Part shown: piece by piece, positions 1-64,000 of the stretch | Layout: every line of letters starts with the position of its first letter | How positions within the stretch are numbered: position 1 is the stretch's first letter | Assembly (NCBI RefSeq): GCF_037976825.1 | Contig: NZ_CP150269.1 | Coordinates: 6,799,501 to 6,863,500 of the forward strand | Length of the DNA stretch: 64,000 bases | Direction of reading: 5' to 3' | Source of the DNA: Paenibacillus sp. FSL K6-1330 | GTDB taxonomy: Bacteria > Bacillota > Bacilli > Paenibacillales > Paenibacillaceae | The notes under the pieces: model-generated | Told to the model about the DNA's origin: nothing | Database searches by the model: none | The model's input: only the letters and a program-made list of their open reading frames with translations | Program-made: the position numbers and the translations under genes

Positions 1-63
1 AATTTCAATAAGTTCCAGCGCGAATGTTCCGTGCTTCAACTTGTATGACCCCACAGCCTTCAT
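1..63 (-). CDS. Possible 5' end of a minus-strand gene cut by the window edge
   Basis: Reading leftwards from an ATG at 63-61 gives an open frame of 21 codons (MKAVGSYKLKHGTFALELIEI, with no stop before the edge). The visible residues do not identify a family. No good ribosome binding site precedes the ATG; only a weak GAAGC lies nearby. If real, the gene is divergent from motA. The fragment is too short to separate from chance. Confidence 0.22.
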   Translation of the reverse strand, partial: MKAVGSYKLKHGTFALELIEI

Positions 64-135
64 ATTACATGTCGGACTAGCTTCAAGCGAACCCATGGTC
101 TTCAATTAACTTCCTTAAGGAGATGATACAGCGTT

Positions 136-930
136 ATGGATATTACAATTATTTTTGGCATTCTCGCCGGTCTGGCCGCGTTGATCGGAGGGTTTTTATG
201 GGAAGGCGGGCATCTGAGCGGCCTGCTGCAAGGAGCGGCTGCGCTTATCGTATTCGGCGGCACCATCGCGGCCGTCATCGTCAGTTTTCCGGCCACCCGG
301 CTCCGCACCATCCCGGCTGCGCTCAAGCTGGCCTTCGGCCGCAGCAACCGTTCAACGGACGAGCTGATTGACGCCATTGTTGATATGTCGGTTACGGCCA
401 GAAGAGACGGGGTCCTGGCGCTGGAGCGTATCTCCGCCGATCACGAGGATCCGTTCTTGCGGGAAGGCATGCAGATGGTCGTCGACGGCAACGATCCGGA
501 GATGGTGCGCCAAATCCTGGAGCTCGATATCAATGCCGCCGAGCAGAAGCACGAAGGGTATGCCAAGATTTTCGAGTCCGCCGGGGGATATGCTCCTACC
601 ATGGGGATCATCGGTACCGTCATGGGATTGATCCACGTGCTGGGCAGTCTGCAAGACCCAACCGATCTCGGACCTTCGATCGCGGTCGCGTTCACCGCTA
701 CTTTATACGGCGTCGCAAGTGCCAATATTATCTTTTTGCCCATTGCGTCCAAGATTAAAGCACGTTCCGAAGAAGAAATTGCAAATATGGAGCTGCTGCT
801 CGAAGGAATTATGGCTGTTCAGAACGGAGAGCACCCGCTGTTAGTTCGTAAAAAGCTAGCCTCCTTCGCTTCCGCTGGCACCACGGACATTCCGTCCTCA
901 AGGGGGATTGTGCATGAAAAAGCCGAATAG
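136..930 (+). CDS. motA: Flagellar stator subunit MotA
   Basis: MotA/TolQ/ExbB-family proton channel subunit of 264 aa, the pentameric outer part of the flagellar stator in the cytoplasmic membrane. Two N-terminal hydrophobic segments (about residues 3-20 and 30-50) precede a large cytoplasmic loop rich in charges (RRDGVLALE around 89-97, the torque-generating region). Two further membrane segments follow (about 151-170 and 185-205). The two conserved prolines of the family appear as P154 (in APTMGIIGTVMGL) and P202 (in FLPIASK). The start at 136 is supported by AAGGAGATGA at 117-126. The 3' end overlaps motB by 17 nt, so the two are one transcript. MotA versus the sodium-type MotP cannot be settled by eye. 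Confidence 0.93.
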   Translation: MDITIIFGILAGLAALIGGFLWEGGHLSGLLQGAAALIVFGGTIAAVIVSFPATRLRTIPAALKLAFGRSNRSTDELIDAIVDMSVTARRDGVLALERISADHEDPFLREGMQMVVDGNDPEMVRQILELDINAAEQKHEGYAKIFESAGGYAPTMGIIGTVMGLIHVLGSLQDPTDLGPSIAVAFTATLYGVASANIIFLPIASKIKARSEEEIANMELLLEGIMAVQNGEHPLLVRKKLASFASAGTTDIPSSRGIVHEKAE

Positions 931-1729
931 ACGGCGCCGTCATCGCAAGCAGACCGAAGGCGAACAGCGCGACCGCTGGATGATCACCTATGCCGACCTG
1001 ATTACGCTGCTCCTGATCTTTTTTGTTGTAATGTATGCCATGAGCCGGCTCGATACGGAAAAATACAAACTTGTCACCCAATCCCTGCAAGCCACCTTCC
1101 AGAGCGGAGACAGCATCCTGGAGATGGGTTCGGGCATTACCGGCACAGCCGATACGGAGAACCATAAGAATCCTCCACCGCAGCCTGCCGCCAATGAGGA
1201 AGAAGAGGATAAAGATGCTGGTTCAGAACCGCTAACTGAACGGGAGCTGGCTTTCCGTGCCCAGGAGGAAGAACTGGCGAACTTTATGGGGCTTATTCAG
1301 CAATACGTGAAAGACAACCAGCTCGAAGAGGATATCTTTATCGCGGACGAGCCGCAAGGGATTGCCATTACGTTAAGCGACCGCTTTCTGTTCGATGTCG
1401 GCAAGGCCGAGCTTAAACCCGGGGCCGCTCCCGTTCTGGGCAAATTGGCGAGCCTGTTCGGTGATTTAAACACCACCGTGAGCATCGAGGGGCATACGGA
1501 CAATGTGCCAATCGGACGCTATTCCAGCTACAAGGACAACTGGGAGCTTTCCGGTGCCCGGGCGATGTCGGTACTGCGGTTCTTCCTTGAGAGCAGCAAG
1601 CTGGATCCGGAAGGCTTCCAGTATGCAGGTTATGCCGATACGAGGCCAGCCGCGGATAATGCGACTGCTGAAGGCAAGCAGAAGAACCGGCGGGTCGAAA
1701 TTACCGTGTTACGACAGCTTAAGGAGTAG
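914..1729 (+). CDS. motB: Flagellar stator subunit MotB
   Basis: Peptidoglycan-anchored stator partner of MotA, 271 aa from the chosen ATG. A basic N-terminus precedes one transmembrane helix that begins with the ion-binding aspartate (TYADLITLLL, D28). A linker rich in E/D/P follows. The C-terminal OmpA-like domain (roughly 140-270) binds peptidoglycan and carries IEGHTDNVPIG and NWELSGARA. An upstream in-frame TTG at 908 is less likely, because AAGGGGG at 899-905 sits 8 nt before the ATG at 914. The gene overlaps the motA stop, which suggests translational coupling, and a strong hairpin terminator follows. Whether the pair uses H+ or Na+ is not decided. Confidence 0.92.
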   Translation: MKKPNRRRRHRKQTEGEQRDRWMITYADLITLLLIFFVVMYAMSRLDTEKYKLVTQSLQATFQSGDSILEMGSGITGTADTENHKNPPPQPAANEEEEDKDAGSEPLTERELAFRAQEEELANFMGLIQQYVKDNQLEEDIFIADEPQGIAITLSDRFLFDVGKAELKPGAAPVLGKLASLFGDLNTTVSIEGHTDNVPIGRYSSYKDNWELSGARAMSVLRFFLESSKLDPEGFQYAGYADTRPAADNATAEGKQKNRRVEITVLRQLKE

Positions 1730-1812
1730 GAAGATAGCCTCCACGCGGCTCAACCCACTCCACGCCTTGACTTAGAAGAAAATGCCACCCCATCGTCCCC
1801 AATATGAAATAA

Positions 1813-1866
1813 GCGCCCGGTAGACTGAATCCATGCATTCAGATCTGACCGGGCGCTTTCGTTTAA
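1813..1866 (+). terminator. Rho-independent terminator of motAB
   Basis: GCGCCCGGT (1813-1821) pairs with ACCGGGCGC (1848-1856). An inner CTGAAT/ATTCAG-type stem extends the hairpin, and TTTCGTTT follows on the plus strand. Confidence 0.85.
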
Positions 1867-1930
1867 AAAAAATGATTCGATTACTAACAACGTTCCTGAG
1901 AGACATTAGGTTTCCAACATACTTGTTAAG

Positions 1931-3094
1931 CTAAGCGCCTTGCCCTGCCCCGCGCTCGCTTGGCCGCAGGACAGCGGAACCGACGGCCAGCAGAATGACC
2001 GCCATCAGACTGAGGATGGCTAGCGGCAGTGCGATATCGGAAAACGTGCCGCCTGTAGCCGCGATCTCCACCGCCTCAATGGCCCATTTTTGCGGTATGA
2101 AGTTGGCGATCTTCTGCATGAATTCCGGCATGATAGCAAGCGGCCAGAAACACCCGCCCAGCATGCAGGTCGGCGTGACGATCATGGAATTGATCATAGC
2201 CGCATTTTGCCCGTTTCGGATCAACCCAGCAACCGTACTTGCCAGCCCTAACGATACCATCATAAAGGCCATCAGAATAAGGAAATGCAGCAGTAACGGA
2301 ATTCCGTAATCGTAACGGAGCACATACCGGCTGAGCGCGAGCACGATGATCACCTGCAACGAGCCGACCACCAAGCTGCCCAGAAAATTACCTAAAGCGA
2401 TCTGATAGGCACGCACCGGTGCAGTGTACATGCGAGACAGCGTTCGCTGTCTGCGGTCATCGATCATCATCGACACAACGCTGGAGATGAGGGTCATCAT
2501 GAACATCAGGGTAAAGCCTGTTACGTTCGAGAGTCCCGGCTTGGCGTACAGATTCAAATCCGTGACCTCAGTATCCACCCGATTCAGCGCGGATTGCTTG
2601 AGCACTTCTTGCAGCATCAACATGCGGTCAACAGCCGGCTCCGAGGTTTCCCGAATCAAAGCAGCCGTGCCGCTCAGACGCGTAACCGCAGAGTCCGCCG
2701 TCATTCGTATCATCACCGAAGCTTCCGAAGTTGAAGCCTCATATACCTGAACCGTCGGCCACTGTCCTTCAATCAATCCGTCGCTGAAGCCCCCCGGTAT
2801 ATAAACGCCTACCATGCTTTTATTCTCCACCAGGTCTTCTCTCAACATGTTCTCGGATTCGAACTCCTTGAGTACGTATTGGCCGCTGCGCTCCAGCTCG
2901 TTCATCAGATACTGGCCTGCCGGGCCCTCATCCTCATTCACATAAGAGACCAGAATGCTCGCAGCCGAGGTCTGCCCCAAGAAAAACACCGTCAAGGTAA
3001 CAACCACGCAAGGAACCAGCAGGAAGACGATCCAGCCTCTTTTGCGCCCCAGTGTGCGTCTTACCATATGCCAGGCTATGGTTAAGCTATGCAT
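1931..3094 (-). CDS. ABC-2 type transporter permease (second subunit)
   Basis: Membrane subunit of an ABC-2 exporter, 387 aa. One N-terminal transmembrane helix (about 20-40) is followed by a large extracytoplasmic domain (about 45-215), then five or so helices with the ABC2_membrane_3 look (MMIDDRRQRTLSRMYTAPV about residue 210, near the family's switch region). The start overlaps the 3' end of the upstream permease by 8 nt, so translation is probably coupled. Together with the neighbouring permease and ATPase it forms a heterodimeric exporter of the YhaP/NatB or drug/lantibiotic-export kind. The substrate cannot be told from sequence. The last gene of its operon. Confidence 0.88.
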   Translation of the reverse strand: MHSLTIAWHMVRRTLGRKRGWIVFLLVPCVVVTLTVFFLGQTSAASILVSYVNEDEGPAGQYLMNELERSGQYVLKEFESENMLREDLVENKSMVGVYIPGGFSDGLIEGQWPTVQVYEASTSEASVMIRMTADSAVTRLSGTAALIRETSEPAVDRMLMLQEVLKQSALNRVDTEVTDLNLYAKPGLSNVTGFTLMFMMTLISSVVSMMIDDRRQRTLSRMYTAPVRAYQIALGNFLGSLVVGSLQVIIVLALSRYVLRYDYGIPLLLHFLILMAFMMVSLGLASTVAGLIRNGQNAAMINSMIVTPTCMLGGCFWPLAIMPEFMQKIANFIPQKWAIEAVEIAATGGTFSDIALPLAILSLMAVILLAVGSAVLRPSERGAGQGA

Positions 3095-4268
3095 GGTATC
3101 CCACCTTTCTGTACGTAATCATGGCTGCAGCCGACAGGGCCGCGGTAATAGCCGCTAGCATACCCAGACAAGTGAGAATCAATTGCACGTCGCTGTTCAG
3201 CATCATCCGCAGCATGCTCTGCATGGCCCAATGATTGACGGTGAAGGAAGCGATCTTTTGGAAAAATTCCACGGGAAGCGGCATGAATCCCCCGCTGACA
3301 AATGTCATGGCGATAATGATCGCCTGCATCAGCCCCCTGGCTCCTGCCGCCGTTGAGGAGACTAGGGTTATAAACGTGGCAATGGTCATGGACGATAGCG
3401 TGATTAAAACGCAGACCATGATGAGCAGCAAAGGGTGAGGCCCCCATTTCACGCCGTACAGCCACATGGAACCCAGCACAATGGCTGCTGCCTGTACAAG
3501 CGTAATCAGACTGCAGCCAATAATCTTACCGGCAAATACAGTTCCGGGTGTGACCGGTGCGCTTTGCAGGCGATACAGGGTCCGGCTTTCCCGCTCTCCC
3601 AGCAGACTGCTGCTTGCCATCTGACCGGAATACAAAAGAAACATGATCAGCATGGAGGCTGCGTAATATTGGGCTGCTGAATACGTGGCTCCTTTCTCGC
3701 TTAGTTTCCCGATCGTTACGTTCGATCCGGACGAGGTTTCAACAGGTGCTGCCGTTTGAGCGGCAAGAACTTTATCTCCGCCCATAACGATAACCTCCGC
3801 CTGTTTGTGATTGACATCCGCGATAAAGGTCTTGAAGATGGTGTCTGCTACCAGGTTAAGATTACGGTCTCTTCCGGGCAACAATTCAAGCTTCACGTCC
3901 GCTCCCTGGCCCATTCGTTCATCAAAGGAAGCGGGAATTATCACCGCATAATCCACCTCGCCCCTGCGCAGCTTTCCTTCAACCTCTTCACGGCTGGATG
4001 CCATCTCTTGAACCAGAATGTCCTGTATCTCCGGTGAGCCGGTTAGAGCCTGAACACTCCCCGGCAGCTGGCCTCCGTCCACAGCATTCACTACAAATCC
4101 CACTCTGACCGATGGCTGTTTAAACTCCTGATCGTTGCCAAACCAGCCCGAGAGTGCATTTCCCAATATAAAAATAAGGAGGAGTGGCAGCAAAAACTGG
4201 TTAATCAGCACCGATCGGCTGGTAGCCATCCGCTTTAGCTCAAACCAGGCAATAATCATCGTATTCAT
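3087..4268 (-). CDS. ABC-2 type transporter permease (first subunit)
   Basis: Permease of 393 aa, similar in plan to the downstream subunit. One N-terminal helix, a long external domain (about 45-220) and then about five helices after LLGERESRTLYRLQSAPV. The start at 4268 (MNTMIIAWFELKR) is chosen because AGGAGGAA lies just upstream. A longer in-frame ATG at 4289 would put that ribosome binding site inside the coding region. The two permeases are paralogues and probably pair in the membrane around one ATPase dimer. Lies 48 nt after the ATPase gene. Confidence 0.88.
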   Translation of the reverse strand: MNTMIIAWFELKRMATSRSVLINQFLLPLLLIFILGNALSGWFGNDQEFKQPSVRVGFVVNAVDGGQLPGSVQALTGSPEIQDILVQEMASSREEVEGKLRRGEVDYAVIIPASFDERMGQGADVKLELLPGRDRNLNLVADTIFKTFIADVNHKQAEVIVMGGDKVLAAQTAAPVETSSGSNVTIGKLSEKGATYSAAQYYAASMLIMFLLYSGQMASSSLLGERESRTLYRLQSAPVTPGTVFAGKIIGCSLITLVQAAAIVLGSMWLYGVKWGPHPLLLIMVCVLITLSSMTIATFITLVSSTAAGARGLMQAIIIAMTFVSGGFMPLPVEFFQKIASFTVNHWAMQSMLRMMLNSDVQLILTCLGMLAAITAALSAAAMITYRKVGYHA

Positions 4269-4316
4269 CTTCGGGTATTCCTCCTTCATGAATTCCTCTG
4301 CATATGTCCCTTATGA

Positions 4317-5255
4317 TCAATCACGCAGCGTCCGCCCGGTCAGACTGAGAAATAGCGTTTCAAGCCCCGGTTCCTCGCACTCCAGAGAGCGAAGCGTCGT
4401 ATGCTGCTTACTGCAGATGAACAGAATATCCTGTAGCTCCTCCTGAGCCGACGGTACATAGACCTCAATCTGGTTATCATTCTGCGTGACGCGTCGAACG
4501 CGCGGGTGAATGGTCAACTCCTCCACCAATTCCGGTGTGATCCCATCAGCCGTAAGTATGATTTTTTCCTCATGCGCCACGCGTGCCCGAAGCTCCTGCT
4601 GCGTCCCGCAGGCGATAACATGACCTTGATCCATAATCGCCACCCGATCACTGATCGCAGCAACTTCCTCCATATAATGACTCGTATAAATTACGGTAGA
4701 GCCCATGCGGTTCAACGTCTTCACGGATTCCAGGATGTGATTTCGGGACTGCGGATCAATCCCTACCGTAGGCTCATCCATAATGATCAGCTTCGGACGG
4801 TGCGTGATTGAGCATGCAATATTCAATCTTCGTTTCATCCCCCCGGAGAAGGTGGACGGCTTTTCCTTCGCCCGATCCTGCAAGCCGACAAACTCCAGCG
4901 CCTCTTGCACCCGTTCCTTCAACTGGTGGCCTCGCAGCCCGTACAATTTTGCAAAAAAAACGACATTATCCCAAGCCGACATCTCTTCGTACAGAGCCAG
5001 ATCCTGCGGCACCAACCCGATTCTCCGCTTCACTTCCAGCGGCTGCTCATCAATCGAGATACCGTCCACCTTAATGCTGCCCTGATCCTTGGGAAGAAGG
5101 CCACAGATCATACTGATAGACGTGCTTTTGCCGGCCCCGTTCGGTCCTAAAAGTCCAAAGATTTCCCCTTCGTTCACTTCCAGGTTCATATGATCCACCG
5201 ACAGCTTGTTTCCATATCTTTTCACGACATCCTTCATCTGCAGAAAGACCGCCAT
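4317..5255 (-). CDS. ABC transporter ATP-binding protein (ABC-2 exporter)
   Basis: Cytoplasmic ATPase of 312 aa that powers the two permeases downstream. Walker A GPNGAGKST (37-45), Q-loop VPQD (about 82-85), signature FSGGMKRR (136-143), Walker B LIIMDEP (156-162), H-loop His193 (TSHYMEE). A C-terminal extension of about 80 aa follows, as in DrrA/CcmA-type exporters. Start placed at 5255 because GGAG stands 9 nt before it; in-frame ATGs at 5270 and 5264 lack such a site. First gene of the operon and divergent from the two-component system. That arrangement is typical of exporters controlled by a neighbouring sensor pair. Confidence 0.92.
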   Translation of the reverse strand: MAVFLQMKDVVKRYGNKLSVDHMNLEVNEGEIFGLLGPNGAGKSTSISMICGLLPKDQGSIKVDGISIDEQPLEVKRRIGLVPQDLALYEEMSAWDNVVFFAKLYGLRGHQLKERVQEALEFVGLQDRAKEKPSTFSGGMKRRLNIACSITHRPKLIIMDEPTVGIDPQSRNHILESVKTLNRMGSTVIYTSHYMEEVAAISDRVAIMDQGHVIACGTQQELRARVAHEEKIILTADGITPELVEELTIHPRVRRVTQNDNQIEVYVPSAQEELQDILFICSKQHTTLRSLECEEPGLETLFLSLTGRTLRD

Positions 5256-5341
5256 ATTCACCATCTCCATTTCTCATATCTCTCGTAACCATTTGTTGAT
5301 TTCATTCTACCTGGAATATCCGAATTATTAAGGTAGAAGAA

Positions 5342-5399
5342 GTCACCTTATAGGGTGACGAAAGTCATCTCCTTGCCCAAAACATCCTTGTGATATAAT
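5342..5399 (+). promoter_or_regulatory. Promoter of the two-component genes with an inverted-repeat operator candidate
   Basis: An extended -10 TGATATAAT (TG at 5391-5392, TATAAT at 5394-5399) has TTGCCC at 5373-5378 as a poor -35 with 15-nt spacing. Upstream, GTCACC (5342-5347) and GGTGAC (5354-5359) form an inverted repeat around TTATAG. This lies in the 198-bp gap between the divergent exporter and sensor genes, so it is a candidate binding site for the adjacent NarL-type regulator. The regulator assignment is inference. Confidence 0.5.
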
Positions 5400-5453
5400 G
5401 AAGCCAATCGTTTGAACGTTTTGATTTCACTATGGAAAAGGGTCTGATCGCAC

Positions 5454-6614
5454 GTGACATCCCCACTCACCTATCTAAGGTATGGATTAATTCTTCTTCC
5501 GGCCGCCGCAGACATCTTTTTGCAGCAGCTCGATGATTACGGGGAATATATGGTGTACATATTGCTGTTTCTGGCGATTACGGTGCTAAGCCGCTTTTTG
5601 CCATCGCCTGCTTATCTGAAGGCAGCCGCTCTGCTGGAAATTCCACTATCTCTGTGGCTATGCCATCAATACGGCTTCATGATGGTGTTCCTGTCCATCT
5701 CCACCCTATGCGTCTATTTGCCCTTATTGCAGCGGCCAGGTAGGCTATGTCTGGCGCTCGGTCACCTTCTGTTGCTCAACATGGCCATAACCGATTACGA
5801 TGCCCTGCTGCTGACGACAGCCAATCTTCTGTTTCTGTTCATGGCAGTAACGTTCAACCACATCCATGAAATGCATCAGAAGCAAGTGGATCATATTCAG
5901 TTATACGACGAGCTGAAAAGGCTGCATTTCCAGCAGGATGAAGCAGGCAGACAATTGCTGCAATTTGCCCATCAGGTAGAGAGCGCAGCGCAGGCCGAGG
6001 AGCGTAACCGCATCTCCCGCCAGCTGCATGACGATATCGGCCACCGCCTGATTCGCATAAAAATGATGATGGAAGCAGCTCTCCATATCGTGCCTCAAGA
6101 TTCCGGCCGCGGCATGGATATGCTCCATCAAATCCGTGACCAGCTAGGAGAGAGCATGGAGCAGATGCGATCGGCCGTAAAACAAATGAACCCGGTCCGG
6201 CGGATTACGGACGACTATTCCCTGGATCGGCTCCTGGAAGAGACCGGCCGGGAGACCGGGATCGAGACCGACCTTATATTGCAGGGCATCCCCTATCCGC
6301 TCTATCCCAGTCAACAGGTGGTGCTGTACAAAAATGCCCGTGAAGCTATCACAAACGCCATCCGCCATGGCGAGGCTAAACGAATCCAAATCATCCTGCA
6401 TTACGGAGATCAGGACGTCCGGATGGAGGTTTCCAACGATGGCACAGTCCAGGAGCCAGCTGGCCACGAAGCTGCACCAGACCATCAAGGTATCGGAATG
6501 AGCAGCATGCTCGAACGAACCCAAGTGGTGGGTGGGACGCTGGAGGTACGGAGAACCGTACCTTTTACTGTCATCACCCGGCTGCCTGTCTACCAGAAGC
6601 GTGAGATTATGTAA
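5454..6614 (+). CDS. Sensor histidine kinase, NarL/LiaS type
   Basis: Membrane sensor kinase of 386 aa. Five or so hydrophobic segments fill residues 8-135 with no evident extracellular sensor domain. The protein then has a short coiled coil (140-180), a HisKA_3 dimerisation/phosphoacceptor region with H192 in RQLHDDIGHRL, and a C-terminal HATPase_c domain (N box NAREAITNAIRHG, GIGMSSM). The GTG start at 5454 follows GAAAAGGG. An upstream ATG at 5432 is out of frame. It lies 53 nt before its response regulator. By analogy with DesK and LiaS-type systems next to ABC-2 exporters, it probably senses membrane or cell-envelope stress and regulates the exporter. Confidence 0.87.
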   Translation: MTSPLTYLRYGLILLPAAADIFLQQLDDYGEYMVYILLFLAITVLSRFLPSPAYLKAAALLEIPLSLWLCHQYGFMMVFLSISTLCVYLPLLQRPGRLCLALGHLLLLNMAITDYDALLLTTANLLFLFMAVTFNHIHEMHQKQVDHIQLYDELKRLHFQQDEAGRQLLQFAHQVESAAQAEERNRISRQLHDDIGHRLIRIKMMMEAALHIVPQDSGRGMDMLHQIRDQLGESMEQMRSAVKQMNPVRRITDDYSLDRLLEETGRETGIETDLILQGIPYPLYPSQQVVLYKNAREAITNAIRHGEAKRIQIILHYGDQDVRMEVSNDGTVQEPAGHEAAPDHQGIGMSSMLERTQVVGGTLEVRRTVPFTVITRLPVYQKREIM

Positions 6615-6667
6615 TTTAACAAGACAAGACGCAGTATCTTATTTTATAGAAAAGGTCGTGGCCATCC

Positions 6668-7318
6668 ATGATATCCGTTTTAATTGTAGATGATGACCCG
6701 TTCATTCGGGAAAGCTTGAAATTACTGGTGGGGATGGACCCGGATATCGAAGTATCGGCTGTCGCGGAGCACGGCGAGGAAGCGCTGGCTTTGTTGGAGG
6801 AGGGACTTCCTGTCGATGTTGTGCTCATGGACATTCGGATGCCTGTATGTGACGGTGTGGAAGGAACGCGGCGGATTCGTGAACGACATTCGGATGTGCG
6901 AGTGCTTATGCTGACTACCTTCGATGATGATGATTATATCGTGGAGGCTCTGCGGAACGGGGCTAGCGGTTATCTGCTGAAGAACATTCCGCCGGACCGC
7001 ATCATCCAGGGAATCAAAACGGTGCATGACGGTAATATGCTGATTCATCCCGATATCGCCCGCAAGCTGACTGGCATGCTTCGTCCAACATCGCAGCCCG
7101 TCCCTAAAGCTGCTGAGCTGGAACAATTCGGGCTGACCCCGGCCGAGAAGAAAGTCGTCGTCCTTATTGCGGACGGCTTGTCCAATAAGGAAATTGCCGG
7201 ACAGCTTTTCTTAAGCGAAGGCACCGTCAAAAACTATGTCACCGAAATCCTGGGAAAACTGAATCTTCGGGACCGGACGCAAATCGCCATTTTTTATCTT
7301 AAAAAGTTGCAGGGTTAA
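6668..7318 (+). CDS. Response regulator, NarL/FixJ family
   Basis: DNA-binding response regulator of 216 aa. The N-terminal receiver domain has the acidic pocket DDD (8-10), the phosphoacceptor D55 (VLMDIRMP) and a conserved Lys in YLLKNIPP. The C-terminal LuxR-type helix-turn-helix (about 150-210) contains LTPAEKKVVVLIADGLSNKEI and GTVKNYVTEILGKL. It is paired with the upstream kinase and probably controls the divergent exporter operon through the site near 5342-5359. Strong ATG start after a GGTCGTGG-type weak binding site; the start is fixed by domain length. Confidence 0.9.
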   Translation: MISVLIVDDDPFIRESLKLLVGMDPDIEVSAVAEHGEEALALLEEGLPVDVVLMDIRMPVCDGVEGTRRIRERHSDVRVLMLTTFDDDDYIVEALRNGASGYLLKNIPPDRIIQGIKTVHDGNMLIHPDIARKLTGMLRPTSQPVPKAAELEQFGLTPAEKKVVVLIADGLSNKEIAGQLFLSEGTVKNYVTEILGKLNLRDRTQIAIFYLKKLQG

Positions 7319-7361
7319 CATTCTTCGTTAAACTGGTCCGAGCATATGCATCCAAAAAAGC

Positions 7362-7410
7362 GGGCTGTCCCAAAAGATCTTAGATCTTGCGGGAGGCCCC
7401 TTCTTGCTGT
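7362..7410 (+). terminator. Composite hairpin terminator after the two-component operon
   Basis: GGGC-TG-TCCC (7362-7371) pairs with GGGA-G-GCCC (7391-7399). The inner arm AAGATCT/AGATCTT closes on a single T. TTCTTGCTGTT follows on the plus strand. On the minus strand the same hairpin is followed by GCTTTTTT, so it could also stop transcription coming out of the insertion element. Confidence 0.65.
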
Positions 7411-7811
7411 TAGAAGACGCTCCATGTACGAATCGTTCCTCCCATCGCTGATATGAACGAGACCTGTCAAATAGCAGTTTGTAACTCCCTTGTTTTCCCA
7501 ATCCCCTTTATACAAGAGAGGGTGTAAAAACTGAACTAGAAGGCAAAAGCTATCAACGGTGAGCAGTCTGATATCCGCGGGTTTTGTATACCGCATGTTT
7601 TCTCTCCGTCTGCAGAGAGTGCACCACGAACTGTTGTCGTGCGTCGTTTCCTTTGGAGGGATGGCACATAGCGATGGACGTGGATTCTCTCTTACGGCTT
7701 TTCCCTTTGCCTTCTAACTCAGTTTTTCATCTTCCACCTGTTTTTGGGGGAACGGGATCACCTTGAATCAACCATTCTCACAATACGACTAGATTCCAAT
7801 AGGAATGGTGA
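7411..7811 (-). ncRNA. Structured 3' flank of the IS110 element, bridge-RNA candidate
   Basis: About 400 nt without a credible gene lie 3' of the transposase. Arms at 7526-7548 and 7705-7727 form an inverted repeat matching at 20 of 23 positions. The enclosed segment holds smaller hairpins, such as TCTCT/AGAGA around 7601-7619 and CACGA/TCGTG near 7623-7640. Known: IS110-family elements encode a bridge RNA in a non-coding end. In the IS1111 group this lies 3' of the transposase gene. Inference: this flank is where such an RNA would lie. Exact ends and strand are not established. Confidence 0.35.
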
Positions 7812-8927
7812 TCACCTATTTATCCCTTTCTCTTCAAGTTCTCGGGCAATCGACCAAATAAATCCACTTAGTTCACGCGCCACGGCCACAACTGCTTTGC
7901 CACTAGGCTTACCCTTTGACAGCATTTTCGTGTATTTTCGATGTAGTCGATACTGTGCCTTCCAGGATATGGCCTGAATTTCAGGAGATTTTCCTTGTTG
8001 ACGTTTCTTTAACTCTCCTTGTAGCGCAGGTTTATAGCGGTAACTCCAAGCGGATTCGACCAATAAACGACGAAGGTGGGTATTCCCCGATTTCGTAATG
8101 TTTCCCTGCCATCGGCTTTGGCCACTTGAGTATTCCCTCGGCACCAAACCTGTGTACCCCATGAAAGCCTTCGCATTACCAAACCGGGTAAATGAACACA
8201 CTTCCGCTACGATTCCTGTTGCTGTCGTTTCAGCTACTCCACGTAAGGTTTGAAGGGCTTGTATTAAGGGGGCGTGGTGCCCTTCCGTGGCTTCTTCGTG
8301 AATGGCTGCTTCCATACGCTTCAGACGTTCTTCATTTTCATCCATCTGATGCAGCATTTCCTGCAGAACCAAACGTTGAGAAGCGGACTCGAATGGAATA
8401 CGTCCTAACCATAACCGGTATTTAGCCGTCCAACGGCGAAGTGGCTCTTTAGGTGCAATCTGATGACGAAGGAGAAACTTCCCGATCCGCTGCCGGATTC
8501 GAGCTCGATCTTCCTTAACATCTTCACGCATTCGTACCAAATCACGAAGCGCTTCTTCCTCTGGAGTAGGTACATGCACATGTGTTAATTCACCTGCTCG
8601 AAGTAATTGTGCCAGACGCATCGAATCCCTACGATCCGTTTTTACCCGTTCTCCTGGACGACTAGGCATAAGTGATGGGGCGATAACAATGCAGTCATAT
8701 CCATGTGCAGTTAGCAAACGAACTAAAGGATATCCTGTTGGACCTGCCTCGTAACAAACGCTTAATTCATTGGGTTGGCCTAACTTCCTCAATACTTTCA
8801 AGATGTGATACTCGGTATGAGGAATCGTGCCCAAATACCGAGCGCCTTCTCTTCCTGGATCAGCTACAGATACAGCAATATTTTCCTTCGACACGTCTAA
8901 GCCTACGTATTTTATGGTATCCTTCAT
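7812..8927 (-). CDS. IS110-family DEDD transposase (RNA-guided recombinase)
   Basis: Intact transposase of 371 aa. The N-terminal RuvC-like DEDD domain shows D11 (YVGLDVSK), E60 (CYEAGPTGY) and D98/D101 (KTDRRDSMRLA). A coiled middle section follows. The C-terminal Tnp_20 domain carries the serine motif YSSGQSRWQGNITKSGN (about 266-282). The start at 8927 is preceded by AAAGGAGA; an upstream in-frame TTG at 8948 would bury that site. The family cuts and rejoins DNA through a bridge RNA specifying donor and target. Inserted between the two-component terminator and an older IS1182-like remnant. No frameshift or stop is seen, so it may be active. Confidence 0.93.
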   Translation of the reverse strand: MKDTIKYVGLDVSKENIAVSVADPGREGARYLGTIPHTEYHILKVLRKLGQPNELSVCYEAGPTGYPLVRLLTAHGYDCIVIAPSLMPSRPGERVKTDRRDSMRLAQLLRAGELTHVHVPTPEEEALRDLVRMREDVKEDRARIRQRIGKFLLRHQIAPKEPLRRWTAKYRLWLGRIPFESASQRLVLQEMLHQMDENEERLKRMEAAIHEEATEGHHAPLIQALQTLRGVAETTATGIVAEVCSFTRFGNAKAFMGYTGLVPREYSSGQSRWQGNITKSGNTHLRRLLVESAWSYRYKPALQGELKKRQQGKSPEIQAISWKAQYRLHRKYTKMLSKGKPSGKAVVAVARELSGFIWSIARELEEKGINR

Positions 8928-9026
8928 AGTACAGACTCTCCTTTGCAATTTAGCTCTGATTTTGGTTTTGGTTTAGCTTCTACTACACCATTATTCCCAA
9001 AATTAACCTAAGATGTTGCAATTACG
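8928..9026. other. 5' flank of the IS110 transposase gene
   Basis: Short AT-rich spacer between the transposase start and the inverted end of the IS1182-like remnant. It holds the transposase ribosome binding site and a direct TTGCAATT repeat (near 8944 and 9017). Element ends for IS110 are not marked by target duplications, so the exact boundary cannot be set by eye. Confidence 0.3.
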
Positions 9027-9180
9027 GGGAGTCTGTCTCGTTCATGATAACTGTTGCCCCCACATTTCTTGGATTGGTTCTGAGCAAGGACGAAATGTGG
9101 GGGCAAAGGCGAGCGCTGACGCTTGTCCGGAATCGATTCGTCCTCTCCGCTAAGTTGTGCAGATCCCTCACTTTAATTAG

Positions 9181-9600
9181 ACATACGAAAAGAAACTGGA
9201 TTTGGAGGACGACATTCCACCTCATCATCTTGTTCGCATCATGCATGAAGCGGTTAACTGCTTGGATGACCGCATCTTTTCGGCCACCTATCCCGGTGGC
9301 GAACGAGACAGCTACCATCCCAAGATGCTCACCAAAGTCATCATTTACGCCTACACACAGCGAATCTATTTTTCTCGTCAGATCGCCAGCTCCCGGACTT
9401 CCGTACCATCAATCGTTTTCGTTCCTACGTCAAACGGGAACACTATTATTTGTATTTCTGCTTCGAGGACTGACGAAAGTGAGCCTAGGTCGGATGGCTT
9501 TCGCTTGCCCATAATCTACTCAAGCAAGCGACAAAGACCGAAAAGCAAGAAATGGCGGTGCAAGGATAACATCCTGAGCACCGCCATTTCTTCATTTGAC
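9181..9600 (+). pseudogene. Remnant of an IS1182-family transposase
   Basis: One frame (about 9181-9380) reads LDLEDDIPPHHLVRIMHEAV, then SYHPKMLTKVIIYAYTQRIY, the conserved N-terminus of IS1182 transposases. The match then jumps frame to QLPDFRTINRFRSYVKREH, the next conserved block; roughly 15 family residues between the blocks are missing. After two stops a C-terminal block GWLSLAHNLLKQA appears with most of the catalytic middle lost. It carries several stops and frameshifts and cannot encode a functional enzyme. Confidence 0.75.
9547..9592 (+). terminator. Perfect 15-bp hairpin at the end of the IS1182 remnant
   Basis: AAGAAATGGCGGTGC (9547-9561) and its exact complement (9578-9592) around a 16-nt loop. 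It lies at the end of the transposase remnant, where such elements carry a terminator. The tail TCATTTGACACATTTTTTA is moderately T-rich. Confidence 0.5.
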
Positions 9601-9668
9601 ACATTTTTTATCTGACGAACCGCCCGTCAAGTGAGCAAACCTACTTATGGGACAGCTCCTTTCAGTAT

Positions 9669-10991
9669 TTATGATGAATGGAACCCGGCTTCTTCGGAGC
9701 CGCCGGTCGTCTTACTACCGGAAGAACCCCGCTTGCTGCGAATATGAAGTTTATTCGCCAGCAGGGTGATCAAGCTTACCGGCTTCAACCCGACCGCTAT
9801 GCCATCCCTCGGGTCGGGGGCAACGATAGCTCCCAATTGATGATGATCCCCCGCGTAGATTGCACGCTGCAGGAATTTACTCTCCCCCTGATGGTTCTGA
9901 ACCTCCAGCTTACAGAAGGCCGAATTCTGACGAAGCGCGCTATGCAGCTGTTCCTTACTGTGAATCAGTTTACCGTTCACCTTCAGGATCGTCTCTCCTG
10001 CCAGAATGCCAAGTTCGCTTGCCGGACTATTCGGAAGCACTGCGAGAACGCGTAGTCCACGAATCGGATGCACAAAGATCGGACTGCGCTGCTGTTCTTC
10101 ATAACGGCTGTACCACACCAAGCCCTCATGCAGCAGTAATGCCGCTAATGCAGCCACGATCGTGAGTGGTGTCCACCACTCGGCCAACAGGCTCAATGCC
10201 AGCACAATGGCTCCGTAAAATATGAGCCGCTTCGATGTGATGCTTGCCTTCTCCTGCGGGAGCATGCTCTGCGTCATTTCCCCGAAGCCAATCACGACCG
10301 GGAGTGCCATCATGGTAAAGCCTGTACTCCAGGCATCACCACCGAAGAATGGCGTCCATGGCAGCACGCTTCCTCCGCTTACCGCCGGAACAAGCAAGAA
10401 CAAGGGCAAGGGCCAGAAGCTCTGCATGTGATAACCGCCTACGAGCTTGCCACGCTTACCCTCAAGAAACAGCGGTGTAGCAAAACCCGAACCCTGTATC
10501 CTGACAAGCAAGGCTTCTGCAAAATGCAGAACGGCGGATAAAGCCAGCAGCGCAGGAATGTCCAATCCATGGATCGTTGTCGTTATGTGACTGACCCAGC
10601 CATCCGGCTGCCAATTCGGAAACCAGCCTAATCCAAACTGAATGATCCCGAGAAGACCGATGGAATAGGCAAAGCATAAGTACCGGATATGAAACAGCAT
10701 CAGGATCAGGGAAGTCACCCATATGCATATGATGGCTTCCAGGCTTAAGGATATTCCCAGGAAGGCTACTACGATGGACACGCCGATTCCTGCCAGCAGC
10801 CCGCCCAGAAACGTTCGCCATGTCTGCAATCCCCAGGAATGCAGCTTCACATGGAACAACTTACGCTCCACCAACACCTGCCTTCGGTAGAACAGCATGA
10901 CAAACAAAATCGAAATATAATAAAAGGGCTGCGTCAGCAGTTGTATGCCTGCATCTATCCCATACATCAGCAGTTGTTTCAATGTCTCCAA
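9669..10991 (-). CDS. minJ: MinJ-like polytopic PDZ-domain protein
   Basis: Membrane protein of 440 aa with about eight hydrophobic segments spread over residues 15-310, then a PDZ domain (about 320-400: GLRVLAVLPNSPASELGILAGETILKVNGK) and a basic, Ser/Gly-rich tail. In B. subtilis MinJ has this plan, links DivIVA to MinD at the cell poles and division sites, and lies next to ctpB, as here. The identification rests on architecture plus synteny; sequence identity to MinJ was not measured. The TTG start at 10991 follows AAAGGAG with 12-nt spacing, and an ATG eight codons in is an alternative. The gene follows the ctpB-like protease on the same strand. Confidence 0.65.
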   Translation of the reverse strand: METLKQLLMYGIDAGIQLLTQPFYYISILFVMLFYRRQVLVERKLFHVKLHSWGLQTWRTFLGGLLAGIGVSIVVAFLGISLSLEAIICIWVTSLILMLFHIRYLCFAYSIGLLGIIQFGLGWFPNWQPDGWVSHITTTIHGLDIPALLALSAVLHFAEALLVRIQGSGFATPLFLEGKRGKLVGGYHMQSFWPLPLFLLVPAVSGGSVLPWTPFFGGDAWSTGFTMMALPVVIGFGEMTQSMLPQEKASITSKRLIFYGAIVLALSLLAEWWTPLTIVAALAALLLHEGLVWYSRYEEQQRSPIFVHPIRGLRVLAVLPNSPASELGILAGETILKVNGKLIHSKEQLHSALRQNSAFCKLEVQNHQGESKFLQRAIYAGDHHQLGAIVAPDPRDGIAVGLKPVSLITLLANKLHIRSKRGSSGSKTTGGSEEAGFHSS

Positions 10992-11084
10992 CAGCTTGCC
11001 ACGCTCCTTTCAGCTTCAAGATGCTTCGAAATTTATACTTTCAGATATCTTAAAAGAAAAAAAGAAGGCTAACGTTCAGCCTTC

Positions 11085-12581
11085 TTACTTGTTCGACGCC
11101 TTGGCGGCGATTTCCTTCCGGACCTCAGCAATTCCGCGATTCATTTGATTATCCTCTTTCGGATCCTGAATCTTCTCAATCAATGCGGCTTCCAATGCCT
11201 CGGCTGTAGCGCCGTTAAGGATACCGTCCGCTTTCAGCTTGTGCTTGCTCTGGAAACTCTTAACGGCCTTCTCTGTATTCCGGTCGAAATAGCCATCCGT
11301 ACGCCCGATCTTATAACCAACCGCTTCAAGCATGATCTGTGCATTCTTCACGTCCGTGCTATTCGTGTCGTACGTATAAGTTTTCTTCTTATCGATCGGT
11401 GCAACGGTAAAGTATTCTGGCTGTGACACCTGAATATCCGGCTCAATTCCCTTCTCATGGATCCAGGTACCGTTTGGCGTCAACCACTTGGCAATCGTTA
11501 CTTTCAGCAGGCTTCCATCGCCAAACTGCTTATCAAAGCTCGTTTGCACGGTACCTTTTCCGAAGGAATGCTCTCCCATCAAGGTAGCTCCTGCCGATTG
11601 CTGCAGTGCGCCTGCCAAAATTTCGGAAGCGCTGGCGCTGCCCTTGTTCATCAGCACCGTTATCGGATAAGATTTCGCCTCACCGCCCGAAGGATGCTTC
11701 TCCCGCTTCTTATTCTTATCCTCTACCTGAACGATCAACTCGCCTTTAGGTACGAACTGCTCTGCAATGTCGATGACAACGGACAGCACGCCGCCTGGAT
11801 TGTTCCGGACGTCGATCAGCAGTCCCTTCATGCCTTGGCTTTCCAGTTTCTTGAGTTCTTCCTTAAAGCGTTCGCCTGTATTCAGCGAGAATTGGGAGAT
11901 CTCAATAACACCGATTCCGCCCTTCTCCATCCGTGCCGACACGGTTTCCAGATCGACGTCATCACGAACGATAACATACTCGACAGGCTGCTCAGAGCCT
12001 GCACGCTTAATCTGAAGGACGGCCTTGGAACCTTTCGGACCGCGAATCTTGTTGACTGCCGCGTTCAACTCCAGACCCTGCAAAGATTCCCCATTAACTG
12101 AGAGGATGGTATCCTTTGCCCGGATCCCGGCTTTATCCGCAGGAGATCCCTTGATCGGGGATACAACAACGACACTGCCATCTACAGAGGATACCTCCGC
12201 ACCAATCCCTGAGAAGGAGCCCTCAATGCTCTCTTCAAACTGGGCTGCCGTTTCTTTTCCCATATAGTTGGAATATGGATCTTCCAGCGCTTCCATCATC
12301 CCGTTGATGGCGCCGTCGATCAGTTTCGACCGATCGATATCCTTGTAATAATTGCTTTCGATGAGGTCAATCGCTGTCCCCAGTTTTTTCGCTTCAGACT
12401 GCTCCAGTCCATTCCTGTTTGCTATACTGGCCAGCAGCCCCTCACCGTCTCCGGTCTGGCTAGGAGCGGGCAGCTGGGTCAAAGCCATCGTTAACAGCAC
12501 GCCGCACAGCATGGCAGCTATGACCAGAAAGACAGCCGTTCGTTTTTTCAGCAAGTACTTCACCGCCTTTGTACGTTTCAA
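11085..12581 (-). CDS. ctpB: S41 C-terminal processing peptidase, CtpB type, with a peptidoglycan-binding domain
   Basis: Secreted, membrane-anchored serine protease of 498 aa. An N-terminal transmembrane segment (16-36) precedes a PDZ domain (about 122-205, FSGIGAEV..KAGIRAKDTILSVNG). The S41 catalytic core has the serine motif NKGSASASE (312-320) and the catalytic lysine K342 (SFGKGTVQT). A PG_binding_1 domain follows (about 410-465, NAQIMLEAVGYKIGRTDGYF). In B. subtilis CtpB cleaves SpoIVFA during sporulation; vegetative roles exist for other CtpA-type members. The TTG start at 12581 has no clear binding site, so the true N-terminus may lie a few codons inside. Flanked by minJ-like and M23 genes on the same strand. 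Confidence 0.88.
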   Translation of the reverse strand: MKRTKAVKYLLKKRTAVFLVIAAMLCGVLLTMALTQLPAPSQTGDGEGLLASIANRNGLEQSEAKKLGTAIDLIESNYYKDIDRSKLIDGAINGMMEALEDPYSNYMGKETAAQFEESIEGSFSGIGAEVSSVDGSVVVVSPIKGSPADKAGIRAKDTILSVNGESLQGLELNAAVNKIRGPKGSKAVLQIKRAGSEQPVEYVIVRDDVDLETVSARMEKGGIGVIEISQFSLNTGERFKEELKKLESQGMKGLLIDVRNNPGGVLSVVIDIAEQFVPKGELIVQVEDKNKKREKHPSGGEAKSYPITVLMNKGSASASEILAGALQQSAGATLMGEHSFGKGTVQTSFDKQFGDGSLLKVTIAKWLTPNGTWIHEKGIEPDIQVSQPEYFTVAPIDKKKTYTYDTNSTDVKNAQIMLEAVGYKIGRTDGYFDRNTEKAVKSFQSKHKLKADGILNGATAEALEAALIEKIQDPKEDNQMNRGIAEVRKEIAAKASNK

Positions 12582-12683
12582 CTGCTACACATGGGGAATC
12601 CCGTCCACCTAGTATATGATTGGCTTGCCGGGAATATTTATACAGCGGTCTGAAGGTTATATGGTATAAGTCCTAAAAGTTTG

Positions 12684-13952
12684 TTACAGATAAGGCGAAG
12701 GATTGACCGGCGATCCATTGATCCGAACCTCAAAATGAAGATGCGGTCCTGTGCTCTGACCCGTGGAACCCACTTCGGCAATCTTCTGCCCTCTAGACAC
12801 CTTGTCGCCTTCGCTGACTTTAATCCCGCCATTGCGGATATGTCCATACAAGGTCCATACGCCGCCCCCATGATCAACAATAACACAGTTTCCGTAACCG
12901 CTCCACCACTCGGCCAATATGACCGTGCCGCTCTCAGCTGCCCGGATCTCAGTCCCCTGTGGTACCGCGAAATCCTGGCCTGTATGCATCTTGCCAGCCT
13001 GGCCCGTTACCGGATGAACTCGAGGCCCATAACCCGATGAAAGTCTGGCACCGGAAACTGGGATCGCGAATGGTCCGCCGTTACCTGTGTATCCGCCGCC
13101 ACCTTTACTTCCACCGAGGGTGGTCGCCTTGGCTCTTTTCGCCGCAGCCGCTTTGGCAGCCGCTGCTTTACGGGCAGCTTCCTCAGCCGCAAGCTTATTC
13201 TTTTCCTTCTGCAGATCCGAACGTTTGCTTGCTAAGGCAACCAACATTTTATCCTGCTCTTCGGTCAAGATTTCCGCATCTTCGATATCCTGATCATACT
13301 GGGCCAGTAGTACGCGCTTCTCCTGTTCCTTCTCGTTCAGGATACTCTTGCGGTCCTCCATTTGGCCATACAGGTCCTTGGCGGTTGCATACTGTCCTTC
13401 AAGCTCCTTCTTCTTGTCGATGACAAGCAGCTTGTCCTGCTTATGCTCCACCAGCAAATCCTGGTCCTGGTTAACGATCGTCTTCAAAGAATCCGCACGC
13501 TCAATAAAATCGCTGAAGCTGGTCGAGGAGAGCAGCACATCCAAATAAGATACTTGCCCATCCATATAGATGAGGCGAATCCGGGATTCCAACAGCTTCT
13601 CACGGGAGGCGATACGCTCCTCCGCCGCTTCAAGTTCTTTGGTTGTTTTTCTCAGCAGATCCTCTGTCTCCTCGATCTTCATGGAGATTTTGGTCAATTC
13701 ATTGCTGACGATGCTGATCTGCTCCATCACATATTTCAAATTCTTCGTTGTTTTTTTCTTGTAATGCTGAGCTTCTTGTTTATTTTCCGCTGCTTTGTTC
13801 TTCTGTGCCCGTGCTTTCTTGACCTGCTCCTGAAGCACGCTCAGCTCTCGATCTACATCGGCTGAAGTCTTCTTCTCGGCTTGTCCGACGGTCGGTTGGA
13901 TCATAACAGTGGCCAGTAATAAGGCTGCTACTCCTGCGGCGATTTTCTTCAA
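12684..13952 (-). CDS. Secreted coiled-coil M23 murein endopeptidase, EnvC-like, next to FtsEX
   Basis: Exported protein of 422 aa. The signal peptide (1-25, ending VGQA) is followed by long coiled coils (about 30-275) and a C-terminal LytM/M23 zinc peptidase domain (about 300-420). Zinc ligands look intact: H323 and D327 in MHTGQDF, and H404/H406 in GPHLHFE. In E. coli EnvC the LytM site is degenerate and only activates amidases, so this one may cut peptide cross-bridges itself. Lies 27 nt downstream of ftsX on the same strand, so it is a strong candidate for the hydrolase gated by FtsEX. In B. subtilis that partner is CwlO, an NlpC/P60 enzyme. An Ala/Lys-rich linker lies at about 258-275. 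Confidence 0.9.
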   Translation of the reverse strand: MKKIAAGVAALLLATVMIQPTVGQAEKKTSADVDRELSVLQEQVKKARAQKNKAAENKQEAQHYKKKTTKNLKYVMEQISIVSNELTKISMKIEETEDLLRKTTKELEAAEERIASREKLLESRIRLIYMDGQVSYLDVLLSSTSFSDFIERADSLKTIVNQDQDLLVEHKQDKLLVIDKKKELEGQYATAKDLYGQMEDRKSILNEKEQEKRVLLAQYDQDIEDAEILTEEQDKMLVALASKRSDLQKEKNKLAAEEAARKAAAAKAAAAKRAKATTLGGSKGGGGYTGNGGPFAIPVSGARLSSGYGPRVHPVTGQAGKMHTGQDFAVPQGTEIRAAESGTVILAEWWSGYGNCVIVDHGGGVWTLYGHIRNGGIKVSEGDKVSRGQKIAEVGSTGQSTGPHLHFEVRINGSPVNPSPYL

Positions 13953-13979
13953 GTTTCGCTCCCCATCCTTTACCTTGTT

Positions 13980-14888
13980 TTATACTTTCAAAAATTTACG
14001 TATCGACATGGTGCTGCCCCAGATGCCAATGACCATTCCCAGCCCAACGATAATGATGCCGAGCTGCAGCCACAAATCTCCCAGCGGGATTAAGCTCTTT
14101 GCCAGCGTCAGATCGGTTTGCGACGCAGCGTACAGACGATTGTAGCCTACAAACAACAGCGTGACCGTCACAATGGAGCCCATCAGGCCGATCATGGCAC
14201 CTTCCACGAAAAACGGCCAGCGAATGAAGTTGTTGGTCGCGCCGACAAGCTTCATAATGCCGATCTCGCGGCGACGGGCCAAAATAGTAACTCGAATGGT
14301 GTTCGAGATCAGGAACATAGACATCAAACCGAGTCCCGCTACGAAAATAAAGCCGATATTCCGCACCGTCTTCGTAATCTTGAACAGAGTTTCGACCGTG
14401 CCTTCCCCATACTTGACTCGCAGGATCGGCTCCTCCGTATACTTCTGGTTCAGAGCGGTAATCTTGTCGGCAACAAAACCGACCGTGGTCGGTTCAATAA
14501 CGGAAACCTCGAATGCATCAGGAAGCGGATTCTGGTCCGCCTCGCTGAAGCCTTCCACCCATTCGGAGCCCAGGCTTTCTTCAAGCTCCTTCATGCCCTC
14601 TTCCTTGGACACGAACTTGATGCCGCCGACCTCCGGCATTGCCTCGATTTCACTCTTGATGGTTTCGCGCAGCTTCTTATCCACATTGAGATTTAAGTAC
14701 GTATTGATTTGCACATTGCTATCTGCTTTATCGGCTAAAGCGTTAACATTCATGACTAATAGCATGAAAACGCCCAGTATAAACAAAGACACTACGATGG
14801 AAGTAACCGATGCCACCGACATCCATCCATTCCGGAAAACGCTCTTCGCCCCTTCCCGCAAGTGCCGCAAGAAGGTTCTAAAATTCAT
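13980..14888 (-). CDS. ftsX: Cell division ABC transporter permease-like protein FtsX
   Basis: Membrane subunit of the FtsEX complex, 302 aa. An N-terminal cytoplasmic stretch and one helix (about 20-45) precede a large extracellular loop (about 50-160) that in other bacteria binds the cell-wall hydrolase. Three C-terminal helices follow (about 175-200, 230-250, 270-295). The start at 14888 ([13 protein letters not shown]) has GAGAGGAGATT before it; a longer in-frame ATG at 14942 lies deep inside ftsE. The gene overlaps the ftsE stop by 11 nt, the usual coupled arrangement. FtsX is not thought to transport; it transmits ATPase movement to the hydrolase. Confidence 0.95.
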   Translation of the reverse strand: MNFRTFLRHLREGAKSVFRNGWMSVASVTSIVVSLFILGVFMLLVMNVNALADKADSNVQINTYLNLNVDKKLRETIKSEIEAMPEVGGIKFVSKEEGMKELEESLGSEWVEGFSEADQNPLPDAFEVSVIEPTTVGFVADKITALNQKYTEEPILRVKYGEGTVETLFKITKTVRNIGFIFVAGLGLMSMFLISNTIRVTILARRREIGIMKLVGATNNFIRWPFFVEGAMIGLMGSIVTVTLLFVGYNRLYAASQTDLTLAKSLIPLGDLWLQLGIIIVGLGMVIGIWGSTMSIRKFLKV

Positions 14889-15564
14889 ACCCGTAATCTC
14901 CTCTCTGCTGGTCACGGACGATCTGTCCATGCTCAATCGCAAGAACGCGTTTACGCATGGTGTTCACGATATCCCTGTTGTGGGTAGCCATTACGATGGT
15001 GGTTCCCCTGAAATTGATTTCATCCAGCAGCTGCATGATGCCCCACGAGGTTTCCGGATCCAGGTTACCTGTAGGCTCGTCCGCAATAATGACGGAGGGG
15101 TTATTCACAATCGCTCTGGCGATTGCGATCCGCTGCTGCTCACCCCCGGAGAGTTGGGAAGGTTCGCGGTTCGCCTTGGCTCTCAGGCCCACAAGCTCCA
15201 GCACCTCCATGACCCGTCTCTTGATGAGACGCTGCGGCGCTTCAATAACCTCCATGGCAAAAGCTACATTTTCGTAAGCAGTCAGCTTGGGCAGCAGACG
15301 ATAGTCCTGAAAAATAACCCCGATATTTCGGCGAACATAGGGAATTTTGCGCTGCTTCAGCTTCCCGATATTAAATCCATTAACAGAAATTTGCCCCTTC
15401 GTAGGCACTTCTTCTCTATAGATAAGTTTCATAAACGTCGATTTGCCAGCACCTGACGGTCCGACAACATAGACGAATTCATTTCGATTGATTTTGACGG
15501 AAACTCCTTGAAGCGCATGAGCGCCGTTCGGATAAGTCTTCCATACGTCCTGCATTTCGATCAC
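14878..15564 (-). CDS. ftsE: Cell division ATP-binding protein FtsE
   Basis: ATPase of 228 aa from a GTG start at 15564, the length of B. subtilis FtsE, whose N-terminus (MIEM..) matches [14 protein letters not shown]. Walker [10 protein letters not shown], signature LSGGEQQR, Walker [13 protein letters not shown] and H-loop ATHNRD are all present. GGGAAG lies 7 nt before the GTG. The earlier in-frame TTG at 15579 sits directly against its own AAGGA and is less likely. It works with FtsX at the septum and sidewall to switch on cell-wall hydrolases. First gene of the ftsE-ftsX-M23-ctpB-minJ run. Confidence 0.95.
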
Positions 15565-15592
15565 TTCATCACTTCCCAATCCTTAATTAGCC

Positions 15593-15598
15593 ATTATA
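15593..15598 (-). promoter_or_regulatory. -10 element candidate for ftsE
   Basis: TATAAT on the minus strand 29 nt before the ftsE start. There is no good -35 at 17-18 nt, so this is a partial call only. Confidence 0.35.
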
Positions 15599-15661
15599 CT
15601 TTTCGACAGTTTCCATCGAATTCCTTTAAAATCCATGAAAAATCCTCACGACATCGTCTAT

Positions 15662-15678
15662 TGTAACAAATTTGTTAC
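15662..15678 (+). promoter_or_regulatory. WalR-type box in a 16-bp palindrome between ftsE and the VanW gene
   Basis: TGTAAC-AAATT-TGTTAC matches the WalR (YycF) consensus of two TGTWAH direct half-sites spaced by 5 nt. The core GTAACAAATTTGTTAC (15663-15678) is also a perfect palindrome. WalRK controls cell-wall hydrolysis genes in Bacillota, which suits both neighbours. Regulation of either gene is inference. Confidence 0.5.
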
Positions 15679-15770
15679 CTTTTGAGTACCCGAAAGTTTA
15701 AGCCCACCGTGACATATACATGAAAAAGTGCATGAACTGCGGCCAATACGAAGTTAAGAAGGTGGTTCGA

Positions 15771-17207
15771 ATGAAAAAAATTCATCTTGGTCTCATCATT
15801 GTCATCAGTTTCGGTCTTCTCCTCTCCGTCGGCTTCGGTCTATTGACGATGTACGTGAACCAGAAGGAACTCCCGAAGGGGGTCGTTCTCTCCGGTTGGC
15901 AGGTAGGCGGTACACCCGCAGACGAGGTGCTGTCAGAGCTGGATCAACGGCTGCAGGCGATGACAGCATTGAAGGTGGAGCTGCAATCGGACACTCTGAA
16001 AGGGCACACGGAAAGCTTCACTCTCCGGGAAGCCGGAGTTCAATTCAGCGCTGCCGATTTTCGGGAAGCTATCGCCAGGTTGTCCGAAGGATCATTATGG
16101 GATCAGGTTCTTTACCGGCGTAACTTTCAGCTGGAGTGGCATATATCCACGGACTGGGATCGCAATGTGTTAAAAGAGCGGTTGAGCGAAGACTGGCAAA
16201 AGGAACGCTTTGGCGAACCCGTCAATGCGGTGCGGAGCATATCCGAAGATGACGTTGTCCGGTACACCCCGGAGAAAACGGCATACCGCATCGATTGGCC
16301 GGCATTCTATGAAGGGTTCGGCGCTGCGCTTCCGAATGAGTCCCACTTCACCGAGCCGAAATTCGATGAGATCATTACGGTCCAACTGCCTGTCATCCGT
16401 CAAAAGCCCCCCGTTACCGTAAAATCGCTGCAGGATGAGGGGATTGAGCGCAAAATCGTCGAATTCTCTACGAGTCTCGGATCCAGCGGGCCTGGACGCG
16501 TTCATAACGTGACTGCCGCTGCCAAAGCCGTAGACGGCATGATTCTGAAGCCCGGCGATGAATTCAATTATGCTCATATTATTGATGCTGCGAAGAAGGA
16601 GTACGGCTTTGAAGAAGCCCCCGTTATCGTGAACGGCAGGCTGGTTCCCGGGATCGGCGGCGGGATCTGCCAGGTATCCAGCACAGTCTATCATGCCGCT
16701 TTGCTCGTCGGGCTGGAAATCACCGAACGGCGCAATCATTCCCTTCCGGTCAGCTACCTGCCCAAGGGGCAGGATGCCACCTTTGCTGAAGGGGTGATCA
16801 ATTTTCGCTTTCGGAACAATACAGGCAAGCATCTGCTTATTTTATCGGAGGTATCGCACGATAATTTAACACTAAAGATGTTCGGCACCTTCCCGGAAAA
16901 TACGGAATATGAGCTTGTGTCCACCACCGTTGAAACCTTGCCGTCACCAGAGAAAATCATTCACAATAACTCGCTTCCTCCAGGACTCAAGCAGGTGGTT
17001 CAGAACGGGAAGCCAGGCTATGTGGTTGAAACCTACCGAGCCAAGAAAGTAAACGGCAAAGTTGTGGAGAAAGTCAAAATATCCAAGGATACCTACCGCC
17101 CCCAGAACAGCATCGTTGCCATTAATCCGACGAACGATGTCCAACTGCCTGAAGCGAATGATACCCCGAAAGAGGAAGTGGTTGAGGACGGTATCAGTGC
17201 CCCGTAA
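15771..17207 (+). CDS. VanW-family protein with a G5-like C-terminal domain
   Basis: Membrane-anchored extracellular protein of 478 aa, resembling B. subtilis YoaR. A short Lys tail and one transmembrane segment (about 5-27) precede a putative peptidoglycan-binding DUF4-like region (about 90-210). The VanW domain (about 250-380) carries GGGICQVSSTVYHAALL and TERRNHSLPVSYLPKG. A G5-like region follows (about 390-460, SPEKIIHN..PGYVVETYR). The start at 15771 (MKKIHLGLII) has AAGGTGG before it; the ATG at 15720 lacks one. VanW proteins occur in vancomycin clusters and elsewhere, and their reaction is unknown. Divergent from ftsE across a WalR-like box, which fits a cell-wall role. A strong terminator follows. 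Confidence 0.87.
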   Translation: MKKIHLGLIIVISFGLLLSVGFGLLTMYVNQKELPKGVVLSGWQVGGTPADEVLSELDQRLQAMTALKVELQSDTLKGHTESFTLREAGVQFSAADFREAIARLSEGSLWDQVLYRRNFQLEWHISTDWDRNVLKERLSEDWQKERFGEPVNAVRSISEDDVVRYTPEKTAYRIDWPAFYEGFGAALPNESHFTEPKFDEIITVQLPVIRQKPPVTVKSLQDEGIERKIVEFSTSLGSSGPGRVHNVTAAAKAVDGMILKPGDEFNYAHIIDAAKKEYGFEEAPVIVNGRLVPGIGGGICQVSSTVYHAALLVGLEITERRNHSLPVSYLPKGQDATFAEGVINFRFRNNTGKHLLILSEVSHDNLTLKMFGTFPENTEYELVSTTVETLPSPEKIIHNNSLPPGLKQVVQNGKPGYVVETYRAKKVNGKVVEKVKISKDTYRPQNSIVAINPTNDVQLPEANDTPKEEVVEDGISAP

Positions 17208-17224
17208 ACCTGAAGACAGCATGG

Positions 17225-17272
17225 AACAGCCCGGATTCGCGATAGAACCGCGAATCCGGGCTGTTTGCCTTG
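17225..17272 (+). terminator. Terminator of the VanW gene
   Basis: Perfect 17-bp stem: 17225-17241 pairs with 17249-17265 around a 7-nt loop; TTTGCCTT follows. Confidence 0.9.
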
Positions 17273-17278
17273 CCGTTA

Positions 17279-17381
17279 TTTCAATGTAATGTATCGCCTT
17301 TATAGCAGCTCTCGTATTCACCAGACGGATATCCTCGCCTTCAATCAGCTCGGCATTCAGATGTCCCATCCGGAAGGGCAT
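17279..17381 (-). pseudogene. Possible fragment of a second bactofilin-like gene
   Basis: Right after the bactofilin stop, AAGGATAACAACG leads into ATG (17381), reading MPFRMGHLNAELIEGEDIRL and then VNTRAAI. This resembles the C-terminal repeat of the upstream gene (LEARIIEGDVLDLEYVEA). The frame then runs into the VanW terminator and antisense of the VanW gene, with no family-like residues. It is therefore either a truncated tail of a tandem paralogue or chance. B. subtilis has two adjacent bactofilins (yhbE/yhbF), which makes the remnant idea reasonable. Confidence 0.35.
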
Positions 17382-17392
17382 CGTTGTTATCC

Positions 17393-18121
17393 TTAAAACT
17401 GCCGAGATGCTCTGACCTCGGCTTCCGGATGCTGTGACAGTTCATCTCTGTACTCCACTTGCCGAATCTCGCACCCTTTGCCTAAGATCACCCGGTTACC
17501 GCGGACGATATCGGCTTCAACATACTCGAGATCAAGGACATCGCCTTCAATAATACGAGCCTCCAGCCGTGTTCCCCGTAAAGGCAAGGACAGCATTTCC
17601 CAGAGCCGCTTCCCTTTTTTGCGGACCGTTATCCGGTCTCCAACGATTTCCTGTGCAAGGCAGCGGCCCAATACTCGGATATCCGCTGTTCCAACATGCA
17701 GGCGGCCATCGATCTTAAATCCCCCTTGCAACGTGGCGGATTCACTCCGCACGTCACCACGGCTTCTCAGGTTTCCGGTGACCTCAAGTTTTTTCGATTC
17801 GGAATCTCCGTGAATGCTGCAATGCCCCCCGATAAAGATGGAGCGACAGCGCAATCCATCCTTCAAACTCAAACTGCCGGCTACATGCAGCTCCTCAGAC
17901 TCCACAGCCCCCTTAATGGTTCCCGATCCGTTCACGCGAATCGTACGGGCAGCTATGGCGCCACTAACACTCATATTTCCATTACCTATTAATTCTCGGC
18001 AATCCAGATCTCCATTCACCTGCCCGGCACCGTCAATGCGCACCTTATCGTATTGGCCGCCGCTTGAACTTCCGGTTCCCGTAATCTTCAGATCGGACAG
18101 CTTGTCGTCATGTGGTATCAT
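17393..18121 (-). CDS. Bactofilin-like polymer-forming protein
   Basis: Protein of 242 aa made almost entirely of short beta-strand turns with spaced Gly/Val (about residues 20-150: VRIDGAGQVNGDLDC, IRVNGSGTIKGAVESEELHVAG), the right-handed beta-helix signature of the polymer-forming cytoskeletal family. A basic break (RKKGKRLWEM, about 168-177) is followed by two more strand repeats (EARIIEGDVLDLEYVEAD). Longer than single-domain bactofilins of about 110-150 aa, like B. subtilis YhbE/YhbF. ATG at 18121 after GGAGGAGGA. No membrane segment. Convergent with the VanW gene. Confidence 0.8.
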   Translation of the reverse strand: MIPHDDKLSDLKITGTGSSSGGQYDKVRIDGAGQVNGDLDCRELIGNGNMSVSGAIAARTIRVNGSGTIKGAVESEELHVAGSLSLKDGLRCRSIFIGGHCSIHGDSESKKLEVTGNLRSRGDVRSESATLQGGFKIDGRLHVGTADIRVLGRCLAQEIVGDRITVRKKGKRLWEMLSLPLRGTRLEARIIEGDVLDLEYVEADIVRGNRVILGKGCEIRQVEYRDELSQHPEAEVRASRQF

Positions 18122-18449
18122 GAGTATCCTCCTCCAGATTTACAAAGTAATCACTATCTATATCTTTACTTCTTCATCACAACAGTTATTTCTACAATAA
18201 ATGTCCGTCCTCCACCAGGTGGAGTCATAATCTCCCTCTAAGATACCACACCTCCGCTATTCATAGAACAGCCCGTTGGCTGAACTTCACCTCGGTCCCA
18301 AGACCGAGGCGTTCTCAGGCACTTTATCTCGTCTTTGCCTGCAAATGATGGTTCGGGTTTGCTTGGAGCAAGGGAGATTGATTGTGATATGATTCAAATA
18401 GGCTCGTCATTGATCTCTCATTTATTAAAGTGAAAGGGGATACATCATC
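18122..18449. other. 328-nt divergent intergenic region
   Basis: Separates the bactofilin-like gene (-) from the esterase (+). It contains a perfect 8-bp hairpin CCTCGGTC/GACCGAGG at 18290-18309 without a T tract. Near the esterase is an extended -10, TGATATGAT (18385-18393), with TTGGAG 19 nt upstream as a weak -35. No gene-like reading frame is seen. Confidence 0.45.
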
Positions 18450-19223
18450 ATGGCTCTTATGCAATGTCGCTTTTACTCGGAGGTACTGGGTCTCAGTACG
18501 TCCATGACCGTCATTCTCCCTCAGCAAACCTCTTCGCAGATCGGTATGACCAATCATGCCAAAAGCGGTCTGCATCCGACGCTCTTCCTGCTGCACGGCC
18601 TGTCCGACGACGATTCCATCTGGCTGCGCAGAACCTCCATTGAACGCTATGTGGCCGAGATGGGCATTGCCGTCGTGATGCCGCAAGTTCACCGCAGCTT
18701 CTATACCGACATGGAATACGGTGGCAAATATTGGACCTTCATCAGTCAGGAGCTGCCGGCCATTGCCCGTTCCTTCTTCCCGTTATCCCCCGCGAGGGAA
18801 GATAACTTCGTCGCCGGCTTGTCCATGGGCGGATACGGGGCATTCAAGCTGGCGCTCCGCTGCCCGGAATCCTTTGCCGCGGCTGCCAGTTTGTCGGGCG
18901 CTCTCGATATGGCGGGTCATATCCGGAGGAATGAGGCCTTGTTTGAACATCAATTAGTCTACGGAGATCAAGATATTACCGGTACCGACAACGACTTGCT
19001 GTGGCTGCTACAGGAAGTCGAACGATCCGAAGGGCCTAAGCCGCTGCTGTATCAATGCTGCGGAACCGAAGACTTCCTCTATGAAGACAATCAAGCGTTC
19101 CGAAAAGCCTGCGAAGAAACCTCCCTCGAACTCATCTATCAGGAAGGTCCAGGCAATCATGATTGGGGATATTGGGATACCCACATTCAGGATGTGCTGA
19201 AGTGGCTACCGTTGAAGGCCTGA
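18450..19223 (+). CDS. Esterase, tributyrin esterase/EstA type (alpha/beta hydrolase, esterase D-like)
   Basis: Cytoplasmic serine hydrolase of 257 aa. The oxyanion strand reads [19 protein letters not shown] (about 46-64). The nucleophile elbow [10 protein letters not shown] (Ser about 127) is followed by a late acid and GNHDWGYWD (His about 239). The same fold is shared by S-formylglutathione hydrolase and acetyl-xylan-type esterases, so the natural substrate is uncertain; short-chain acyl esters are likely. AAAGGGGA precedes the ATG at 18450. Monocistronic, with a bidirectional terminator shared with argH. No signal peptide. Confidence 0.87.
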
Positions 19224-19291
19224 TAAACCTATAGACACACCATGACATGCCAGCGGTTCGTTTTCGGTTCTATGAGGTGCGTTTCTGATAT

Positions 19292-19346
19292 CTTAAAAAA
19301 GGTGGATCAGCAAACTTATCGTTTGCCGATCCACCTCTATTTTTTT
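19292..19346. terminator. Bidirectional terminator between the esterase and argH
   Basis: AGGTGGATC (19300-19308) pairs with GATCCACCT (19328-19336), and GCAAAC/GTTTGC pairs inside. CTATTTTTTT follows on the plus strand and TTTTTT on the minus strand, so it ends both the esterase and the arg operon. Confidence 0.92.
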
Positions 19347-19367
19347 CACGCCAAGTATTCTATGCCG

Positions 19368-20783
19368 TTACTCTACATTCCCTTGACGGAGACCCAGCCA
19401 TTCCTCCGTGACCTGAAGGGTCTGCACGCTGCGATCAATGGCCGCCTTCACTTGCTCGGTTGCCGTGCCGCCGTATACGTTACGCGCATTGACCACCGTC
19501 TCCGGTTGAAGGACGCCATAAATGGAGTCGTCGAACAGCTCCGAGAACTGCTTGAATTCGTCCAGCGTCAGGTCCAGCAAATACTTGCTGTTCTGGATAC
19601 AGTACAATACAGTCTTGCCGATCACTTCGTGCGCCTGACGGAAAGGAAGTCCTTTGCCCACCAGGAAGTCCGCGATGTCGGTTGCGTTGGAGAAGTCGGT
19701 ATTCACCGCTTCGCGCATGCGGCCTTTGTTGACCTTCATCGTGGCGATCATCGGCGCGAACAGCTGCAATGCGCCTTCCAGCGTAGCCACCGTATCGAAC
19801 ATGCCCTCTTTATCTTCCTGCATATCCTTGTTATAAGCAAGCGGCAGGGACTTCAGCACGGTGAGAAGACCCATTAAATTGCCGTATACCCGTCCGGTTT
19901 TGCCGCGAACAAGCTCAGGCACATCCGGATTCTTCTTCTGCGGCATAATGCTGCTGCCCGTGCAGAACGCATCATCCAGCTCGATGAAATTGAACTCCGT
20001 GCTGCTCCAAAGCACCAGCTCCTCGCTTAAGCGGGACAAGTGCATCATGATGATGGAAGCATCCGAGAGGAATTCCAGGATGAAGTCCCGGTCGCTGACC
20101 GCATCCAGACTGTTCTCGTAAACACCATCAAACCCAAGCTGCTCTGCCACGAAATGGCGGTCGATCGGGAACGTTGTACCCGCAAGCGCGCCTGCCCCGA
20201 GCGGCAACACGTTAATACGCTTATAGCTGTCGATCAGACGGTCGATATCCCGCTGAAACATGGACACGTAAGCCATCAGATGATGTGCGAACAGAATGGG
20301 CTGTGCACGCTGCAGATGCGTATACCCTGGAATAATCGTATCCAGGTTATCCCTGGCTTGTCCGATCAATGCGGTTTGCAGCTCATGCAGCATGCCAGTC
20401 AGCGCCACTACGCGGTTACGTAAATACAGATGCATGTCCGTAGCCACTTGATCGTTACGGCTGCGGCCTGTGTGGAGCTTGCCGCCGACAGGTCCGATTT
20501 CCTCAATCAGATTCTTCTCGATGTTCATATGAATATCCTCATCCGATACGGAGAACTCGATGCTGCCCTCACGGATGCGCTCCAACACCTTGTTCAAGCC
20601 AGCCTTGATCGTCTCCACGTCTTCGGCCGGCACGATGCCGCATTTGCCCAGCATGGACACATGCGCAAGGCTTCCCTGGATATCCTCTTCGGCCAACTGC
20701 TTGTCAAAACCGATGGATGCCGTATATTCCTCTACCAATGCGTTGGTCTGCTTCGTAAAGCGTCCGCCCCATAACTTGCTCAC
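19368..20783 (-). CDS. argH: Argininosuccinate lyase
   Basis: Last enzyme of arginine synthesis: splits argininosuccinate to arginine and fumarate. 471 aa, fumarase/aspartase superfamily, cytoplasmic homotetramer. Diagnostic motifs are MSKLWGGRF at the N-terminus, [14 protein letters not shown] (about 105-118), the general-acid/base region [11 protein letters not shown] (about 155-165) and the signature loop [12 protein letters not shown] (about 280-291). The GTG start at 20783 follows AGAGGGGC. The 130-nt gap after argG can fold CCCTCTG against CAGAGAGGG, covering that binding site. This could tune argH translation. Terminal gene of the argC-J-B-D-F-G-H run. Confidence 0.97.
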
Positions 20784-20913
20784 AACACTTGCCCCTCTCT
20801 GTTTAAGGCAGAGGGCCGCTTCCCGCTTAAGAAGTCCCTTTCATCCCGGTTACGCGAGAATCAGTGGAGCTCCCTAGCATGAAACGGCCTTCAGCCTGTT
20901 CATTATTGTAAAC

Positions 20914-22146
20914 TTATTGATTCTGGTTCACGCCGGTTGCCACTTTCAAACGCAGTGCATTCAAGCGGATAAAGCCGGTGGCATCGCCCTGATCATAAGC
21001 TTGCGTCGGATCGGCTTCCATCGTTGCGATATCCGGGTTGTACAGACTGACCGGACTCTTCACACCTGCGCCGATAATGTTGCCTTTGTACAGCTTCACG
21101 CGCACCGTACCGGATACGTTCTTCTGGCTCTCCGTTACCAGCGCTTGCAGTGCCAGACGCTCCGGCGCAAACCAGAAACCGTTATAAACCAAGGTACTAT
21201 AGCGGGTAATCAGGCTGTCGCGCAGATTCATCACTTCACGGTCCATCGTGATGGATTCCATTTTGCGATGAGCGGTGAACAGGATGGTTCCGCCTGGAGT
21301 CTCATAGACGCCGCGGCTCTTCATGCCAACGAAACGGTTCTCTACCATATCCACGCGACCGATGCCGTGTTTGCCACCCAGCTCGTTGAGCTTCTCCATT
21401 ACTTGCAGCGGACTCATCGATTCGCCGTTCAGCGCAACAACATTCCCTTGTTCAAACGTAAGCTCGAGGTATTCCGCCTCGTCTGGTGCATCCTCAGGCG
21501 ATACGCTGAGCAGGTACATATCCTTGCTATCCTCTGCACTTGCATCGAACCAAGGATCTTCCAGCACACCGCTCTCATAACTGATATGGAGCAGGTTGCG
21601 GTCCATGGAGTAGGATTTGGCAGCCGATGCCGTTACCGGAATGCCGTGCGCTTCCGCGTATGCGATCATCTCCGCACGTCCCGGGAAGGAGTTACGGAAC
21701 TCCTCGATGCGCCAAGGAGCGATTACTTCAATGTCCGGTGCCAAGCCGGCAACACCCAGCTCAAAGCGAACCTGATCGTTCCCTTTACCCGTAGCGCCGT
21801 GCGCAATCGCCGTCGCGCCTTCCGCACGTGCGATATCCACCATGCGTTTAGCAATCAATGGACGCGCGATGCTGGTCCCGAGCAGGTACTGCCCTTCGTA
21901 CATGGCACCCGCCTGGAACATCGGATAGATGAAATCTGTTGCAAATTCGTCGCGCAGATCGTCGATGTATACTTTGGAGGCGCCTGTCGCCAGCGCTTTT
22001 TCCTCAAGTCCGTCCAGCTCTTCCTTCTGGCCGATATCGGCCGTGAAAGCAATGATCTCCGCATCGTAGGTTTCTTTCAGCCACTTCAGAATAACGGACG
22101 TATCCAGGCCACCGGAATACGCCAGTACGATTTTTTGTTTTGCCAT
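20914..22146 (-). CDS. argG: Argininosuccinate synthase
   Basis: Joins citrulline and aspartate using ATP to give argininosuccinate. 410 aa from [17 protein letters not shown]. The start at 22146 has AGAGGGAG before it; an upstream in-frame start at 22176 is not supported. N-type ATP pyrophosphatase P-loop AYSGGLDTS (8-16), then [15 protein letters not shown] (about 117-131) and [14 protein letters not shown] in the C-terminal half. Normal length. Lies 106 nt downstream of argF and 130 nt upstream of argH, on the same strand. Confidence 0.97.
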
Positions 22147-22252
22147 GGTTAAACTCCCTCTCTTTGTTACTAACAACCCTGTCGTTCATTATACTAAAGA
22201 TAACGTCCATTAACGCATTTTCATAGAGAATGTTCGTTGCAATTGAATGACT

Positions 22253-23209
22253 CTAAGCCATCAAAGCAACCATCAAAGCCTTCTGGGCATGGAGACGGTT
22301 CTCAGCCTGATCGAAAATAACGGAATTAGCACCGTCGATCACGCCTTCGCTAACCTCTTCGCCACGGTGGGCAGGGAGACAATGCAGGAACAGGTAATCC
22401 GGCTTCGCCGCCTTCACCAGCTCCTCATTCACCTGGTAGTCCGCAAAAGCGGCTTCCCGCTGTGCCTGCTCCTCTTCAAAGCCCATGCTTGCCCATACAT
22501 CCGTATAGATCACGTCCGCATCCTTCGCGGCTTCGATCGGGTCTTGGGTGATCGTGATTTTGCCGCCCGTTTGCGCTGCGATCTCCTCGCTCAGCTTCAC
22601 GATGCTGGCATCCGCCTCGTAGCCCTTGGGACTGGCCACAGCCACATGCATGCCCATCTTGGCTCCGCCAATCAGGAGTGAATGCGCCATATTGTTGCCA
22701 TCGCCGATAAAGGCCATTTTGAGGCCTTTTAGCTTGCCTTTGTGCTCCAGCACGGTCTGCAAATCAGCCAGTACCTGACATGGATGCGCCATGTCGCTCA
22801 GGCCGTTGATAACCGGAATGGAGGCATATTTCGCCAGGTTGACTACGTTGTCGTGCCCGAAAGTACGGATCATCAAGCCGTCCAGATAACGGGACATCAC
22901 CTGCGCCGTATCGCTGATCGGCTCGCCGCGTCCGAGCTGAATATCGTTTTTGCTTAAAAAGAGTGCATGTCCGCCCAGCTGGAACATGCCAGCCTCGAAC
23001 GACACCCGCGTCCGCGTGGACGACTTCTCAAAAATCAAACCAATCGTCTTGCCCTTCAGCGGCTGATAGACTTCGCCGTTCTTCTGCTTGCGCTTGATCT
23101 CAATTGCCGAATCGAGCAAGAACTGAATCTCTTCCGTCGAGTATTCGTCCAGCTCGATCATATCCCGCCCTTTCAGGCTCAATTCCTTCACTTGTCCGCT
23201 TGCGGCCAT
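22253..23209 (-). CDS. argF: Ornithine carbamoyltransferase
   Basis: Forms citrulline from ornithine and carbamoyl phosphate. 318 aa. Carbamoyl-phosphate site FEKSSTRTRVSFE (about 59-71), HPCQVLADL (about 142-150), ornithine site DVWASMGFEEE (about 237-247) and FLHCLPAHRG (about 279-288) are all present. ATG at 23209 after AAGGAGGACTGAAGGAT. Genes for carbamoyl-phosphate synthase (carAB) are not in the window, so they must be elsewhere. Follows argD by 58 nt. Confidence 0.97.
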   Translation of the reverse strand: MAASGQVKELSLKGRDMIELDEYSTEEIQFLLDSAIEIKRKQKNGEVYQPLKGKTIGLIFEKSSTRTRVSFEAGMFQLGGHALFLSKNDIQLGRGEPISDTAQVMSRYLDGLMIRTFGHDNVVNLAKYASIPVINGLSDMAHPCQVLADLQTVLEHKGKLKGLKMAFIGDGNNMAHSLLIGGAKMGMHVAVASPKGYEADASIVKLSEEIAAQTGGKITITQDPIEAAKDADVIYTDVWASMGFEEEQAQREAAFADYQVNEELVKAAKPDYLFLHCLPAHRGEEVSEGVIDGANSVIFDQAENRLHAQKALMVALMA

Positions 23210-23267
23210 ATCCTTCAGTCCTCCTTAACCATGCTGTTATTGTCCAAAATGCTGCTGCACGATTCTT

Positions 23268-24488
23268 CTATGCTTGGCTAACCGCCGTATGCTCATGTAT
23301 AAGTTCCGTAACAATCGATACCGCCTGGTCGATCTCTTGTTTTGTGACGTACAGATTCGGAAGCAGCCGGATCACATTCGGTCCTGCCGTTACGAACAGC
23401 AGCCCGCGGCTCTGTCCTTTCAGTACCAGCTCGCCAACCGGTTCAGCGCATTCGATGCCGATCAGCAAGCCTTTACCCCGGATCGCCTTCACAAAAGGAT
23501 GACTGCCCAGGCTCTCATTCAGCTTGGTCATCGAATATTCTCCAGCTTCGGCCGCGCGCTGCGGCACGTTGTCCTCGAGCATTGTCTCGATGGTGGCCTG
23601 GATGACGGCGCTCGCAATCGGCGTGCCGCCAAACGTCGTCGCATGGCTTCCTGCCGTGAAGGCTTCGCGCAAGTAAGCTTTGCCCAGCATCGCGCCAACC
23701 GGGAACCCGGAACCGAGCCCTTTGGCCACGGTGAAAATGTCCGGCTCGATGCCGTAATGTTCGTGCGCAAACAGCTTGCCGGTCCGGCCCATGCCTGTCT
23801 GCACCTCGTCGACGATTAGCAGTAGTCCGTGCTTCTTGCACAGCCCTGTGACGGCTTGCAGGAACTCCGGCTCCACCGGATGCACGCCGCCCTCCGCCTG
23901 CACCATTTCGATCATGATGGCGGCGGTGTTGTCGTTAATGGCCGCTTCCAGTGCCGGAAGGTCATGCAGCGGAACGCTTTTGAAGCCTGCCGGAAGCGGA
24001 AGGAAGCCTTCCTTTACCTTATCCTGGCCGGTTGCCGTCAGCGTAGCCAACGTCCGTCCATGGAAGGACTGCGTAAACGTAATGACCTCGTACCGTCCCG
24101 TTCCCTTCACCTTCTGATGGTAGCGGCGCGCCAGCTTAATGGCCGCTTCGTTCGCTTCCGCTCCGCTGTTGCAGAAAAAAACGGCGTCAGCGCAGGTGTT
24201 GGCTGTCAGCAGCTCAGCTGCTTTTTCCTGACCGGGAATGTGGAACAGGTTCGAGACATGCCACAATTCATCCAGCTGGGCTTTCAGCTTCTCTTTTACT
24301 TTCACCGGAGCATGGCCAAGATTCGTTACCGCCAAACCCGCCATAAAATCAAGATATTTGTTGCCTTGATCGTCCCATAACCAGCTGCCTTCCCCTTTGA
24401 CCAAGGCGATTGGATATCTGGCATACGTTTGGAACAATGAGCTTTCATTCGCTGCTTTAACACCGCCTGCTGCTGTTTCTTTTCCCAT
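23268..24488 (-). CDS. argD: Acetylornithine aminotransferase
   Basis: PLP enzyme converting N-acetylglutamate semialdehyde to N-acetylornithine with glutamate as amino donor. 406 aa from the chosen ATG, class III aminotransferase. Motifs: FCNSGAEANEAAIKLARR, ITFTQSFHGRT, LLIVDEVQTGMGRTGK and the PLP-lysine stretch FTVAKGLGSGFPVGAM. The start at 24488 (MGKETAAGG) follows AAAGGAGTG; earlier in-frame starts up to 24560 are possible, and GTG at 24497 is very close to the binding site. A 265-nt gap separates it from argB and holds a promoter candidate. Confidence 0.96.
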   Translation of the reverse strand: MGKETAAGGVKAANESSLFQTYARYPIALVKGEGSWLWDDQGNKYLDFMAGLAVTNLGHAPVKVKEKLKAQLDELWHVSNLFHIPGQEKAAELLTANTCADAVFFCNSGAEANEAAIKLARRYHQKVKGTGRYEVITFTQSFHGRTLATLTATGQDKVKEGFLPLPAGFKSVPLHDLPALEAAINDNTAAIMIEMVQAEGGVHPVEPEFLQAVTGLCKKHGLLLIVDEVQTGMGRTGKLFAHEHYGIEPDIFTVAKGLGSGFPVGAMLGKAYLREAFTAGSHATTFGGTPIASAVIQATIETMLEDNVPQRAAEAGEYSMTKLNESLGSHPFVKAIRGKGLLIGIECAEPVGELVLKGQSRGLLFVTAGPNVIRLLPNLYVTKQEIDQAVSIVTELIHEHTAVSQA

Positions 24489-24617
24489 GACCTTCACACA
24501 CTCCTTTGCATATGGCATCGCTTCATGTTTCAGGTTTGAAACGTCTGCGATAAGAGACATCTACTATGCTTACCCAGCACTGCGAATTCGGATCATTCTT
24601 CCGATCCCTGTTGCCCA

Positions 24618-24663
24618 CAGAATTTTATTGAATGATATAAGTTAGGATAAATTCCGTGGACAA
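24618..24663 (-). promoter_or_regulatory. Internal arg promoter candidate before argD, with an ARG-box-like sequence
   Basis: TTGTCC (24658-24663) and TTATAT (24635-24640) with 17-nt spacing on the minus strand. Immediately downstream, CATTCAATAAAATTCTG (24618-24634) resembles an ArgR/AhrC operator. The gap also holds the palindrome CGGAATGATTCCG at 24684-24696. All by inspection. Confidence 0.4.
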
Positions 24664-24753
24664 AGGGGCCCACTTCGCTTCTACGGAATGATTCCGCCTT
24701 CTCCGTTGAAGTTTTTCGGTTTGAATATCAAGCCGTAACCTGTTCATTCCTTA

Positions 24754-25590
24754 TTACATCCGCACGATGCGCGTTCCCAGCACTTCTCCACCAAGCACTC
24801 GGCTCAGTACATTCGGTTCGCTTCCGTCCACGATGACGACTTCGCTCACTTTGCCGTGAATGCAGCTGATGGCCGCTCTGACCTTCGGTATCATGCCGCC
24901 GTAGACTTCGCCTGTCCCGATCATGTCCTCAATCTCCTGCACCGTCACGGTCGGAAGCACCCGCTTCTCGCCGCCTGCTCCCTTCATGATCCCGGGTACG
25001 TCGGTGACAACGATCATCCGGTGTACCCCCAGATGGGAGGCAACGGCACCAGCCGCTGTATCGGCATTAATATTGTAGCGCTGACCGGATGGATCCACCC
25101 CGATCGGTGCAACCACAGGCATATAGCCCATTTCCAGCACGCCGCTCAGAATCGACGACTTCACAAATGTCACATCGCCGACCCAGCCAACCTCCGCGTG
25201 GTTCGTCACCGGTTTGGCCTCAATCAGTCCGCCGTCCGAGCCGGACAAGCCGATGGCAGAGCCGCCCACGCTTTGAATCCGCCTTACGATCTGTTTATTG
25301 ATGGTACCCGCAAGGACCATCTCCACGACGTCCAGCACATCCTCCGTCGTCTTGCGCAGCCCGTTCACAAACTCGGTCTCAATGCCGAGTTTCTCCAGAT
25401 TGCCGGAGATCGCAGGTCCGCCGCCATGAACGATAACGGGGTTGACTCCCTTTTGCTGCAGATCCTTCAAATCCTCGAAGAAGCTGTCAGGAAGCGCAGC
25501 GAGCGTGCTGCCGCCGCATTTCATAACAAACGCATCTGCACCTGCTGTTTGGACCGGCAACGTATCCTTTTGATCGATCGTGCTCTTCAT
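24754..25590 (-). CDS. argB: Acetylglutamate kinase
   Basis: Phosphorylates N-acetylglutamate, the second step of the acetylated arginine pathway. 278 aa, amino-acid kinase fold. MKCGGSTLA (about 23-31) is the nucleotide phosphate loop; PVIVHGGGPAISGNLEKLGIE, NINADTAAGAVA and VTDVPGIM follow. The catalytic lysine is K24, and a second lysine lies in GGMIPKVRAA. The N-terminal extension of about 20 aa lacks the long helix typical of arginine-feedback-sensitive hexameric kinases, but regulation cannot be judged by eye. ATG at 25590 after GGAGGAGACGGAT. 31 nt after argJ. Confidence 0.97.
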   Translation of the reverse strand: MKSTIDQKDTLPVQTAGADAFVMKCGGSTLAALPDSFFEDLKDLQQKGVNPVIVHGGGPAISGNLEKLGIETEFVNGLRKTTEDVLDVVEMVLAGTINKQIVRRIQSVGGSAIGLSGSDGGLIEAKPVTNHAEVGWVGDVTFVKSSILSGVLEMGYMPVVAPIGVDPSGQRYNINADTAAGAVASHLGVHRMIVVTDVPGIMKGAGGEKRVLPTVTVQEIEDMIGTGEVYGGMIPKVRAAISCIHGKVSEVVIVDGSEPNVLSRVLGGEVLGTRIVRM

Positions 25591-25621
25591 ATCCGTCTCC
25601 TCCGTCCTACTGATTATTTAT

Positions 25622-26848
25622 CTACGTACGATAAGCCGCATTAATGCGGACATAGTCATAAGTTAAATCACAGCCCCAGGCCGTAGCCGAGCCATTTCCG
25701 ATATGCAGCTTCACGTCAATATCCACGGTATCACCCTGGAGGTAAACCAGAGCCGCATCCTCGTCAAAAGCAACGGGCCTTGACTGCTCCAGCACCGAAA
25801 TTGGACCGATGGCAATATCCACCGTCTCCGGATTGACCGGACGGCCCGCACGGCCGACAGCCGCAATAATGCGTCCCCAGTTAGCATCTGCGCCGAACAC
25901 CGCAGATTTGACCAGGCTGGAACCAATGATCGTCTTGGCGATGGCTTGCGCGTCATCGTCGCTTTCGGCGCCGTTCACGCGAACTTCGATCAGGCGGGAA
26001 GCTCCCTCTCCGTCACGTGCAATCGCCTTCGCCAGCTGCTGGCATACATAATGGAAGCCGGCTGCAAATGCATCCCAATCCGGATGCTCCGGCGATAGCA
26101 CGTCATGCCCTGCCAGGCCGCTGGCCATCGCAACCAGCATATCGTTGGTGCTTGTATCCCCATCCACCGTAATCATATTAAAGGTCAGGTTGGTCGTTTG
26201 GCGCAGCAGCAGCTGCAGCGCTTCCTGACCAATGACCGCATCCGTCGTCATGAATCCGAGCATGGTCGCCATGTTCGGATGAATCATCCCCGACCCCTTC
26301 GCCGTTCCGGCGATAGTCACCTTCGTACCGTTAACTTGTACGGTGACGCAGGCTTCCTTTTTCACGAGATCGGTTGTCAAAATCGCCTGGCTGAAGCTTT
26401 CAGCCCCCTCGCTTCCGCCGCTGAGTCGTGCAGGCAGGCCGGTGATACCCGAGGAAACGCGGTCCATCTTCAGCAGTTCCCCGATGACTCCCGTTGAGGC
26501 GACAGCCACATCGTTCTCTTCCAGACCGAATTGTGCAGCCGTGCTAGCTCGCATCGTATAAGCATCCTCTTCACCCTGCTTACCTGTACAGGCATTGGCA
26601 TTCCCGCTATTGACGACGATCGCGCGAAGCTTGCCGTCCTGCAGGCTTTCACGCGTCACCTTCAGTGGTGCCGCTTGAATGAGGTTTGTCGTATATACAG
26701 CAGCCGCCACAGCAGGCACGTCACATACGATGACGCCCAGATCATTACGATCGGTCTTCTTAAGTCCACAGTGGAGTCCAGCAGCTTTAAAGCCTTGCGG
26801 CGTTATGATGCTGCCCCCATCAATAATCGCAAACATATTCTCTCCCAT
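25622..26848 (-). CDS. argJ: Bifunctional ornithine acetyltransferase/N-acetylglutamate synthase
   Basis: Moves the acetyl group from acetylornithine to glutamate, making the pathway cyclic; many members also use acetyl-CoA. 408 aa, made as a precursor that cuts itself before the nucleophilic Thr in the motif MIHPNMATMLGF (about 192-203) to give alpha and beta chains. KKTDRNDLGVIVCD and NSGNANACTGKQG near the N-terminus are family hallmarks. No separate argA is present in this operon, which fits ArgJ supplying N-acetylglutamate. Start at 26848 follows GGGGATACAG; an ATG at 26836 following GGGAGAG is equally possible. Confidence 0.96.
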   Translation of the reverse strand: MGENMFAIIDGGSIITPQGFKAAGLHCGLKKTDRNDLGVIVCDVPAVAAAVYTTNLIQAAPLKVTRESLQDGKLRAIVVNSGNANACTGKQGEEDAYTMRASTAAQFGLEENDVAVASTGVIGELLKMDRVSSGITGLPARLSGGSEGAESFSQAILTTDLVKKEACVTVQVNGTKVTIAGTAKGSGMIHPNMATMLGFMTTDAVIGQEALQLLLRQTTNLTFNMITVDGDTSTNDMLVAMASGLAGHDVLSPEHPDWDAFAAGFHYVCQQLAKAIARDGEGASRLIEVRVNGAESDDDAQAIAKTIIGSSLVKSAVFGADANWGRIIAAVGRAGRPVNPETVDIAIGPISVLEQSRPVAFDEDAALVYLQGDTVDIDVKLHIGNGSATAWGCDLTYDYVRINAAYRT

Positions 26849-26866
26849 GTCTGTATCCCCAGCCGC

Positions 26867-27922
26867 TTACGGATAAATCGGCGTAAACGTAAGTCCGAGG
26901 CTCTCCTCCCATCCCATCATCAAATTCAGGTTTTGGATCGCCTGCCCGGCCGCACCCTTCACCACGTTGTCAATGACCGATATAATGGTCACTCTGTTCG
27001 TACGCGCATCCACCGCAAATCCGATATCACAGAAGTTCGACCCGGTGACTTCTTTTGTCGCAGGCCATACGCCCAAGTCACGGATTCTCACAAACTGGCG
27101 GTCCTTGAAATACTGGCGATACAGCTCAATGATATCCTCTTCCGTATAAGGGCCATTCAGCGTGGCATACATGGTGGTCATGATTCCCCGCGTCATCGGG
27201 ACCAGATGGGTCGTAAAGGTAACGGTGATCGGTTCGCCCGCAACCTGAGTCAATACCTGCTCAACCTCGGGAATATGCTGATGCTTATTCACCTTATAAG
27301 CTTTAAAGTTCTCGTTGATCTCGGCATAATGCGTCATCAAACTCGTTCCCCGGCCTGCACCGGACACGCCGGATTTGGCATCGATAATAAGGGAAGAGGC
27401 ATCAATCCATCCCGCACTAATTGCCGGAATCAGCCCGAGCAGCGTTGCTGTCGGATAACAGCCCGGATTGGAGATGAAATCCACATCGCGGACCTCTTCG
27501 CCAAACACTTCGCATAGGCCATATACAGCCTTCTCCAAAAGTTCCGCACTCGGAGCCGTGTGCTTATACCACTGTTCATACACTGCTCCGTCCTTCAAGC
27601 GAAAATCTCCCGAGAGATCAATGACCTTCAGGCCCGCATCCAGCAGCTCTGGCACCAGCTTGGCACTAACGCCCGAAGGTGTGGCCGCGAACACCAAGTC
27701 CGCCACCTCCGCGATTTCCGCTGGATTAACACCATCCAGGTTCCGGGTCATGATATTCGTCAAATGTGGAAAACCATCCGATATCGGTACGCCTGCAGTT
27801 GATGAAGAGATTACCGATGTAATCTCAACGCGCGGGTGTGCTTGCAGCAACCGGATCAGTTCCACGCCACCGTAACCGGTAGATCCAACAATAGCAACTT
27901 TTACTGTGTTTGTGTCCGTCAT
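26867..27922 (-). CDS. argC: N-acetyl-gamma-glutamyl-phosphate reductase
   Basis: NADPH-dependent reduction of N-acetylglutamyl phosphate to the semialdehyde. 351 aa. The Rossmann motif VAIVGSTGYGGVELIRLL (9-26) is at the N-terminus, and the catalytic cysteine lies in FISNPGCYPTATLLGL (about 148-163), with THLVPMTRGI further on. ATG at 27922 after GATGAGGATAA. First gene of the arg operon, 18 nt before argJ, preceded by a leader of about 300 nt with a terminator-like hairpin close to the start. Confidence 0.97.
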   Translation of the reverse strand: MTDTNTVKVAIVGSTGYGGVELIRLLQAHPRVEITSVISSSTAGVPISDGFPHLTNIMTRNLDGVNPAEIAEVADLVFAATPSGVSAKLVPELLDAGLKVIDLSGDFRLKDGAVYEQWYKHTAPSAELLEKAVYGLCEVFGEEVRDVDFISNPGCYPTATLLGLIPAISAGWIDASSLIIDAKSGVSGAGRGTSLMTHYAEINENFKAYKVNKHQHIPEVEQVLTQVAGEPITVTFTTHLVPMTRGIMTTMYATLNGPYTEEDIIELYRQYFKDRQFVRIRDLGVWPATKEVTGSNFCDIGFAVDARTNRVTIISVIDNVVKGAAGQAIQNLNLMMGWEESLGLTFTPIYP

Positions 27923-27956
27923 TTATCCTCATCCCTCTCCCCAAGGAACAGCCAAA

Positions 27957-27974
27957 GGACCTTATGCAAGGTCC
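27957..27974 (-). terminator. Attenuator-like hairpin in the arg leader
   Basis: GGACCTT and AAGGTCC form a 7-bp stem with a 4-nt loop. TTTGGCTGTT follows on the minus strand, and argC starts 35 nt downstream. The weak T tract makes an attenuator only a possibility. Confidence 0.4.
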
Positions 27975-28086
27975 CATTCATCCATTCCCTTCATCTCTAC
28001 GTCATGCCCATCCGTTTCCATCCTCCGATCGATTCACATTGTCCCCTGAGCTCTGCCCTTGACGTGGTAAGCCATAAAAATCAGGT

Positions 28087-28137
28087 GACTGACTGCTGAT
28101 GCTCTTGATATGGTTTTCCATCGTGAAGCAGTCAGGC
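28087..28137 (-). ncRNA. Structured element in the arg operon leader
   Basis: CTGACTGCT (28089-28097) pairs with AGCAGTCAG (28127-28135). The 29-nt loop between them contains ATGGTTTTCCAT and GATG/CATC stems. It lies inside the predicted transcript between the promoter at 28236-28264 and argC. A classic T-box core was not found. Confidence 0.4.
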
Positions 28138-28235
28138 TAGTGATGATCTTGTTCGGAAGTCTTCTGTCTCCTGCATTAAAACGACGCTTTTGTCATAGGT
28201 ATTCATTGACTTTATCCGTCTCATAAATATGTATT

Positions 28236-28264
28236 ATTATACGACTGTATTCATATAAATACAA
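28236..28264 (-). promoter_or_regulatory. Promoter of the argCJBDFGH operon with an overlapping operator-like palindrome
   Basis: TTGTAT (28259-28264), a 17-nt spacer and TATAAT (28236-28241) on the minus strand. TGTATT-CATATA-AATACA (28246-28263) is an inverted repeat covering the -35 and spacer, where an ArgR/AhrC repressor would block transcription. Identity of the repressor is inference. The predicted leader is about 300 nt. Confidence 0.6.
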
Positions 28265-28319
28265 TGGATTATTCAAATTTGGTCCCCATTTACAAATGAA
28301 TACCAATCGCCTTCAATGT

Positions 28320-28889
28320 CTAAAGAGTCGATTCATATTCCTCTTTTAGAATGGAATACAATTTGAGGTCCCAATGCTGACCCTTGATCTTGATCCCCTT
28401 CCTCAACGTCCCCTCATAGGACATGCCGATCTTCTCCATGACACGCTGAGAGCCGATGTTCCCTTCTATGCAACGAGCTTGGATGCGTACAAGATCCATT
28501 TCGCCAAATCCGAGTTTCAGTAACGCGGAGGCTGCTTCCGTCATAAGACCTTGTCCCCAACAATCCCGCGCGAGTACGTAACCGATCTCGGCACTCTGCT
28601 GTTCGGGCTTCCACCACACAAAATCCACCGTCCCCACCAAACGCCCGCTCTCCTTCAGCTCGATCCCCCAAGGGGCAATATCATGCTTGGCATACTGGAC
28701 TAGTATAAACTGGATGAATTTCTTACTGTCATCGATCGAGCGATGGGTTTCCCATGTTACGTACTTGGCAACCTCATCATCAGAGGCATAGGCATACATC
28801 TGATCCGCATCCTGCATCGATATTCTGCGAAGCCGCAGGCGCTCGGTTTCCAACACCGGCAAATTAGCAAAGATCTGTTCGATTTCCAT
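28320..28889 (-). CDS. GNAT-family N-acetyltransferase (RimJ/RimL type)
   Basis: Acetyl-CoA-dependent acetyltransferase of 189 aa. The N-terminus LETERLRLRRISMQDADQMYAYASD is typical of the RimJ/RimL/SpeG-like group (Acetyltransf_3). EIGYVLARDCWGQGLMTEAASALLKLGF (about 103-130) carries the acetyl-CoA-binding Q/R-x-x-G-x-A region in a modified form. NIGSQRVMEKIGMSYEGTLRK is the conserved fold end. Ribosomal-protein or small-molecule substrate cannot be told. GGGGGAC precedes the ATG. Divergent from the small secreted protein on the right; convergent with nothing. Confidence 0.86.
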   Translation of the reverse strand: MEIEQIFANLPVLETERLRLRRISMQDADQMYAYASDDEVAKYVTWETHRSIDDSKKFIQFILVQYAKHDIAPWGIELKESGRLVGTVDFVWWKPEQQSAEIGYVLARDCWGQGLMTEAASALLKLGFGEMDLVRIQARCIEGNIGSQRVMEKIGMSYEGTLRKGIKIKGQHWDLKLYSILKEEYESTL

Positions 28890-28983
28890 TCGTAAGTCCC
28901 CCTTACTTGTTCTATAAACTAAGACTTCACGCCCCCTATTACTATTAACCTAATAAATATGACTATCGACCTAAACTGTGCTT

Positions 28984-28992
28984 TGATATAAT
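28984..28992 (+). promoter_or_regulatory. Extended -10 promoter of the small secreted protein
   Basis: TGATATAAT (28984-28992) lies 49 nt before the start codon; no convincing -35 at 17 nt. Confidence 0.45.
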
Positions 28993-29040
28993 CCACTTTA
29001 GGAAATATGTTCCTACAACTTAGATTCCTGGAGGTAAACA

Positions 29041-29583
29041 ATGATATTCAAAAGAACAACAGCCCTCTTATGTCTTCTCTTACTGATTAACCTAACGTGG
29101 CAGGCCCCTCTACCAGGTTTCGCTGCCGATACGTCCACCAAAGCAACAACCAATCCGGCGCACTCGTTAATCCTTAACAAAAACACGGCGACTTATTTAA
29201 AAAAGGGAGTCATTCCAGGCTTTGGTGGCATTAAATTCGATATGACCAAGAAACAGATTGCCTCCAAATTGGGAAAACCTGTGAGTTCATTCTACCACTA
29301 CGGCGGTGAGTTTTGGATATTCAAAAACATTTCATATGCCGGATTTAATTTCGAGAACCCCTATACAGGCTCTAACGGCATGTGGTGTTTGTTAATAGGC
29401 AAAGAGGCATTCCCGAATAAAACCTTTGCGGACGTCAAAAAACATTTGGGCAGCGCCTACGAAATGTATTACAACGACATGGAAGAGGAATACGAGATGG
29501 TTTATACCTTCGACAAGGTTCGTATCTCCTTCATGGCGGAAACACCAAAGGCTGAAATTACGCTTGTGCAAATTAGCCGGTAA
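29041..29583 (+). CDS. Small secreted protein of unknown function
   Basis: I do not recognise the family. 180 aa with a clear Sec signal peptide (basic MIFKRT, hydrophobic 8-24, likely cleavage near GFAADT). The mature part has a Thr/Asn-rich linker and then a compact alpha/beta-looking region of about 130 aa (GFGGIKFDMTKKQIASKLGKP, EEEYEMVYTFDKVRISF). The phrase KQIASKLGKPxxxFYHYGGEFWIFKN resembles SmpA/BamE-like or YjgB-like secreted domains in Bacillota, but I cannot confirm it. GGAGGT precedes the ATG. Monocistronic, with its own promoter and a bidirectional terminator. Confidence 0.75.
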   Translation: MIFKRTTALLCLLLLINLTWQAPLPGFAADTSTKATTNPAHSLILNKNTATYLKKGVIPGFGGIKFDMTKKQIASKLGKPVSSFYHYGGEFWIFKNISYAGFNFENPYTGSNGMWCLLIGKEAFPNKTFADVKKHLGSAYEMYYNDMEEEYEMVYTFDKVRISFMAETPKAEITLVQISR

Positions 29584-29597
29584 TGATTACATCATAT

Positions 29598-29657
29598 AAA
29601 AAAAGAAGTAACACATGTTCAGATAGCAAATCTGACCGACGTGTTACTTCTTTTTTT
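29598..29657. terminator. Bidirectional terminator
   Basis: The 17-nt arm at 29598-29614 pairs perfectly with 29641-29657, with an inner TCAGAT/ATCTGA stem. A-run and T-run flank it on both sides, ending the small secreted protein (+) and the YitT gene (-). Confidence 0.93.
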
Positions 29658-29681
29658 AGAGTATGCTGACGAGCCCTGATG

Positions 29682-30587
29682 TTACGCCTTAATATTGCGG
29701 AAGCCTTCACCCAATACCTCATGGGCATTGCTAATGATGACAAACGCATTCGGGTCCACCGATTGCACCACCGTTTTCAGACGGGGAATTTCACTTTGTC
29801 CGACTACGACCATCAGAACTGTCCGGTGTTCACCCGTATAGCCTCCCTCTGCGGTCAGCTTGGTTAGTCCACGGTCAAGATCCTCGAGAATGGCCTTCGT
29901 TATCGGCTCCGTATGATCGGATATAATGTAAGCCACCTTCGTGAAGCTAAAGCCCAGCTCAATGGCATCAATCACTTTGCCTGTCACGTACAGTCCAATG
30001 AGAGCATACAATGCCTGCTCCAGTGACAGCACGAGGGCTGCCGAGGAGATCACAATCGCATCCAAGAGCACGACGCAGACGGAAAAGCTGAGGCCGCTGT
30101 ATTTTTGCAAAAGCTGAGCCACGATGGTCAATCCACCAGTTGAACCCCTGCCGCGATAGACCAGCCCCATGCCGATACCGACGCCGATCCCGCCATAGAT
30201 GGAAGCCAAGAGCGGATTGGAGGTTGGAATCGGCCAGTCCTTGGTCAAAAAGACGAACAACGGCAAAATCACGCTTCCCAGCAAGGAACGGATGCCGTAA
30301 TCGCGTCCAAGGAGCCAGAAGCCAAGCACAAACAAGGGGATATTCAGCGCCCACTGCGTAAATGCCGGTTCAATGCCGAGCCATGCTTGCGCAAGAACGG
30401 ACAATCCGGACACACCGCCAGAGGCGATGTGGTTGGGCAGGAAAAACAGGTTAAATGACAGCGCCATAATAAAGGAGCCGATGATGATAAAAACGGTGTC
30501 CACCGTCTGTCGAAGGGGACCGTTGATCGGAATCAGGGGTTCTCTTTTTCTTTTGTTAATCGATGGATTACCAGCGGATTGCGCCAT
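29682..30587 (-). CDS. YitT-family membrane protein (YvjA-like)
   Basis: Polytopic membrane protein of 301 aa, function unknown in the family. About five transmembrane helices fill residues 28-195 (FIIIGSFIMALSFNLFFLPN, GGLTIVAQLLQKYSGL). A cytoplasmic C-terminal DUF2179 domain follows (about 205-295: AYIISDHTEPITKAILEDLDRGLTKLTAEGGYTG). In B. subtilis the paralogue yvjA lies beside prfB, exactly as here, which supports orthology. Start at 30587, with only a weak GAAGAG upstream. 26 nt after prfB on the same strand, so probably co-transcribed. Confidence 0.88.
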   Translation of the reverse strand: MAQSAGNPSINKRKREPLIPINGPLRQTVDTVFIIIGSFIMALSFNLFFLPNHIASGGVSGLSVLAQAWLGIEPAFTQWALNIPLFVLGFWLLGRDYGIRSLLGSVILPLFVFLTKDWPIPTSNPLLASIYGGIGVGIGMGLVYRGRGSTGGLTIVAQLLQKYSGLSFSVCVVLLDAIVISSAALVLSLEQALYALIGLYVTGKVIDAIELGFSFTKVAYIISDHTEPITKAILEDLDRGLTKLTAEGGYTGEHRTVLMVVVGQSEIPRLKTVVQSVDPNAFVIISNAHEVLGEGFRNIKA

Positions 30588-30613
30588 AGCTCTTCAAATC
30601 TCTCCTCAACGTC

Positions 30614-31727
30614 CTACTCGACTTCCAGCTTGATCTGACTGCGCAAATATCCATCGATAAAAGCATCCAGATCCCCGTCCATGACGGCTCCTATATTACC
30701 GGTCTCCACCTGTGTACGATGGTCTTTCACCATGCTGTACGGATGGAATACATACGAACGGATCTGGCTGCCCCATGCGATGTCGGACTGCTCGCCGCGA
30801 ATTTCCGCCAATTCCCTCTGCTGCTCTTCGATCTTGCGCTCATAGAGCTTGGAACGAAGCATGGTCATCGCACGCTCACGGTTCTTGATCTGGGACCGCT
30901 CATTCTGACAGGTTACAACCACTCCTGTTGGCAAGTGAGTGATCCGTACGGCCGAGTCCGTCGTATTGATATGCTGACCACCGGCACCGCTCGCACGGTA
31001 AGTATCAATCTTCAGGTCCTCCGTGCGGATGTCCAGTTCAATCTCATCGTTAATCTCAGGAACGACGTCACAGGACACAAATGAGGTATGGCGACGGCCG
31101 GAAGAATCGAACGGGGAGATGCGAACCAGGCGATGCACCCCTTTTTCGGCCTTCAAATACCCATAAGCATTGTAGCCCTTAATGAGCAGTGTCACGCTCT
31201 TAATTCCCGCTTCATCCCCGGGCAGGTAATCCAGTGTCTCCACCTTGAAGCCGCGTTTCTCCGCCCAACGCGTATACATGCGATGCAGCATTTGGCCCCA
31301 GTCCTGAGACTCGGTTCCCCCCGCGCCCGGATGCAGCTCAAGGATGGCATTCATTTTATCGTAAGGCTGGTTCAACAGCAGTTGGAGTTCAAACTCTTCT
31401 ACACGCCCAACCAGGTCCTTGATCGTTTCTCCAATTTCTCCTGCAAGGGAGTCATCGCCTTCTTCATCCGCCAGCTCGATCATCACGACGGCATCATCGT
31501 AATCCACCTGCAGCTTCTGATAGTGATCCACCGATGACTTCACGGCATTCATCTCGGTAATAAGCGCCTGAGCCTTCTCATTGTCATCCCAGAAATCCGG
31601 GGCTGCCATCTTCTCCTCAAAGTTCTCAATCATCTCCTGCTTTAAACTTAAGTCAAAGAGACCCCCTAAGATTGGTTAGTTTCTTGCTAATTTCACGCAG
31701 GTCCTGCTTCACACTTGGATCGATCAT
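30614..31727 (-). CDS. prfB: Peptide chain release factor 2, expressed by programmed +1 frameshift
   Basis: Stop-codon recognition factor for UGA/UAA. Translation starts at ATG 31727 ([10 protein letters not shown], 24 codons) and meets an in-frame TGA at 31653-31655. The slippery CTT-TGA-C (31652-31658) with AGGGGG just upstream (31661-31666) is the classical autoregulatory +1 site. After the shift the frame continues at 31654 to the stop at 30614, giving about 370 aa, the normal RF2 length. The RF2-specific tripeptide SPF ([11 protein letters not shown]) and the catalytic GGQ ([17 protein letters not shown]) are present. A call limited to the downstream open frame would miss the N-terminus. 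Confidence 0.95.
31652..31666 (-). promoter_or_regulatory. Programmed +1 ribosomal frameshift site of prfB
   Basis: The internal Shine-Dalgarno-like AGGGGG, three bases, then CTT TGA C. The stop codon is read slowly when RF2 is scarce, allowing slippage into the +1 frame. Confidence 0.93.
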
Positions 31728-32112
31728 GAGTCCTCGTCCTTTCTTATCTACATGTAATAATTTCAGTATACCCTCTCCTGCATGGAAAACGTTCCATTTA
31801 AGAGAAAATCCACATCACATCGCTTCACAAAATATTTCGCTGTTTATTCAGATAAACTCCCTTAAACGCAGCAGTGATTTCGGATCACGGTGGAATAGTC
31901 CACAGTCACCCGGTTCATCTGCCGCTCTTAAGGGAGTTGAAAAGTTCGCGCCCATAACCTGGACGGGCTATATAAGGATGATCGAAGTTTACAATAATGC
32001 TGATCAATTTCAATCATCGCAAGAAAAATATCCTCTAAACGCGGTCTTGCTTCTGTGAAAGCACACATCGATGGACATTTTTCTTATATTCATCACCACT
32101 TGGCTAGATTGC
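31728..32112. other. 385-nt gap between prfB and secA with a structured element
   Basis: The prfB-proximal part holds TATACT as a possible -10 for prfB, without a good -35. The middle contains the folded element at 31855-31938, described separately. No gene or T-run terminator for secA is seen near 32050-32112. Confidence 0.4.
31855..31938. ncRNA. Multi-stem structured intergenic element
   Basis: The outer stem AACTCCCTTAA (31855-31865) with TTAAGGGAGTT (31928-31938) is a perfect 11 bp. Inside are GTGAT-TTCGG-ATCAC (31874-31888), TGGA-ATAG-TCCA (31891-31902) and CGCAG/CTGCCG arms. The pattern is that of a branched RNA or a dispersed intergenic repeat. Strand and function unknown. Confidence 0.4.
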
Positions 32113-34626
32113 TTAAGCGTTCTGTCCATGGCAGTGCTTATACTTCTTGCCGCTGCCGCAAGGACATGCATCATTCCGGCCGATCTGTTCAGCCACCTGG
32201 ACCGGGCGCTTCTCCGCAGGTTCGCTGCTGCTGTTCGTGGAGACTTTATTTTCGTCCACAACGGCTTGACGCTCCTGGTTTGTCGCGATTTGGGCCTTCA
32301 TGATGTACGTCGCCACTTCTTCTTGGATTGTTGCAATCATGGCATTAAACATCTCGAAGCCTTCGAATTGGTATTCGCGAAGCGGATCGGTACCGCCGTA
32401 TGCACGGAGGTGGATACCTTGACGCAACTGGTCCATCGCATCGATATGATCCATCCACTTGCTGTCCACCGAACGCAGCACGATAACTTTTTCGAACTCG
32501 CGTACCATTTCTTCGCCGATGGCTTGCTCACGCTCTTCGTACTTCTTCATCACGCGCTCGAAGATATACTCGGTAATCTCTTCGGCTTCTTTGCCCCACA
32601 GATCTTCGCGAGTGACGGAACCTTCGTCCAGCAGCTTGCTGTTGACGTAGTCTGCCACTTCTTGCAGTTCCCAGTTCTCCGGAATATCATCGCTGCAGTG
32701 AGCCTGCACAACACGATCAATGACCGGCTTAATCATCTCTACAACGATTTGCTTAATGTCTTGGGACTCCAAGATCTCGCGGCGCTGTTTGTAGATGATC
32801 TCACGCTGTTGGTTCATGACGTCATCATATTGCAGAACGACTTTACGCATGTCGAAGTTGTTGCCTTCTACCCGCTTCTGCGCGGATTCAACCGCACGGG
32901 TAATCATTTTGCTCTCGATCGGCTGATCTTCTTCAAAACCAAGACGATCCATCATATTCAGCACGTTGTCTGTACCAAAACGTTTCATCAGCTCATCACC
33001 GAGGGACAGGTAGAACTGAGTTGACCCCGGGTCACCCTGACGACCGGCACGACCACGCAACTGGTTATCGATCCGGCGCGATTCGTGACGTTCTGTACCG
33101 ATAATGTGAAGTCCGCCAATATCCTGTACGCCTTCACCAAGCAAAATATCCGTACCGCGTCCCGCCATATTCGTCGCGATCGTTACCGATCCCGGCTGAC
33201 CGGCGCGTGAGATGATTTCCGCTTCCTCCGCATGGTACTTCGCATTCAGAACTTTATGCTGGACGCCTTTGCGCTTCAGCAGCTCCGATAAACGCTCGGA
33301 GTTCTCAATGGAAACTGTACCTACCAGAATTGGTTGGTTCTTTTTGTGACGTTCTACGATCTCCGCTACAACCGCCTTAAACTTGCCCTCTTCGCTCTTG
33401 TAAACCACATCCGGCATGTCGACACGCTGATTCGGTTTGTTCGTAGGAATTTGCAGCACTTCAAGACCATAAATCTTCTTGAATTCTTCTTCCTCGGTTT
33501 TCGCCGTACCAGTCATACCTGCCAGCTTGCGATACATCCGGAAGTAGTTCTGGAAGGTGATCGTTGCAAGGGTCATACTCTCGTTCTGAACCTCGATGCC
33601 TTCCTTCGCTTCAATCGCCTGGTGGAGACCGTCGCTATAACGGCGTCCAGCCATCAGACGTCCCGTGAATTCGTCAACGATAACCACTTCGTCGTCGGTA
33701 ACAACGTAATCCACATCGCGGCGCATGATCACGTTCGCTTTCAGCGCTTGTACAATGTGGTGGTTCAATGTTACGTGGTTATGGTCATACAGGTTGTCGA
33801 TACCGAAAGAACGCTCCGCTAGTGCCACGCCTTTTTCGGTTAGGGCCACGGATTTGACCTTAATGTCTACCGTATAATCCTCTTCCGCAGTCAGACGCTT
33901 CACAAAGCGGTCGGCTGCAAAATACAGCTCGGTCGATTTCTGAGCTTGTCCCGAGATGATGAGCGGCGTACGCGCTTCGTCAACCAGGATGGAGTCCACT
34001 TCATCAATGATACAGAAATAGAGCGGACGCTGAACCATCTGCTCTTTGTAGAGGACCATGTTGTCCCGCAGATAGTCAAAGCCGAACTCATTGTTCGTAC
34101 CATACGTAATATCGCAAGCATACGCCTGCTGTTTATCCGGGTGTTCCATACCGCTCAGGTTAACCCCGACCGTCATTCCCAGGAAATTATATATTTGCGC
34201 CATCTCTTGGCTGTCACGCTGCGCCAGATAATCATTGACCGTTACAACGTGAACACCTTTGCCAAGCAGGGCATTTAAGTAAACCGGCAGCGTACCTACA
34301 AGGGTCTTACCTTCACCGGTCTTCATCTCTGCAATTCTGCCTTCGTGGAGGGCCATTCCTCCAATCAGCTGCACGTCATAGTGACGCTTGCCAAGTGTCC
34401 GTCTGGAAGCTTCACGAACTGTCGCAAACGCTTCAGGAAGCAATTCCTCCAGCGTCTCACCTTTCTCGATTCGTGCACGGAACTCTTCGGTTTTGGCTTG
34501 CAGCTGCTCATCGGAGAGCTTCTCAAAATCCGGTTCCAGTTTGTTGATCACATCGACCGTCTTCATGAGACGTTTGACATCACGCTCGTTGGTGTCGCCG
34601 AAAATCTTTTTGACAAGTCCTAGCAT
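32113..34626 (-). CDS. secA: Protein translocase ATPase SecA
   Basis: Motor of the Sec export pathway, 837 aa (B. subtilis SecA is 841). It has N-terminal NBD1 with [10 protein letters not shown] (Walker A) and [20 protein letters not shown] (Walker B), the preprotein cross-linking domain and NBD2 ([40 protein letters not shown]). The helical scaffold follows, and the C-terminal zinc finger is [12 protein letters not shown]. The start at 34626 ([10 protein letters not shown]) has AAAGGGG before it; an upstream in-frame start at 34680 overlaps a short upstream ORF. Neighbours prfB and hpf match the B. subtilis order. Essential for export of the secreted proteins in this window. Confidence 0.97.
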
Positions 34627-34628
34627 GG

Positions 34629-34706
34629 TTAACCCCTTTCGTGCAAAACAAGTGATAGAATCAACTTCATTAAATGCCAAAGGGTTAAATGATGAAATCG
34701 ATTCAT
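34629..34706 (-). CDS. Short hydrophobic leader peptide upstream of secA (candidate)
   Basis: A 25-codon frame inside the predicted secA leader: [20 protein letters not shown] followed by LHERG and TAA. AAGGA lies 4 nt before the ATG, and the stop leaves only CC before the secA ATG. The last codons contain the secA ribosome binding site. The middle is hydrophobic, like a short membrane segment. Known: secA in E. coli is controlled by the arrest peptide SecM, which is much longer. Here any regulatory role is inference. It could equally be chance. Confidence 0.4.
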
Positions 34707-34775
34707 TGATTCCTTATGATGGTCCCATTTGATGCAGGCTAAAAAGCCCGTCCCATAAAATGAGGGTTTGCATAA

Positions 34776-34804
34776 ATTGTAACAGTTTGTAAGGGATGCC
34801 GCAA
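34776..34804 (-). promoter_or_regulatory. Promoter candidate of secA
   Basis: TTGCGG (34799-34804), 17-nt spacer, TACAAT (34776-34781) on the minus strand. The predicted leader is about 140 nt and contains a GGGC/GCCT hairpin near 34738-34750 and the short upstream ORF. Confidence 0.55.
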
Positions 34805-35211
34805 CAATATGTGCTATCACAAGAGATGTCTGTTACGTGAAGCCCTACTCTATGAGACGCGGGGAGGCTCAAAAAAGTTGCGTCGAGCATTTACCCAGCT
34901 TTAAACAATGGAATTATATTCATTTCACAAACAAAACACCACATCTAAATAAGTGTGAAATATTCATCTCCCATTGTCCAGAAATAACAAAGACTCCGCC
35001 CCGGTGATGCTGTTCAATCATGGCTAACCGAACGCGAATCCTCTTATAAAGGAAGTCCTTAAGACGTTATACTGGAGCTGTTTAAGAAACGGCCCTGAAG
35101 TCCCCTATAAGTCGTCTCATTAAAATAATGGTTGCACTATTCAGCATACTCTGATGGTTTACCATCAAATACCACCATCTTTACGATGCCTACCGCATCA
35201 AAAACGTATAT
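34805..35211. other. Intergenic region between the secA promoter and the hpf terminator
   Basis: About 400 nt, AT-rich, without a plausible gene on either strand. Only short imperfect hairpins are visible; nothing I can name. Confidence 0.4.
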
Positions 35212-35253
35212 ATCCAAATAAAGAGCCCCACCCGCTTACACGGATGAAGGCTC
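35212..35253 (-). terminator. Terminator of hpf
   Basis: On the minus strand GAGCC-TT-CATCCG pairs with CGGGTG-G-GGCTC (35223-35253), one G-T pair, followed by TTTATTTGG. Confidence 0.85.
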
Positions 35254-35339
35254 ATCTTACATTTCAATTTCATTTCACCATTTTAAAATTCGAATCAGGT
35301 CCAGCTACTTCTGCATTCCGCTTGGAATGCCGCTTAAGC

Positions 35340-35906
35340 TTAATCCCGCTCGATCAATCCGTACTTGCCGTCATCACGCTTGTAAACGACATTTACTTCC
35401 TGTGTGTCAATGTTGGAAAATACGAAGAAATTATGGCCTACCATGTTCATCTGCAGGATCGCTTCTTCCACGTCCATCGGCTTCATGGTAAAACGTTTCG
35501 TACGGACAACTTCGTAACTGTCATCGTCATACTCGACTTGCTCTGCCTCCATCTGACTGGTTGCCGCTGCTCCGTTCGTCGCAATGAGCGTTTTCAATCC
35601 GCCCTCTTGTCTGATCTTACGGTTCAGCTTGGTTTTGTGCTTGCGAATCTGACGTTCCAACTTGTCCACAACAGCGTCAATGGAAGCGTACATATCGTCG
35701 CTTCGGTCTTCCGCACGCAGTACCACGCCTGTGAGCGGAATGGTCACTTCCACTGTGTGCAATCCTCGAATGACATTCAGTGTGACATATCCTTCAGAGG
35801 TGGGGGGTGCATCAAAATACTTATCTAGCCTGCTGAGCTTCTTGTCAACATAGTCCTTCAAAGCATCGGTCACTTCAATTTGTTGACCTCGGATAGTGAA
35901 TTGCAT
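35340..35906 (-). CDS. hpf: Long-form ribosome hibernation promoting factor (HPF/YvyD)
   Basis: 188 aa. The N-terminal S30AE/YfiA domain (1-105: MQFTIRGQQIEVTDALKDYV, HTVEVTIPLTGVVLRAEDRSDDMYASIDAVVDKLERQI) binds the small-subunit decoding region. A linker leads to the C-terminal dimerisation domain (about 128-188: VVRTKRFTMKPMDVEEAILQMNMVGHNFFVF), which lets two ribosomes pair as 100S particles. The start at 35906 (MQFTIRG) follows AAAGGAGGAG; a longer frame upstream to 36008 is not a real N-terminus. Has its own promoter and terminator. Confidence 0.96.
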   Translation of the reverse strand: MQFTIRGQQIEVTDALKDYVDKKLSRLDKYFDAPPTSEGYVTLNVIRGLHTVEVTIPLTGVVLRAEDRSDDMYASIDAVVDKLERQIRKHKTKLNRKIRQEGGLKTLIATNGAAATSQMEAEQVEYDDDSYEVVRTKRFTMKPMDVEEAILQMNMVGHNFFVFSNIDTQEVNVVYKRDDGKYGLIERD

Positions 35907-35930
35907 TGGGCACTCCTCCTTTGCACCTTC

Positions 35931-35959
35931 ATTATAGCATTTTGTTAAGGCTATGTAAA
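35931..35959 (-). promoter_or_regulatory. SigmaA-type promoter of hpf
   Basis: TTTACA (35954-35959), 17-nt spacer, TATAAT (35931-35936) on the minus strand, one mismatch to consensus in total. Confidence 0.8.
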
Positions 35960-36006
35960 AAGTCAGAATTGTGAATTTTAGCACAATATTTTTCAGGGAA
36001 CGGCGC

Positions 36007-36038
36007 ACAGAAAAAGACTCCGGACAAACCGGAGTCTT
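36007..36038 (-). terminator. Terminator of the cold-shock gene
   Basis: AAGACTCCGG and CCGGAGTCTT (36014-36038) around a 5-nt loop, with TTTTTC following on the minus strand. Confidence 0.92.
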
Positions 36039-36103
36039 GGGCTAGCGAATCTCGAATTGTTAACCATCTATACCGTTTATGTAGGTCGGCTGTGCCGGGA
36101 TGA

Positions 36104-36301
36104 TTATAATTTGATTACGTTAGCTGCTTGCGGGCCACGAGCGCCTTCAACGATCTCGAATTCTACGGATTGTCCTTCTTCCAGAGTCTTGAAGCCCTCG
36201 GATTGGATCGCGGAAAAGTGTACAAATACGTCGCCGCCGTCCTCAGTCTCGATGAAGCCATAACCTTTCTCTGCGTTGAACCATTTCACTTTACCTTGCA
36301 T
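36104..36301 (-). CDS. Cold-shock protein, CspA family
   Basis: Single-stranded nucleic-acid chaperone of 65 aa, one OB fold. RNP1 KGYGFIE (12-18) and RNP2 VFVHF (25-29) are both intact; the protein is acidic and of standard length. GAAGGGAATG lies before the ATG at 36301. Monocistronic: strong promoter upstream, hairpin terminator downstream. The leader is only about 50 nt, shorter than that of the E. coli cspA thermosensor. Csp paralogues cannot be told apart, hence no letter assigned. Confidence 0.95.
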
Positions 36302-36358
36302 GCACTAACATTCCCTTCATTGTCAAATAAAGTGTGACACTAATTGTCCACATTTCCG

Positions 36359-36387
36359 ACTATAGCACCCACCTTATCCACTGTCAA
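36359..36387 (-). promoter_or_regulatory. Strong SigmaA promoter of the cold-shock gene
   Basis: TTGACA (36382-36387), 17-nt spacer, TATAGT (36359-36364) on the minus strand. Confidence 0.88.
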
Positions 36388-36705
36388 TTACCAAAGAAAA
36401 GGTTTTCTTTTGCAAAAAAACCGGAAAAATGTCGACTTGGCTTCAGGACTGAATTGGCGGGCGAAAATAGTTTGCGGACAAAATAGGTTTATGGTTATTT
36501 ACCCTATAATAAATGTCATGAACCATGTTCCTTTAGAAAAAAATCTACTTAAATGATACAAATGAACAGATTCTCAAGTAGCCAAAATGAAGCCATACAA
36601 AAAACTCTTGGCAACGCCATCTGCATCGCCAAGAGCATAAATTAGTCGTCTTAATGGGCACCCGGATCATAGGGTGGGGTTTCCGGAATACTTGTCCCCG
36701 TATCA
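36388..36705. other. 318-nt gap between the cold-shock promoter and the FkbM gene
   Basis: Contains the FkbM terminator (36599-36635). The rest shows only A/T-rich sequence, including CCTATAAT near 36503 without a -35. No gene seen. Confidence 0.4.
36599..36635 (-). terminator. Terminator of the flagellin-modification operon
   Basis: CTCTTGGC (36605-36612) and GCCAAGAG (36628-36635), with TTTTTTG following on the minus strand. About 70 nt after the FkbM stop. Confidence 0.85.
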
Positions 36706-37488
36706 TTAAAATTCTAGCAGTGCAAAAGGGTAAAATTCCGTACTTGAGATTTCCTTTAATGTGGTTGGAACCGGGTTGCCCTCAGCATCAAGAAAAAATA
36801 GACGCCCTCCTAACCGATTTAGTAGATCACTGATTAAGAGGAGGAAAGGCTGTACGTCTTCTCCTAACATCGGTCTATTCCATTCGAATGATATTCTTTT
36901 TATTTTTTTATTTTCAATCAGTCCCATCATGCCTAAAAAAGCATGGTATTCCCCGCCTTCGATGTCAATCTTTATAAGGTCAATGAATTCTATATCTTGC
37001 AACTCTGAATCTAACGATACAGCATTTATTTCAGTTGAGATATAAGTGTCTATCAGGTTTTCATCTTTTGGTTTCTCGTGAATAGAAGAATAACCATGAA
37101 ATCTTTCGGAAGTAAGAAAGTTTAGTATAGTATTCTTTGAGTATATAGCTTTATTGATTATCTTTGTATTTTCAGTAGTCCAATTCATAGCAAGATTATC
37201 TTTTACGTTCAGGACTAATTCAGGATTCGCCTCATAGCCAATTACTTTCCCATTAGCACCTACTAGTTTAGAAGCCAATAATGTAAAATAACCTACATTC
37301 GTTCCTACGTCTATCACTGTTTGGCCAGGTTTGACATGATTTAAGAAATACTTAGTTAATGGAACTTCAAACATTCCTGTCAGAACCAAAGTAGGCATAA
37401 GACTTAAATCCTTGGAAGAAATAGTTAAGAAAGCATTGTAAGCAAGCTTGACTAGCATTTTATCATTACCTATATAGGTTCCGTTCAT
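36706..37488 (-). CDS. FkbM-family SAM-dependent methyltransferase
   Basis: Cytoplasmic methyltransferase of 260 aa. The SAM-binding motif is TVIDVGTNVGYFTLLASKLVG (about 87-107), followed by VIGYEANPELV and the FkbM-type acid motif LIKIDIEGGEYHAFLGM (about 195-211). FkbM enzymes commonly O-methylate sugars. Placed last in the run with FliB and three glycosyltransferases, it probably methylates the flagellin glycan; that target is inference. The start at 37488 (MNGTYIGND) follows AAAGGAGATATTT; an upstream in-frame ATG at 37509 buries that site. 29 nt after the GT4 gene. AT-rich compared with neighbouring housekeeping genes. Confidence 0.87.
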   Translation of the reverse strand: MNGTYIGNDKMLVKLAYNAFLTISSKDLSLMPTLVLTGMFEVPLTKYFLNHVKPGQTVIDVGTNVGYFTLLASKLVGANGKVIGYEANPELVLNVKDNLAMNWTTENTKIINKAIYSKNTILNFLTSERFHGYSSIHEKPKDENLIDTYISTEINAVSLDSELQDIEFIDLIKIDIEGGEYHAFLGMMGLIENKKIKRISFEWNRPMLGEDVQPFLLLISDLLNRLGGRLFFLDAEGNPVPTTLKEISSTEFYPFALLEF

Positions 37489-37517
37489 AAATATCTCCTT
37501 TGTTTTCAATAATTATC

Positions 37518-39248
37518 TTATAATCGGCCTGCTACATCAAAAAACCATTCTTTCTCATTCATACTATCCCCAACTAATTGAATTGTCTTGAGAACTTCTT
37601 GGGCCTGCGTTTCGGATCTATGGATACAGAGTAACAAGTAATACAAATAGTATGCATCAGTGAAACATTCAGACACGTGCAATAGGTCTTGAATTACTTG
37701 TAACGCATCATGGTCTCTTTCCAATTCAATCAAACACAGGATAATCCATTTACTACAAACTGGTTTCCATTCGTCGCTTGAATGATTATACTGTCCAATA
37801 AAATACTCTAACGCCTCTAAATATTTTTCATCCATTACATGCTGGATTCCAGCCCAAAACACAACTGATTCTGTTAGATATTTCGGGTTATCTATAGGGG
37901 TGAAGATTCGGGTTGAACTGTTGTTACTGCCACTTTTTCTTGTTGCAGCAATCTCCCACCTCGCGATCGGGTGATCCTGTATCCAATCATAAACTACTGG
38001 AATGTATACCGTATCATCCATCACATGATACAAATTCCTTCTAAATTTAATCTGATCCTCCTTATTTTTAAAGAGTGACTCATCTATTGTAATGTCCCAA
38101 TCCTCGACCTGATTCAAGCTCTCAATTGAATGCGCTGATACATAGAATAAATATTCCATAAGTATTGATACACTATCTTCCCAGTTGTATTTCTTGGCAG
38201 TTATCAGTCCATTTTCCGAGGTTTTTCGGCGTAGTTCCCCATCTTCCAGCAAATTCATTATTCTACAATAAAGGTCGTCTTCGTTACCGATTTCAGCTAT
38301 GAGAATGTTTTCTCCATCGATACCGTATTCCATTACCCCATCATTATTTGTTGATACAACAGGACAGCCGGTAGCCATCGCTTCAATCACAGGAAGTGAA
38401 AAGGATTCAAATTCGGAAGCAGAAACAAACATAATTGCATGCTGGAAAAGCTCTGCTATCTCATTCTGCGGAGGATTTACATACACTCGGTCAGCTGCAT
38501 CTGCCCAGGAATCGCCAGGATTCTTGGGATTAATCCAATAGAGTTTAACTACTGGATATAACTCTTTTACTCTCTGAACAACATTAATAATTCGGGGTAT
38601 TCCCTTAAACGTAATATTCTCATTTCCCATTATGAGAATGTATGGTTCATTATATTTGTTAATATTACTCTTGATAATGGTTGTAAAAACATCATGATCT
38701 ATTGCATTTGGAATGATTACGGAATCTCTTTCAAAATTCTTCTTTAATGAATAAGATGCCTTGTGCGATACCGTCATGATAAATGCGGGAAGTTGCATTT
38801 GTGTCTTAACATAGGATTGTACATCTTCGGATAGACGTTCGATATGAAATAAATGCTCATCACCTTGCTCAAAATAAACAACTGGTGCTATCCCTGTCTC
38901 GATACATGCTTGTATATGATCCCAATAGGTTGCGACTATAACGTCACATAAGGGAATCCCTTGTGCCAGTTCAATCCCGAAGGGAACTTGCTTGTATTCG
39001 GCATAGATTGGATACCAGTCTGGCTTTGGGAAATGCGATACTATACAAACCTCCCATCCTTTTTTCATTAATCTATTAGAATGTTCAAAAATTACTTTTA
39101 CCCCTCCGCACACACTCACATGGGTCATTACATAAACAATTTTCAAGTTTTCTTTTTCCTGTTGTTTAGGAGTGACCTTTTGAGATTGTGCTAGATACAA
39201 ACGTTTGTTACGATCAGAATATTCTCTTTGCCTTAGTTTTGAGATCAT
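37518..39248 (-). CDS. GT4-family glycosyltransferase with a repeat-like C-terminal region
   Basis: 576 aa, cytoplasmic. The N-terminal half is GT-B fold: KIVYVMTHVSVCGGVKVIFEHSNRLMKKG (about 34-62) and the glycosyltransferase-4 C-lobe (LIMGNENITFKGIPRII; FVSASEFESFSLPVIEAMATGCPVVSTNN with the E-x7-E pair around 270-278). After about residue 365 a section of about 200 aa shows helical repeats resembling TPRs (EALEYFIGQYNHSSDEW, DALQVIQDLLHVS). ATG after TAGGAGGGC. Follows the two GT2-TPR genes by 10 nt, so same operon. Probably adds a sugar to flagellin; donor and acceptor unknown. Confidence 0.85.
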   Translation of the reverse strand: MISKLRQREYSDRNKRLYLAQSQKVTPKQQEKENLKIVYVMTHVSVCGGVKVIFEHSNRLMKKGWEVCIVSHFPKPDWYPIYAEYKQVPFGIELAQGIPLCDVIVATYWDHIQACIETGIAPVVYFEQGDEHLFHIERLSEDVQSYVKTQMQLPAFIMTVSHKASYSLKKNFERDSVIIPNAIDHDVFTTIIKSNINKYNEPYILIMGNENITFKGIPRIINVVQRVKELYPVVKLYWINPKNPGDSWADAADRVYVNPPQNEIAELFQHAIMFVSASEFESFSLPVIEAMATGCPVVSTNNDGVMEYGIDGENILIAEIGNEDDLYCRIMNLLEDGELRRKTSENGLITAKKYNWEDSVSILMEYLFYVSAHSIESLNQVEDWDITIDESLFKNKEDQIKFRRNLYHVMDDTVYIPVVYDWIQDHPIARWEIAATRKSGSNNSSTRIFTPIDNPKYLTESVVFWAGIQHVMDEKYLEALEYFIGQYNHSSDEWKPVCSKWIILCLIELERDHDALQVIQDLLHVSECFTDAYYLYYLLLCIHRSETQAQEVLKTIQLVGDSMNEKEWFFDVAGRL

Positions 39249-39258
39249 AAAAGCCCTC

Positions 39259-41139
39259 CTATAATGATCCTGCCCATTCTGACCTTGGAACCATTTCTTT
39301 CATTCGCTTTAAAGCATCCTTCTGAACGTTTTCATCCCCTACTTTTAATGACAATTCGTGAATTTTGTATACAACAGCAAAATCATAAGAACTACTCAGT
39401 TTCAGATATTGGTTGTAGTATTGATAAGCATCACCGTACATTTCCATTTGATTGAGAATATCCCCTGCTAATTCGTACACTTTTGCTTTATCAGTCGATT
39501 CTTCAGAATCTGTCAGTGCCTGTAATGATAATTCAGTAAACTGAAATTTGTATAGCATCCTGGCTAATTCATAACGAATCATTGTAGCATTAACATGATT
39601 CATAAAATACTCTATAACTTCATATTGACGCAACATCAATAAATCGTAAAACAAATCTTCCATCAACGAAACTAATTGAGGACTAACTTCAGCCTCTTGT
39701 ACACCTTCTCTATTGATAATTTTCAACAGGATCCCTTTATCCTTATTACATATACTGAATTCATGTTTAAATTTATTAAAAAAATAAGTATCTCGAGTTA
39801 CAACTGCAAGATACAAAATATCTCGATGGGTACCATCAATTACTCTCTTATTTTTTAAAAGGACCTGCTTAGCCCTTTCATATTCTCCTTCAACTTGATA
39901 AGTCCATGCTGTCATTGCGTCATTCAAATCCTGTTTGAATGATGCTGAGATTATGGTGAAGGCAGGATTTCTAAGAAGATACAGCACTTGCAATAGAAGG
40001 CTCGCTTCTTCTACTGATTCCAAAGTATAAATTGAAGCCAGCTTCTCCAAAGTATCCTTTGGATTTAAGTTTATATATGATTCCAGAAGTATTCTCAGCG
40101 ATGCTGCATGCATTTTATTCTGGGTGAGGCTTTGAAAAATATGTTCGCGAGCAGATTCATAATTGTTCCATTTCATATACATTTCAGCTAGCTGAGCGTG
40201 TGCTAAATATGACCCAACACCTTCCATAGATGAATACAGATGACTGGTAACGTCACCCAACTCCAGACATTTAAGAAATGCAGCCTCTGCATCTTTAAAA
40301 TATTCAATTTCTGTATATAAAACACCCTGTTCATAATATAAATCCGTATATGTCGGGTGAAGTTGAATGAAATCTCCAAGAATTCGTAGTGATTCATCAT
40401 ATCGCTTCAAACTCATTAACGATTGCGTCAAATACACAATCAGTTTAGGTCCAAAAGACATATTCGGATCAAGTCCGTAGGATGTGCTGTATGCTATAAC
40501 GGCTTTATCCATTTCACCAATAGATTTATATTGATTCCCCAGATTGAAGTATCCAAAAGCTGTTGGTTTCCGACGTAGCTCTTCTTCAATAATTCTCATG
40601 TTTCTGCCATGCTTATTTTTATTTTCAATAATGGATTTTTCGTATCCATCATGAATAATGTATACAGACAAGGCACCCGGAGAAGTCTTCGGAAAGTCTA
40701 TGAAATTAATCTGTTCATGAATTGCTCCTTGGTAAATAAATCCTTGAAATCTAGAGTACATTCGAATAAATGAATGAGTGTCGACAATACCGTTTCTGAT
40801 AATATTTCGAATTCTTAAAAAATAATAGTCGGCAGTTAAAGGTTCGAGTAGTAAATGTTTACTCGCAGAATCCAGGTATTCATCAGCATCCAGAGTCAGA
40901 ATATAGTCACCTGTAGCGAATTGTGCAGCAAAATTTCGTGCATCAGAAAAATCGTCATTCCACTCAAAGCTGAATATTTTTGTAGTATATTGGGAAGCAA
41001 TTTCAACTGTTCTATCCGTAGATCCAGTGTCTACTATAACGATCTCATCGACGATCCCTTTTACACTCTCGAGACATCTTTCCAATGTTCGCTCTTCATC
41101 TTTTACGATCATACATAATGAAATAGTTTGAAATTTCAT
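39259..41139 (-). CDS. GT2-family glycosyltransferase with TPR repeats (large)
   Basis: 626 aa. The N-terminal GT2 domain (about 1-230) has VKDEERTLERCLESV, EIVIVDTGSTDRTVEIA, NDDFSDARNFAAQFA and the metal-binding DADEYL at 81-86. The rest (about 190-620) is a long array of TPR-like helices (YFNLGNQYKSIGEMDKAVIAYSTSYGLDP, ADILNQMEMYGDAYQYYNQYLKLS). GT2-TPR proteins in flagellar loci glycosylate flagellin in other Bacillota. Shares its N-terminal half plan with the next gene, a likely tandem duplication with added TPRs. 11 nt after that gene. Confidence 0.88.
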   Translation of the reverse strand: MKFQTISLCMIVKDEERTLERCLESVKGIVDEIVIVDTGSTDRTVEIASQYTTKIFSFEWNDDFSDARNFAAQFATGDYILTLDADEYLDSASKHLLLEPLTADYYFLRIRNIIRNGIVDTHSFIRMYSRFQGFIYQGAIHEQINFIDFPKTSPGALSVYIIHDGYEKSIIENKNKHGRNMRIIEEELRRKPTAFGYFNLGNQYKSIGEMDKAVIAYSTSYGLDPNMSFGPKLIVYLTQSLMSLKRYDESLRILGDFIQLHPTYTDLYYEQGVLYTEIEYFKDAEAAFLKCLELGDVTSHLYSSMEGVGSYLAHAQLAEMYMKWNNYESAREHIFQSLTQNKMHAASLRILLESYINLNPKDTLEKLASIYTLESVEEASLLLQVLYLLRNPAFTIISASFKQDLNDAMTAWTYQVEGEYERAKQVLLKNKRVIDGTHRDILYLAVVTRDTYFFNKFKHEFSICNKDKGILLKIINREGVQEAEVSPQLVSLMEDLFYDLLMLRQYEVIEYFMNHVNATMIRYELARMLYKFQFTELSLQALTDSEESTDKAKVYELAGDILNQMEMYGDAYQYYNQYLKLSSSYDFAVVYKIHELSLKVGDENVQKDALKRMKEMVPRSEWAGSL

Positions 41140-41150
41140 AGTACAACTCC

Positions 41151-42260
41151 TTAAGCTTTCACTGTCTTTACCCGTTCCAAACCTTCGACTGCAGGTACAA
41201 AACCTGCTTCAGCGCTTTTGGAATAACATTTTTTCGCCTCGGCTTGCTGATTAGTCACCTCATAATAAACACCCAAATTATATAAAGCCCTGTAAGAACC
41301 AACGCCTTCTACCGATTCGTAAGATCCATCCGTAATTTCCCCCAGCTGCATACAATATTCAAATACTTCCTTGATTTGAACCAGATCACTAACTTCCTTT
41401 CTTTGTATTAAAGAAAGTCCATATAAAAAGTATAGATCCGTATAATTCGGGAAGAAATCGATGGCATCTTGAAGAAGTAAGTCCAAGGAATCAAATTCAG
41501 CATTATAAAACAAACAATAACCATATGATAAAAACAACGTAGAAATATATTTAGGGATAGAATGTTCCTTAGATAGCATTCTTAGCGCATCATCAAAATA
41601 GAGGACTGCTTCTTTATATTTTTGATCTACAAACAATGTTTGACCAATTTGAAACCTAAAGTACACAGAATCAGGTTCTATCTTCAATTGTTCTTGAAGC
41701 AGCATTATATTCCGTTCTATCTTTGATTTATTTTGTATTTTAGCTTTTTGGTATCCATCATGTAATAGTTTTACATTACTATACCTCGTAGTTTCTAGTG
41801 CTCTCCCTTGAAAACAGAGTTGTTCATGAATAGCTCCACGATAACGATAGCAGGCATTATTCGGGAAAATCCTTGTGATATTGGAGCTTACAGATTTCTG
41901 TTCATTGATAATACTGCTTATAGTCACTGTTGCAGGCACTGTAGGCTTCTTCTTAATAAACTCTCGTAGAGAGCAGATCGATTCTTCGCCCAAAACTTCG
42001 TCTGCATCAATCATAAAGACAAAAGGCTGTTTAGCATGCTGAATAGCGAAGTTTCTGGCATCAGAAAAGTTATTTGCCCACTGAAAAGAAAGCAATTTCA
42101 CCGGATATTTCTGTACTAGATTGACTGTGTCATCAGTTGAGCCCGTGTCTACCACAATAATCTCACGAACAACATTTATTAGAGAAACAATACATCGATC
42201 TATGACCTTTTCTTCATCTCTAACAAGAATACAAGCTGATATCGGTAGCAGATCGTTCAT
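41151..42260 (-). CDS. GT2-family glycosyltransferase with TPR repeats (short)
   Basis: 369 aa. GT2 N-domain: ILVRDEEKVIDRCIVSL, REIIVVDTGSTDDTVNLV, NNFSDARNFAIQHA and the metal-binding MIDADEVL (about 81-88). TPR-like helices follow (YFRFQIGQTLFVDQKYKEAVLYFDDALRML, YNLGVYYEVTNQQAEAKKCYSKSAEAGF). Paralogue of the larger gene downstream. First glycosyltransferase after FliB (14 nt gap), and it may initiate glycan transfer to flagellin Ser/Thr. Acceptor is inference from location. Start ATG at 42260 after AGGAGGGGAC. Confidence 0.88.
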   Translation of the reverse strand: MNDLLPISACILVRDEEKVIDRCIVSLINVVREIIVVDTGSTDDTVNLVQKYPVKLLSFQWANNFSDARNFAIQHAKQPFVFMIDADEVLGEESICSLREFIKKKPTVPATVTISSIINEQKSVSSNITRIFPNNACYRYRGAIHEQLCFQGRALETTRYSNVKLLHDGYQKAKIQNKSKIERNIMLLQEQLKIEPDSVYFRFQIGQTLFVDQKYKEAVLYFDDALRMLSKEHSIPKYISTLFLSYGYCLFYNAEFDSLDLLLQDAIDFFPNYTDLYFLYGLSLIQRKEVSDLVQIKEVFEYCMQLGEITDGSYESVEGVGSYRALYNLGVYYEVTNQQAEAKKCYSKSAEAGFVPAVEGLERVKTVKA

Positions 42261-42274
42261 AGTCCCCTCCTGAT

Positions 42275-43501
42275 TTACTCCTTTAACAATGTAACAATGT
42301 GCGGAAGCGACTCCAGCTTATTTTGACGAAAAAGTTCTGAAATCATATTCATAAAAGAGGCGTTATGCTCAAACACTCGAGTGTAAGATTGGATTATCTT
42401 AATAACTATTTCAGAAGATAATCCTTTATAAAACCCTGATACACCTACCAAATGAATTCTTAAGAGAGAATATAAAATGGACATCCTTGCAAATTGGGTA
42501 AATATATTTCCCTTAACATTGGGGAACAGAGTTTCATAAACATAATTAACTAAATAATTTTCTAAAATATATCCTTGTTGCATCATGAACGGAGTGTAAT
42601 AACTTTTGTGATTCAATTCATAAGATTTAACCAAATCATTTAATTCAATCATTTCTCCCTGAATATTCAAACCTTGTAGCATTTCATGATAGCATTCCAT
42701 GTATCTTGGAATTTCTCCACCTACCGCATTACGTTTTTCAATAATCTCAATGATAAGCTTTAATTGTAATTCATGATTAACTTGAATCCGTGAAAGACTG
42801 GATGTAAATGATTCATCCTGCATTTTGTTTTTATACGCTTTAATTATTGAGGGGATATCATCGTAATCATTTCGATCTATTGCCTGCTGAACTTTATCGA
42901 TAATTAGACCAAGTAGAATCATACGATCATTTAAATGCAGATTTCTATTTTGCAATATTTCAATAGCAAACATTCGTAAATCCCAAAACAAATATTCCCC
43001 ATTGGCAGATTCAGATGTATTCATCCACCCCATCTGTCCCCAATTGTTTTTAAATGCTATATTTGTATACTCAAAATCAATACCCTCGGAATTCAAGAGA
43101 GCCAGCCTAGCAATCTCCGGGCAAGAGAGCTTTGCAGACATTTCCAATGAATCTCCTACCTTGTTAATGACTCTAGGATAAGTACTGCAAGTTCTAGAAA
43201 GCATCTCCTCGCCCACTGAGGCTTGAATTGCACACAATCCACTTTCCTCCAGCATTGGGCAACGACCTTTTTCGCCCATAACGAAACTAGCGTAATAATT
43301 ATCTCCTGCCTCAACATCTTTATTTCGCTTCATAGAATTCTTTAATTTTGCAGTAAGTACAGGTTCCTTTATATTCTTATATTTCTTGTATGTGTCCTTA
43401 TCTAAAGTAACCTTCCATCCAACGCAACAGCTATCTTCACAAGCAGACCCGATACAATTAAAAGTTTTCATATAGGTTGGGATAAGAACTTCATGCTGCA
43501 A
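42275..43501 (-). CDS. fliB: Flagellin lysine-N-methylase FliB
   Basis: 408 aa. The N-terminal cysteine cluster CIGSACEDSCCVGW (about 15-28), preceded by HEVLIPTYMKTF, is the FliB signature. A further cysteine block CPMLEESGLCAIQASVGEEMLSRTCSTYPR lies at about 83-112. These Cys are thought to hold an Fe-S centre. In Salmonella FliB methylates surface lysines of flagellin and promotes adhesion. The TTG start at 43501 after AGGGGTG fits; longer frames run back into the upstream terminator. Heads the run of glycosyltransferases and methyltransferase, forming a post-translational flagellin-modification set. Confidence 0.9.
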   Translation of the reverse strand: MQHEVLIPTYMKTFNCIGSACEDSCCVGWKVTLDKDTYKKYKNIKEPVLTAKLKNSMKRNKDVEAGDNYYASFVMGEKGRCPMLEESGLCAIQASVGEEMLSRTCSTYPRVINKVGDSLEMSAKLSCPEIARLALLNSEGIDFEYTNIAFKNNWGQMGWMNTSESANGEYLFWDLRMFAIEILQNRNLHLNDRMILLGLIIDKVQQAIDRNDYDDIPSIIKAYKNKMQDESFTSSLSRIQVNHELQLKLIIEIIEKRNAVGGEIPRYMECYHEMLQGLNIQGEMIELNDLVKSYELNHKSYYTPFMMQQGYILENYLVNYVYETLFPNVKGNIFTQFARMSILYSLLRIHLVGVSGFYKGLSSEIVIKIIQSYTRVFEHNASFMNMISELFRQNKLESLPHIVTLLKE

Positions 43502-43538
43502 GAATATCACCCCTGTGTAAAATAAAATAATTAGAAAA

Positions 43539-43558
43539 GGGGGCCACATATGGCCCCC
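43539..43558 (-). terminator. Terminator between the VWA/IPT gene and fliB
   Basis: GGGGGCCA and TGGCCCCC with a 4-nt loop, then TTTTCTAATTATTTTATTTT on the minus strand. It separates transcription of the VWA/IPT gene from the fliB-glycosyltransferase run, at least in part. Confidence 0.85.
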
Positions 43559-43576
43559 CAAGAAGCATACTACCGT

Positions 43577-46500
43577 TTATTTATATTCAAAATTCAATGT
43601 CCCGCTACTCTGGCCATCTGAATTAATCAGATAGAAAGACACTATTCCTGCAGATGCTGCCGCCGGAACCTGAAATTTAACTCGCGTGGTGTTCACATAT
43701 GATGCGTTATATTCAACGCCATTAAAGTTAATTTTCGCTCCAGAGGTCAAGTTTCTACCGTCAATATAAATTGTAGTTCCTCCATTAATCGGTCCTGACG
43801 CAGGAGACACTGCAGTAATCACTGGAGCTGGCAACGGTGGTGGCGCTTCGTAAGTAAATGTGGCCACAGCTGACAGGCCTGATGGATTCGTAATTTTGAT
43901 CTCAACCGGGCCAGCAACTCCAGAAGCAGGGGTTGTTATTCTTATTCTGGAAGAGCTGACATAAGTGTAACTTATATTAGAGTTATTCATGCTAACAGTT
44001 AACCCAGAAGCGAAGTAACTTCCATCAATATATACGGTTGTTCCACCAGCTAATGGTCCTTTATTCGGTGTCAATGCAGAAATAGAAGGAATATCCTCTT
44101 GATAGGTAAATGCATTAACCAAATTCGAAGACTTTCCATCCGGATTTGTCAATGTAACATCAACAGATCCGGCAATCGCCGATACAGGCACTCTAACTCT
44201 GACATTAGTTGGGCTCATGTAGGCTGCCAAGGTCAATGGAGTATTTCCAAAAATCACAGTTGCGTCCTTTTGGAAATCAGTTCCAAAGATATCTACAATA
44301 TAACCGCCTCTCATATTGCCTAAGTTTGGAGTAAGGCTTGTAATAACTGGAGCCGGATAAACTGGTGGTGCATCGTAAGTAAATCCACCAGCTAGATCAG
44401 CACTTTGCTCATCTGGATTAATAACTTTAAGATCAACAGGTCCTGGTGCCGCACCCGCTGGAGTGGTAACCTTCATACGAGTAGCGTTCACATATGTTGC
44501 TCGGAGGTCTATTTCTTGACCACCGGTTACAAAATATAATTTAGCCTTAGGATCAATATTTGCTCCATCTACATAGATCACTGTACCTCCTGCTAAAGGT
44601 CCGTTAGCCGGAGAAACAGCTCTTAACGTTGGTGCTGGCTTTGGTGGAGGCGCGTCATACGTAAATGCATCGGCAACCGTTGCTAATTGCTGATCAGGAT
44701 TAACGACAGAAAGAGAGACCTTCTCTGGTTTAGGCCAGGTTGGAGTCACTATTTTCAATCTCGAAGTATTTACCAATGTCGCCTTAAGTTCAGTTCCACC
44801 CCAAATTACTTTAGATCCTGAAACGAAATCACTACCATCAATATAAACTGCTGTACCACCCTCTAAAGGACCATTCGTTGGACTTACAGAAGTGATTGTC
44901 GGTGGTTTAGGTCCTGGTGGGTTTATATATTTGTATGCCTGCTGAAGTAAAGAAATCGTTCCATCTGCATTGACTACTTTCACGTCGACCGTATCTTCCT
45001 GTGTCCACGCAGGTGTCCTTGCAGTTATTTTCTCCTGGCTGTAATAGACGACTCCTGAAGCCAAAGTATCACCAAAGTAAACCTGACTGGTTTTCTCAAA
45101 CATCTTACCGTTTAATGTAACTACTTCATCGCCTGTAGTATAACCTTCAGAAGGCGCAATGCTGATAAGTTCCATTTTAGGTGGTACTTCGTATGTAAAT
45201 GCACCCGGAACAGTTATTGTAGTACCGTCAGAATTCTCTATGGTTACATCTACAGTGCCTGCTTGGTCTGCAGGAGGAGTAATCGCAAACAAATATATGG
45301 AGGAATTAAAGGTTACTGAAGTTGCATAATTCTCACCGATCTTAACCTTTACACCATTCATAAAGTTTTTCCCAGAAATAGCCAATTTCGTCCCACCAGC
45401 CATTGGTCCGGACGGAGGTGTTATGCTACTAACTTCTGGTTGAGCATAATATGCAAAATCCGCTATAGCCGTTTGATTATCAGTATTGATTAATGTAACT
45501 GTTGTGTTACCCTGGTTACCTGGAGGAACAATCACTTCCAGTTGTTGATCACTAATGAAATTAACGGAGGTAGAAAATACCCCGCCAAATTTCACTCTAG
45601 GATTCGGAAGAAAATTCTGTCCTTCAATCACCACTTTTTGTCCGCCAGTAATTACATCTTTATTTGGGGTTACGTTCGTAATTACCGGGGCCGGATTTTT
45701 CACCTCCAAATTAACAGGAGGTATATAATAAGTACGATTTGCCCCCGTATAGTCCTTGTATTTCACATTGGAGCTTGAATTTGTAATCGGAAATATCCCA
45801 TTCTTGCCGTCGGACTTTTGACGAATCTTATACGTGAACGAAAGCGTATCCTGTTTTAACTCAAGGAAATTCCAAGTTAATGTATTTCCCGAAACCGTCG
45901 GCTTTGGAATGTTATTCTCGTAGGATCCTTCGACGATTTCAAATCCGTCCGCAACAGTTTCAGTTACAACTACATCATAAGCACTCGCTAATCCGATTTC
46001 TCTAACGATAGCTGCATAAATTTCAGACAACCCTGTAGAACCGAGGACAAAATGATGATGATGTGATGTTGTGGCCATATCTTTCAACAACTTGTTCGGT
46101 CCACTAGTTGCAGGATCAGTATTTACATCCAGCAATGCAATTGTATAGAATACAACTCCTGCCTCTTTCGCTTCCCGGGCCTTTTTCAAGGTGTAATCAT
46201 AAGCGTTAAGGCCATCGCCGCCTACCGTAGCATCACCATCTGTTAATAACACAATAACTGGTTGAGCCTCTGAACGGTGATTTGCCAACATTTCCTGAGC
46301 TTTTGTAATAGCCTCAGCAGTATTCGTCCCCCCGCTAGCCACTATTTTATCAATATAATTCTTGGCTGCGGAGCCATCTGTTGTAAGTGGAAGGCCTGCA
46401 AAGGCATTGGAAGAATAGTCAAGGATACCAACTTGGTGCTGTGACAGGTCCATCAAATCGATGAAACCTTTAGCTGCTTCCTTAGCGTTATTCATTTTCT

Positions 46501-46747
46501 CAGAACCCATACTCCCAGACCTGTCAATAATAAGAATAACATCATTAGGACGAACAACGTTCACTGGAGGTGTGCCCTTTAAGTTGAGAGTCACCTCAGT
46601 CTCCCCACCGACCAAAATACTTGATGGATTGACCGTTTGCGATGCCGTGACATAATTAACGGCAGCATTAGTTTGTAAATTGGGGAAGATACCGATGCTA
46701 ATTAATATTACTAGGAGCATCGTTAATAACCGCTTACCCTTTACCAT
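43577..46747 (-). CDS. Large secreted protein with a VWA domain and eight IPT/TIG repeats
   Basis: 1056 aa. Basic-hydrophobic signal peptide (MVKGKRLLTMLLVILISIGI, cleavage near TNAA). An N-terminal domain leads to a von Willebrand factor A domain (about 65-260) with the MIDAS motif DRSGSMGSEKM and further TxDG/D residues (LLTDGDATVGGDG). A linker domain of beta type follows (about 265-345), then eight IPT/TIG immunoglobulin-like repeats of about 85 aa (each ITSVSPxxGPxxGGTxVYIDG...). It ends at LNFEYK with no LPXTG, membrane anchor or SLH domain. Likely an extracellular adhesin or filament-associated protein. Start at 46747 follows AGGAGGTTAAGT. Sits 13 nt after the FliT-like gene. Confidence 0.9.
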   Translation of the reverse strand: MVKGKRLLTMLLVILISIGIFPNLQTNAAVNYVTASQTVNPSSILVGGETEVTLNLKGTPPVNVVRPNDVILIIDRSGSMGSEKMNNAKEAAKGFIDLMDLSQHQVGILDYSSNAFAGLPLTTDGSAAKNYIDKIVASGGTNTAEAITKAQEMLANHRSEAQPVIVLLTDGDATVGGDGLNAYDYTLKKAREAKEAGVVFYTIALLDVNTDPATSGPNKLLKDMATTSHHHHFVLGSTGLSEIYAAIVREIGLASAYDVVVTETVADGFEIVEGSYENNIPKPTVSGNTLTWNFLELKQDTLSFTYKIRQKSDGKNGIFPITNSSSNVKYKDYTGANRTYYIPPVNLEVKNPAPVITNVTPNKDVITGGQKVVIEGQNFLPNPRVKFGGVFSTSVNFISDQQLEVIVPPGNQGNTTVTLINTDNQTAIADFAYYAQPEVSSITPPSGPMAGGTKLAISGKNFMNGVKVKIGENYATSVTFNSSIYLFAITPPADQAGTVDVTIENSDGTTITVPGAFTYEVPPKMELISIAPSEGYTTGDEVVTLNGKMFEKTSQVYFGDTLASGVVYYSQEKITARTPAWTQEDTVDVKVVNADGTISLLQQAYKYINPPGPKPPTITSVSPTNGPLEGGTAVYIDGSDFVSGSKVIWGGTELKATLVNTSRLKIVTPTWPKPEKVSLSVVNPDQQLATVADAFTYDAPPPKPAPTLRAVSPANGPLAGGTVIYVDGANIDPKAKLYFVTGGQEIDLRATYVNATRMKVTTPAGAAPGPVDLKVINPDEQSADLAGGFTYDAPPVYPAPVITSLTPNLGNMRGGYIVDIFGTDFQKDATVIFGNTPLTLAAYMSPTNVRVRVPVSAIAGSVDVTLTNPDGKSSNLVNAFTYQEDIPSISALTPNKGPLAGGTTVYIDGSYFASGLTVSMNNSNISYTYVSSSRIRITTPASGVAGPVEIKITNPSGLSAVATFTYEAPPPLPAPVITAVSPASGPINGGTTIYIDGRNLTSGAKINFNGVEYNASYVNTTRVKFQVPAAASAGIVSFYLINSDGQSSGTLNFEYK

Positions 46748-46760
46748 ACTTAACCTCCTA

Positions 46761-47081
46761 TTAGTATTTCTGATCAACAAAGTAAGAATCAGCATATGAG
46801 TTGTTATCATATTGTTTCTGTACTCTCGGGGACATATTATGAACCCTCTGCATCTGATTCATAGCATTTGTCATTAAAGTTTGTATCGCTTTGTTTAAAT
46901 CAGACAATTCTTTCAACAATACAACCTCTTGTTGGCTGTATGCTTCACTCTCCATCAAATTCAAAGCATGATAGAGTTCGTCAATTTCTGTTTCTTTACT
47001 AAGCAATTGCTTTGCATCGCATGACCTTACTATTTCCTCATAAATATACTTTAATCTGCACATTATATCGTATCTTTCCAT
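46761..47081 (-). CDS. fliT: FliT-like flagellar export chaperone (putative)
   Basis: Short, helical, polar protein of 106 aa from MERYDIMCRLKYIYEEIV at 47081. Its Gln/Asn/Met-rich second half and position after fliS match FliT of B. subtilis, which binds FliD during export. Sequence similarity is low by eye, so the call rests mainly on length, helix content and locus. AAAAGGGAAC precedes the ATG; the start begins one base after the fliS stop. Two upstream codons (ATG at 47099) are possible but lack a site. Confidence 0.62.
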   Translation of the reverse strand: MERYDIMCRLKYIYEEIVRSCDAKQLLSKETEIDELYHALNLMESEAYSQQEVVLLKELSDLNKAIQTLMTNAMNQMQRVHNMSPRVQKQYDNNSYADSYFVDQKY

Positions 47082-47082
47082 G

Positions 47083-47469
47083 CTAGTTCCCTTTTCCACT
47101 TTTGACGAGAAGTACTGCCTGCTTCCATGTATCTACCAATTCCCGCGCAAATTCTATAACATTGTCCAATAATTGAAGTTCTTTTTTAATTATGAATTCA
47201 CTGAGCTGTGATAAGTAAAACTGGTACAAATCACGCAATTCATAAGAAATTTGATATTCGAAATTCAATGTACTTAACAATTCATATAATATAGAGCGTG
47301 CACCATGAATGGGTGTGAGCATATCTGCATGCTGATTTTTGTCTAAAAGCATCTTCGCCATGTTCAATTTTCGATACAATTCTTCATATAAAAGAAGAGT
47401 CAGATCACCCGGACTAGCCGTTTCCACTTTTGTTCTCAAATATTGTTGTTGGTAATTGGAAGTAATCAT
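47083..47469 (-). CDS. fliS: Flagellin export chaperone FliS
   Basis: 128 aa, all-helical cytosolic chaperone that keeps flagellin unpolymerised and, in Bacillota, also titrates FliW. MITSNYQQQYLRTKVETASPGDLTLLLYEELYRKL is the FliS N-terminus; NFEYQISYELRDLYQFYLSQL and the C-terminal ELVDTWKQAV are conserved. Start at 47469 with AAAGGGAGAGG upstream; an earlier in-frame start at 47529 is not supported. 60 nt after fliD. Confidence 0.94.
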   Translation of the reverse strand: MITSNYQQQYLRTKVETASPGDLTLLLYEELYRKLNMAKMLLDKNQHADMLTPIHGARSILYELLSTLNFEYQISYELRDLYQFYLSQLSEFIIKKELQLLDNVIEFARELVDTWKQAVLLVKSGKGN

Positions 47470-47529
47470 CAATGTACCTCTCCCTTTAATTAAAATTGAC
47501 TTCGAATATAACGAAGTTGTTAGTGCCAC

Positions 47530-49026
47530 CTACTGTCCTAATTGGGCGCCTAGCCAAGAACCTCGACTGTTTAACTTTTGGATCGCCAGTTCCATAGCAG
47601 TAAACTGCTTGTAATAACGACTTTCAACAGTCTGTAAACGATTATTAACTGTGTTGATCTTATCGTTAATATCACCGATTTGTTTACCTAATTGACTGTT
47701 ATCCTCCACATCAGAAACAGTGCCACTTCCAATCTGTTTAATAATTTTATTGATTTGTGTCGACAAATTATTATACAGTCTCTCGGCGTAGCCTATTTCA
47801 CTTTGATAGTTTTTATCCTTAGGGTCTAAACTGCTTGATTTAGAAAACAAGTCCATAACTCCGTCTGGATTGTTACTCACGGCTTCTTTGAGTTTGTTCT
47901 CGTCTATCGTAAGCTTTCCTAACTCACTCGTTAATCCTTGTGTATATCCCTTGAATGTGATCCCTATATCAGACAAGGAATCCATATTTTTATCAAGGCC
48001 TTTTACATTAGAAATCAACGAGGAGCGCAATAATGACAGTGTATCTTGTAAAATACTATCGCGATATAGCACTCCTGACTTGGCTTTCGTTTCCCAAAGG
48101 TCGATTTGTTTGTCAGTCATTGCTTCCTTTTCTTCATCAGACAAAGGGGCATAATTACGGTTCGGTACAGTTTTGACCAAGGAGTTGACTTTATCAACCA
48201 GCGAGTTATATTGCTCAACAAAACCCTTTATCTGGTCTACAATGCCGGTAGTGTCCCGAGAAACTGAGACTGAAGCAGTCGTTGTTGATACTCCCTTCAG
48301 GTCGAATCGAACCCCATTAAATTCAAATGAGTTGGTTTCCAAGATCATCTCTTTACCATTCAGCTCGACCGTTGCATTTGTACCGGTTACTGTAGCAGGT
48401 GTACTAAGTTTCAATAATGAAGCTGCGGTTCCGCTGGTGTCATTAATCATTACAGAAGCACTAGCACCCGTCGATGTTGAGCTAAGCATAAATCGCTTGT
48501 TTATGCTGTCATAGCTCATGGAAACACCTATATTAGCGCTATTAACCTGTTTTAGTACAGATTCATATGTAGAATCAGCCGTTACTGTAACCTCTATACT
48601 TTTCCCGTCTTTTCCAACAACTTCGAATTTACCGTCTCCAACTATTTCGGAACTGTTTACCTTGGCCTTTAGATCTACAGAAACATTGTTTCCGGTAACT
48701 AGTGCGCTGGTGGCCAGGCTATTTACTTTGATCGTATATCCTCCACTGGTTGCAGTTGATGAAGTTGTGGCTGTTACTACACTAGTGTCACTGCTTACTG
48801 CGGTTTGCTTATTATAAGCGCTAGAGAACCGCATTTTATCTGTTAAGTTTCTGATTGTGGTCAGATGTGTATTCATTTCTCGATATGCATCACGTTTCCA
48901 GGCAATCTTCTGCTTTTGTTGATTCAGTTTGTTTAAAGGAGCTCGTTCTACCTGCATTAATTGCTTAATCATACTATCCGTATCGAGTCCGGAAGCATAA
49001 CCACTCAATCTAATAGGTGAGGACAA
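47530..49026 (-). CDS. fliD: Flagellar filament capping protein FliD
   Basis: 498 aa. Caps the growing filament and inserts flagellin subunits. N-terminal FliD_N (IRLSGYASGLDTDSMIKQLMQVERAPLNKLNQQKQKIAWKRDAYREMNTHL), a variable exposed middle (about 120-300) with Thr/Ser-rich strands, and C-terminal FliD_C (about 330-480) ending in KLNSRGSWLGAQLGQ. The TTG start at 49026 follows AGGAGGTGC at a good distance. 21 nt after flaG, same operon. Confidence 0.95.
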   Translation of the reverse strand: MSSPIRLSGYASGLDTDSMIKQLMQVERAPLNKLNQQKQKIAWKRDAYREMNTHLTTIRNLTDKMRFSSAYNKQTAVSSDTSVVTATTSSTATSGGYTIKVNSLATSALVTGNNVSVDLKAKVNSSEIVGDGKFEVVGKDGKSIEVTVTADSTYESVLKQVNSANIGVSMSYDSINKRFMLSSTSTGASASVMINDTSGTAASLLKLSTPATVTGTNATVELNGKEMILETNSFEFNGVRFDLKGVSTTTASVSVSRDTTGIVDQIKGFVEQYNSLVDKVNSLVKTVPNRNYAPLSDEEKEAMTDKQIDLWETKAKSGVLYRDSILQDTLSLLRSSLISNVKGLDKNMDSLSDIGITFKGYTQGLTSELGKLTIDENKLKEAVSNNPDGVMDLFSKSSSLDPKDKNYQSEIGYAERLYNNLSTQINKIIKQIGSGTVSDVEDNSQLGKQIGDINDKINTVNNRLQTVESRYYKQFTAMELAIQKLNSRGSWLGAQLGQ

Positions 49027-49047
49027 GTAAATGCACCTCCTGTTACT

Positions 49048-49389
49048 TTATTTGCGTTCATCAAGAAAAAGGCCAACCTGTTCACATAAGTTTTGCACCA
49101 AGTCCAGATACTTCTCCGGTGGAATCTCTCTTAAGGTCTCATTAGTTTTCGTGTCCACTACTTTTACGATCATTTGATGACTACTCTTGTGAACTGACCA
49201 CTGTAAGTGTGTATCCATTCTGAGAAGGACCTTGTTTCCTCTATCAATCAAATCGTTTAATCTTTGCTCAGTTACGAGCGAATCAACTTTACTCGTTGCA
49301 GTTTCTTGCTGGCTGTTGATAGTAGAAGCATCTTCGCTGATGATATTAGCCTTTTGTATCGGCCTGTCAGAGAACGAATCAACTCGCAC
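49048..49389 (-). CDS. flaG: FlaG family protein
   Basis: 113 aa, FlaG superfamily. The conserved C-terminal half is RMDTHLQWSVHKSSHQMIVKVVDTKTNETLREIPPEKYLDLVQNLCEQVGLFLDERK. FlaG proteins affect filament length or assembly; the exact role is unclear. The N-terminal 45 residues are divergent and polar. GTG start at 49389 follows AAGGAGC. Lies between the hag terminator and fliD, so read by read-through from hag or its own promoter. Confidence 0.88.
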   Translation of the reverse strand: MRVDSFSDRPIQKANIISEDASTINSQQETATSKVDSLVTEQRLNDLIDRGNKVLLRMDTHLQWSVHKSSHQMIVKVVDTKTNETLREIPPEKYLDLVQNLCEQVGLFLDERK

Positions 49390-49423
49390 TTAAAACAGCT
49401 CCTTATATAGTTTTAAATTTATT

Positions 49424-49453
49424 TAAAAAAGCCGACCGGATAATCCGGCCGGC
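49424..49453 (-). terminator. Terminator after hag
   Basis: GCCGGCCGGA with TCCGGTCGGC (49431-49453), 3-nt loop, one G-T pair, followed by TTTTTTAAA. Strong hairpin that would favour high hag mRNA relative to downstream flagellar genes. Confidence 0.93.
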
Positions 49454-49472
49454 TCCTGCATTAAACCATTGA

Positions 49473-50294
49473 TTAACGGAGCAATTGCAGAACAGCTTGA
49501 GGTTGTTGGTTCGCTTGAGCCAACATAGCAGTAGCTGCTTGTTGCAGAATATTCGTTTTCGTGGATTCGCTCATTTCTTTTGCCATATCTACATCACGGA
49601 TACGAGATTCTGCAGCTTGGAGGTTTTCAGAAGTTGTACCCAAGTTGTTAATAGTGTGCTCCAAACGATTTTGAACGGCACCCAAGCTAGCACGATTCTC
49701 AGAAACGAGATCGATTGCACTTTGGATTTTTTCAAGGTTTTCAGTTGCTTTAGCATTAGTTCCGTCAAGGGCAGCCAAGCCATTAATTTTAAGCTCAGTT
49801 GTAGTGGCTTTAGTGAGGGAAAGAGTAATTGTTTCACCTTTGTTAGCACCCACTTGAAGCACGAGGCTCGCAGGAGCGGAATCACCCAACAAGTTTTTCG
49901 TGTTAAAGCTTGTTTGAGAAGCAATAGCATCAATTTGCTCAGTCAATTGGCCGATCTCGGCATCAATTTTAGCAGTGTCAGCAGAAGTCAACACTTCGTT
50001 AGCTGCTTGAGTAAACAATTCACCCATACGTTGCAGCATGGAATGAGTTTCATTCAATGCACCTTCTGCAGTTTGAATCAAAGAGATACCATCGAGAGCA
50101 TTTTTGTTAGCTTGCTCCAATCCACGGATCTGGTTACGCATTTTTTCGGAAATAGCCAAACCAGCAGCATCGTCAGCTGCACGGTTAATTCTATAACCAG
50201 AAGACAATTTCTCTAAAGATTTGCTTTGAGCATTGTTATTAGCGGTCAATTGACGCTGAGTGTTGTAAGAGCTGATATTGTGATTAATACGCAT
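49473..50294 (-). CDS. hag: Flagellin
   Basis: Filament subunit, 273 aa. The N-terminal D0/D1 is MRINHNISSYNTQRQLTANN and then SLEKLSSGYRINRAADDAAGLAISEKMRNQIRG. The C-terminal D1/D0 is ETISESTKT-type TNILQQAATAMLAQANQQPQAVLQLLR. The central variable part is short (about 140-195), so the surface domains D2/D3 are nearly absent. Post-translational modification by the downstream glycosyltransferases and FliB is likely on the remaining Ser/Thr/Lys, an inference. AAGGAGGAA precedes the ATG. It is controlled by a SigmaD promoter and by CsrA sites in its leader. Confidence 0.97.
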   Translation of the reverse strand: MRINHNISSYNTQRQLTANNNAQSKSLEKLSSGYRINRAADDAAGLAISEKMRNQIRGLEQANKNALDGISLIQTAEGALNETHSMLQRMGELFTQAANEVLTSADTAKIDAEIGQLTEQIDAIASQTSFNTKNLLGDSAPASLVLQVGANKGETITLSLTKATTTELKINGLAALDGTNAKATENLEKIQSAIDLVSENRASLGAVQNRLEHTINNLGTTSENLQAAESRIRDVDMAKEMSESTKTNILQQAATAMLAQANQQPQAVLQLLR

Positions 50295-50400
50295 GATATA
50301 ATTCCTCCTTGGAATGTGTTGGTGATTAGCATCCTTGCTTCACCCTATTGTGATCGAGACATTAGCATACGGCCGTTACTGCCATGTCTTTCGACCCATA
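50295..50400 (-). promoter_or_regulatory. hag leader with CsrA-binding candidates
   Basis: Leader of about 106 nt. Two GGA sites: GCAAGGATGC (about 50324-50333) and the Shine-Dalgarno AAGGAGGAA just before the start. AGACAT/ATGTCT can pair nearby. In B. subtilis CsrA represses hag by binding two such sites, and FliW relieves it. The layout here is the same. Confidence 0.55.
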
Positions 50401-50406
50401 TTATAT

Positions 50407-50433
50407 TTATCGGCTGCATCCTAGGATTGTTTA
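50407..50433 (-). promoter_or_regulatory. SigmaD promoter of hag
   Basis: TAAA (50430-50433), 15-nt spacer, GCCGATAA (50407-50414) on the minus strand. This is a near-perfect match to the SigmaD consensus TAAA-N15-GCCGATAT. Confidence 0.9.
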
Positions 50434-50463
50434 TAGCAGTTTATCAATTTTCCATAAAAATTT

Positions 50464-50700
50464 TTATGCCTTAGACGGATCCATCACTTGTTTCAAAATT
50501 TGTTGAATATCTTCATTAAACTGGATAGCATCTTGATTCTGTTGTTTAATTGCTTCATATATCTCTTCACGATAAATGGTTACATTGGGAGGAGCTTCGA
50601 TACCAATTCTGACCTGATCGCCATTCACTTCAATTACAGAAAGCACAACATTATCGTTAATCATGATCTTCTGCCCTTTATTTCTTGACAGAATCAGCAT
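50464..50700 (-). CDS. csrA: Carbon storage regulator CsrA
   Basis: RNA-binding translational repressor of 78 aa. MLILSRNKGQKIMINDNVVLSVIEVNGDQVRIGIEAPPNVTIYREEIY is the full CsrA core, with the RNA-contact LILSR and the C-terminal strand VTIYREE. The start at 50700 (MLILSRNKG) has AAAGGAGAGG before it; a longer open frame to 50805 is only antisense extension. It overlaps fliW by 23 nt, so the two are translated together. Forms the Hag-FliW-CsrA switch that balances flagellin translation with export. Confidence 0.97.
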   Translation of the reverse strand: MLILSRNKGQKIMINDNVVLSVIEVNGDQVRIGIEAPPNVTIYREEIYEAIKQQNQDAIQFNEDIQQILKQVMDPSKA

Positions 50701-51142
50701 CAAAATCCTCTCCTTTCTTCCTCTCTGACAGCGATATCTTTGTCGAGTAACCTCCATTGTCCAAAACAATTTGAGCAGCAACATTTCTAGCTCTATTGAG
50801 TACAATAGGAGCCCTTAAATTGCAAGAAATATCTTCAGCAGAACGAACAGTAACGACTACCATCACTTGTACATCCTTTTCACTTTCTACACCTAAAGCT
50901 TCTATCCAATGAGAATCTAATTGAAATTCATAATTCTTAAAAAAGGCAAAAGGGTCTGTTACGATAAAGGTTAAATCTTCATCTTCAATGGATTGTAAAA
51001 ACTCAAAAGGACGACGGTCCTCTTCTGACTGAACAACAAAATATTTCGATAATTCTTCGAATCCAAATATTGGGCGCACAAAGGTAATAACTTGATCATT
51101 CATAATCTCTATTGGACCAAATCTCTTTGTATTGACAATCAT
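50678..51142 (-). CDS. fliW: Flagellar assembly factor FliW (CsrA antagonist)
   Basis: 154 aa. FliW binds flagellin and, when free, CsrA. Conserved ITFVRPIFGFEELSKYFVVQSEEDRRPFEFLQSIEDEDLTF (about 19-59), then DPFAFFKNYEF and the typical NLRAPIVLNRARNVAAQIVLDNGGYSTKISL (about 105-135). ATG at 51142 after AAAGGGAGGAA. 74 nt after the DUF6470 gene, a gap with a perfect hairpin. Confidence 0.95.
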   Translation of the reverse strand: MIVNTKRFGPIEIMNDQVITFVRPIFGFEELSKYFVVQSEEDRRPFEFLQSIEDEDLTFIVTDPFAFFKNYEFQLDSHWIEALGVESEKDVQVMVVVTVRSAEDISCNLRAPIVLNRARNVAAQIVLDNGGYSTKISLSERKKGEDFDADSVKK

Positions 51143-51168
51143 GGTTTATATTCCTCCCTTTCTAACAA

Positions 51169-51207
51169 CAATAGCTATAATGACATTTGTCCATTATAGC
51201 TATTGTA
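51169..51207 (-). terminator. Perfect 15-bp hairpin upstream of fliW
   Basis: ACAATAGCTATAATG (51169-51183) pairs exactly with 51193-51207 around a 9-nt loop. On the minus strand TTGTTAG then AAAGGGAGGAA follow, so it could act as an attenuator or as an RNA-stability element. The T tract is weak. Confidence 0.5.
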
Positions 51208-51216
51208 AACCTGTAG

Positions 51217-51792
51217 TTAGACAACTGTATCCAGTTGATTTCCTATTACAGATATATTTATATAATTTTTTTGTGTTAAATAAGTACTGACCTTACCAGG
51301 CTGGTAATCAATTACCGGTTTATGAGTTTCAGGATTAAAAGTGACCCCACCTGGAATATAAGTAGTATTGACCTGTCCGGGGATGAAGGTAATCTCCACA
51401 TTATCATATCCCGGTTCACCCATCACCTCAACTCTTGGCCGGTCCTTAAACACATTTTCCCTAGCAATCTCGGCAAACACGTTCCCGCCTTCTTGAATTG
51501 CCATCATACGATCTCCGTTCTGAGCGATCTCTGCAATGTTTTGCATTGATATTTGTAACGAAGACTGGGCAATACGGTCCGTCAGTTCTTCAATTCGCGG
51601 CTTTCCTAGTGCAGACCAAGCCTTTCTCGAGTCGATCTCCAAGCTCGCCTTAGTTTGTTCCATCTCCACGACACCACGCTGCTGTCTCATGTCGAGAGTC
51701 GGCCTGGGTTGTTCAATACTCAGCTGACCCTTTGTAGTCTGTAGACCAATCTGTGAGTACCCTTGCTGAATCTGTATTCGGGGGATAATCAT
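51217..51792 (-). CDS. DUF6470 family protein (YviE-like)
   Basis: 191 aa. IPRIQIQQGYSQIGLQTTKGQLSIEQPRPTLDMRQQRG and the repeated strands EMEQTKASLEIDS, then VEITFIPGQVNTTYIPGGVTFNPETHKPV. No catalytic motif or membrane segment. B. subtilis YviE lies between flgL and fliW, as here; its role in flagellar assembly is unknown. AGGGGGATTTC precedes the ATG. 10 nt after flgL. Confidence 0.85.
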   Translation of the reverse strand: MIIPRIQIQQGYSQIGLQTTKGQLSIEQPRPTLDMRQQRGVVEMEQTKASLEIDSRKAWSALGKPRIEELTDRIAQSSLQISMQNIAEIAQNGDRMMAIQEGGNVFAEIARENVFKDRPRVEVMGEPGYDNVEITFIPGQVNTTYIPGGVTFNPETHKPVIDYQPGKVSTYLTQKNYINISVIGNQLDTVV

Positions 51793-51802
51793 TGAAATCC
51801 CC

Positions 51803-52696
51803 CTACCTTAAGAAATCCAACAAACTTGGACGAATAATGCGAGCCATGGTGTCTAAAGAAGCCTGATAAACACTCTCAGAGGTTTTGAGATCAATTATTA
51901 CTTTTGATATATCTGCATCTTCAACTTTTGATTGTAGATCCATGTAGTTTATATTTAAATCACCCAGCCTACTAAGAGTAAATTCAAGACGATTTTGCTT
52001 TCCACCCATCTCCGACTGAGCGGTTATTGTCGTCTCGAGATTCTTCTGTAGTGAAGGAATGGCACTTTGGATGCCTGCTGTATCGTCTGCCAACAGCGCC
52101 TTCTTAAGATTATCTACCACAGCAAATATTCCCGTGGCGTCTCCAAACGCTCCAAACACTTTCCCTCCCAAAGTGTTCACAGAAACAGTAATTCCCGCTC
52201 CAACTTGATATCTCACTTCGCCATTATCCAATTCATATGCGGTTTGGGTTGGATCATCAGGGAATGGCTTCTCGTCGGTTCTCTCACCATTAAAAATGTA
52301 CTTCCCTTTGAATTGTGAGTTACCCAAAGAAATCAGCTGTTGATATAACTGATCTACCTCTGCCGCAATATTTACTCTAGCATCTTTCGGTACTGTATCA
52401 GTTCCACCCTGCACCGCCAGTTCTGAAAGTTTTTGAACAATCTGTGTAACTTCGGTCATTACTGTGTCTCCATACTTTAGCCACGCATCTGCATCCTCCG
52501 CATTTTGCTCAAACTGCGTTGTAGCAGTGATTTGACCACGGTATTGGAGCGCACTGGCTACACCCACCGGATCGTCGGAAGGACGGTTAATCCGGCGCTG
52601 GGTCATCATTTGCTCCTGATATTTGTCCAGTCTGCGATAGTTACCTTGCAAACCGCTCATCATGGAGCTAGTCATCATGGATTGGGTTATGCGCAT
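51803..52696 (-). CDS. flgL: Hook-filament junction protein FlgL (HAP3)
   Basis: 297 aa, flagellin-like. N-terminus MRITQSMMTSSMMSGLQGNY and RINRPSDDPVGVASALQYRGQITATTQFEQNAEDADAWL; C-terminus DLQSKVEDADISKVIIDLKTSESVYQASLDTMARIIRPSLLDFLR. Joins hook cap HAP1 to the filament. Shorter middle domain than FlgK. ATG at 52696 after AGGAGGAATAA. 12 nt after flgK. Confidence 0.95.
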   Translation of the reverse strand: MRITQSMMTSSMMSGLQGNYRRLDKYQEQMMTQRRINRPSDDPVGVASALQYRGQITATTQFEQNAEDADAWLKYGDTVMTEVTQIVQKLSELAVQGGTDTVPKDARVNIAAEVDQLYQQLISLGNSQFKGKYIFNGERTDEKPFPDDPTQTAYELDNGEVRYQVGAGITVSVNTLGGKVFGAFGDATGIFAVVDNLKKALLADDTAGIQSAIPSLQKNLETTITAQSEMGGKQNRLEFTLSRLGDLNINYMDLQSKVEDADISKVIIDLKTSESVYQASLDTMARIIRPSLLDFLR

Positions 52697-52708
52697 AAAT
52701 TATTCCTC

Positions 52709-54283
52709 CTATCTGCCGACGACGCCGGTACCGTTGATTAATTTGTCCAGCATCTCATCAATGGTAGTAACCACACGTGATGAGGCGCTGTAAGCATGCT
52801 GGAAGCGGATCAGATCCGACATCTCTTCATCAAGTGATACACTGCTAATCGATAGACGGAGTGTATCGGCATGCTCCACCAACAACGTGCCGTTCTCCAC
52901 CATCTTTTTGGCATTGCTGCTGTCCGTACCCAATTTGGAGATAACTGACTGCAGATATCCTTCAAAATTCGTGATGTCCGTTACTGAACCACTGTTGTTA
53001 TTCGGATTGAAATTAAACGTACGTTCTGACAGTTGCGCAATCAGAAGCGCCATGCCGCCGTTCCCTTTCAGAACCACCTCAGAGGTCGTACCGTTATCCG
53101 GATCAGTCTTCATTTCTGTCCGCAGGGAAGCGCCGATATTCTTCAGATCGGATTGGATCGTCTGGCTTAATCTCATATTCCCAGCGGTAATTGGCCCGCC
53201 GTTAGCAGATACAAAGAAGTCGCCCCCTGTTGTGGCCGGCTCATTAAGGGTATAACCCAATTTATGTAATCCGTTAAGGCCATCAACCGTATGCTTCACA
53301 TCCTGAGCAAGCTTGCGAGGATTATTCGCATCCATAACCGCTTTCGGGATACTCACGCCCGGAGGAAGAATTGTTCCAGCCGGTATGGTCACTTCCACTT
53401 TGCCTGTAGCCAGTGTGTTGGCCATAATGTTCAGCTGGGTGATATATCCTTGAACATGCACATCACGAGAGGTCACATAACCAGCGATCTCCCCACCGGT
53501 CAATGCGCCGGCGATGGCGTTCGTAATCGGAGTAGAAGTCATATCATCCACCACAACTTGATTTCCGAACGTCACTTGATAGACGTCCCCTGTCTCGGTT
53601 ACATTCACGTTCCCGAGCAAGGAGAGCTGATCGATGAGCAGATCCCGCTTATCACGCAGATCATTCGCGTTGTCACCAAGACCCTCAATCCGTTTAATAC
53701 TCTGGGTTAACTCTGCAACTTGGTCGATATAGTTGTTAGCTTCAGCAACCTTAGTGTCAATACGAGAAGTCAGGTTATTGCTGAGGGTATCCAATTGTGA
53801 GTAAATATGGTTAAACGTTTCCGTCAAAGCGATCGCTTTCTGCTGAACCGCCATACGGGCGGACAAGTCGGTGTCGCTCGGATTCTTGCTCAGCGTCTGC
53901 CAAGCCGTCCAGAATTCAGAAATACTTGCACTCAAGCTGCTGTCCGAAGGCTCATTAAAAATCCCCTCAATATTCGAAAGCGTCTCTTGCTGAACGCTCC
54001 ATGTCGACAAATTCGTATTCTGATTGCGATATTCGATATCCAATAAAAAGTCCCGTACCCGCTGAATACTTTCCGCTTCTACACCCATCCCGAGCTGACC
54101 GGCCGCTTGGGAACGCTGCAGTCCCGGGAAAGCAATGGGGTTGGCTGCAACAAGGCGAGTAGTCTGGCGAGAGTATCCTGGCGTATTGGCGTTCGTAACG
54201 TTATGACCAGCTGTGTTAATTGCAGCTTGCTGGGCAATCAAGCCCCTCTTTCCGATTTCGAGCAAATGAAATGTGGATCTCAT
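52709..54283 (-). CDS. flgK: Hook-filament junction protein FlgK (HAP1)
   Basis: 524 aa. First filament-proximal protein on the hook. N-terminal rod/hook domain AINTAGHNVTNANTPGYSRQTTRL (about 20-43), a large middle, and C-terminal LSISSVSLDEEMSDLIRFQHAYSASSRVVTTIDEMLDKLINGTGVVGR. ATG at 54283 after AGAAAGGAAAATG. 18 nt after flgN. GC-richer than the fliD-hag segment to the left. Confidence 0.96.
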   Translation of the reverse strand: MRSTFHLLEIGKRGLIAQQAAINTAGHNVTNANTPGYSRQTTRLVAANPIAFPGLQRSQAAGQLGMGVEAESIQRVRDFLLDIEYRNQNTNLSTWSVQQETLSNIEGIFNEPSDSSLSASISEFWTAWQTLSKNPSDTDLSARMAVQQKAIALTETFNHIYSQLDTLSNNLTSRIDTKVAEANNYIDQVAELTQSIKRIEGLGDNANDLRDKRDLLIDQLSLLGNVNVTETGDVYQVTFGNQVVVDDMTSTPITNAIAGALTGGEIAGYVTSRDVHVQGYITQLNIMANTLATGKVEVTIPAGTILPPGVSIPKAVMDANNPRKLAQDVKHTVDGLNGLHKLGYTLNEPATTGGDFFVSANGGPITAGNMRLSQTIQSDLKNIGASLRTEMKTDPDNGTTSEVVLKGNGGMALLIAQLSERTFNFNPNNNSGSVTDITNFEGYLQSVISKLGTDSSNAKKMVENGTLLVEHADTLRLSISSVSLDEEMSDLIRFQHAYSASSRVVTTIDEMLDKLINGTGVVGR

Positions 54284-54301
54284 CTACATTTTCCTTTCTG
54301 C

Positions 54302-54802
54302 TTATGCCCTGGTATCAAACATGCTTCGGCCCTTGCCGGCAGGATTCTGATGCTTCGGATGCTGATAAAGCAAATCATCCTCCGGACGACTGACTAACAA
54401 ATTTAAACTGTAATCTATGAACGCTAGTGATTGCTCAATTAGCTCCCGGTTAATCGCATTCAGCTCTTTGAGTTCCATGAGCCTGTCCATTAATTGCTGC
54501 TGCACATCCTGCAGCTCTGTTTTTTCCTCCGGGTTAAATACAAGACGAGTCATTTCAGTAACCGTCAGCTGAAGCTGGGAGCGGATGCCCTTCTCACGTA
54601 AAAAATCATCTGCGGCACCTTGACGCAGCGCTTCCGTTTCCGCCACCTGCTTCAGCAGGCGGTTCTCCTTGGTCATGACCGCTGTAAGACGTTCCACATC
54701 ATTATCCAGAATGGCTTGCCTTTTATCTTTCCCTGCCTCTATGAGCTGCTGATGCAGCTCATCCTGACGCTTCATATATTCGATTATGGACCTAGCACTC
54801 AC
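54302..54802 (-). CDS. flgN: FlgN family flagellar export chaperone
   Basis: 166 aa, helical. FlgN is the chaperone that delivers FlgK and FlgL to the export gate. The sequence is rich in Gln/Leu/Glu (LHQQLIEAGKDKRQAILDNDVERLTAVMTKENRLLKQVAETEALRQ) with the FlgN heptad pattern and a C-terminal disordered tail. GTG start at 54802 overlaps the flgM stop by 4 nt (GTGA). Its position before flgK matches its clients. Confidence 0.88.
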   Translation of the reverse strand: MSARSIIEYMKRQDELHQQLIEAGKDKRQAILDNDVERLTAVMTKENRLLKQVAETEALRQGAADDFLREKGIRSQLQLTVTEMTRLVFNPEEKTELQDVQQQLMDRLMELKELNAINRELIEQSLAFIDYSLNLLVSRPEDDLLYQHPKHQNPAGKGRSMFDTRA

Positions 54803-55095
54803 TTGGACTCACCTGATTTATTGTAGGATTGAAAATACGGGAGCAATTTGTCTGCTAAACGGTCGACTGGCACTTCATAAGTACCATTAGCTACAGATTC
54901 CTTCAAACGCTGAATTTTCTCCGCGCGTTCCGGATCCTGTACTTTACTCTGTGCACTCAGTTCCATCGCCTCCGAGGAGATTGATACTTCATCCTTGCGG
55001 CGCTTCTTCTTATCGATATGCTGCATCTCCCGAGATTCAATATTCCGTTGATACGAATTGATGCCGTTCACACGTCCCGATTCGTTAATCTTCAC
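54799..55095 (-). CDS. flgM: Anti-sigma factor FlgM
   Basis: 98 aa. Binds and holds SigmaD until the hook is complete. Mostly disordered, charged N-terminal half (NSYQRNIESREMQHIDKKKRRKDEVSISSEAMELS), then the conserved FlgM C-terminus (AEKIQRLKESVANGTYEVPVDRLADKLLPYF). GTG start at 55095 after GAGGTGAATAGGG. Followed by flgN in overlap. Possibly driven by a SigmaD-like promoter upstream, as in B. subtilis. Confidence 0.93.
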   Translation of the reverse strand: MKINESGRVNGINSYQRNIESREMQHIDKKKRRKDEVSISSEAMELSAQSKVQDPERAEKIQRLKESVANGTYEVPVDRLADKLLPYFQSYNKSGESK

Positions 55096-55113
55096 GCCCT
55101 ATTCACCTCACTT

Positions 55114-55170
55114 AAAATAAAAGACCGATAAGCTTTACTAAGTTTATCGGTCGGATATGAAACATTGTTA
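55114..55170 (-). promoter_or_regulatory. SigmaD-like promoter of flgM overlapping a terminator stem
   Basis: TAAC (55167-55170), 15-nt spacer, ACCGATAA (55144-55151): 9 of 12 positions fit SigmaD. The -10 is part of a terminator stem, GACCGATAA/TTATCGGTC (55123-55131 with 55144-55152), followed by TTTTATTTT on the minus strand. The same DNA thus ends yvyF transcription and could start flgM transcription. Confidence 0.5.
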
Positions 55171-55182
55171 ATAGTTCAAAAG

Positions 55183-55593
55183 TTAGTATTTGCGCAGTTT
55201 ATCGACTGCACTGTAAGTCTCTCTGTCTTTTCTGGACCCAGGCTGATTTTCCTGGTCGCCAGCAGCAGCCTGCCTTAGCTCCCTCGTTAAGCGCGTCCGG
55301 CAGGACTCGCACATATTGCTCTCACGAATCAACGTTCCGCAAACTTCGCAAGGATACGCCAGGTTTGGCGCGTTCGCAATCGAGATCCGGCCTTCCTTGA
55401 TAAACTTCGTAATTTGCCGCACAGATACTTCCGTAGCCTCAGATACCTCATGAATAGTTGCACCTTTTTGCTCACGAAGGAAGGTTGCGCATTTTTCATA
55501 TTCCTTCTCAATAACCTTCATGCAATCAGGACATAATTCCCGAATATTAACCGTATATAACTTGCCGCACCGAGGGCAATTCCCCAGATTCAT
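55183..55593 (-). CDS. yvyF: YvyF-like flagellar operon zinc protein (TIGR03826)
   Basis: 136 aa. The N-terminal zinc ribbon NCPRCGKLYTVNIRELCPDCMK (4-25) and a helix-turn-helix-like HEVSEATEVSVRQITKFIKEGRI (about 48-70) lead to a second zinc ribbon, CEVCGTLIRESNMCESC (about 82-98). In B. subtilis YvyF modulates FlgM and lies between flgM and comFC, as here. The start at 55593 (MNLGNCPRC) has GGAGGTT before it; an upstream in-frame start at 55614 is less likely. 114 nt after comFC. Confidence 0.9.
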   Translation of the reverse strand: MNLGNCPRCGKLYTVNIRELCPDCMKVIEKEYEKCATFLREQKGATIHEVSEATEVSVRQITKFIKEGRISIANAPNLAYPCEVCGTLIRESNMCESCRTRLTRELRQAAAGDQENQPGSRKDRETYSAVDKLRKY

Positions 55594-55707
55594 GCTCAAC
55601 AACCTCCATGCCACATAGAACCTTTAATACCCCTAGATTACATTATCTTAGGCCTTACGTCTATCATTCGGTAACAGAATCCACACATTTTTCCTATATT
55701 TAATCAT

Positions 55708-56568
55708 TTACGAACGAGCCCAGGTTAAACTATAGATCTCGATGGGCATTTCTACAATGGATTCATATCTCCGCAAAACCTGAGCACAAGCGTTAATCGT
55801 ACTCCCGGTTGTGTATATATCATCTACCAATAATATACGGAAAGGTCCTTTGATCCGTGATGTCCGCACTTGAGATCGATTATGCTCTACTACCTGCCTG
55901 CTTATGGACCACAGTACATCAGGTGCATCCTGCAACGCACCAAAAACACCCTCCATATCCTTTAGCCGATCCATCCGGCTCTTGAAACTCTGTTTATTCG
56001 TGTGACGTCTACGTTCCAGCAGCCGAACACAAGGCGCCTTTATTCTAAGCGCAAGCCCTTGTGCGAGCACCTCCGCTTGATTGAACCCCCTTTCCTGAAG
56101 CCTTTCCTCACTGACCGGAACCGAAGTGACGGCATGTATACTCCATGGTATGTTGCCAGAATTCCGTGACCCCTTATTGCCCAAATGGATGTTCGCTTCC
56201 CGATGGAGCAGCGTGTATACCCGTAACATCATTTCTATCAAAAGAGGAGCGTAACGCTCATTCCCCCTATATTTATACTGGGCCAACCACTCTCTCATCT
56301 GCGTATCATAGGTTACCGCACTCCGATTCAAAATAAAGCTCCGCTCGTTCATGCCTGATCGAATACAATCGGGACAGCCGATTCCCCGCCCGCATCGCCA
56401 ACATTTGGGTTTCATGATCCAGGGGATAATCCGATAACAGGCACGGCATATTCCCGGAAGTTCCCGGTTGAATGAACCTGTTTTTCCACAAGTGAGGCAG
56501 GTTTCGTCAATCGGTTTGAGCAAACGATGCATATGCCCGAGCAAATGGCTAAAGACATTTGATATCAA
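55708..56568 (-). CDS. comFC: Competence protein ComFC, phosphoribosyltransferase-like
   Basis: 286 aa. N-terminal zinc ribbon CLTCGKTGSFNRELPGICRACY and CWRCGRGIGCPDC (about 24-70), a double-zinc form, then the phosphoribosyltransferase-like domain with the PRPP loop ILLVDDIYTTGSTINACAQVL (about 243-263). ERLQERGFNQAEVLAQGLA (about 152-170) and RQSKxR-type RRHTNKQSF follow the family. ComFC helps take up single-stranded DNA during transformation and acts with the ComFA helicase. The TTG start at 56568 follows AAGGAGC. comFB seems absent between comFA and comFC. Confidence 0.92.
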   Translation of the reverse strand: MISNVFSHLLGHMHRLLKPIDETCLTCGKTGSFNRELPGICRACYRIIPWIMKPKCWRCGRGIGCPDCIRSGMNERSFILNRSAVTYDTQMREWLAQYKYRGNERYAPLLIEMMLRVYTLLHREANIHLGNKGSRNSGNIPWSIHAVTSVPVSEERLQERGFNQAEVLAQGLALRIKAPCVRLLERRRHTNKQSFKSRMDRLKDMEGVFGALQDAPDVLWSISRQVVEHNRSQVRTSRIKGPFRILLVDDIYTTGSTINACAQVLRRYESIVEMPIEIYSLTWARS

Positions 56569-57038
56569 ATATGCTCCTTCCTTTCTAAGAGAGATAGAAT
56601 AAAGAACACCAATAAACCAGATAAAAAAAGTACACAGCTAACAGCGCGTGCATATCGCCACACCCATTGCCGCGATTGCCGATATATGCCTGATAGTATT
56701 TTCCTCAACTAAATTGAAAGTGTTAAAATGATTCCTGATTGAATAATACATACGTCTTAGATAGAAACTCATGTCCCGATGAAACCCAATCACCCAAAAC
56801 TCTCAAAGCTGAGCATCCAGTTGATTTCCAATTCCATTACTACATTTTCCTGACTTACCACTGTTCCTTCTATCATATCTATCAATCGTTTGTTAAAGAT
56901 GAGTTATATGAAGAATTATGAGGATCCATGAGGATCCATGAGGTTTCATGAACTATGAGCTATGAGAGCCATGGGAGTAAATGAGAGCTATGAGAGTCTA
57001 TGAAAGCTAACACTAAATATCATGTTTAACTCAATCCC
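56569..57038. other. 470-nt gap between comFC and comFA with a tandem repeat
   Basis: The comFC-proximal part is unremarkable AT-rich sequence. In B. subtilis comFB would lie here, but no comFB-like frame is seen. The comFA-proximal part holds degenerate direct repeats of ATGAGNNCC type (56918-57008). Confidence 0.5.
56918..57008. repeat. Degenerate tandem repeat of 10-11 nt
   Basis: Two exact ATGAGGATCC units and related ATGAGGTTTC, ATGAGAGCC, ATGAGAGCT and ATGAGAGTCT units over about 90 nt. No CRISPR-like spacing. Confidence 0.7.
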
Positions 57039-58937
57039 CTAGTCATTCGACAATTCCTGAACAGACCATAAATACCCGCCTTTACGTGCGATTCGGTTCA
57101 TCGCCTTGATTTGCCGGACTGCCGAGCTTTGGCTCCGAGTCCATTGAGGCGCAGCAAATACCACCCGTCCTGCCGGATCATCCTTGGATCGGCCCGCGCG
57201 GCCGGCCATTTGAACCAATGCAGCTTCGTCAAAAAGCTCACTGTCCGCATCTAAAATAAACACGTCACTTTTCGGAACCGTTACCCCTCGTTCAAGAATG
57301 GTCGTTGTCACAAGCAAGCGAATCTCACGGTTACGAAAGGCCATCACTTTGCTTGCCCGTTCCGGATCGATGGATGAAGTTCCTTCAATCGGCATATTGG
57401 CAATGGCCTTGCGAAGCAGCTCCAGCATCGGATCAATATGCTTGATGCGGGAAACGAACAGGAACACTTGAGCACCACGGGAAAGAGATGCACTCAGACT
57501 ACGGACCAAAGGTGGGGGAAGCTTTTTTTCCTGTAGACAGCGGTTCACCGTCGAGATTTTCAGCTTTTGCGGTACGGGTAATGGATGACCGTGGAAGCGT
57601 GCGGGGACTTTGGCATGCGGCAATCGGCCTGCAGCTGCCTCACGCTGTAAAGACGTTGGTGGAGTGGCTGACAGATAGATATACTTCCCCCCTGATTTGC
57701 AAGCACCTTTGGCCGCGTAATCCAGCATCGGATCATTATGATAAGGGAACGCATCAATCTCATCGATCACGACCAGGTCAAAAGCTCCCCTGAAACGCAG
57801 CAGCTGATGCGTCGTTGCCAGTGTGATGCTCCCTTGCTTCCATCTGTCCGGACTTCCCCCGTATAACGTGACCACTGTCTGTTCCGGAAAAGCCTTAGAT
57901 AAGCGTGGTGCCAGCTCCAGCACCACGTCCCGTCTTGGCGCGGCAACCAGCACGCGCCCACCCGCATCCAGAATAGAATGCAGCAGCGGAAAGATCATTT
58001 CAGTCTTTCCGGCACCGGTCACCGCCCAGATGAGAAACCGGGCGGGCCCCGCGGAGCCCCCTGCGGGCGGCTCCGCCAAAAACCGCAGCGCAGCGCTAGC
58101 GGCGGCGCTTTGCGCTGCGCTAAGCCCCCACCGGCCCAAGGCCGCGGTGGGGGAACCCCCGGCCGGGCCCCGCACGGCCGACCCTGCTGCGCCATGCAGC
58201 AGCAGGGCACAGGCGCGGCTGCGCCCCATCGCGAGGCAGGCCTCGCAATAGGCGCAAGCCGCCGAGCCGCACGCGGCGCATGCCGTGCGGCCCCTGGCCT
58301 CGCTGCCGCATCGCCGGCAGCGGAGCGCCACGGCCCGGCGGCGCAGCCAGCCGGGCGCACCCTGCGGGGCGGGCTGTGCCAGCCCCGCTTCCAAACGCAG
58401 GCGGCCCAGCAGGACGCCGAGCTGGGCCGCGGAGCGCCAGTCGCTGGTGTCCCAGGCGACCTCCGCCAACAAAGCCTCGACCTCGCCGGCAAGCAAGGCT
58501 CGTCCTGCCATGCACTGAATCAGCAGCTCCGCCTGCTGTACCAACAAAGTCCAATCCTCAACCACATTCCTTTTTTCGATAACGGAATTTACATACGATC
58601 CGTCCAATAGCTGAATCTCCGTAAACAAAAGACTCCATTGTGATTTGTTTCCTTCAGGCTCTTGTAGTAAAAACGAACTTAAGCTCTGGTACAAATATTT
58701 CTGCCATTCCGATTTCCCCCATTGATCCATGTCTTGGTTGGATCGAAATCTCTCTTGAATGACAACGGCCCACCCTAATGGAACTTGTGTTGATAACAGC
58801 ACCAATGAGCGTACGCTGGTTTTCTCATCCGTCCATCGTTTCACTCCATACCACCATTGAAGATCCACCCGCATATCCAGCGAGAGAAAACACTTCCATT
58901 TCTCTGATGTTCGAATGGCATATATGGCAATCTGCAT
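57039..58937 (-). CDS. comFA: Competence helicase ComFA (DEAD/DExx-box)
   Basis: 632 aa. ATP-dependent translocase required for taking up single-stranded DNA during natural transformation. N-terminal domain (1-145) is variable; zinc cluster CRRCGSEARGRTACAACGSAACAYCEAC (about 207-234); Walker A VTGAGKT (306-312); Walker B VVIDEID (about 389-395, DEID); helicase C domain with VTTTILERGVTVPKSDVFI and QMAGRAGRSKDDPAG. The start at 58937 follows GGAGTTGATGTC. Residues about 146-305 are unusually Ala/Gly/Arg-rich because the DNA there is very GC-rich. The zinc and Walker motifs remain intact, so the gene looks functional. Confidence 0.92.
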   Translation of the reverse strand: MQIAIYAIRTSEKWKCFLSLDMRVDLQWWYGVKRWTDEKTSVRSLVLLSTQVPLGWAVVIQERFRSNQDMDQWGKSEWQKYLYQSLSSFLLQEPEGNKSQWSLLFTEIQLLDGSYVNSVIEKRNVVEDWTLLVQQAELLIQCMAGRALLAGEVEALLAEVAWDTSDWRSAAQLGVLLGRLRLEAGLAQPAPQGAPGWLRRRAVALRCRRCGSEARGRTACAACGSAACAYCEACLAMGRSRACALLLHGAAGSAVRGPAGGSPTAALGRWGLSAAQSAAASAALRFLAEPPAGGSAGPARFLIWAVTGAGKTEMIFPLLHSILDAGGRVLVAAPRRDVVLELAPRLSKAFPEQTVVTLYGGSPDRWKQGSITLATTHQLLRFRGAFDLVVIDEIDAFPYHNDPMLDYAAKGACKSGGKYIYLSATPPTSLQREAAAGRLPHAKVPARFHGHPLPVPQKLKISTVNRCLQEKKLPPPLVRSLSASLSRGAQVFLFVSRIKHIDPMLELLRKAIANMPIEGTSSIDPERASKVMAFRNREIRLLVTTTILERGVTVPKSDVFILDADSELFDEAALVQMAGRAGRSKDDPAGRVVFAAPQWTRSQSSAVRQIKAMNRIARKGGYLWSVQELSND

Positions 58938-59372
58938 GACATCAACTCCAATAATGAGACATATAAGCTGGTAAAATGCCGAGTGCTGGTACGTTATTAA
59001 GCAAGATTTCATATCTACGGCTTACCAGTTCCATGCTGAGACCATTACATTATGAAATAGATCCTTCTCACGATGCCCTATGTCGAAATCTGTCACACCC
59101 CTAATTTAACCGCTCTATTCCCACTTCTCCTAGTCGGGTACAAGTACCGCTATGAGAGACAGAGAATCACATGGAAACAAGAACGGAGTTGAATGCAGGA
59201 GGTTCAGCGAGGTTCAGCTGTAGACAAAATAAGAACAAGCACATTTTGATATTAGATAGCCACTCTCCCTCCAAGAAACACAAAAAACACACCCTTCGCT
59301 TACGCTTGGAGTGTGCTTCACGCCTTTAACAATATGAATACCAACCTGGTAACCAAAACAACTTGCTGATGT
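58938..59372. other. 435-nt gap upstream of comFA
   Basis: Holds the terminator of the next gene (59282-59316). I see no clear comFA promoter or ComK box, and no other gene. Confidence 0.4.
59282..59316 (-). terminator. Terminator of the small TM protein gene
   Basis: GCACACTCCAAGCG with a complementary AGGGTGTG arm (imperfect stem, 59288-59315) and TTTTTTG following on the minus strand. Confidence 0.65.
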
Positions 59373-59795
59373 TTAACCCTGTACATATGGAATCCGAACA
59401 GCCTCCATCGGGTTTCTTAGATCGATCCGTATCACTTCTTCTTCATTCGGACCGGCACCCATTTCCCGTGATGCCGAGTCATCGGACTTCCAAGTCCCAT
59501 ATACCAGTTCAATTCCGGACAAATGAGTCAATCTCTGGACAATCTTCAGCGTATCATCGTACGACTGATCATCAAGGACGGTGACACGCACGCGCGTCCC
59601 GCTCAGCAGGGCATACCATGAAAGGGCTCTCAAATACCATTCCACCTGCCGCTCATGGTTGGACGTGATCAGCACATAATGCCTGCGCCGCCCCGTGCCT
59701 TCACCGGCTCTTCTAAGATGACGGGCATGCACGATATGAATCAGAGCAACAGCAATCCCGTACACCGCGAGTATCCACAGCAATTGGGCAACCAT
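59373..59795 (-). CDS. Single-pass membrane protein with a GT-A-like nucleotide-binding region (unknown function)
   Basis: 140 aa. One transmembrane segment (about 3-22) followed by basic residues and a short alpha/beta domain. HYVLITSNHERQVEWYLRAL and RVRVTVLDDQSYDDTLKIVQRL resemble the first two strands of a GT2 glycosyltransferase. It is too short for catalysis (no DXD or full domain), so it may bind or be degenerate. I do not recognise a named family. Start at 59795 after AAGGAGGTGAGTCTC. Lies alone between degU and comFA, both on the same strand. Confidence 0.72.
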   Translation of the reverse strand: MVAQLLWILAVYGIAVALIHIVHARHLRRAGEGTGRRRHYVLITSNHERQVEWYLRALSWYALLSGTRVRVTVLDDQSYDDTLKIVQRLTHLSGIELVYGTWKSDDSASREMGAGPNEEEVIRIDLRNPMEAVRIPYVQG

Positions 59796-60019
59796 GAGAC
59801 TCACCTCCTTCTCTTATCAACAATATATGCTGGTCAGGAGGGTACGGTGACAGCTATGTAATCAGAGCCCACACAGAACTTAATGGGAACGGCTCAAACA
59901 CCATAAGAACAACATCTTTTGGGGCGAACCTTCACGGAAGACAGACCGCCTTTTGAAGTATGTCTTCTTGCGATTATCGAATTTGTTCAGCTTCGCTGAA
60001 AACCTATAAATCATCATAA

Positions 60020-60046
60020 CAAAAAGGAACCGCCCTTGGCAGTTCC
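60020..60046 (-). terminator. Terminator of degSU
   Basis: GGAAC-TGCC paired with GGCG-GTTCC (60026-60046) and TTTTTG following on the minus strand. Confidence 0.85.
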
Positions 60047-60085
60047 CTCCCTATGTAAGACGCGTCCGTGCATTCGGATCGGCGA

Positions 60086-60808
60086 TTACAACGTCACCCA
60101 GCCATATTTGATCGAGTTGATAACCGCTTGTGTACGGTCGTCCACTTCCATCTTCTGCAAAATGCTGCTGACGTGGTTTTTTACAGTTTTTTCACTAATG
60201 AACAGGTATTCCCCTATCATCTTGTTGCTCTTGCCTTCGGCCATTAGTCTAAGCACTTCCGCTTCGCGCCTTGTCAATGGGTTATTCTCGCCTGCCACAA
60301 ACTTGACTCCAGCCTCACGCGAACCGCCCTCAGCCATAGCGCCTGCTTCGTTTACATAAGTCATTCGGCGGAGCTGTTGAATGAGCTTACCCGTAACTTT
60401 CGGATGGATAAATGCATATCCCTCATGTACCGAACGAATCGCATTAATCAGTGACTCGGCTTCCATATCCTTCAGGAGGTAACCGTTTGCTCCCTTACGG
60501 AGCGTTTCAAACACATAACTTTCATCGTCATGAATCGACAGAATGATAACTTTGATCTCAGGAAACATTTCACGTAGTTTCTCAGTTGCTTGAACGCCAT
60601 TTTCGGTGGGCATGTTGATATCCATCAGCACGATATCCGGCTTCACTTCGTTACAGAACTCAAGCACTTGAATTCCATCGCCGCATTCTCCGATAACGTC
60701 AATGTCGTCCTCCATATTCAGTATACGCTTCAGACCCTCCCTAAACAGCTGGTGGTCATCCGCTAATAATACTTTAATAATCGCGTTCTCTTTCTCCAAA
60801 TGTTCCAT
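60086..60808 (-). CDS. degU: Response regulator DegU
   Basis: 240 aa. Receiver domain (acid pocket DD17-18, phosphoacceptor D63 in IVLMDINMP, Lys in YLLKDMEAE) and LuxR-type DNA-binding domain (LTRREAEVLRLMAEGKSNKMIGEYLFISEKTVKNHVSSILQKM, about 175-217). DegU controls degradative enzymes, competence (ComK), motility and biofilm genes in B. subtilis. The next genes include comFA/comFC and the flagellar block. AAAGGAG before the ATG. 4 nt after degS. The linker (about 135-170, Gly/Ala-rich) is longer than in B. subtilis DegU. Confidence 0.96.
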   Translation of the reverse strand: MEHLEKENAIIKVLLADDHQLFREGLKRILNMEDDIDVIGECGDGIQVLEFCNEVKPDIVLMDINMPTENGVQATEKLREMFPEIKVIILSIHDDESYVFETLRKGANGYLLKDMEAESLINAIRSVHEGYAFIHPKVTGKLIQQLRRMTYVNEAGAMAEGGSREAGVKFVAGENNPLTRREAEVLRLMAEGKSNKMIGEYLFISEKTVKNHVSSILQKMEVDDRTQAVINSIKYGWVTL

Positions 60809-60812
60809 CCGA

Positions 60813-61967
60813 TTACTCCTTTCTCTTTTCTACGTTCGTCGGGATATGAATCACGATCTTCGTTCCTTGATTCTCAGCTGAATCGATCTCCATTCTCCCT
60901 TCGAGCAGCTCAACCCTCTCCCGCATGCCAATTAACCCAAAGTGGTCCTTGCTTTTCTGCTCCAGCAAATCGACATTGAATCCCAGGCCATTGTCCTGTA
61001 CAACGATTTTGACCAATTGCGCCTGGTACGTGATTTCAACAAGCACATAAGTCGGGTAAGCATGTTTTGCAGCATTCGAAAGTGCTTCCTGCACCAACCG
61101 GTAGATGGCCGCCTCCATCGCAGAAGAGAGACGATGCTCTTTTCCCCGTGTCTCGAAGATCGTGCGGATTTTCGATTTCTCTTCATAATCATGCACGTAT
61201 TTACGCAATGTGGGGATTAATCCTAGATCATCGAGTGCCATTGGACGCAGATTGAAAATGACTTTTCGCATTTCCTCCAAGCTCGATCGAACCTGGCCCT
61301 TCAAATCTACTATTTCGTCCTGCACCATCTTAAATTCCTGCTTTGCGAGCATTCTTTCTACAATTTCCGTCCTAAGAACCAGATTCGCCAGCAATTGTGC
61401 AGGTCCATCATGAATCTCCCTGGATATGCGCTTCCGTTCTTCTTCCTGCGCCAAAATAATTTTGAGACCAATGACCTGTCTGTTTTTGGCAGATTCGATG
61501 ATTCGGGATACCTGACCCAGCTCTCCGGACAAGTATTCCAATACCACGCCCATCTGAGATCCGATCGATTCTGCACGCTCCACGGAGTTCTCGACATTAC
61601 GAACCCGCTTCTGCAGCTCATCTCGTCTTGCCTTCAGATACATTTCCTTCTCCCGGTAGATCATGAGGTCAAGCTGTAGCTGGGTTGCTTTCTCATACGC
61701 CTGCTTGATGTCCTCTTCCTTGTACCGGACAAAATCCCGGCTGACCTCGGTCAGCCGGATCCGGGAACGGCGGTAGTTCAGCTCCAGCTGATCTACCTTC
61801 TCTAAGGTTTCCGTCGTTTCTTTTAATGTCCGCTGCAGTTCATGATTGAGAGACGTAAGCTCTTGCCGCGACGCCTCCAATATTTCGAACATTTGGTATT
61901 TGCTGTCCTCCATCACTTTGATGGCATTTTTTATGACACGGTCGATGGCATCGGCTTGATAATCCAC
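60813..61967 (-). CDS. degS: Sensor histidine kinase DegS
   Basis: 384 aa, cytoplasmic: no transmembrane segment. Long N-terminal coiled coil (about 15-165, DegS sensory domain), HisKA_3 with H186 in RISREIHDGPAQLLANLVLRTEIV, and HATPase_c (EALSNAAKHAYPTYVLVEI, VQDNGLGFNVDLL, HFGLIGMRERVELLEG). Phosphorylates DegU. The GTG start at 61967 follows GGAGTAGAGTGC. Its N-terminus matches the B. subtilis length of 385 aa well. Confidence 0.96.
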   Translation of the reverse strand: MDYQADAIDRVIKNAIKVMEDSKYQMFEILEASRQELTSLNHELQRTLKETTETLEKVDQLELNYRRSRIRLTEVSRDFVRYKEEDIKQAYEKATQLQLDLMIYREKEMYLKARRDELQKRVRNVENSVERAESIGSQMGVVLEYLSGELGQVSRIIESAKNRQVIGLKIILAQEEERKRISREIHDGPAQLLANLVLRTEIVERMLAKQEFKMVQDEIVDLKGQVRSSLEEMRKVIFNLRPMALDDLGLIPTLRKYVHDYEEKSKIRTIFETRGKEHRLSSAMEAAIYRLVQEALSNAAKHAYPTYVLVEITYQAQLVKIVVQDNGLGFNVDLLEQKSKDHFGLIGMRERVELLEGRMEIDSAENQGTKIVIHIPTNVEKRKE

Positions 61968-62001
61968 GCACTCTACTCCATTTCTAACGTTTCATATACA
62001 T

Positions 62002-62029
62002 ATCATACCATATCACGATTCGATCGTAA
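62002..62029 (-). promoter_or_regulatory. Promoter candidate of degSU
   Basis: TTACGA (62024-62029), 16-nt spacer, TATGAT (62002-62007) on the minus strand, overlapping the end of the upstream gene. Confidence 0.45.
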
Positions 62030-64000
62030 CGGTCTTCGTGTTCTTGTCCCATTTTACTTTAAGGCCTAATTGCTCGGAAACGAGACGAAGAGGGACCAAA
62101 GTCCTACCGCCTTGGACCATAGGTGATACAGCCGCCGAACTGCGCTTACCGTTTAGAATGAATTCCTTCTTGCCGACCGTTAATTCCATGAACATGCCGC
62201 CTCTCAGGACGCCTACCCGCTGAGCAGATTGGTTCCAGGTTGCATGCCCGCCGAACGCGTCGAGCACGTGTTTAATCGGAACGTAGGTCGTCCCATTTTT
62301 CAGAATTGGCGCCGAATCTATTGCCACTTTCGAACCATTCAGCATAAGAGATTTTTGCCCAATGGTCATGACCGCTTTGCCGGTTGGAAGTCCTTCATTC
62401 CCTGATAGAGACGGCATTGTGAAGCGGATATCGTCAAAAGATACAGCTCCTGTCAATGCACGCTCGTCCTGGCCTTCTTCCACGTTCACCACATACAGCC
62501 GCTTCATCTGTGCCGGGAATGCAATGTTGTATCCGCTGAGATCGAGGCTCAGCGTCTTCCAACCGCTCCAATCAATTGCTTTTGCCAAGTCGACGTATAC
62601 GGTTTTTCCATTATTGTCTTGGAGTTCAGCGCGCAGCCAGTTCAGGCTGTTATCTCCCTCCACATCAATGGTCATGGCCGTAGCCTGTGCAGGAATCACT
62701 TTGCCAGTTGTACCATTCAACTCGGCGTAAGCGTACATTTTTTGCCCTAATCCGCTTGTCATATCATAGGTCAAGTTCAAGACTTTGGACGATGCCTTTG
62801 CTCCGCTGCCATTTTTGATCGCTGCAGTCCCGGTAACTGTCGGCACATTGGTCGTGAACTTCACCGGGTAATTCACATTCTCGAAGTTCTCCCACGTGCT
62901 TTCGCCCGCTGCCGACAAAATAACGACCGTGCTAAAGCCGTCATAGCGTGCGATGGCATAACCGACTTTTGTATTGCTGTTCACGGAGGATACGGTCAGG
63001 CGGCCGTCTTTGACGCTGCCTTTAAATCCGATAAACTCCCATTTCAGCGCGCTGCTCGGAACCTCCAAGCTCTGGCCGTTGCTTGTTACGGCCGTCACCG
63101 GCACGGAAACACTCGTTCCAGCCTGCAGCGGTGCGCTTGATACGCCTGTAGTCAACGCAACAAGATCATCAGCGCCCAGCACCTTGACTTGCATCGTAGC
63201 TTTCGTGCTGCCGCTTACTGCTGTCAGTGTCGATGTACCCGGCTTCGTCGCTTTAATGCTTTGTCCGTTGACCGCTAGATTGCCGTTGCTGGACTTCCAA
63301 GTCGGTTTAATCGAACCTGCTTCAATTGGGTTATAGTAGGTATCATAGCCTTTTAGTTCATAGGTGCCCATTTGACCGATCAGGAGCGTGTTGCTGCCAC
63401 TTACTTTTAAGCCCTTCAAGCTGCCCTGAGGTGCTGTGGAGAACACGCCAAGTGAGTTAACAATGCTGCGCTGCGTGGTGCCGTATTCCGTGTTAAAGGT
63501 CAACTGGGTATTCATCTCAGCTAGTGGACGGTTTACCATCGTTGTCGATCCGCCGCCGTCGAGGTTCATCCCCTTCCATACGCCAACCTTTGTCATGAAA
63601 TCCTGAAGCTGCTGCAGCGTCATGCCTTTACTGTTATCGTTGCTCTCCGTAGCAATCAGGTAGGCGTATCGTCCGTCTTTGGAGTAACCTACGGCTGTAC
63701 GTGCCCTGCTCCCTCCAATCGAATTCACGTTTCGAGAGAATGATGTTGCCTTGCCGTTATCCACCAGAATCGTATGGCCGCCAATCATCATTTGGAGTGT
63801 AGACGGGTCCAGTTCTTTACCTGATTTTTTGGACACCAGAGCATAATTCGCTTCCAGCTTTTGACCGACAGCCAGATTTTTTTTCACGAACTCTGCCGCA
63901 GCCCCATGGGTTCGCAAAATGTAGCTTCCCTCCGGTATCGCTGTTGGCAATCCTGCCATTACTGAAATATCGGTTATGACCCCATCCGTTACCATAACCT
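62013..64000 (-). CDS. Phosphodiester glycosidase (NAGPA-like) with copper-amine-oxidase-type repeats, 5' end missing
   Basis: At least 662 codons, open at the right edge, so the N-terminus including any signal peptide lies outside. The visible N-terminal part (to about residue 190 from 63995) is a NAGPA-type domain: SRARTAVGYSKDGRYAYLIATESNDNSKGMTLQQLQDFMTKVG and GMNLDGGGSTTMV. It is followed by beta-rich Ig/Big-like and carbohydrate-binding-like segments (SLDLSGYNIAFPAQMKRLYVV). The C-terminus has a copper amine oxidase N-terminal-type domain (about 545-660: GTTYVPIKHVLDAFGGHATWNQ and TLVPLRLVSEQLGLKVKWDKNTKTVTIES), often a surface-anchoring or dimer module in Paenibacillus. Secreted wall-associated enzyme; the target glycan or phosphodiester is unknown. 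Divergent from nothing; degS follows 45 nt later. Confidence 0.87.
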   Translation of the reverse strand, partial: VMVTDGVITDISVMAGLPTAIPEGSYILRTHGAAAEFVKKNLAVGQKLEANYALVSKKSGKELDPSTLQMMIGGHTILVDNGKATSFSRNVNSIGGSRARTAVGYSKDGRYAYLIATESNDNSKGMTLQQLQDFMTKVGVWKGMNLDGGGSTTMVNRPLAEMNTQLTFNTEYGTTQRSIVNSLGVFSTAPQGSLKGLKVSGSNTLLIGQMGTYELKGYDTYYNPIEAGSIKPTWKSSNGNLAVNGQSIKATKPGTSTLTAVSGSTKATMQVKVLGADDLVALTTGVSSAPLQAGTSVSVPVTAVTSNGQSLEVPSSALKWEFIGFKGSVKDGRLTVSSVNSNTKVGYAIARYDGFSTVVILSAAGESTWENFENVNYPVKFTTNVPTVTGTAAIKNGSGAKASSKVLNLTYDMTSGLGQKMYAYAELNGTTGKVIPAQATAMTIDVEGDNSLNWLRAELQDNNGKTVYVDLAKAIDWSGWKTLSLDLSGYNIAFPAQMKRLYVVNVEEGQDERALTGAVSFDDIRFTMPSLSGNEGLPTGKAVMTIGQKSLMLNGSKVAIDSAPILKNGTTYVPIKHVLDAFGGHATWNQSAQRVGVLRGGMFMELTVGKKEFILNGKRSSAAVSPMVQGGRTLVPLRLVSEQLGLKVKWDKNTKTVTIES

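Follow-up and report, generated by a model that had tools for sequence, protein, structure and literature searches.

Gene order and transcription signals

The window, meaning the whole 64,000-nucleotide stretch of Paenibacillus sp. FSL K6-1330 that we analyzed (contig NZ_CP150269.1), carries a run of late flagellar genes on its minus strand. An exact match to the sigma-D consensus, presumably marking a sigma-D site, lies at 50407..50433. It is followed on the same strand by the flagellin gene hag (49473..50294, named by its translation), flaG (also called yvyC; 49048..49389, PF03646), the filament cap gene fliD (47530..49026, PF07195 and PF02465), fliS (47083..47469, PF02561), a small FliT-like ORF with no family match of its own (46761..47081) and, after a gap of 13 nt, an ortholog of cmoA (43577..46747). 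A strong intrinsic terminator stands directly after cmoA (43538..43559), and beyond it are fliB, encoding a flagellin lysine-N-methylase (42275..43516, minus strand; NF038110, E 7e-94), three glycosyltransferase genes, a gene for an FkbM-type methyltransferase, and hpf and secA, the last two again named by translation. Between 35 and 57 kb, the exact sigma-D consensus occurs on the minus strand only ahead of hag; as a measure of chance, the opposite strand has 3 sigma-D-like sites with two mismatches in this interval.

Given the strong terminator between them, cmoA ends its operon and fliB is a separate next unit, and we rejected the possibility that the two share a transcription unit across 43559-43538. 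The first-pass annotation had placed the gene inside the flagellar operon, between a FliT-like gene and fliB; the neighbors and the operon membership hold, but cmoA is the last gene of the operon and the terminator comes before fliB. Among the relatives described below, a terminator lies no more than 130 nt after cmoA in 34 of 44 loci (L036 and L100 were left out of the 46), against 1.3 expected from shuffled sequences. The four genes ahead of cmoA are common to the B. subtilis operon yvyC-fliD-fliS-fliT, but that operon ends without cmoA, while the operon in the window ends with it (PMC5072692, here and below as far as the portion of its text used in this study goes).

The small ORF between fliS and cmoA matched the FliT family (PF05400) in 7 of the 41 slot ORFs at E<=1, with a best value of 6.5e-4, the ORF of the window not being among them. 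The filter for small ORFs passed over L094, L097, and L099 among the 44 slots, which were filled in another scan. The 41 aligned slot ORFs (alignment A3, the one in the window and 40 others) are very divergent, with 10-44% identity to that of the window, although one tyrosine is kept in all 41 and an F-x-D motif near the C-terminus in at least 90%. On the other side of cmoA, after fliB, we noted that window positions 36706-42260 encode two GT2-TPR proteins, a GT1-type glycosyltransferase, and the FkbM methyltransferase. This is probably a flagellin modification island, of which the gene sets vary among relatives.

The CmoA protein

The cmoA ortholog encodes 1056 amino acids: a Sec-type signal peptide (residues 1-28, 46664..46747, judged by eye), a VWA domain with the MIDAS motif DxSxS (residues 69-233, 46049..46543; PF00092, E 6.6e-23), a beta-sandwich, and eight IPT/TIG domains (residues 356-1056, 43580..45682; PF01833, E 6.6e-103), which NCBIfam also reports as eight NF058597 repeats. 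The last IPT domain runs to the final residue, and by eye the C-terminus has no LPXTG motif, SLH domain, or hydrophobic tail. The ORF and the Pfam matches thus confirm what had been read from the letters, namely a secreted protein of this length with one MIDAS-type VWA domain, eight IPT/TIG repeats, and no anchor, the signal peptide and the missing anchor being judgments by eye. The genome has a single cmoA; two further matches in it cover part of the VWA domain only.

We are nearly certain that this gene is an ortholog of the cmoA described in 2016 in Paenibacillus sp. NAIST15-1, where CmoA (PBN151_2348) has 1,064 amino acids, a signal sequence, one vWFA domain, and eight IPT/TIG domains and is encoded in the operon yvyC-fliD-fliS-(99-aa ORF)-cmoA (PMC5072692). 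Both proteins have the same domain layout, and the window gene occupies the same slot, after flaG-fliD-fliS and one small ORF. Similarity extends over the full length, with 58% identity end to end over 1065 columns between the window protein and the CmoA of one sampled genome (G224). That genome is very probably NAIST15-1 itself: its CmoA (1064 aa) and its small ORF (99 aa) have the published lengths, while its flaG ORF measures 120 aa from the first ATG, and the published 111 aa fits only with a later start. The window CmoA is therefore an already described family member in its described place, and the idea that this slot was unreported is not borne out, as the same operon position is in print (PMC5072692). 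What sets the window apart is that its cmoA is known from sequence alone and is adjoined by fliB and glycosyltransferase genes.

A model of the CmoA head resembles the VWA pilus-tip adhesins SpaC, PitA, and Mfa5, with modest similarity over the whole chain (TM 0.37-0.54). Like these adhesins (SpaC 6m3y, PitA 7w6b, GBS104 3txa, Mfa5 6to1), CmoA carries at its N-terminal end a VWA domain embedded in a beta-sandwich. Unlike them, CmoA lacks the LPXTG-type C-terminal sorting signal of a sortase-anchored protein, has no adjoining pilus genes, carries its head on an IPT stalk, and is encoded in a flagellar operon. Foldseek hits of the full-length model to plexins, the neck of a grappling-hook protein, and other Ig-like chains (TM 0.1-0.2) were set aside as repeated Ig folds rather than kinship.

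Distribution among relatives

CmoA occurs in 14 of 100 genomes sampled from the genus, all with E <1e-163; the next match, at 1e-15, covers the VWA part only. Among 295 family genomes, 34 matched at E<=1e-40, four of which are shared with the genus set, and a class sample of 398 genomes gave 7 matches, consisting of four already known, one with IPT domains only, and two new. These samples of genus, family, and class together gave 46 CmoA genomes. A scan of genome contigs gave one locus, in Paenibacillus campinasensis, probably that of a genome already sampled. FliD_C, in contrast, was found in 100/100 genus genomes, so cmoA is an optional extra. In 20 flagellar loci examined from the 86 genus genomes without cmoA, no VWA match followed fliD.

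Where cmoA is present, its position is nearly fixed. In 44/46 genomes it comes immediately after fliS and one small ORF; the copy of G620 sits between hag and flaG, and that of G137 has been relocated beyond prfB, outside a flagellar cluster that looks otherwise complete. The proposed membership in the flagellar operon could have failed if relatives kept the gene elsewhere, and it held up, with one gene moved within the cluster and one outside it.

All 46 proteins have a Sec-type N-terminus (by eye) and keep the MIDAS motif. The head is constant, while the number of IPT domains ranges from 7 to 19; this range excludes L036, where an in-frame stop splits the gene with 4 IPT domains ahead of it, and L100, which has an assembly gap. 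None of the complete orthologs has an anchor. Stops interrupt cmoA in G063 (L036) and fliD in G066, reflecting either sequencing errors or decay. The second copy in G102 (L104) and the match in G548 (L119) were dropped from the count, since they belong to an IPT-only family without a VWA match. In G391 (L117:4969-9048) we also noted that a group II intron lies after cmoA and that beyond it another secreted protein with IPT domains only is encoded (751 aa, no VWA). Its C-terminal domain recurs at the end of the L104 protein, and L119 has a similar IPT match.

Co-divergence and segment exchange

The divergence of CmoA tracks that of its operon partners and not that of the flanking chromosome. 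Pairwise distances of the CmoA head correlate with those of FlaG (r 0.70), FliS (0.50), and FliD (0.47) across 45 loci, and also with those of CsrA (0.40), FliW (0.35), Hag (0.34), FlgK (0.33), FlgL (0.27), and DUF6470 (0.27), in each case with 0/499 permutations as high. There is no correlation with the flanking Hpf (r -0.03, n 24, 287/499 permutations as high) or SecA (r 0.15, n 22, 43/499). The head alignment (A1) held 45 of the 46 loci, without L082, and the distance test 45 of 46, without L086. Simple linkage may explain part of this co-divergence. The correlation with flagellin is weaker than that with FlaG.

A second genome of the same species (G070; L037, L151, L152) gives a view of how the segment changes. 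There the counterpart of window positions 36505-54795 has been replaced, while the flanks are 94-98% identical; inside the segment, blastn gives only two matches over 150 columns. The replaced 18 kb comprises the late flagellar and glycosylation genes, running from flgK past those for the glycosyltransferases, and the two versions are alike only at the protein level. Both carry cmoA, and their CmoA proteins are 46% identical.

A c-di-GMP riboswitch ahead of some cmoA genes

When all 46 genomes were scanned with Rfam, 8 had a c-di-GMP-I aptamer (RF01051, or RF03167 in G235) directly before cmoA, scoring 57-75 bits. The genomes are G102, G132, G137, G142, G152, G235, G253, and G270, and the loci are L053, L060, L062, L066, L071, L072, L101, and L102. 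When the loci are grouped by how closely their FlgK matches that of the window, the riboswitch is present in 8 of 17 loci at 41-46%, in 0 of 27 at 64-100%, and in neither of the 2 loci from the other family. The cmoA of the window itself has no aptamer by Rfam and no sigma-D-like site of its own.

A terminator follows the aptamer by 3-14 nt in 7 of the 8; none was found by the same test in G235. In predicted folds of the transcript, taken as far as the loop of the terminator, the 5' arm of the terminator pairs with the 3' end of the aptamer or with the linker in 5 of these 7, and the other two show no such pairing. An arm held in this way would be part of an antiterminator, which points to an OFF switch, and the ligand-free folds thus suggest that the cmoA riboswitch turns expression off when c-di-GMP is bound.

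Candidate sigma-A-like sites precede some of the aptamers, and in G137, with its relocated cmoA, a candidate sigma-D-like site with one mismatch lies ahead of the aptamer. No such site, even with two mismatches allowed, lies close to the start of any of the 43 cmoA genes in flagellar clusters that we scanned. Other long leaders, in L052 (G120), L068 (G206), and L073 (G240), gave no c-di-GMP aptamer in a permissive Rfam search. By eye, the leaders of G120 and G206 look degenerate; each retains a terminator at its end, and aptamer-like letters survive in that of G206.

Discussion

What CmoA does has been studied in NAIST15-1, which comes from the rhizosphere (PMC5072692). A cmoA deletion mutant spreads on 0.3-0.5% agar and not on 1.0-1.5%, still makes flagella and swims, and is rescued by filtered wild-type secretions, whereas secretions of a hag mutant rescue it only partly. 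CmoA-mCherry is seen around cells and clusters, CmoA fractionates like flagellin, and its amount is lower with hag deleted, which could be a regulatory effect. The cmoA transcript is agar-induced and much larger than 23S rRNA. Added CmoA had no effect on the motility of P. alvei or E. coli and a slight, inconclusive one on B. subtilis. Kobayashi et al. prefer extraction of water or smoothing of the surface as the mode of action, with stabilization of clusters as a speculation (PMC5072692).

Based on these results and the conservation described above, we think it very likely that the window CmoA acts in collective surface motility. We place similar confidence in the explanation of the gene as a whole, in which the most likely mechanism is a Sec-exported, unanchored linker that attaches to cells and flagella and keeps moving clusters together. 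In this scheme, cmoA, at the end of the late flagellar operon, would be expressed with the filament proteins, and its product would leave the cell by Sec and remain unanchored outside. The integrin-like MIDAS head, constant in the orthologs, may dock through a metal on a ligand of the cell surface or the filament, and the stalk of 7-19 IPT domains may serve as a hydrated, length-variable linker or lubricant between neighboring flagella and cells, so that linked clusters would stay together and wet while moving over hard surfaces. The first-pass suggestion of a filament decoration or a flagellum-associated adhesin survives in part, being close to a proposal of Kobayashi et al. for CmoA (PMC5072692). 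We give an even chance to the narrower claim that CmoA works by binding cells or filaments and not as a free wetting agent.

The wetting-agent reading holds that CmoA is a free secreted protein that draws water from the agar or smooths surfaces, its association with cells and flagella being incidental. It is the preference of the authors, it agrees with rescue by secreted fractions and with the lack of an anchor in every complete ortholog, and we consider it a real if less probable possibility. However, CmoA is found mostly around cells, strict conservation of the MIDAS motif implies a specific ligand, and the lack of effect of added CmoA on P. alvei or E. coli fits a specific partner as well (PMC5072692). 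It is improbable that the main role of CmoA is to attach cells to plant roots or other surfaces, with co-expression with flagella a matter of chance: the modeled head does resemble pilus-tip adhesins and NAIST15-1 is a rhizosphere strain, but the mutant phenotype appears on bare agar (PMC5072692) and we saw no anchor that would hold an adhesin on the cell. Exit by way of the flagellar channel, with CmoA serving as a cap or as part of the filament, was also raised at first and has in its favor that the gene stands among filament and export-chaperone genes. It is very improbable and we reject flagellar export, given the Sec-type N-terminus of all orthologs, which fits the Sec export likewise proposed, the large folded domains, the presence of FliD, and the flagellated, swimming cmoA mutants (PMC5072692).

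We lean slightly toward the view that CmoA is a collective-motility module that can be detached from the flagellum and is recombined together with filament types, and that in one sub-lineage its own c-di-GMP-I riboswitch, predicted to be OFF, uncouples CmoA from the filament, such that flagella would be kept and CmoA stopped when c-di-GMP rises. The portion of the NAIST15-1 account used here mentions neither a range of 7-19 IPT domains nor the riboswitch found in 8/46 genomes, and the words riboswitch and c-di-GMP are absent from its main text (PMC5072692). A c-di-GMP riboswitch before cmoA is also not reported in the titles and abstracts searched, a search with most subscription journals outside it, or in the portion used of PMC12452182. 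Within the literature searched, the control of cmoA by a riboswitch in a sub-lineage, the range of IPT numbers, and the exchange within a species of a late flagellar segment together with the cmoA that it carries go beyond what is in print.

An odd-looking VWA-IPT protein is now tied to a published phenotype, and its spread and its tight bond with the flagellar operon are shown in the genomes sampled. With the riboswitch copies, it can be tested directly if c-di-GMP uncouples the swimming of single cells from collective movement over surfaces. The orthologs, in which a constant MIDAS head is followed by anything from 7 to 19 IPT domains, are a natural structure-function series for how CmoA works, a question that dates from 2016.
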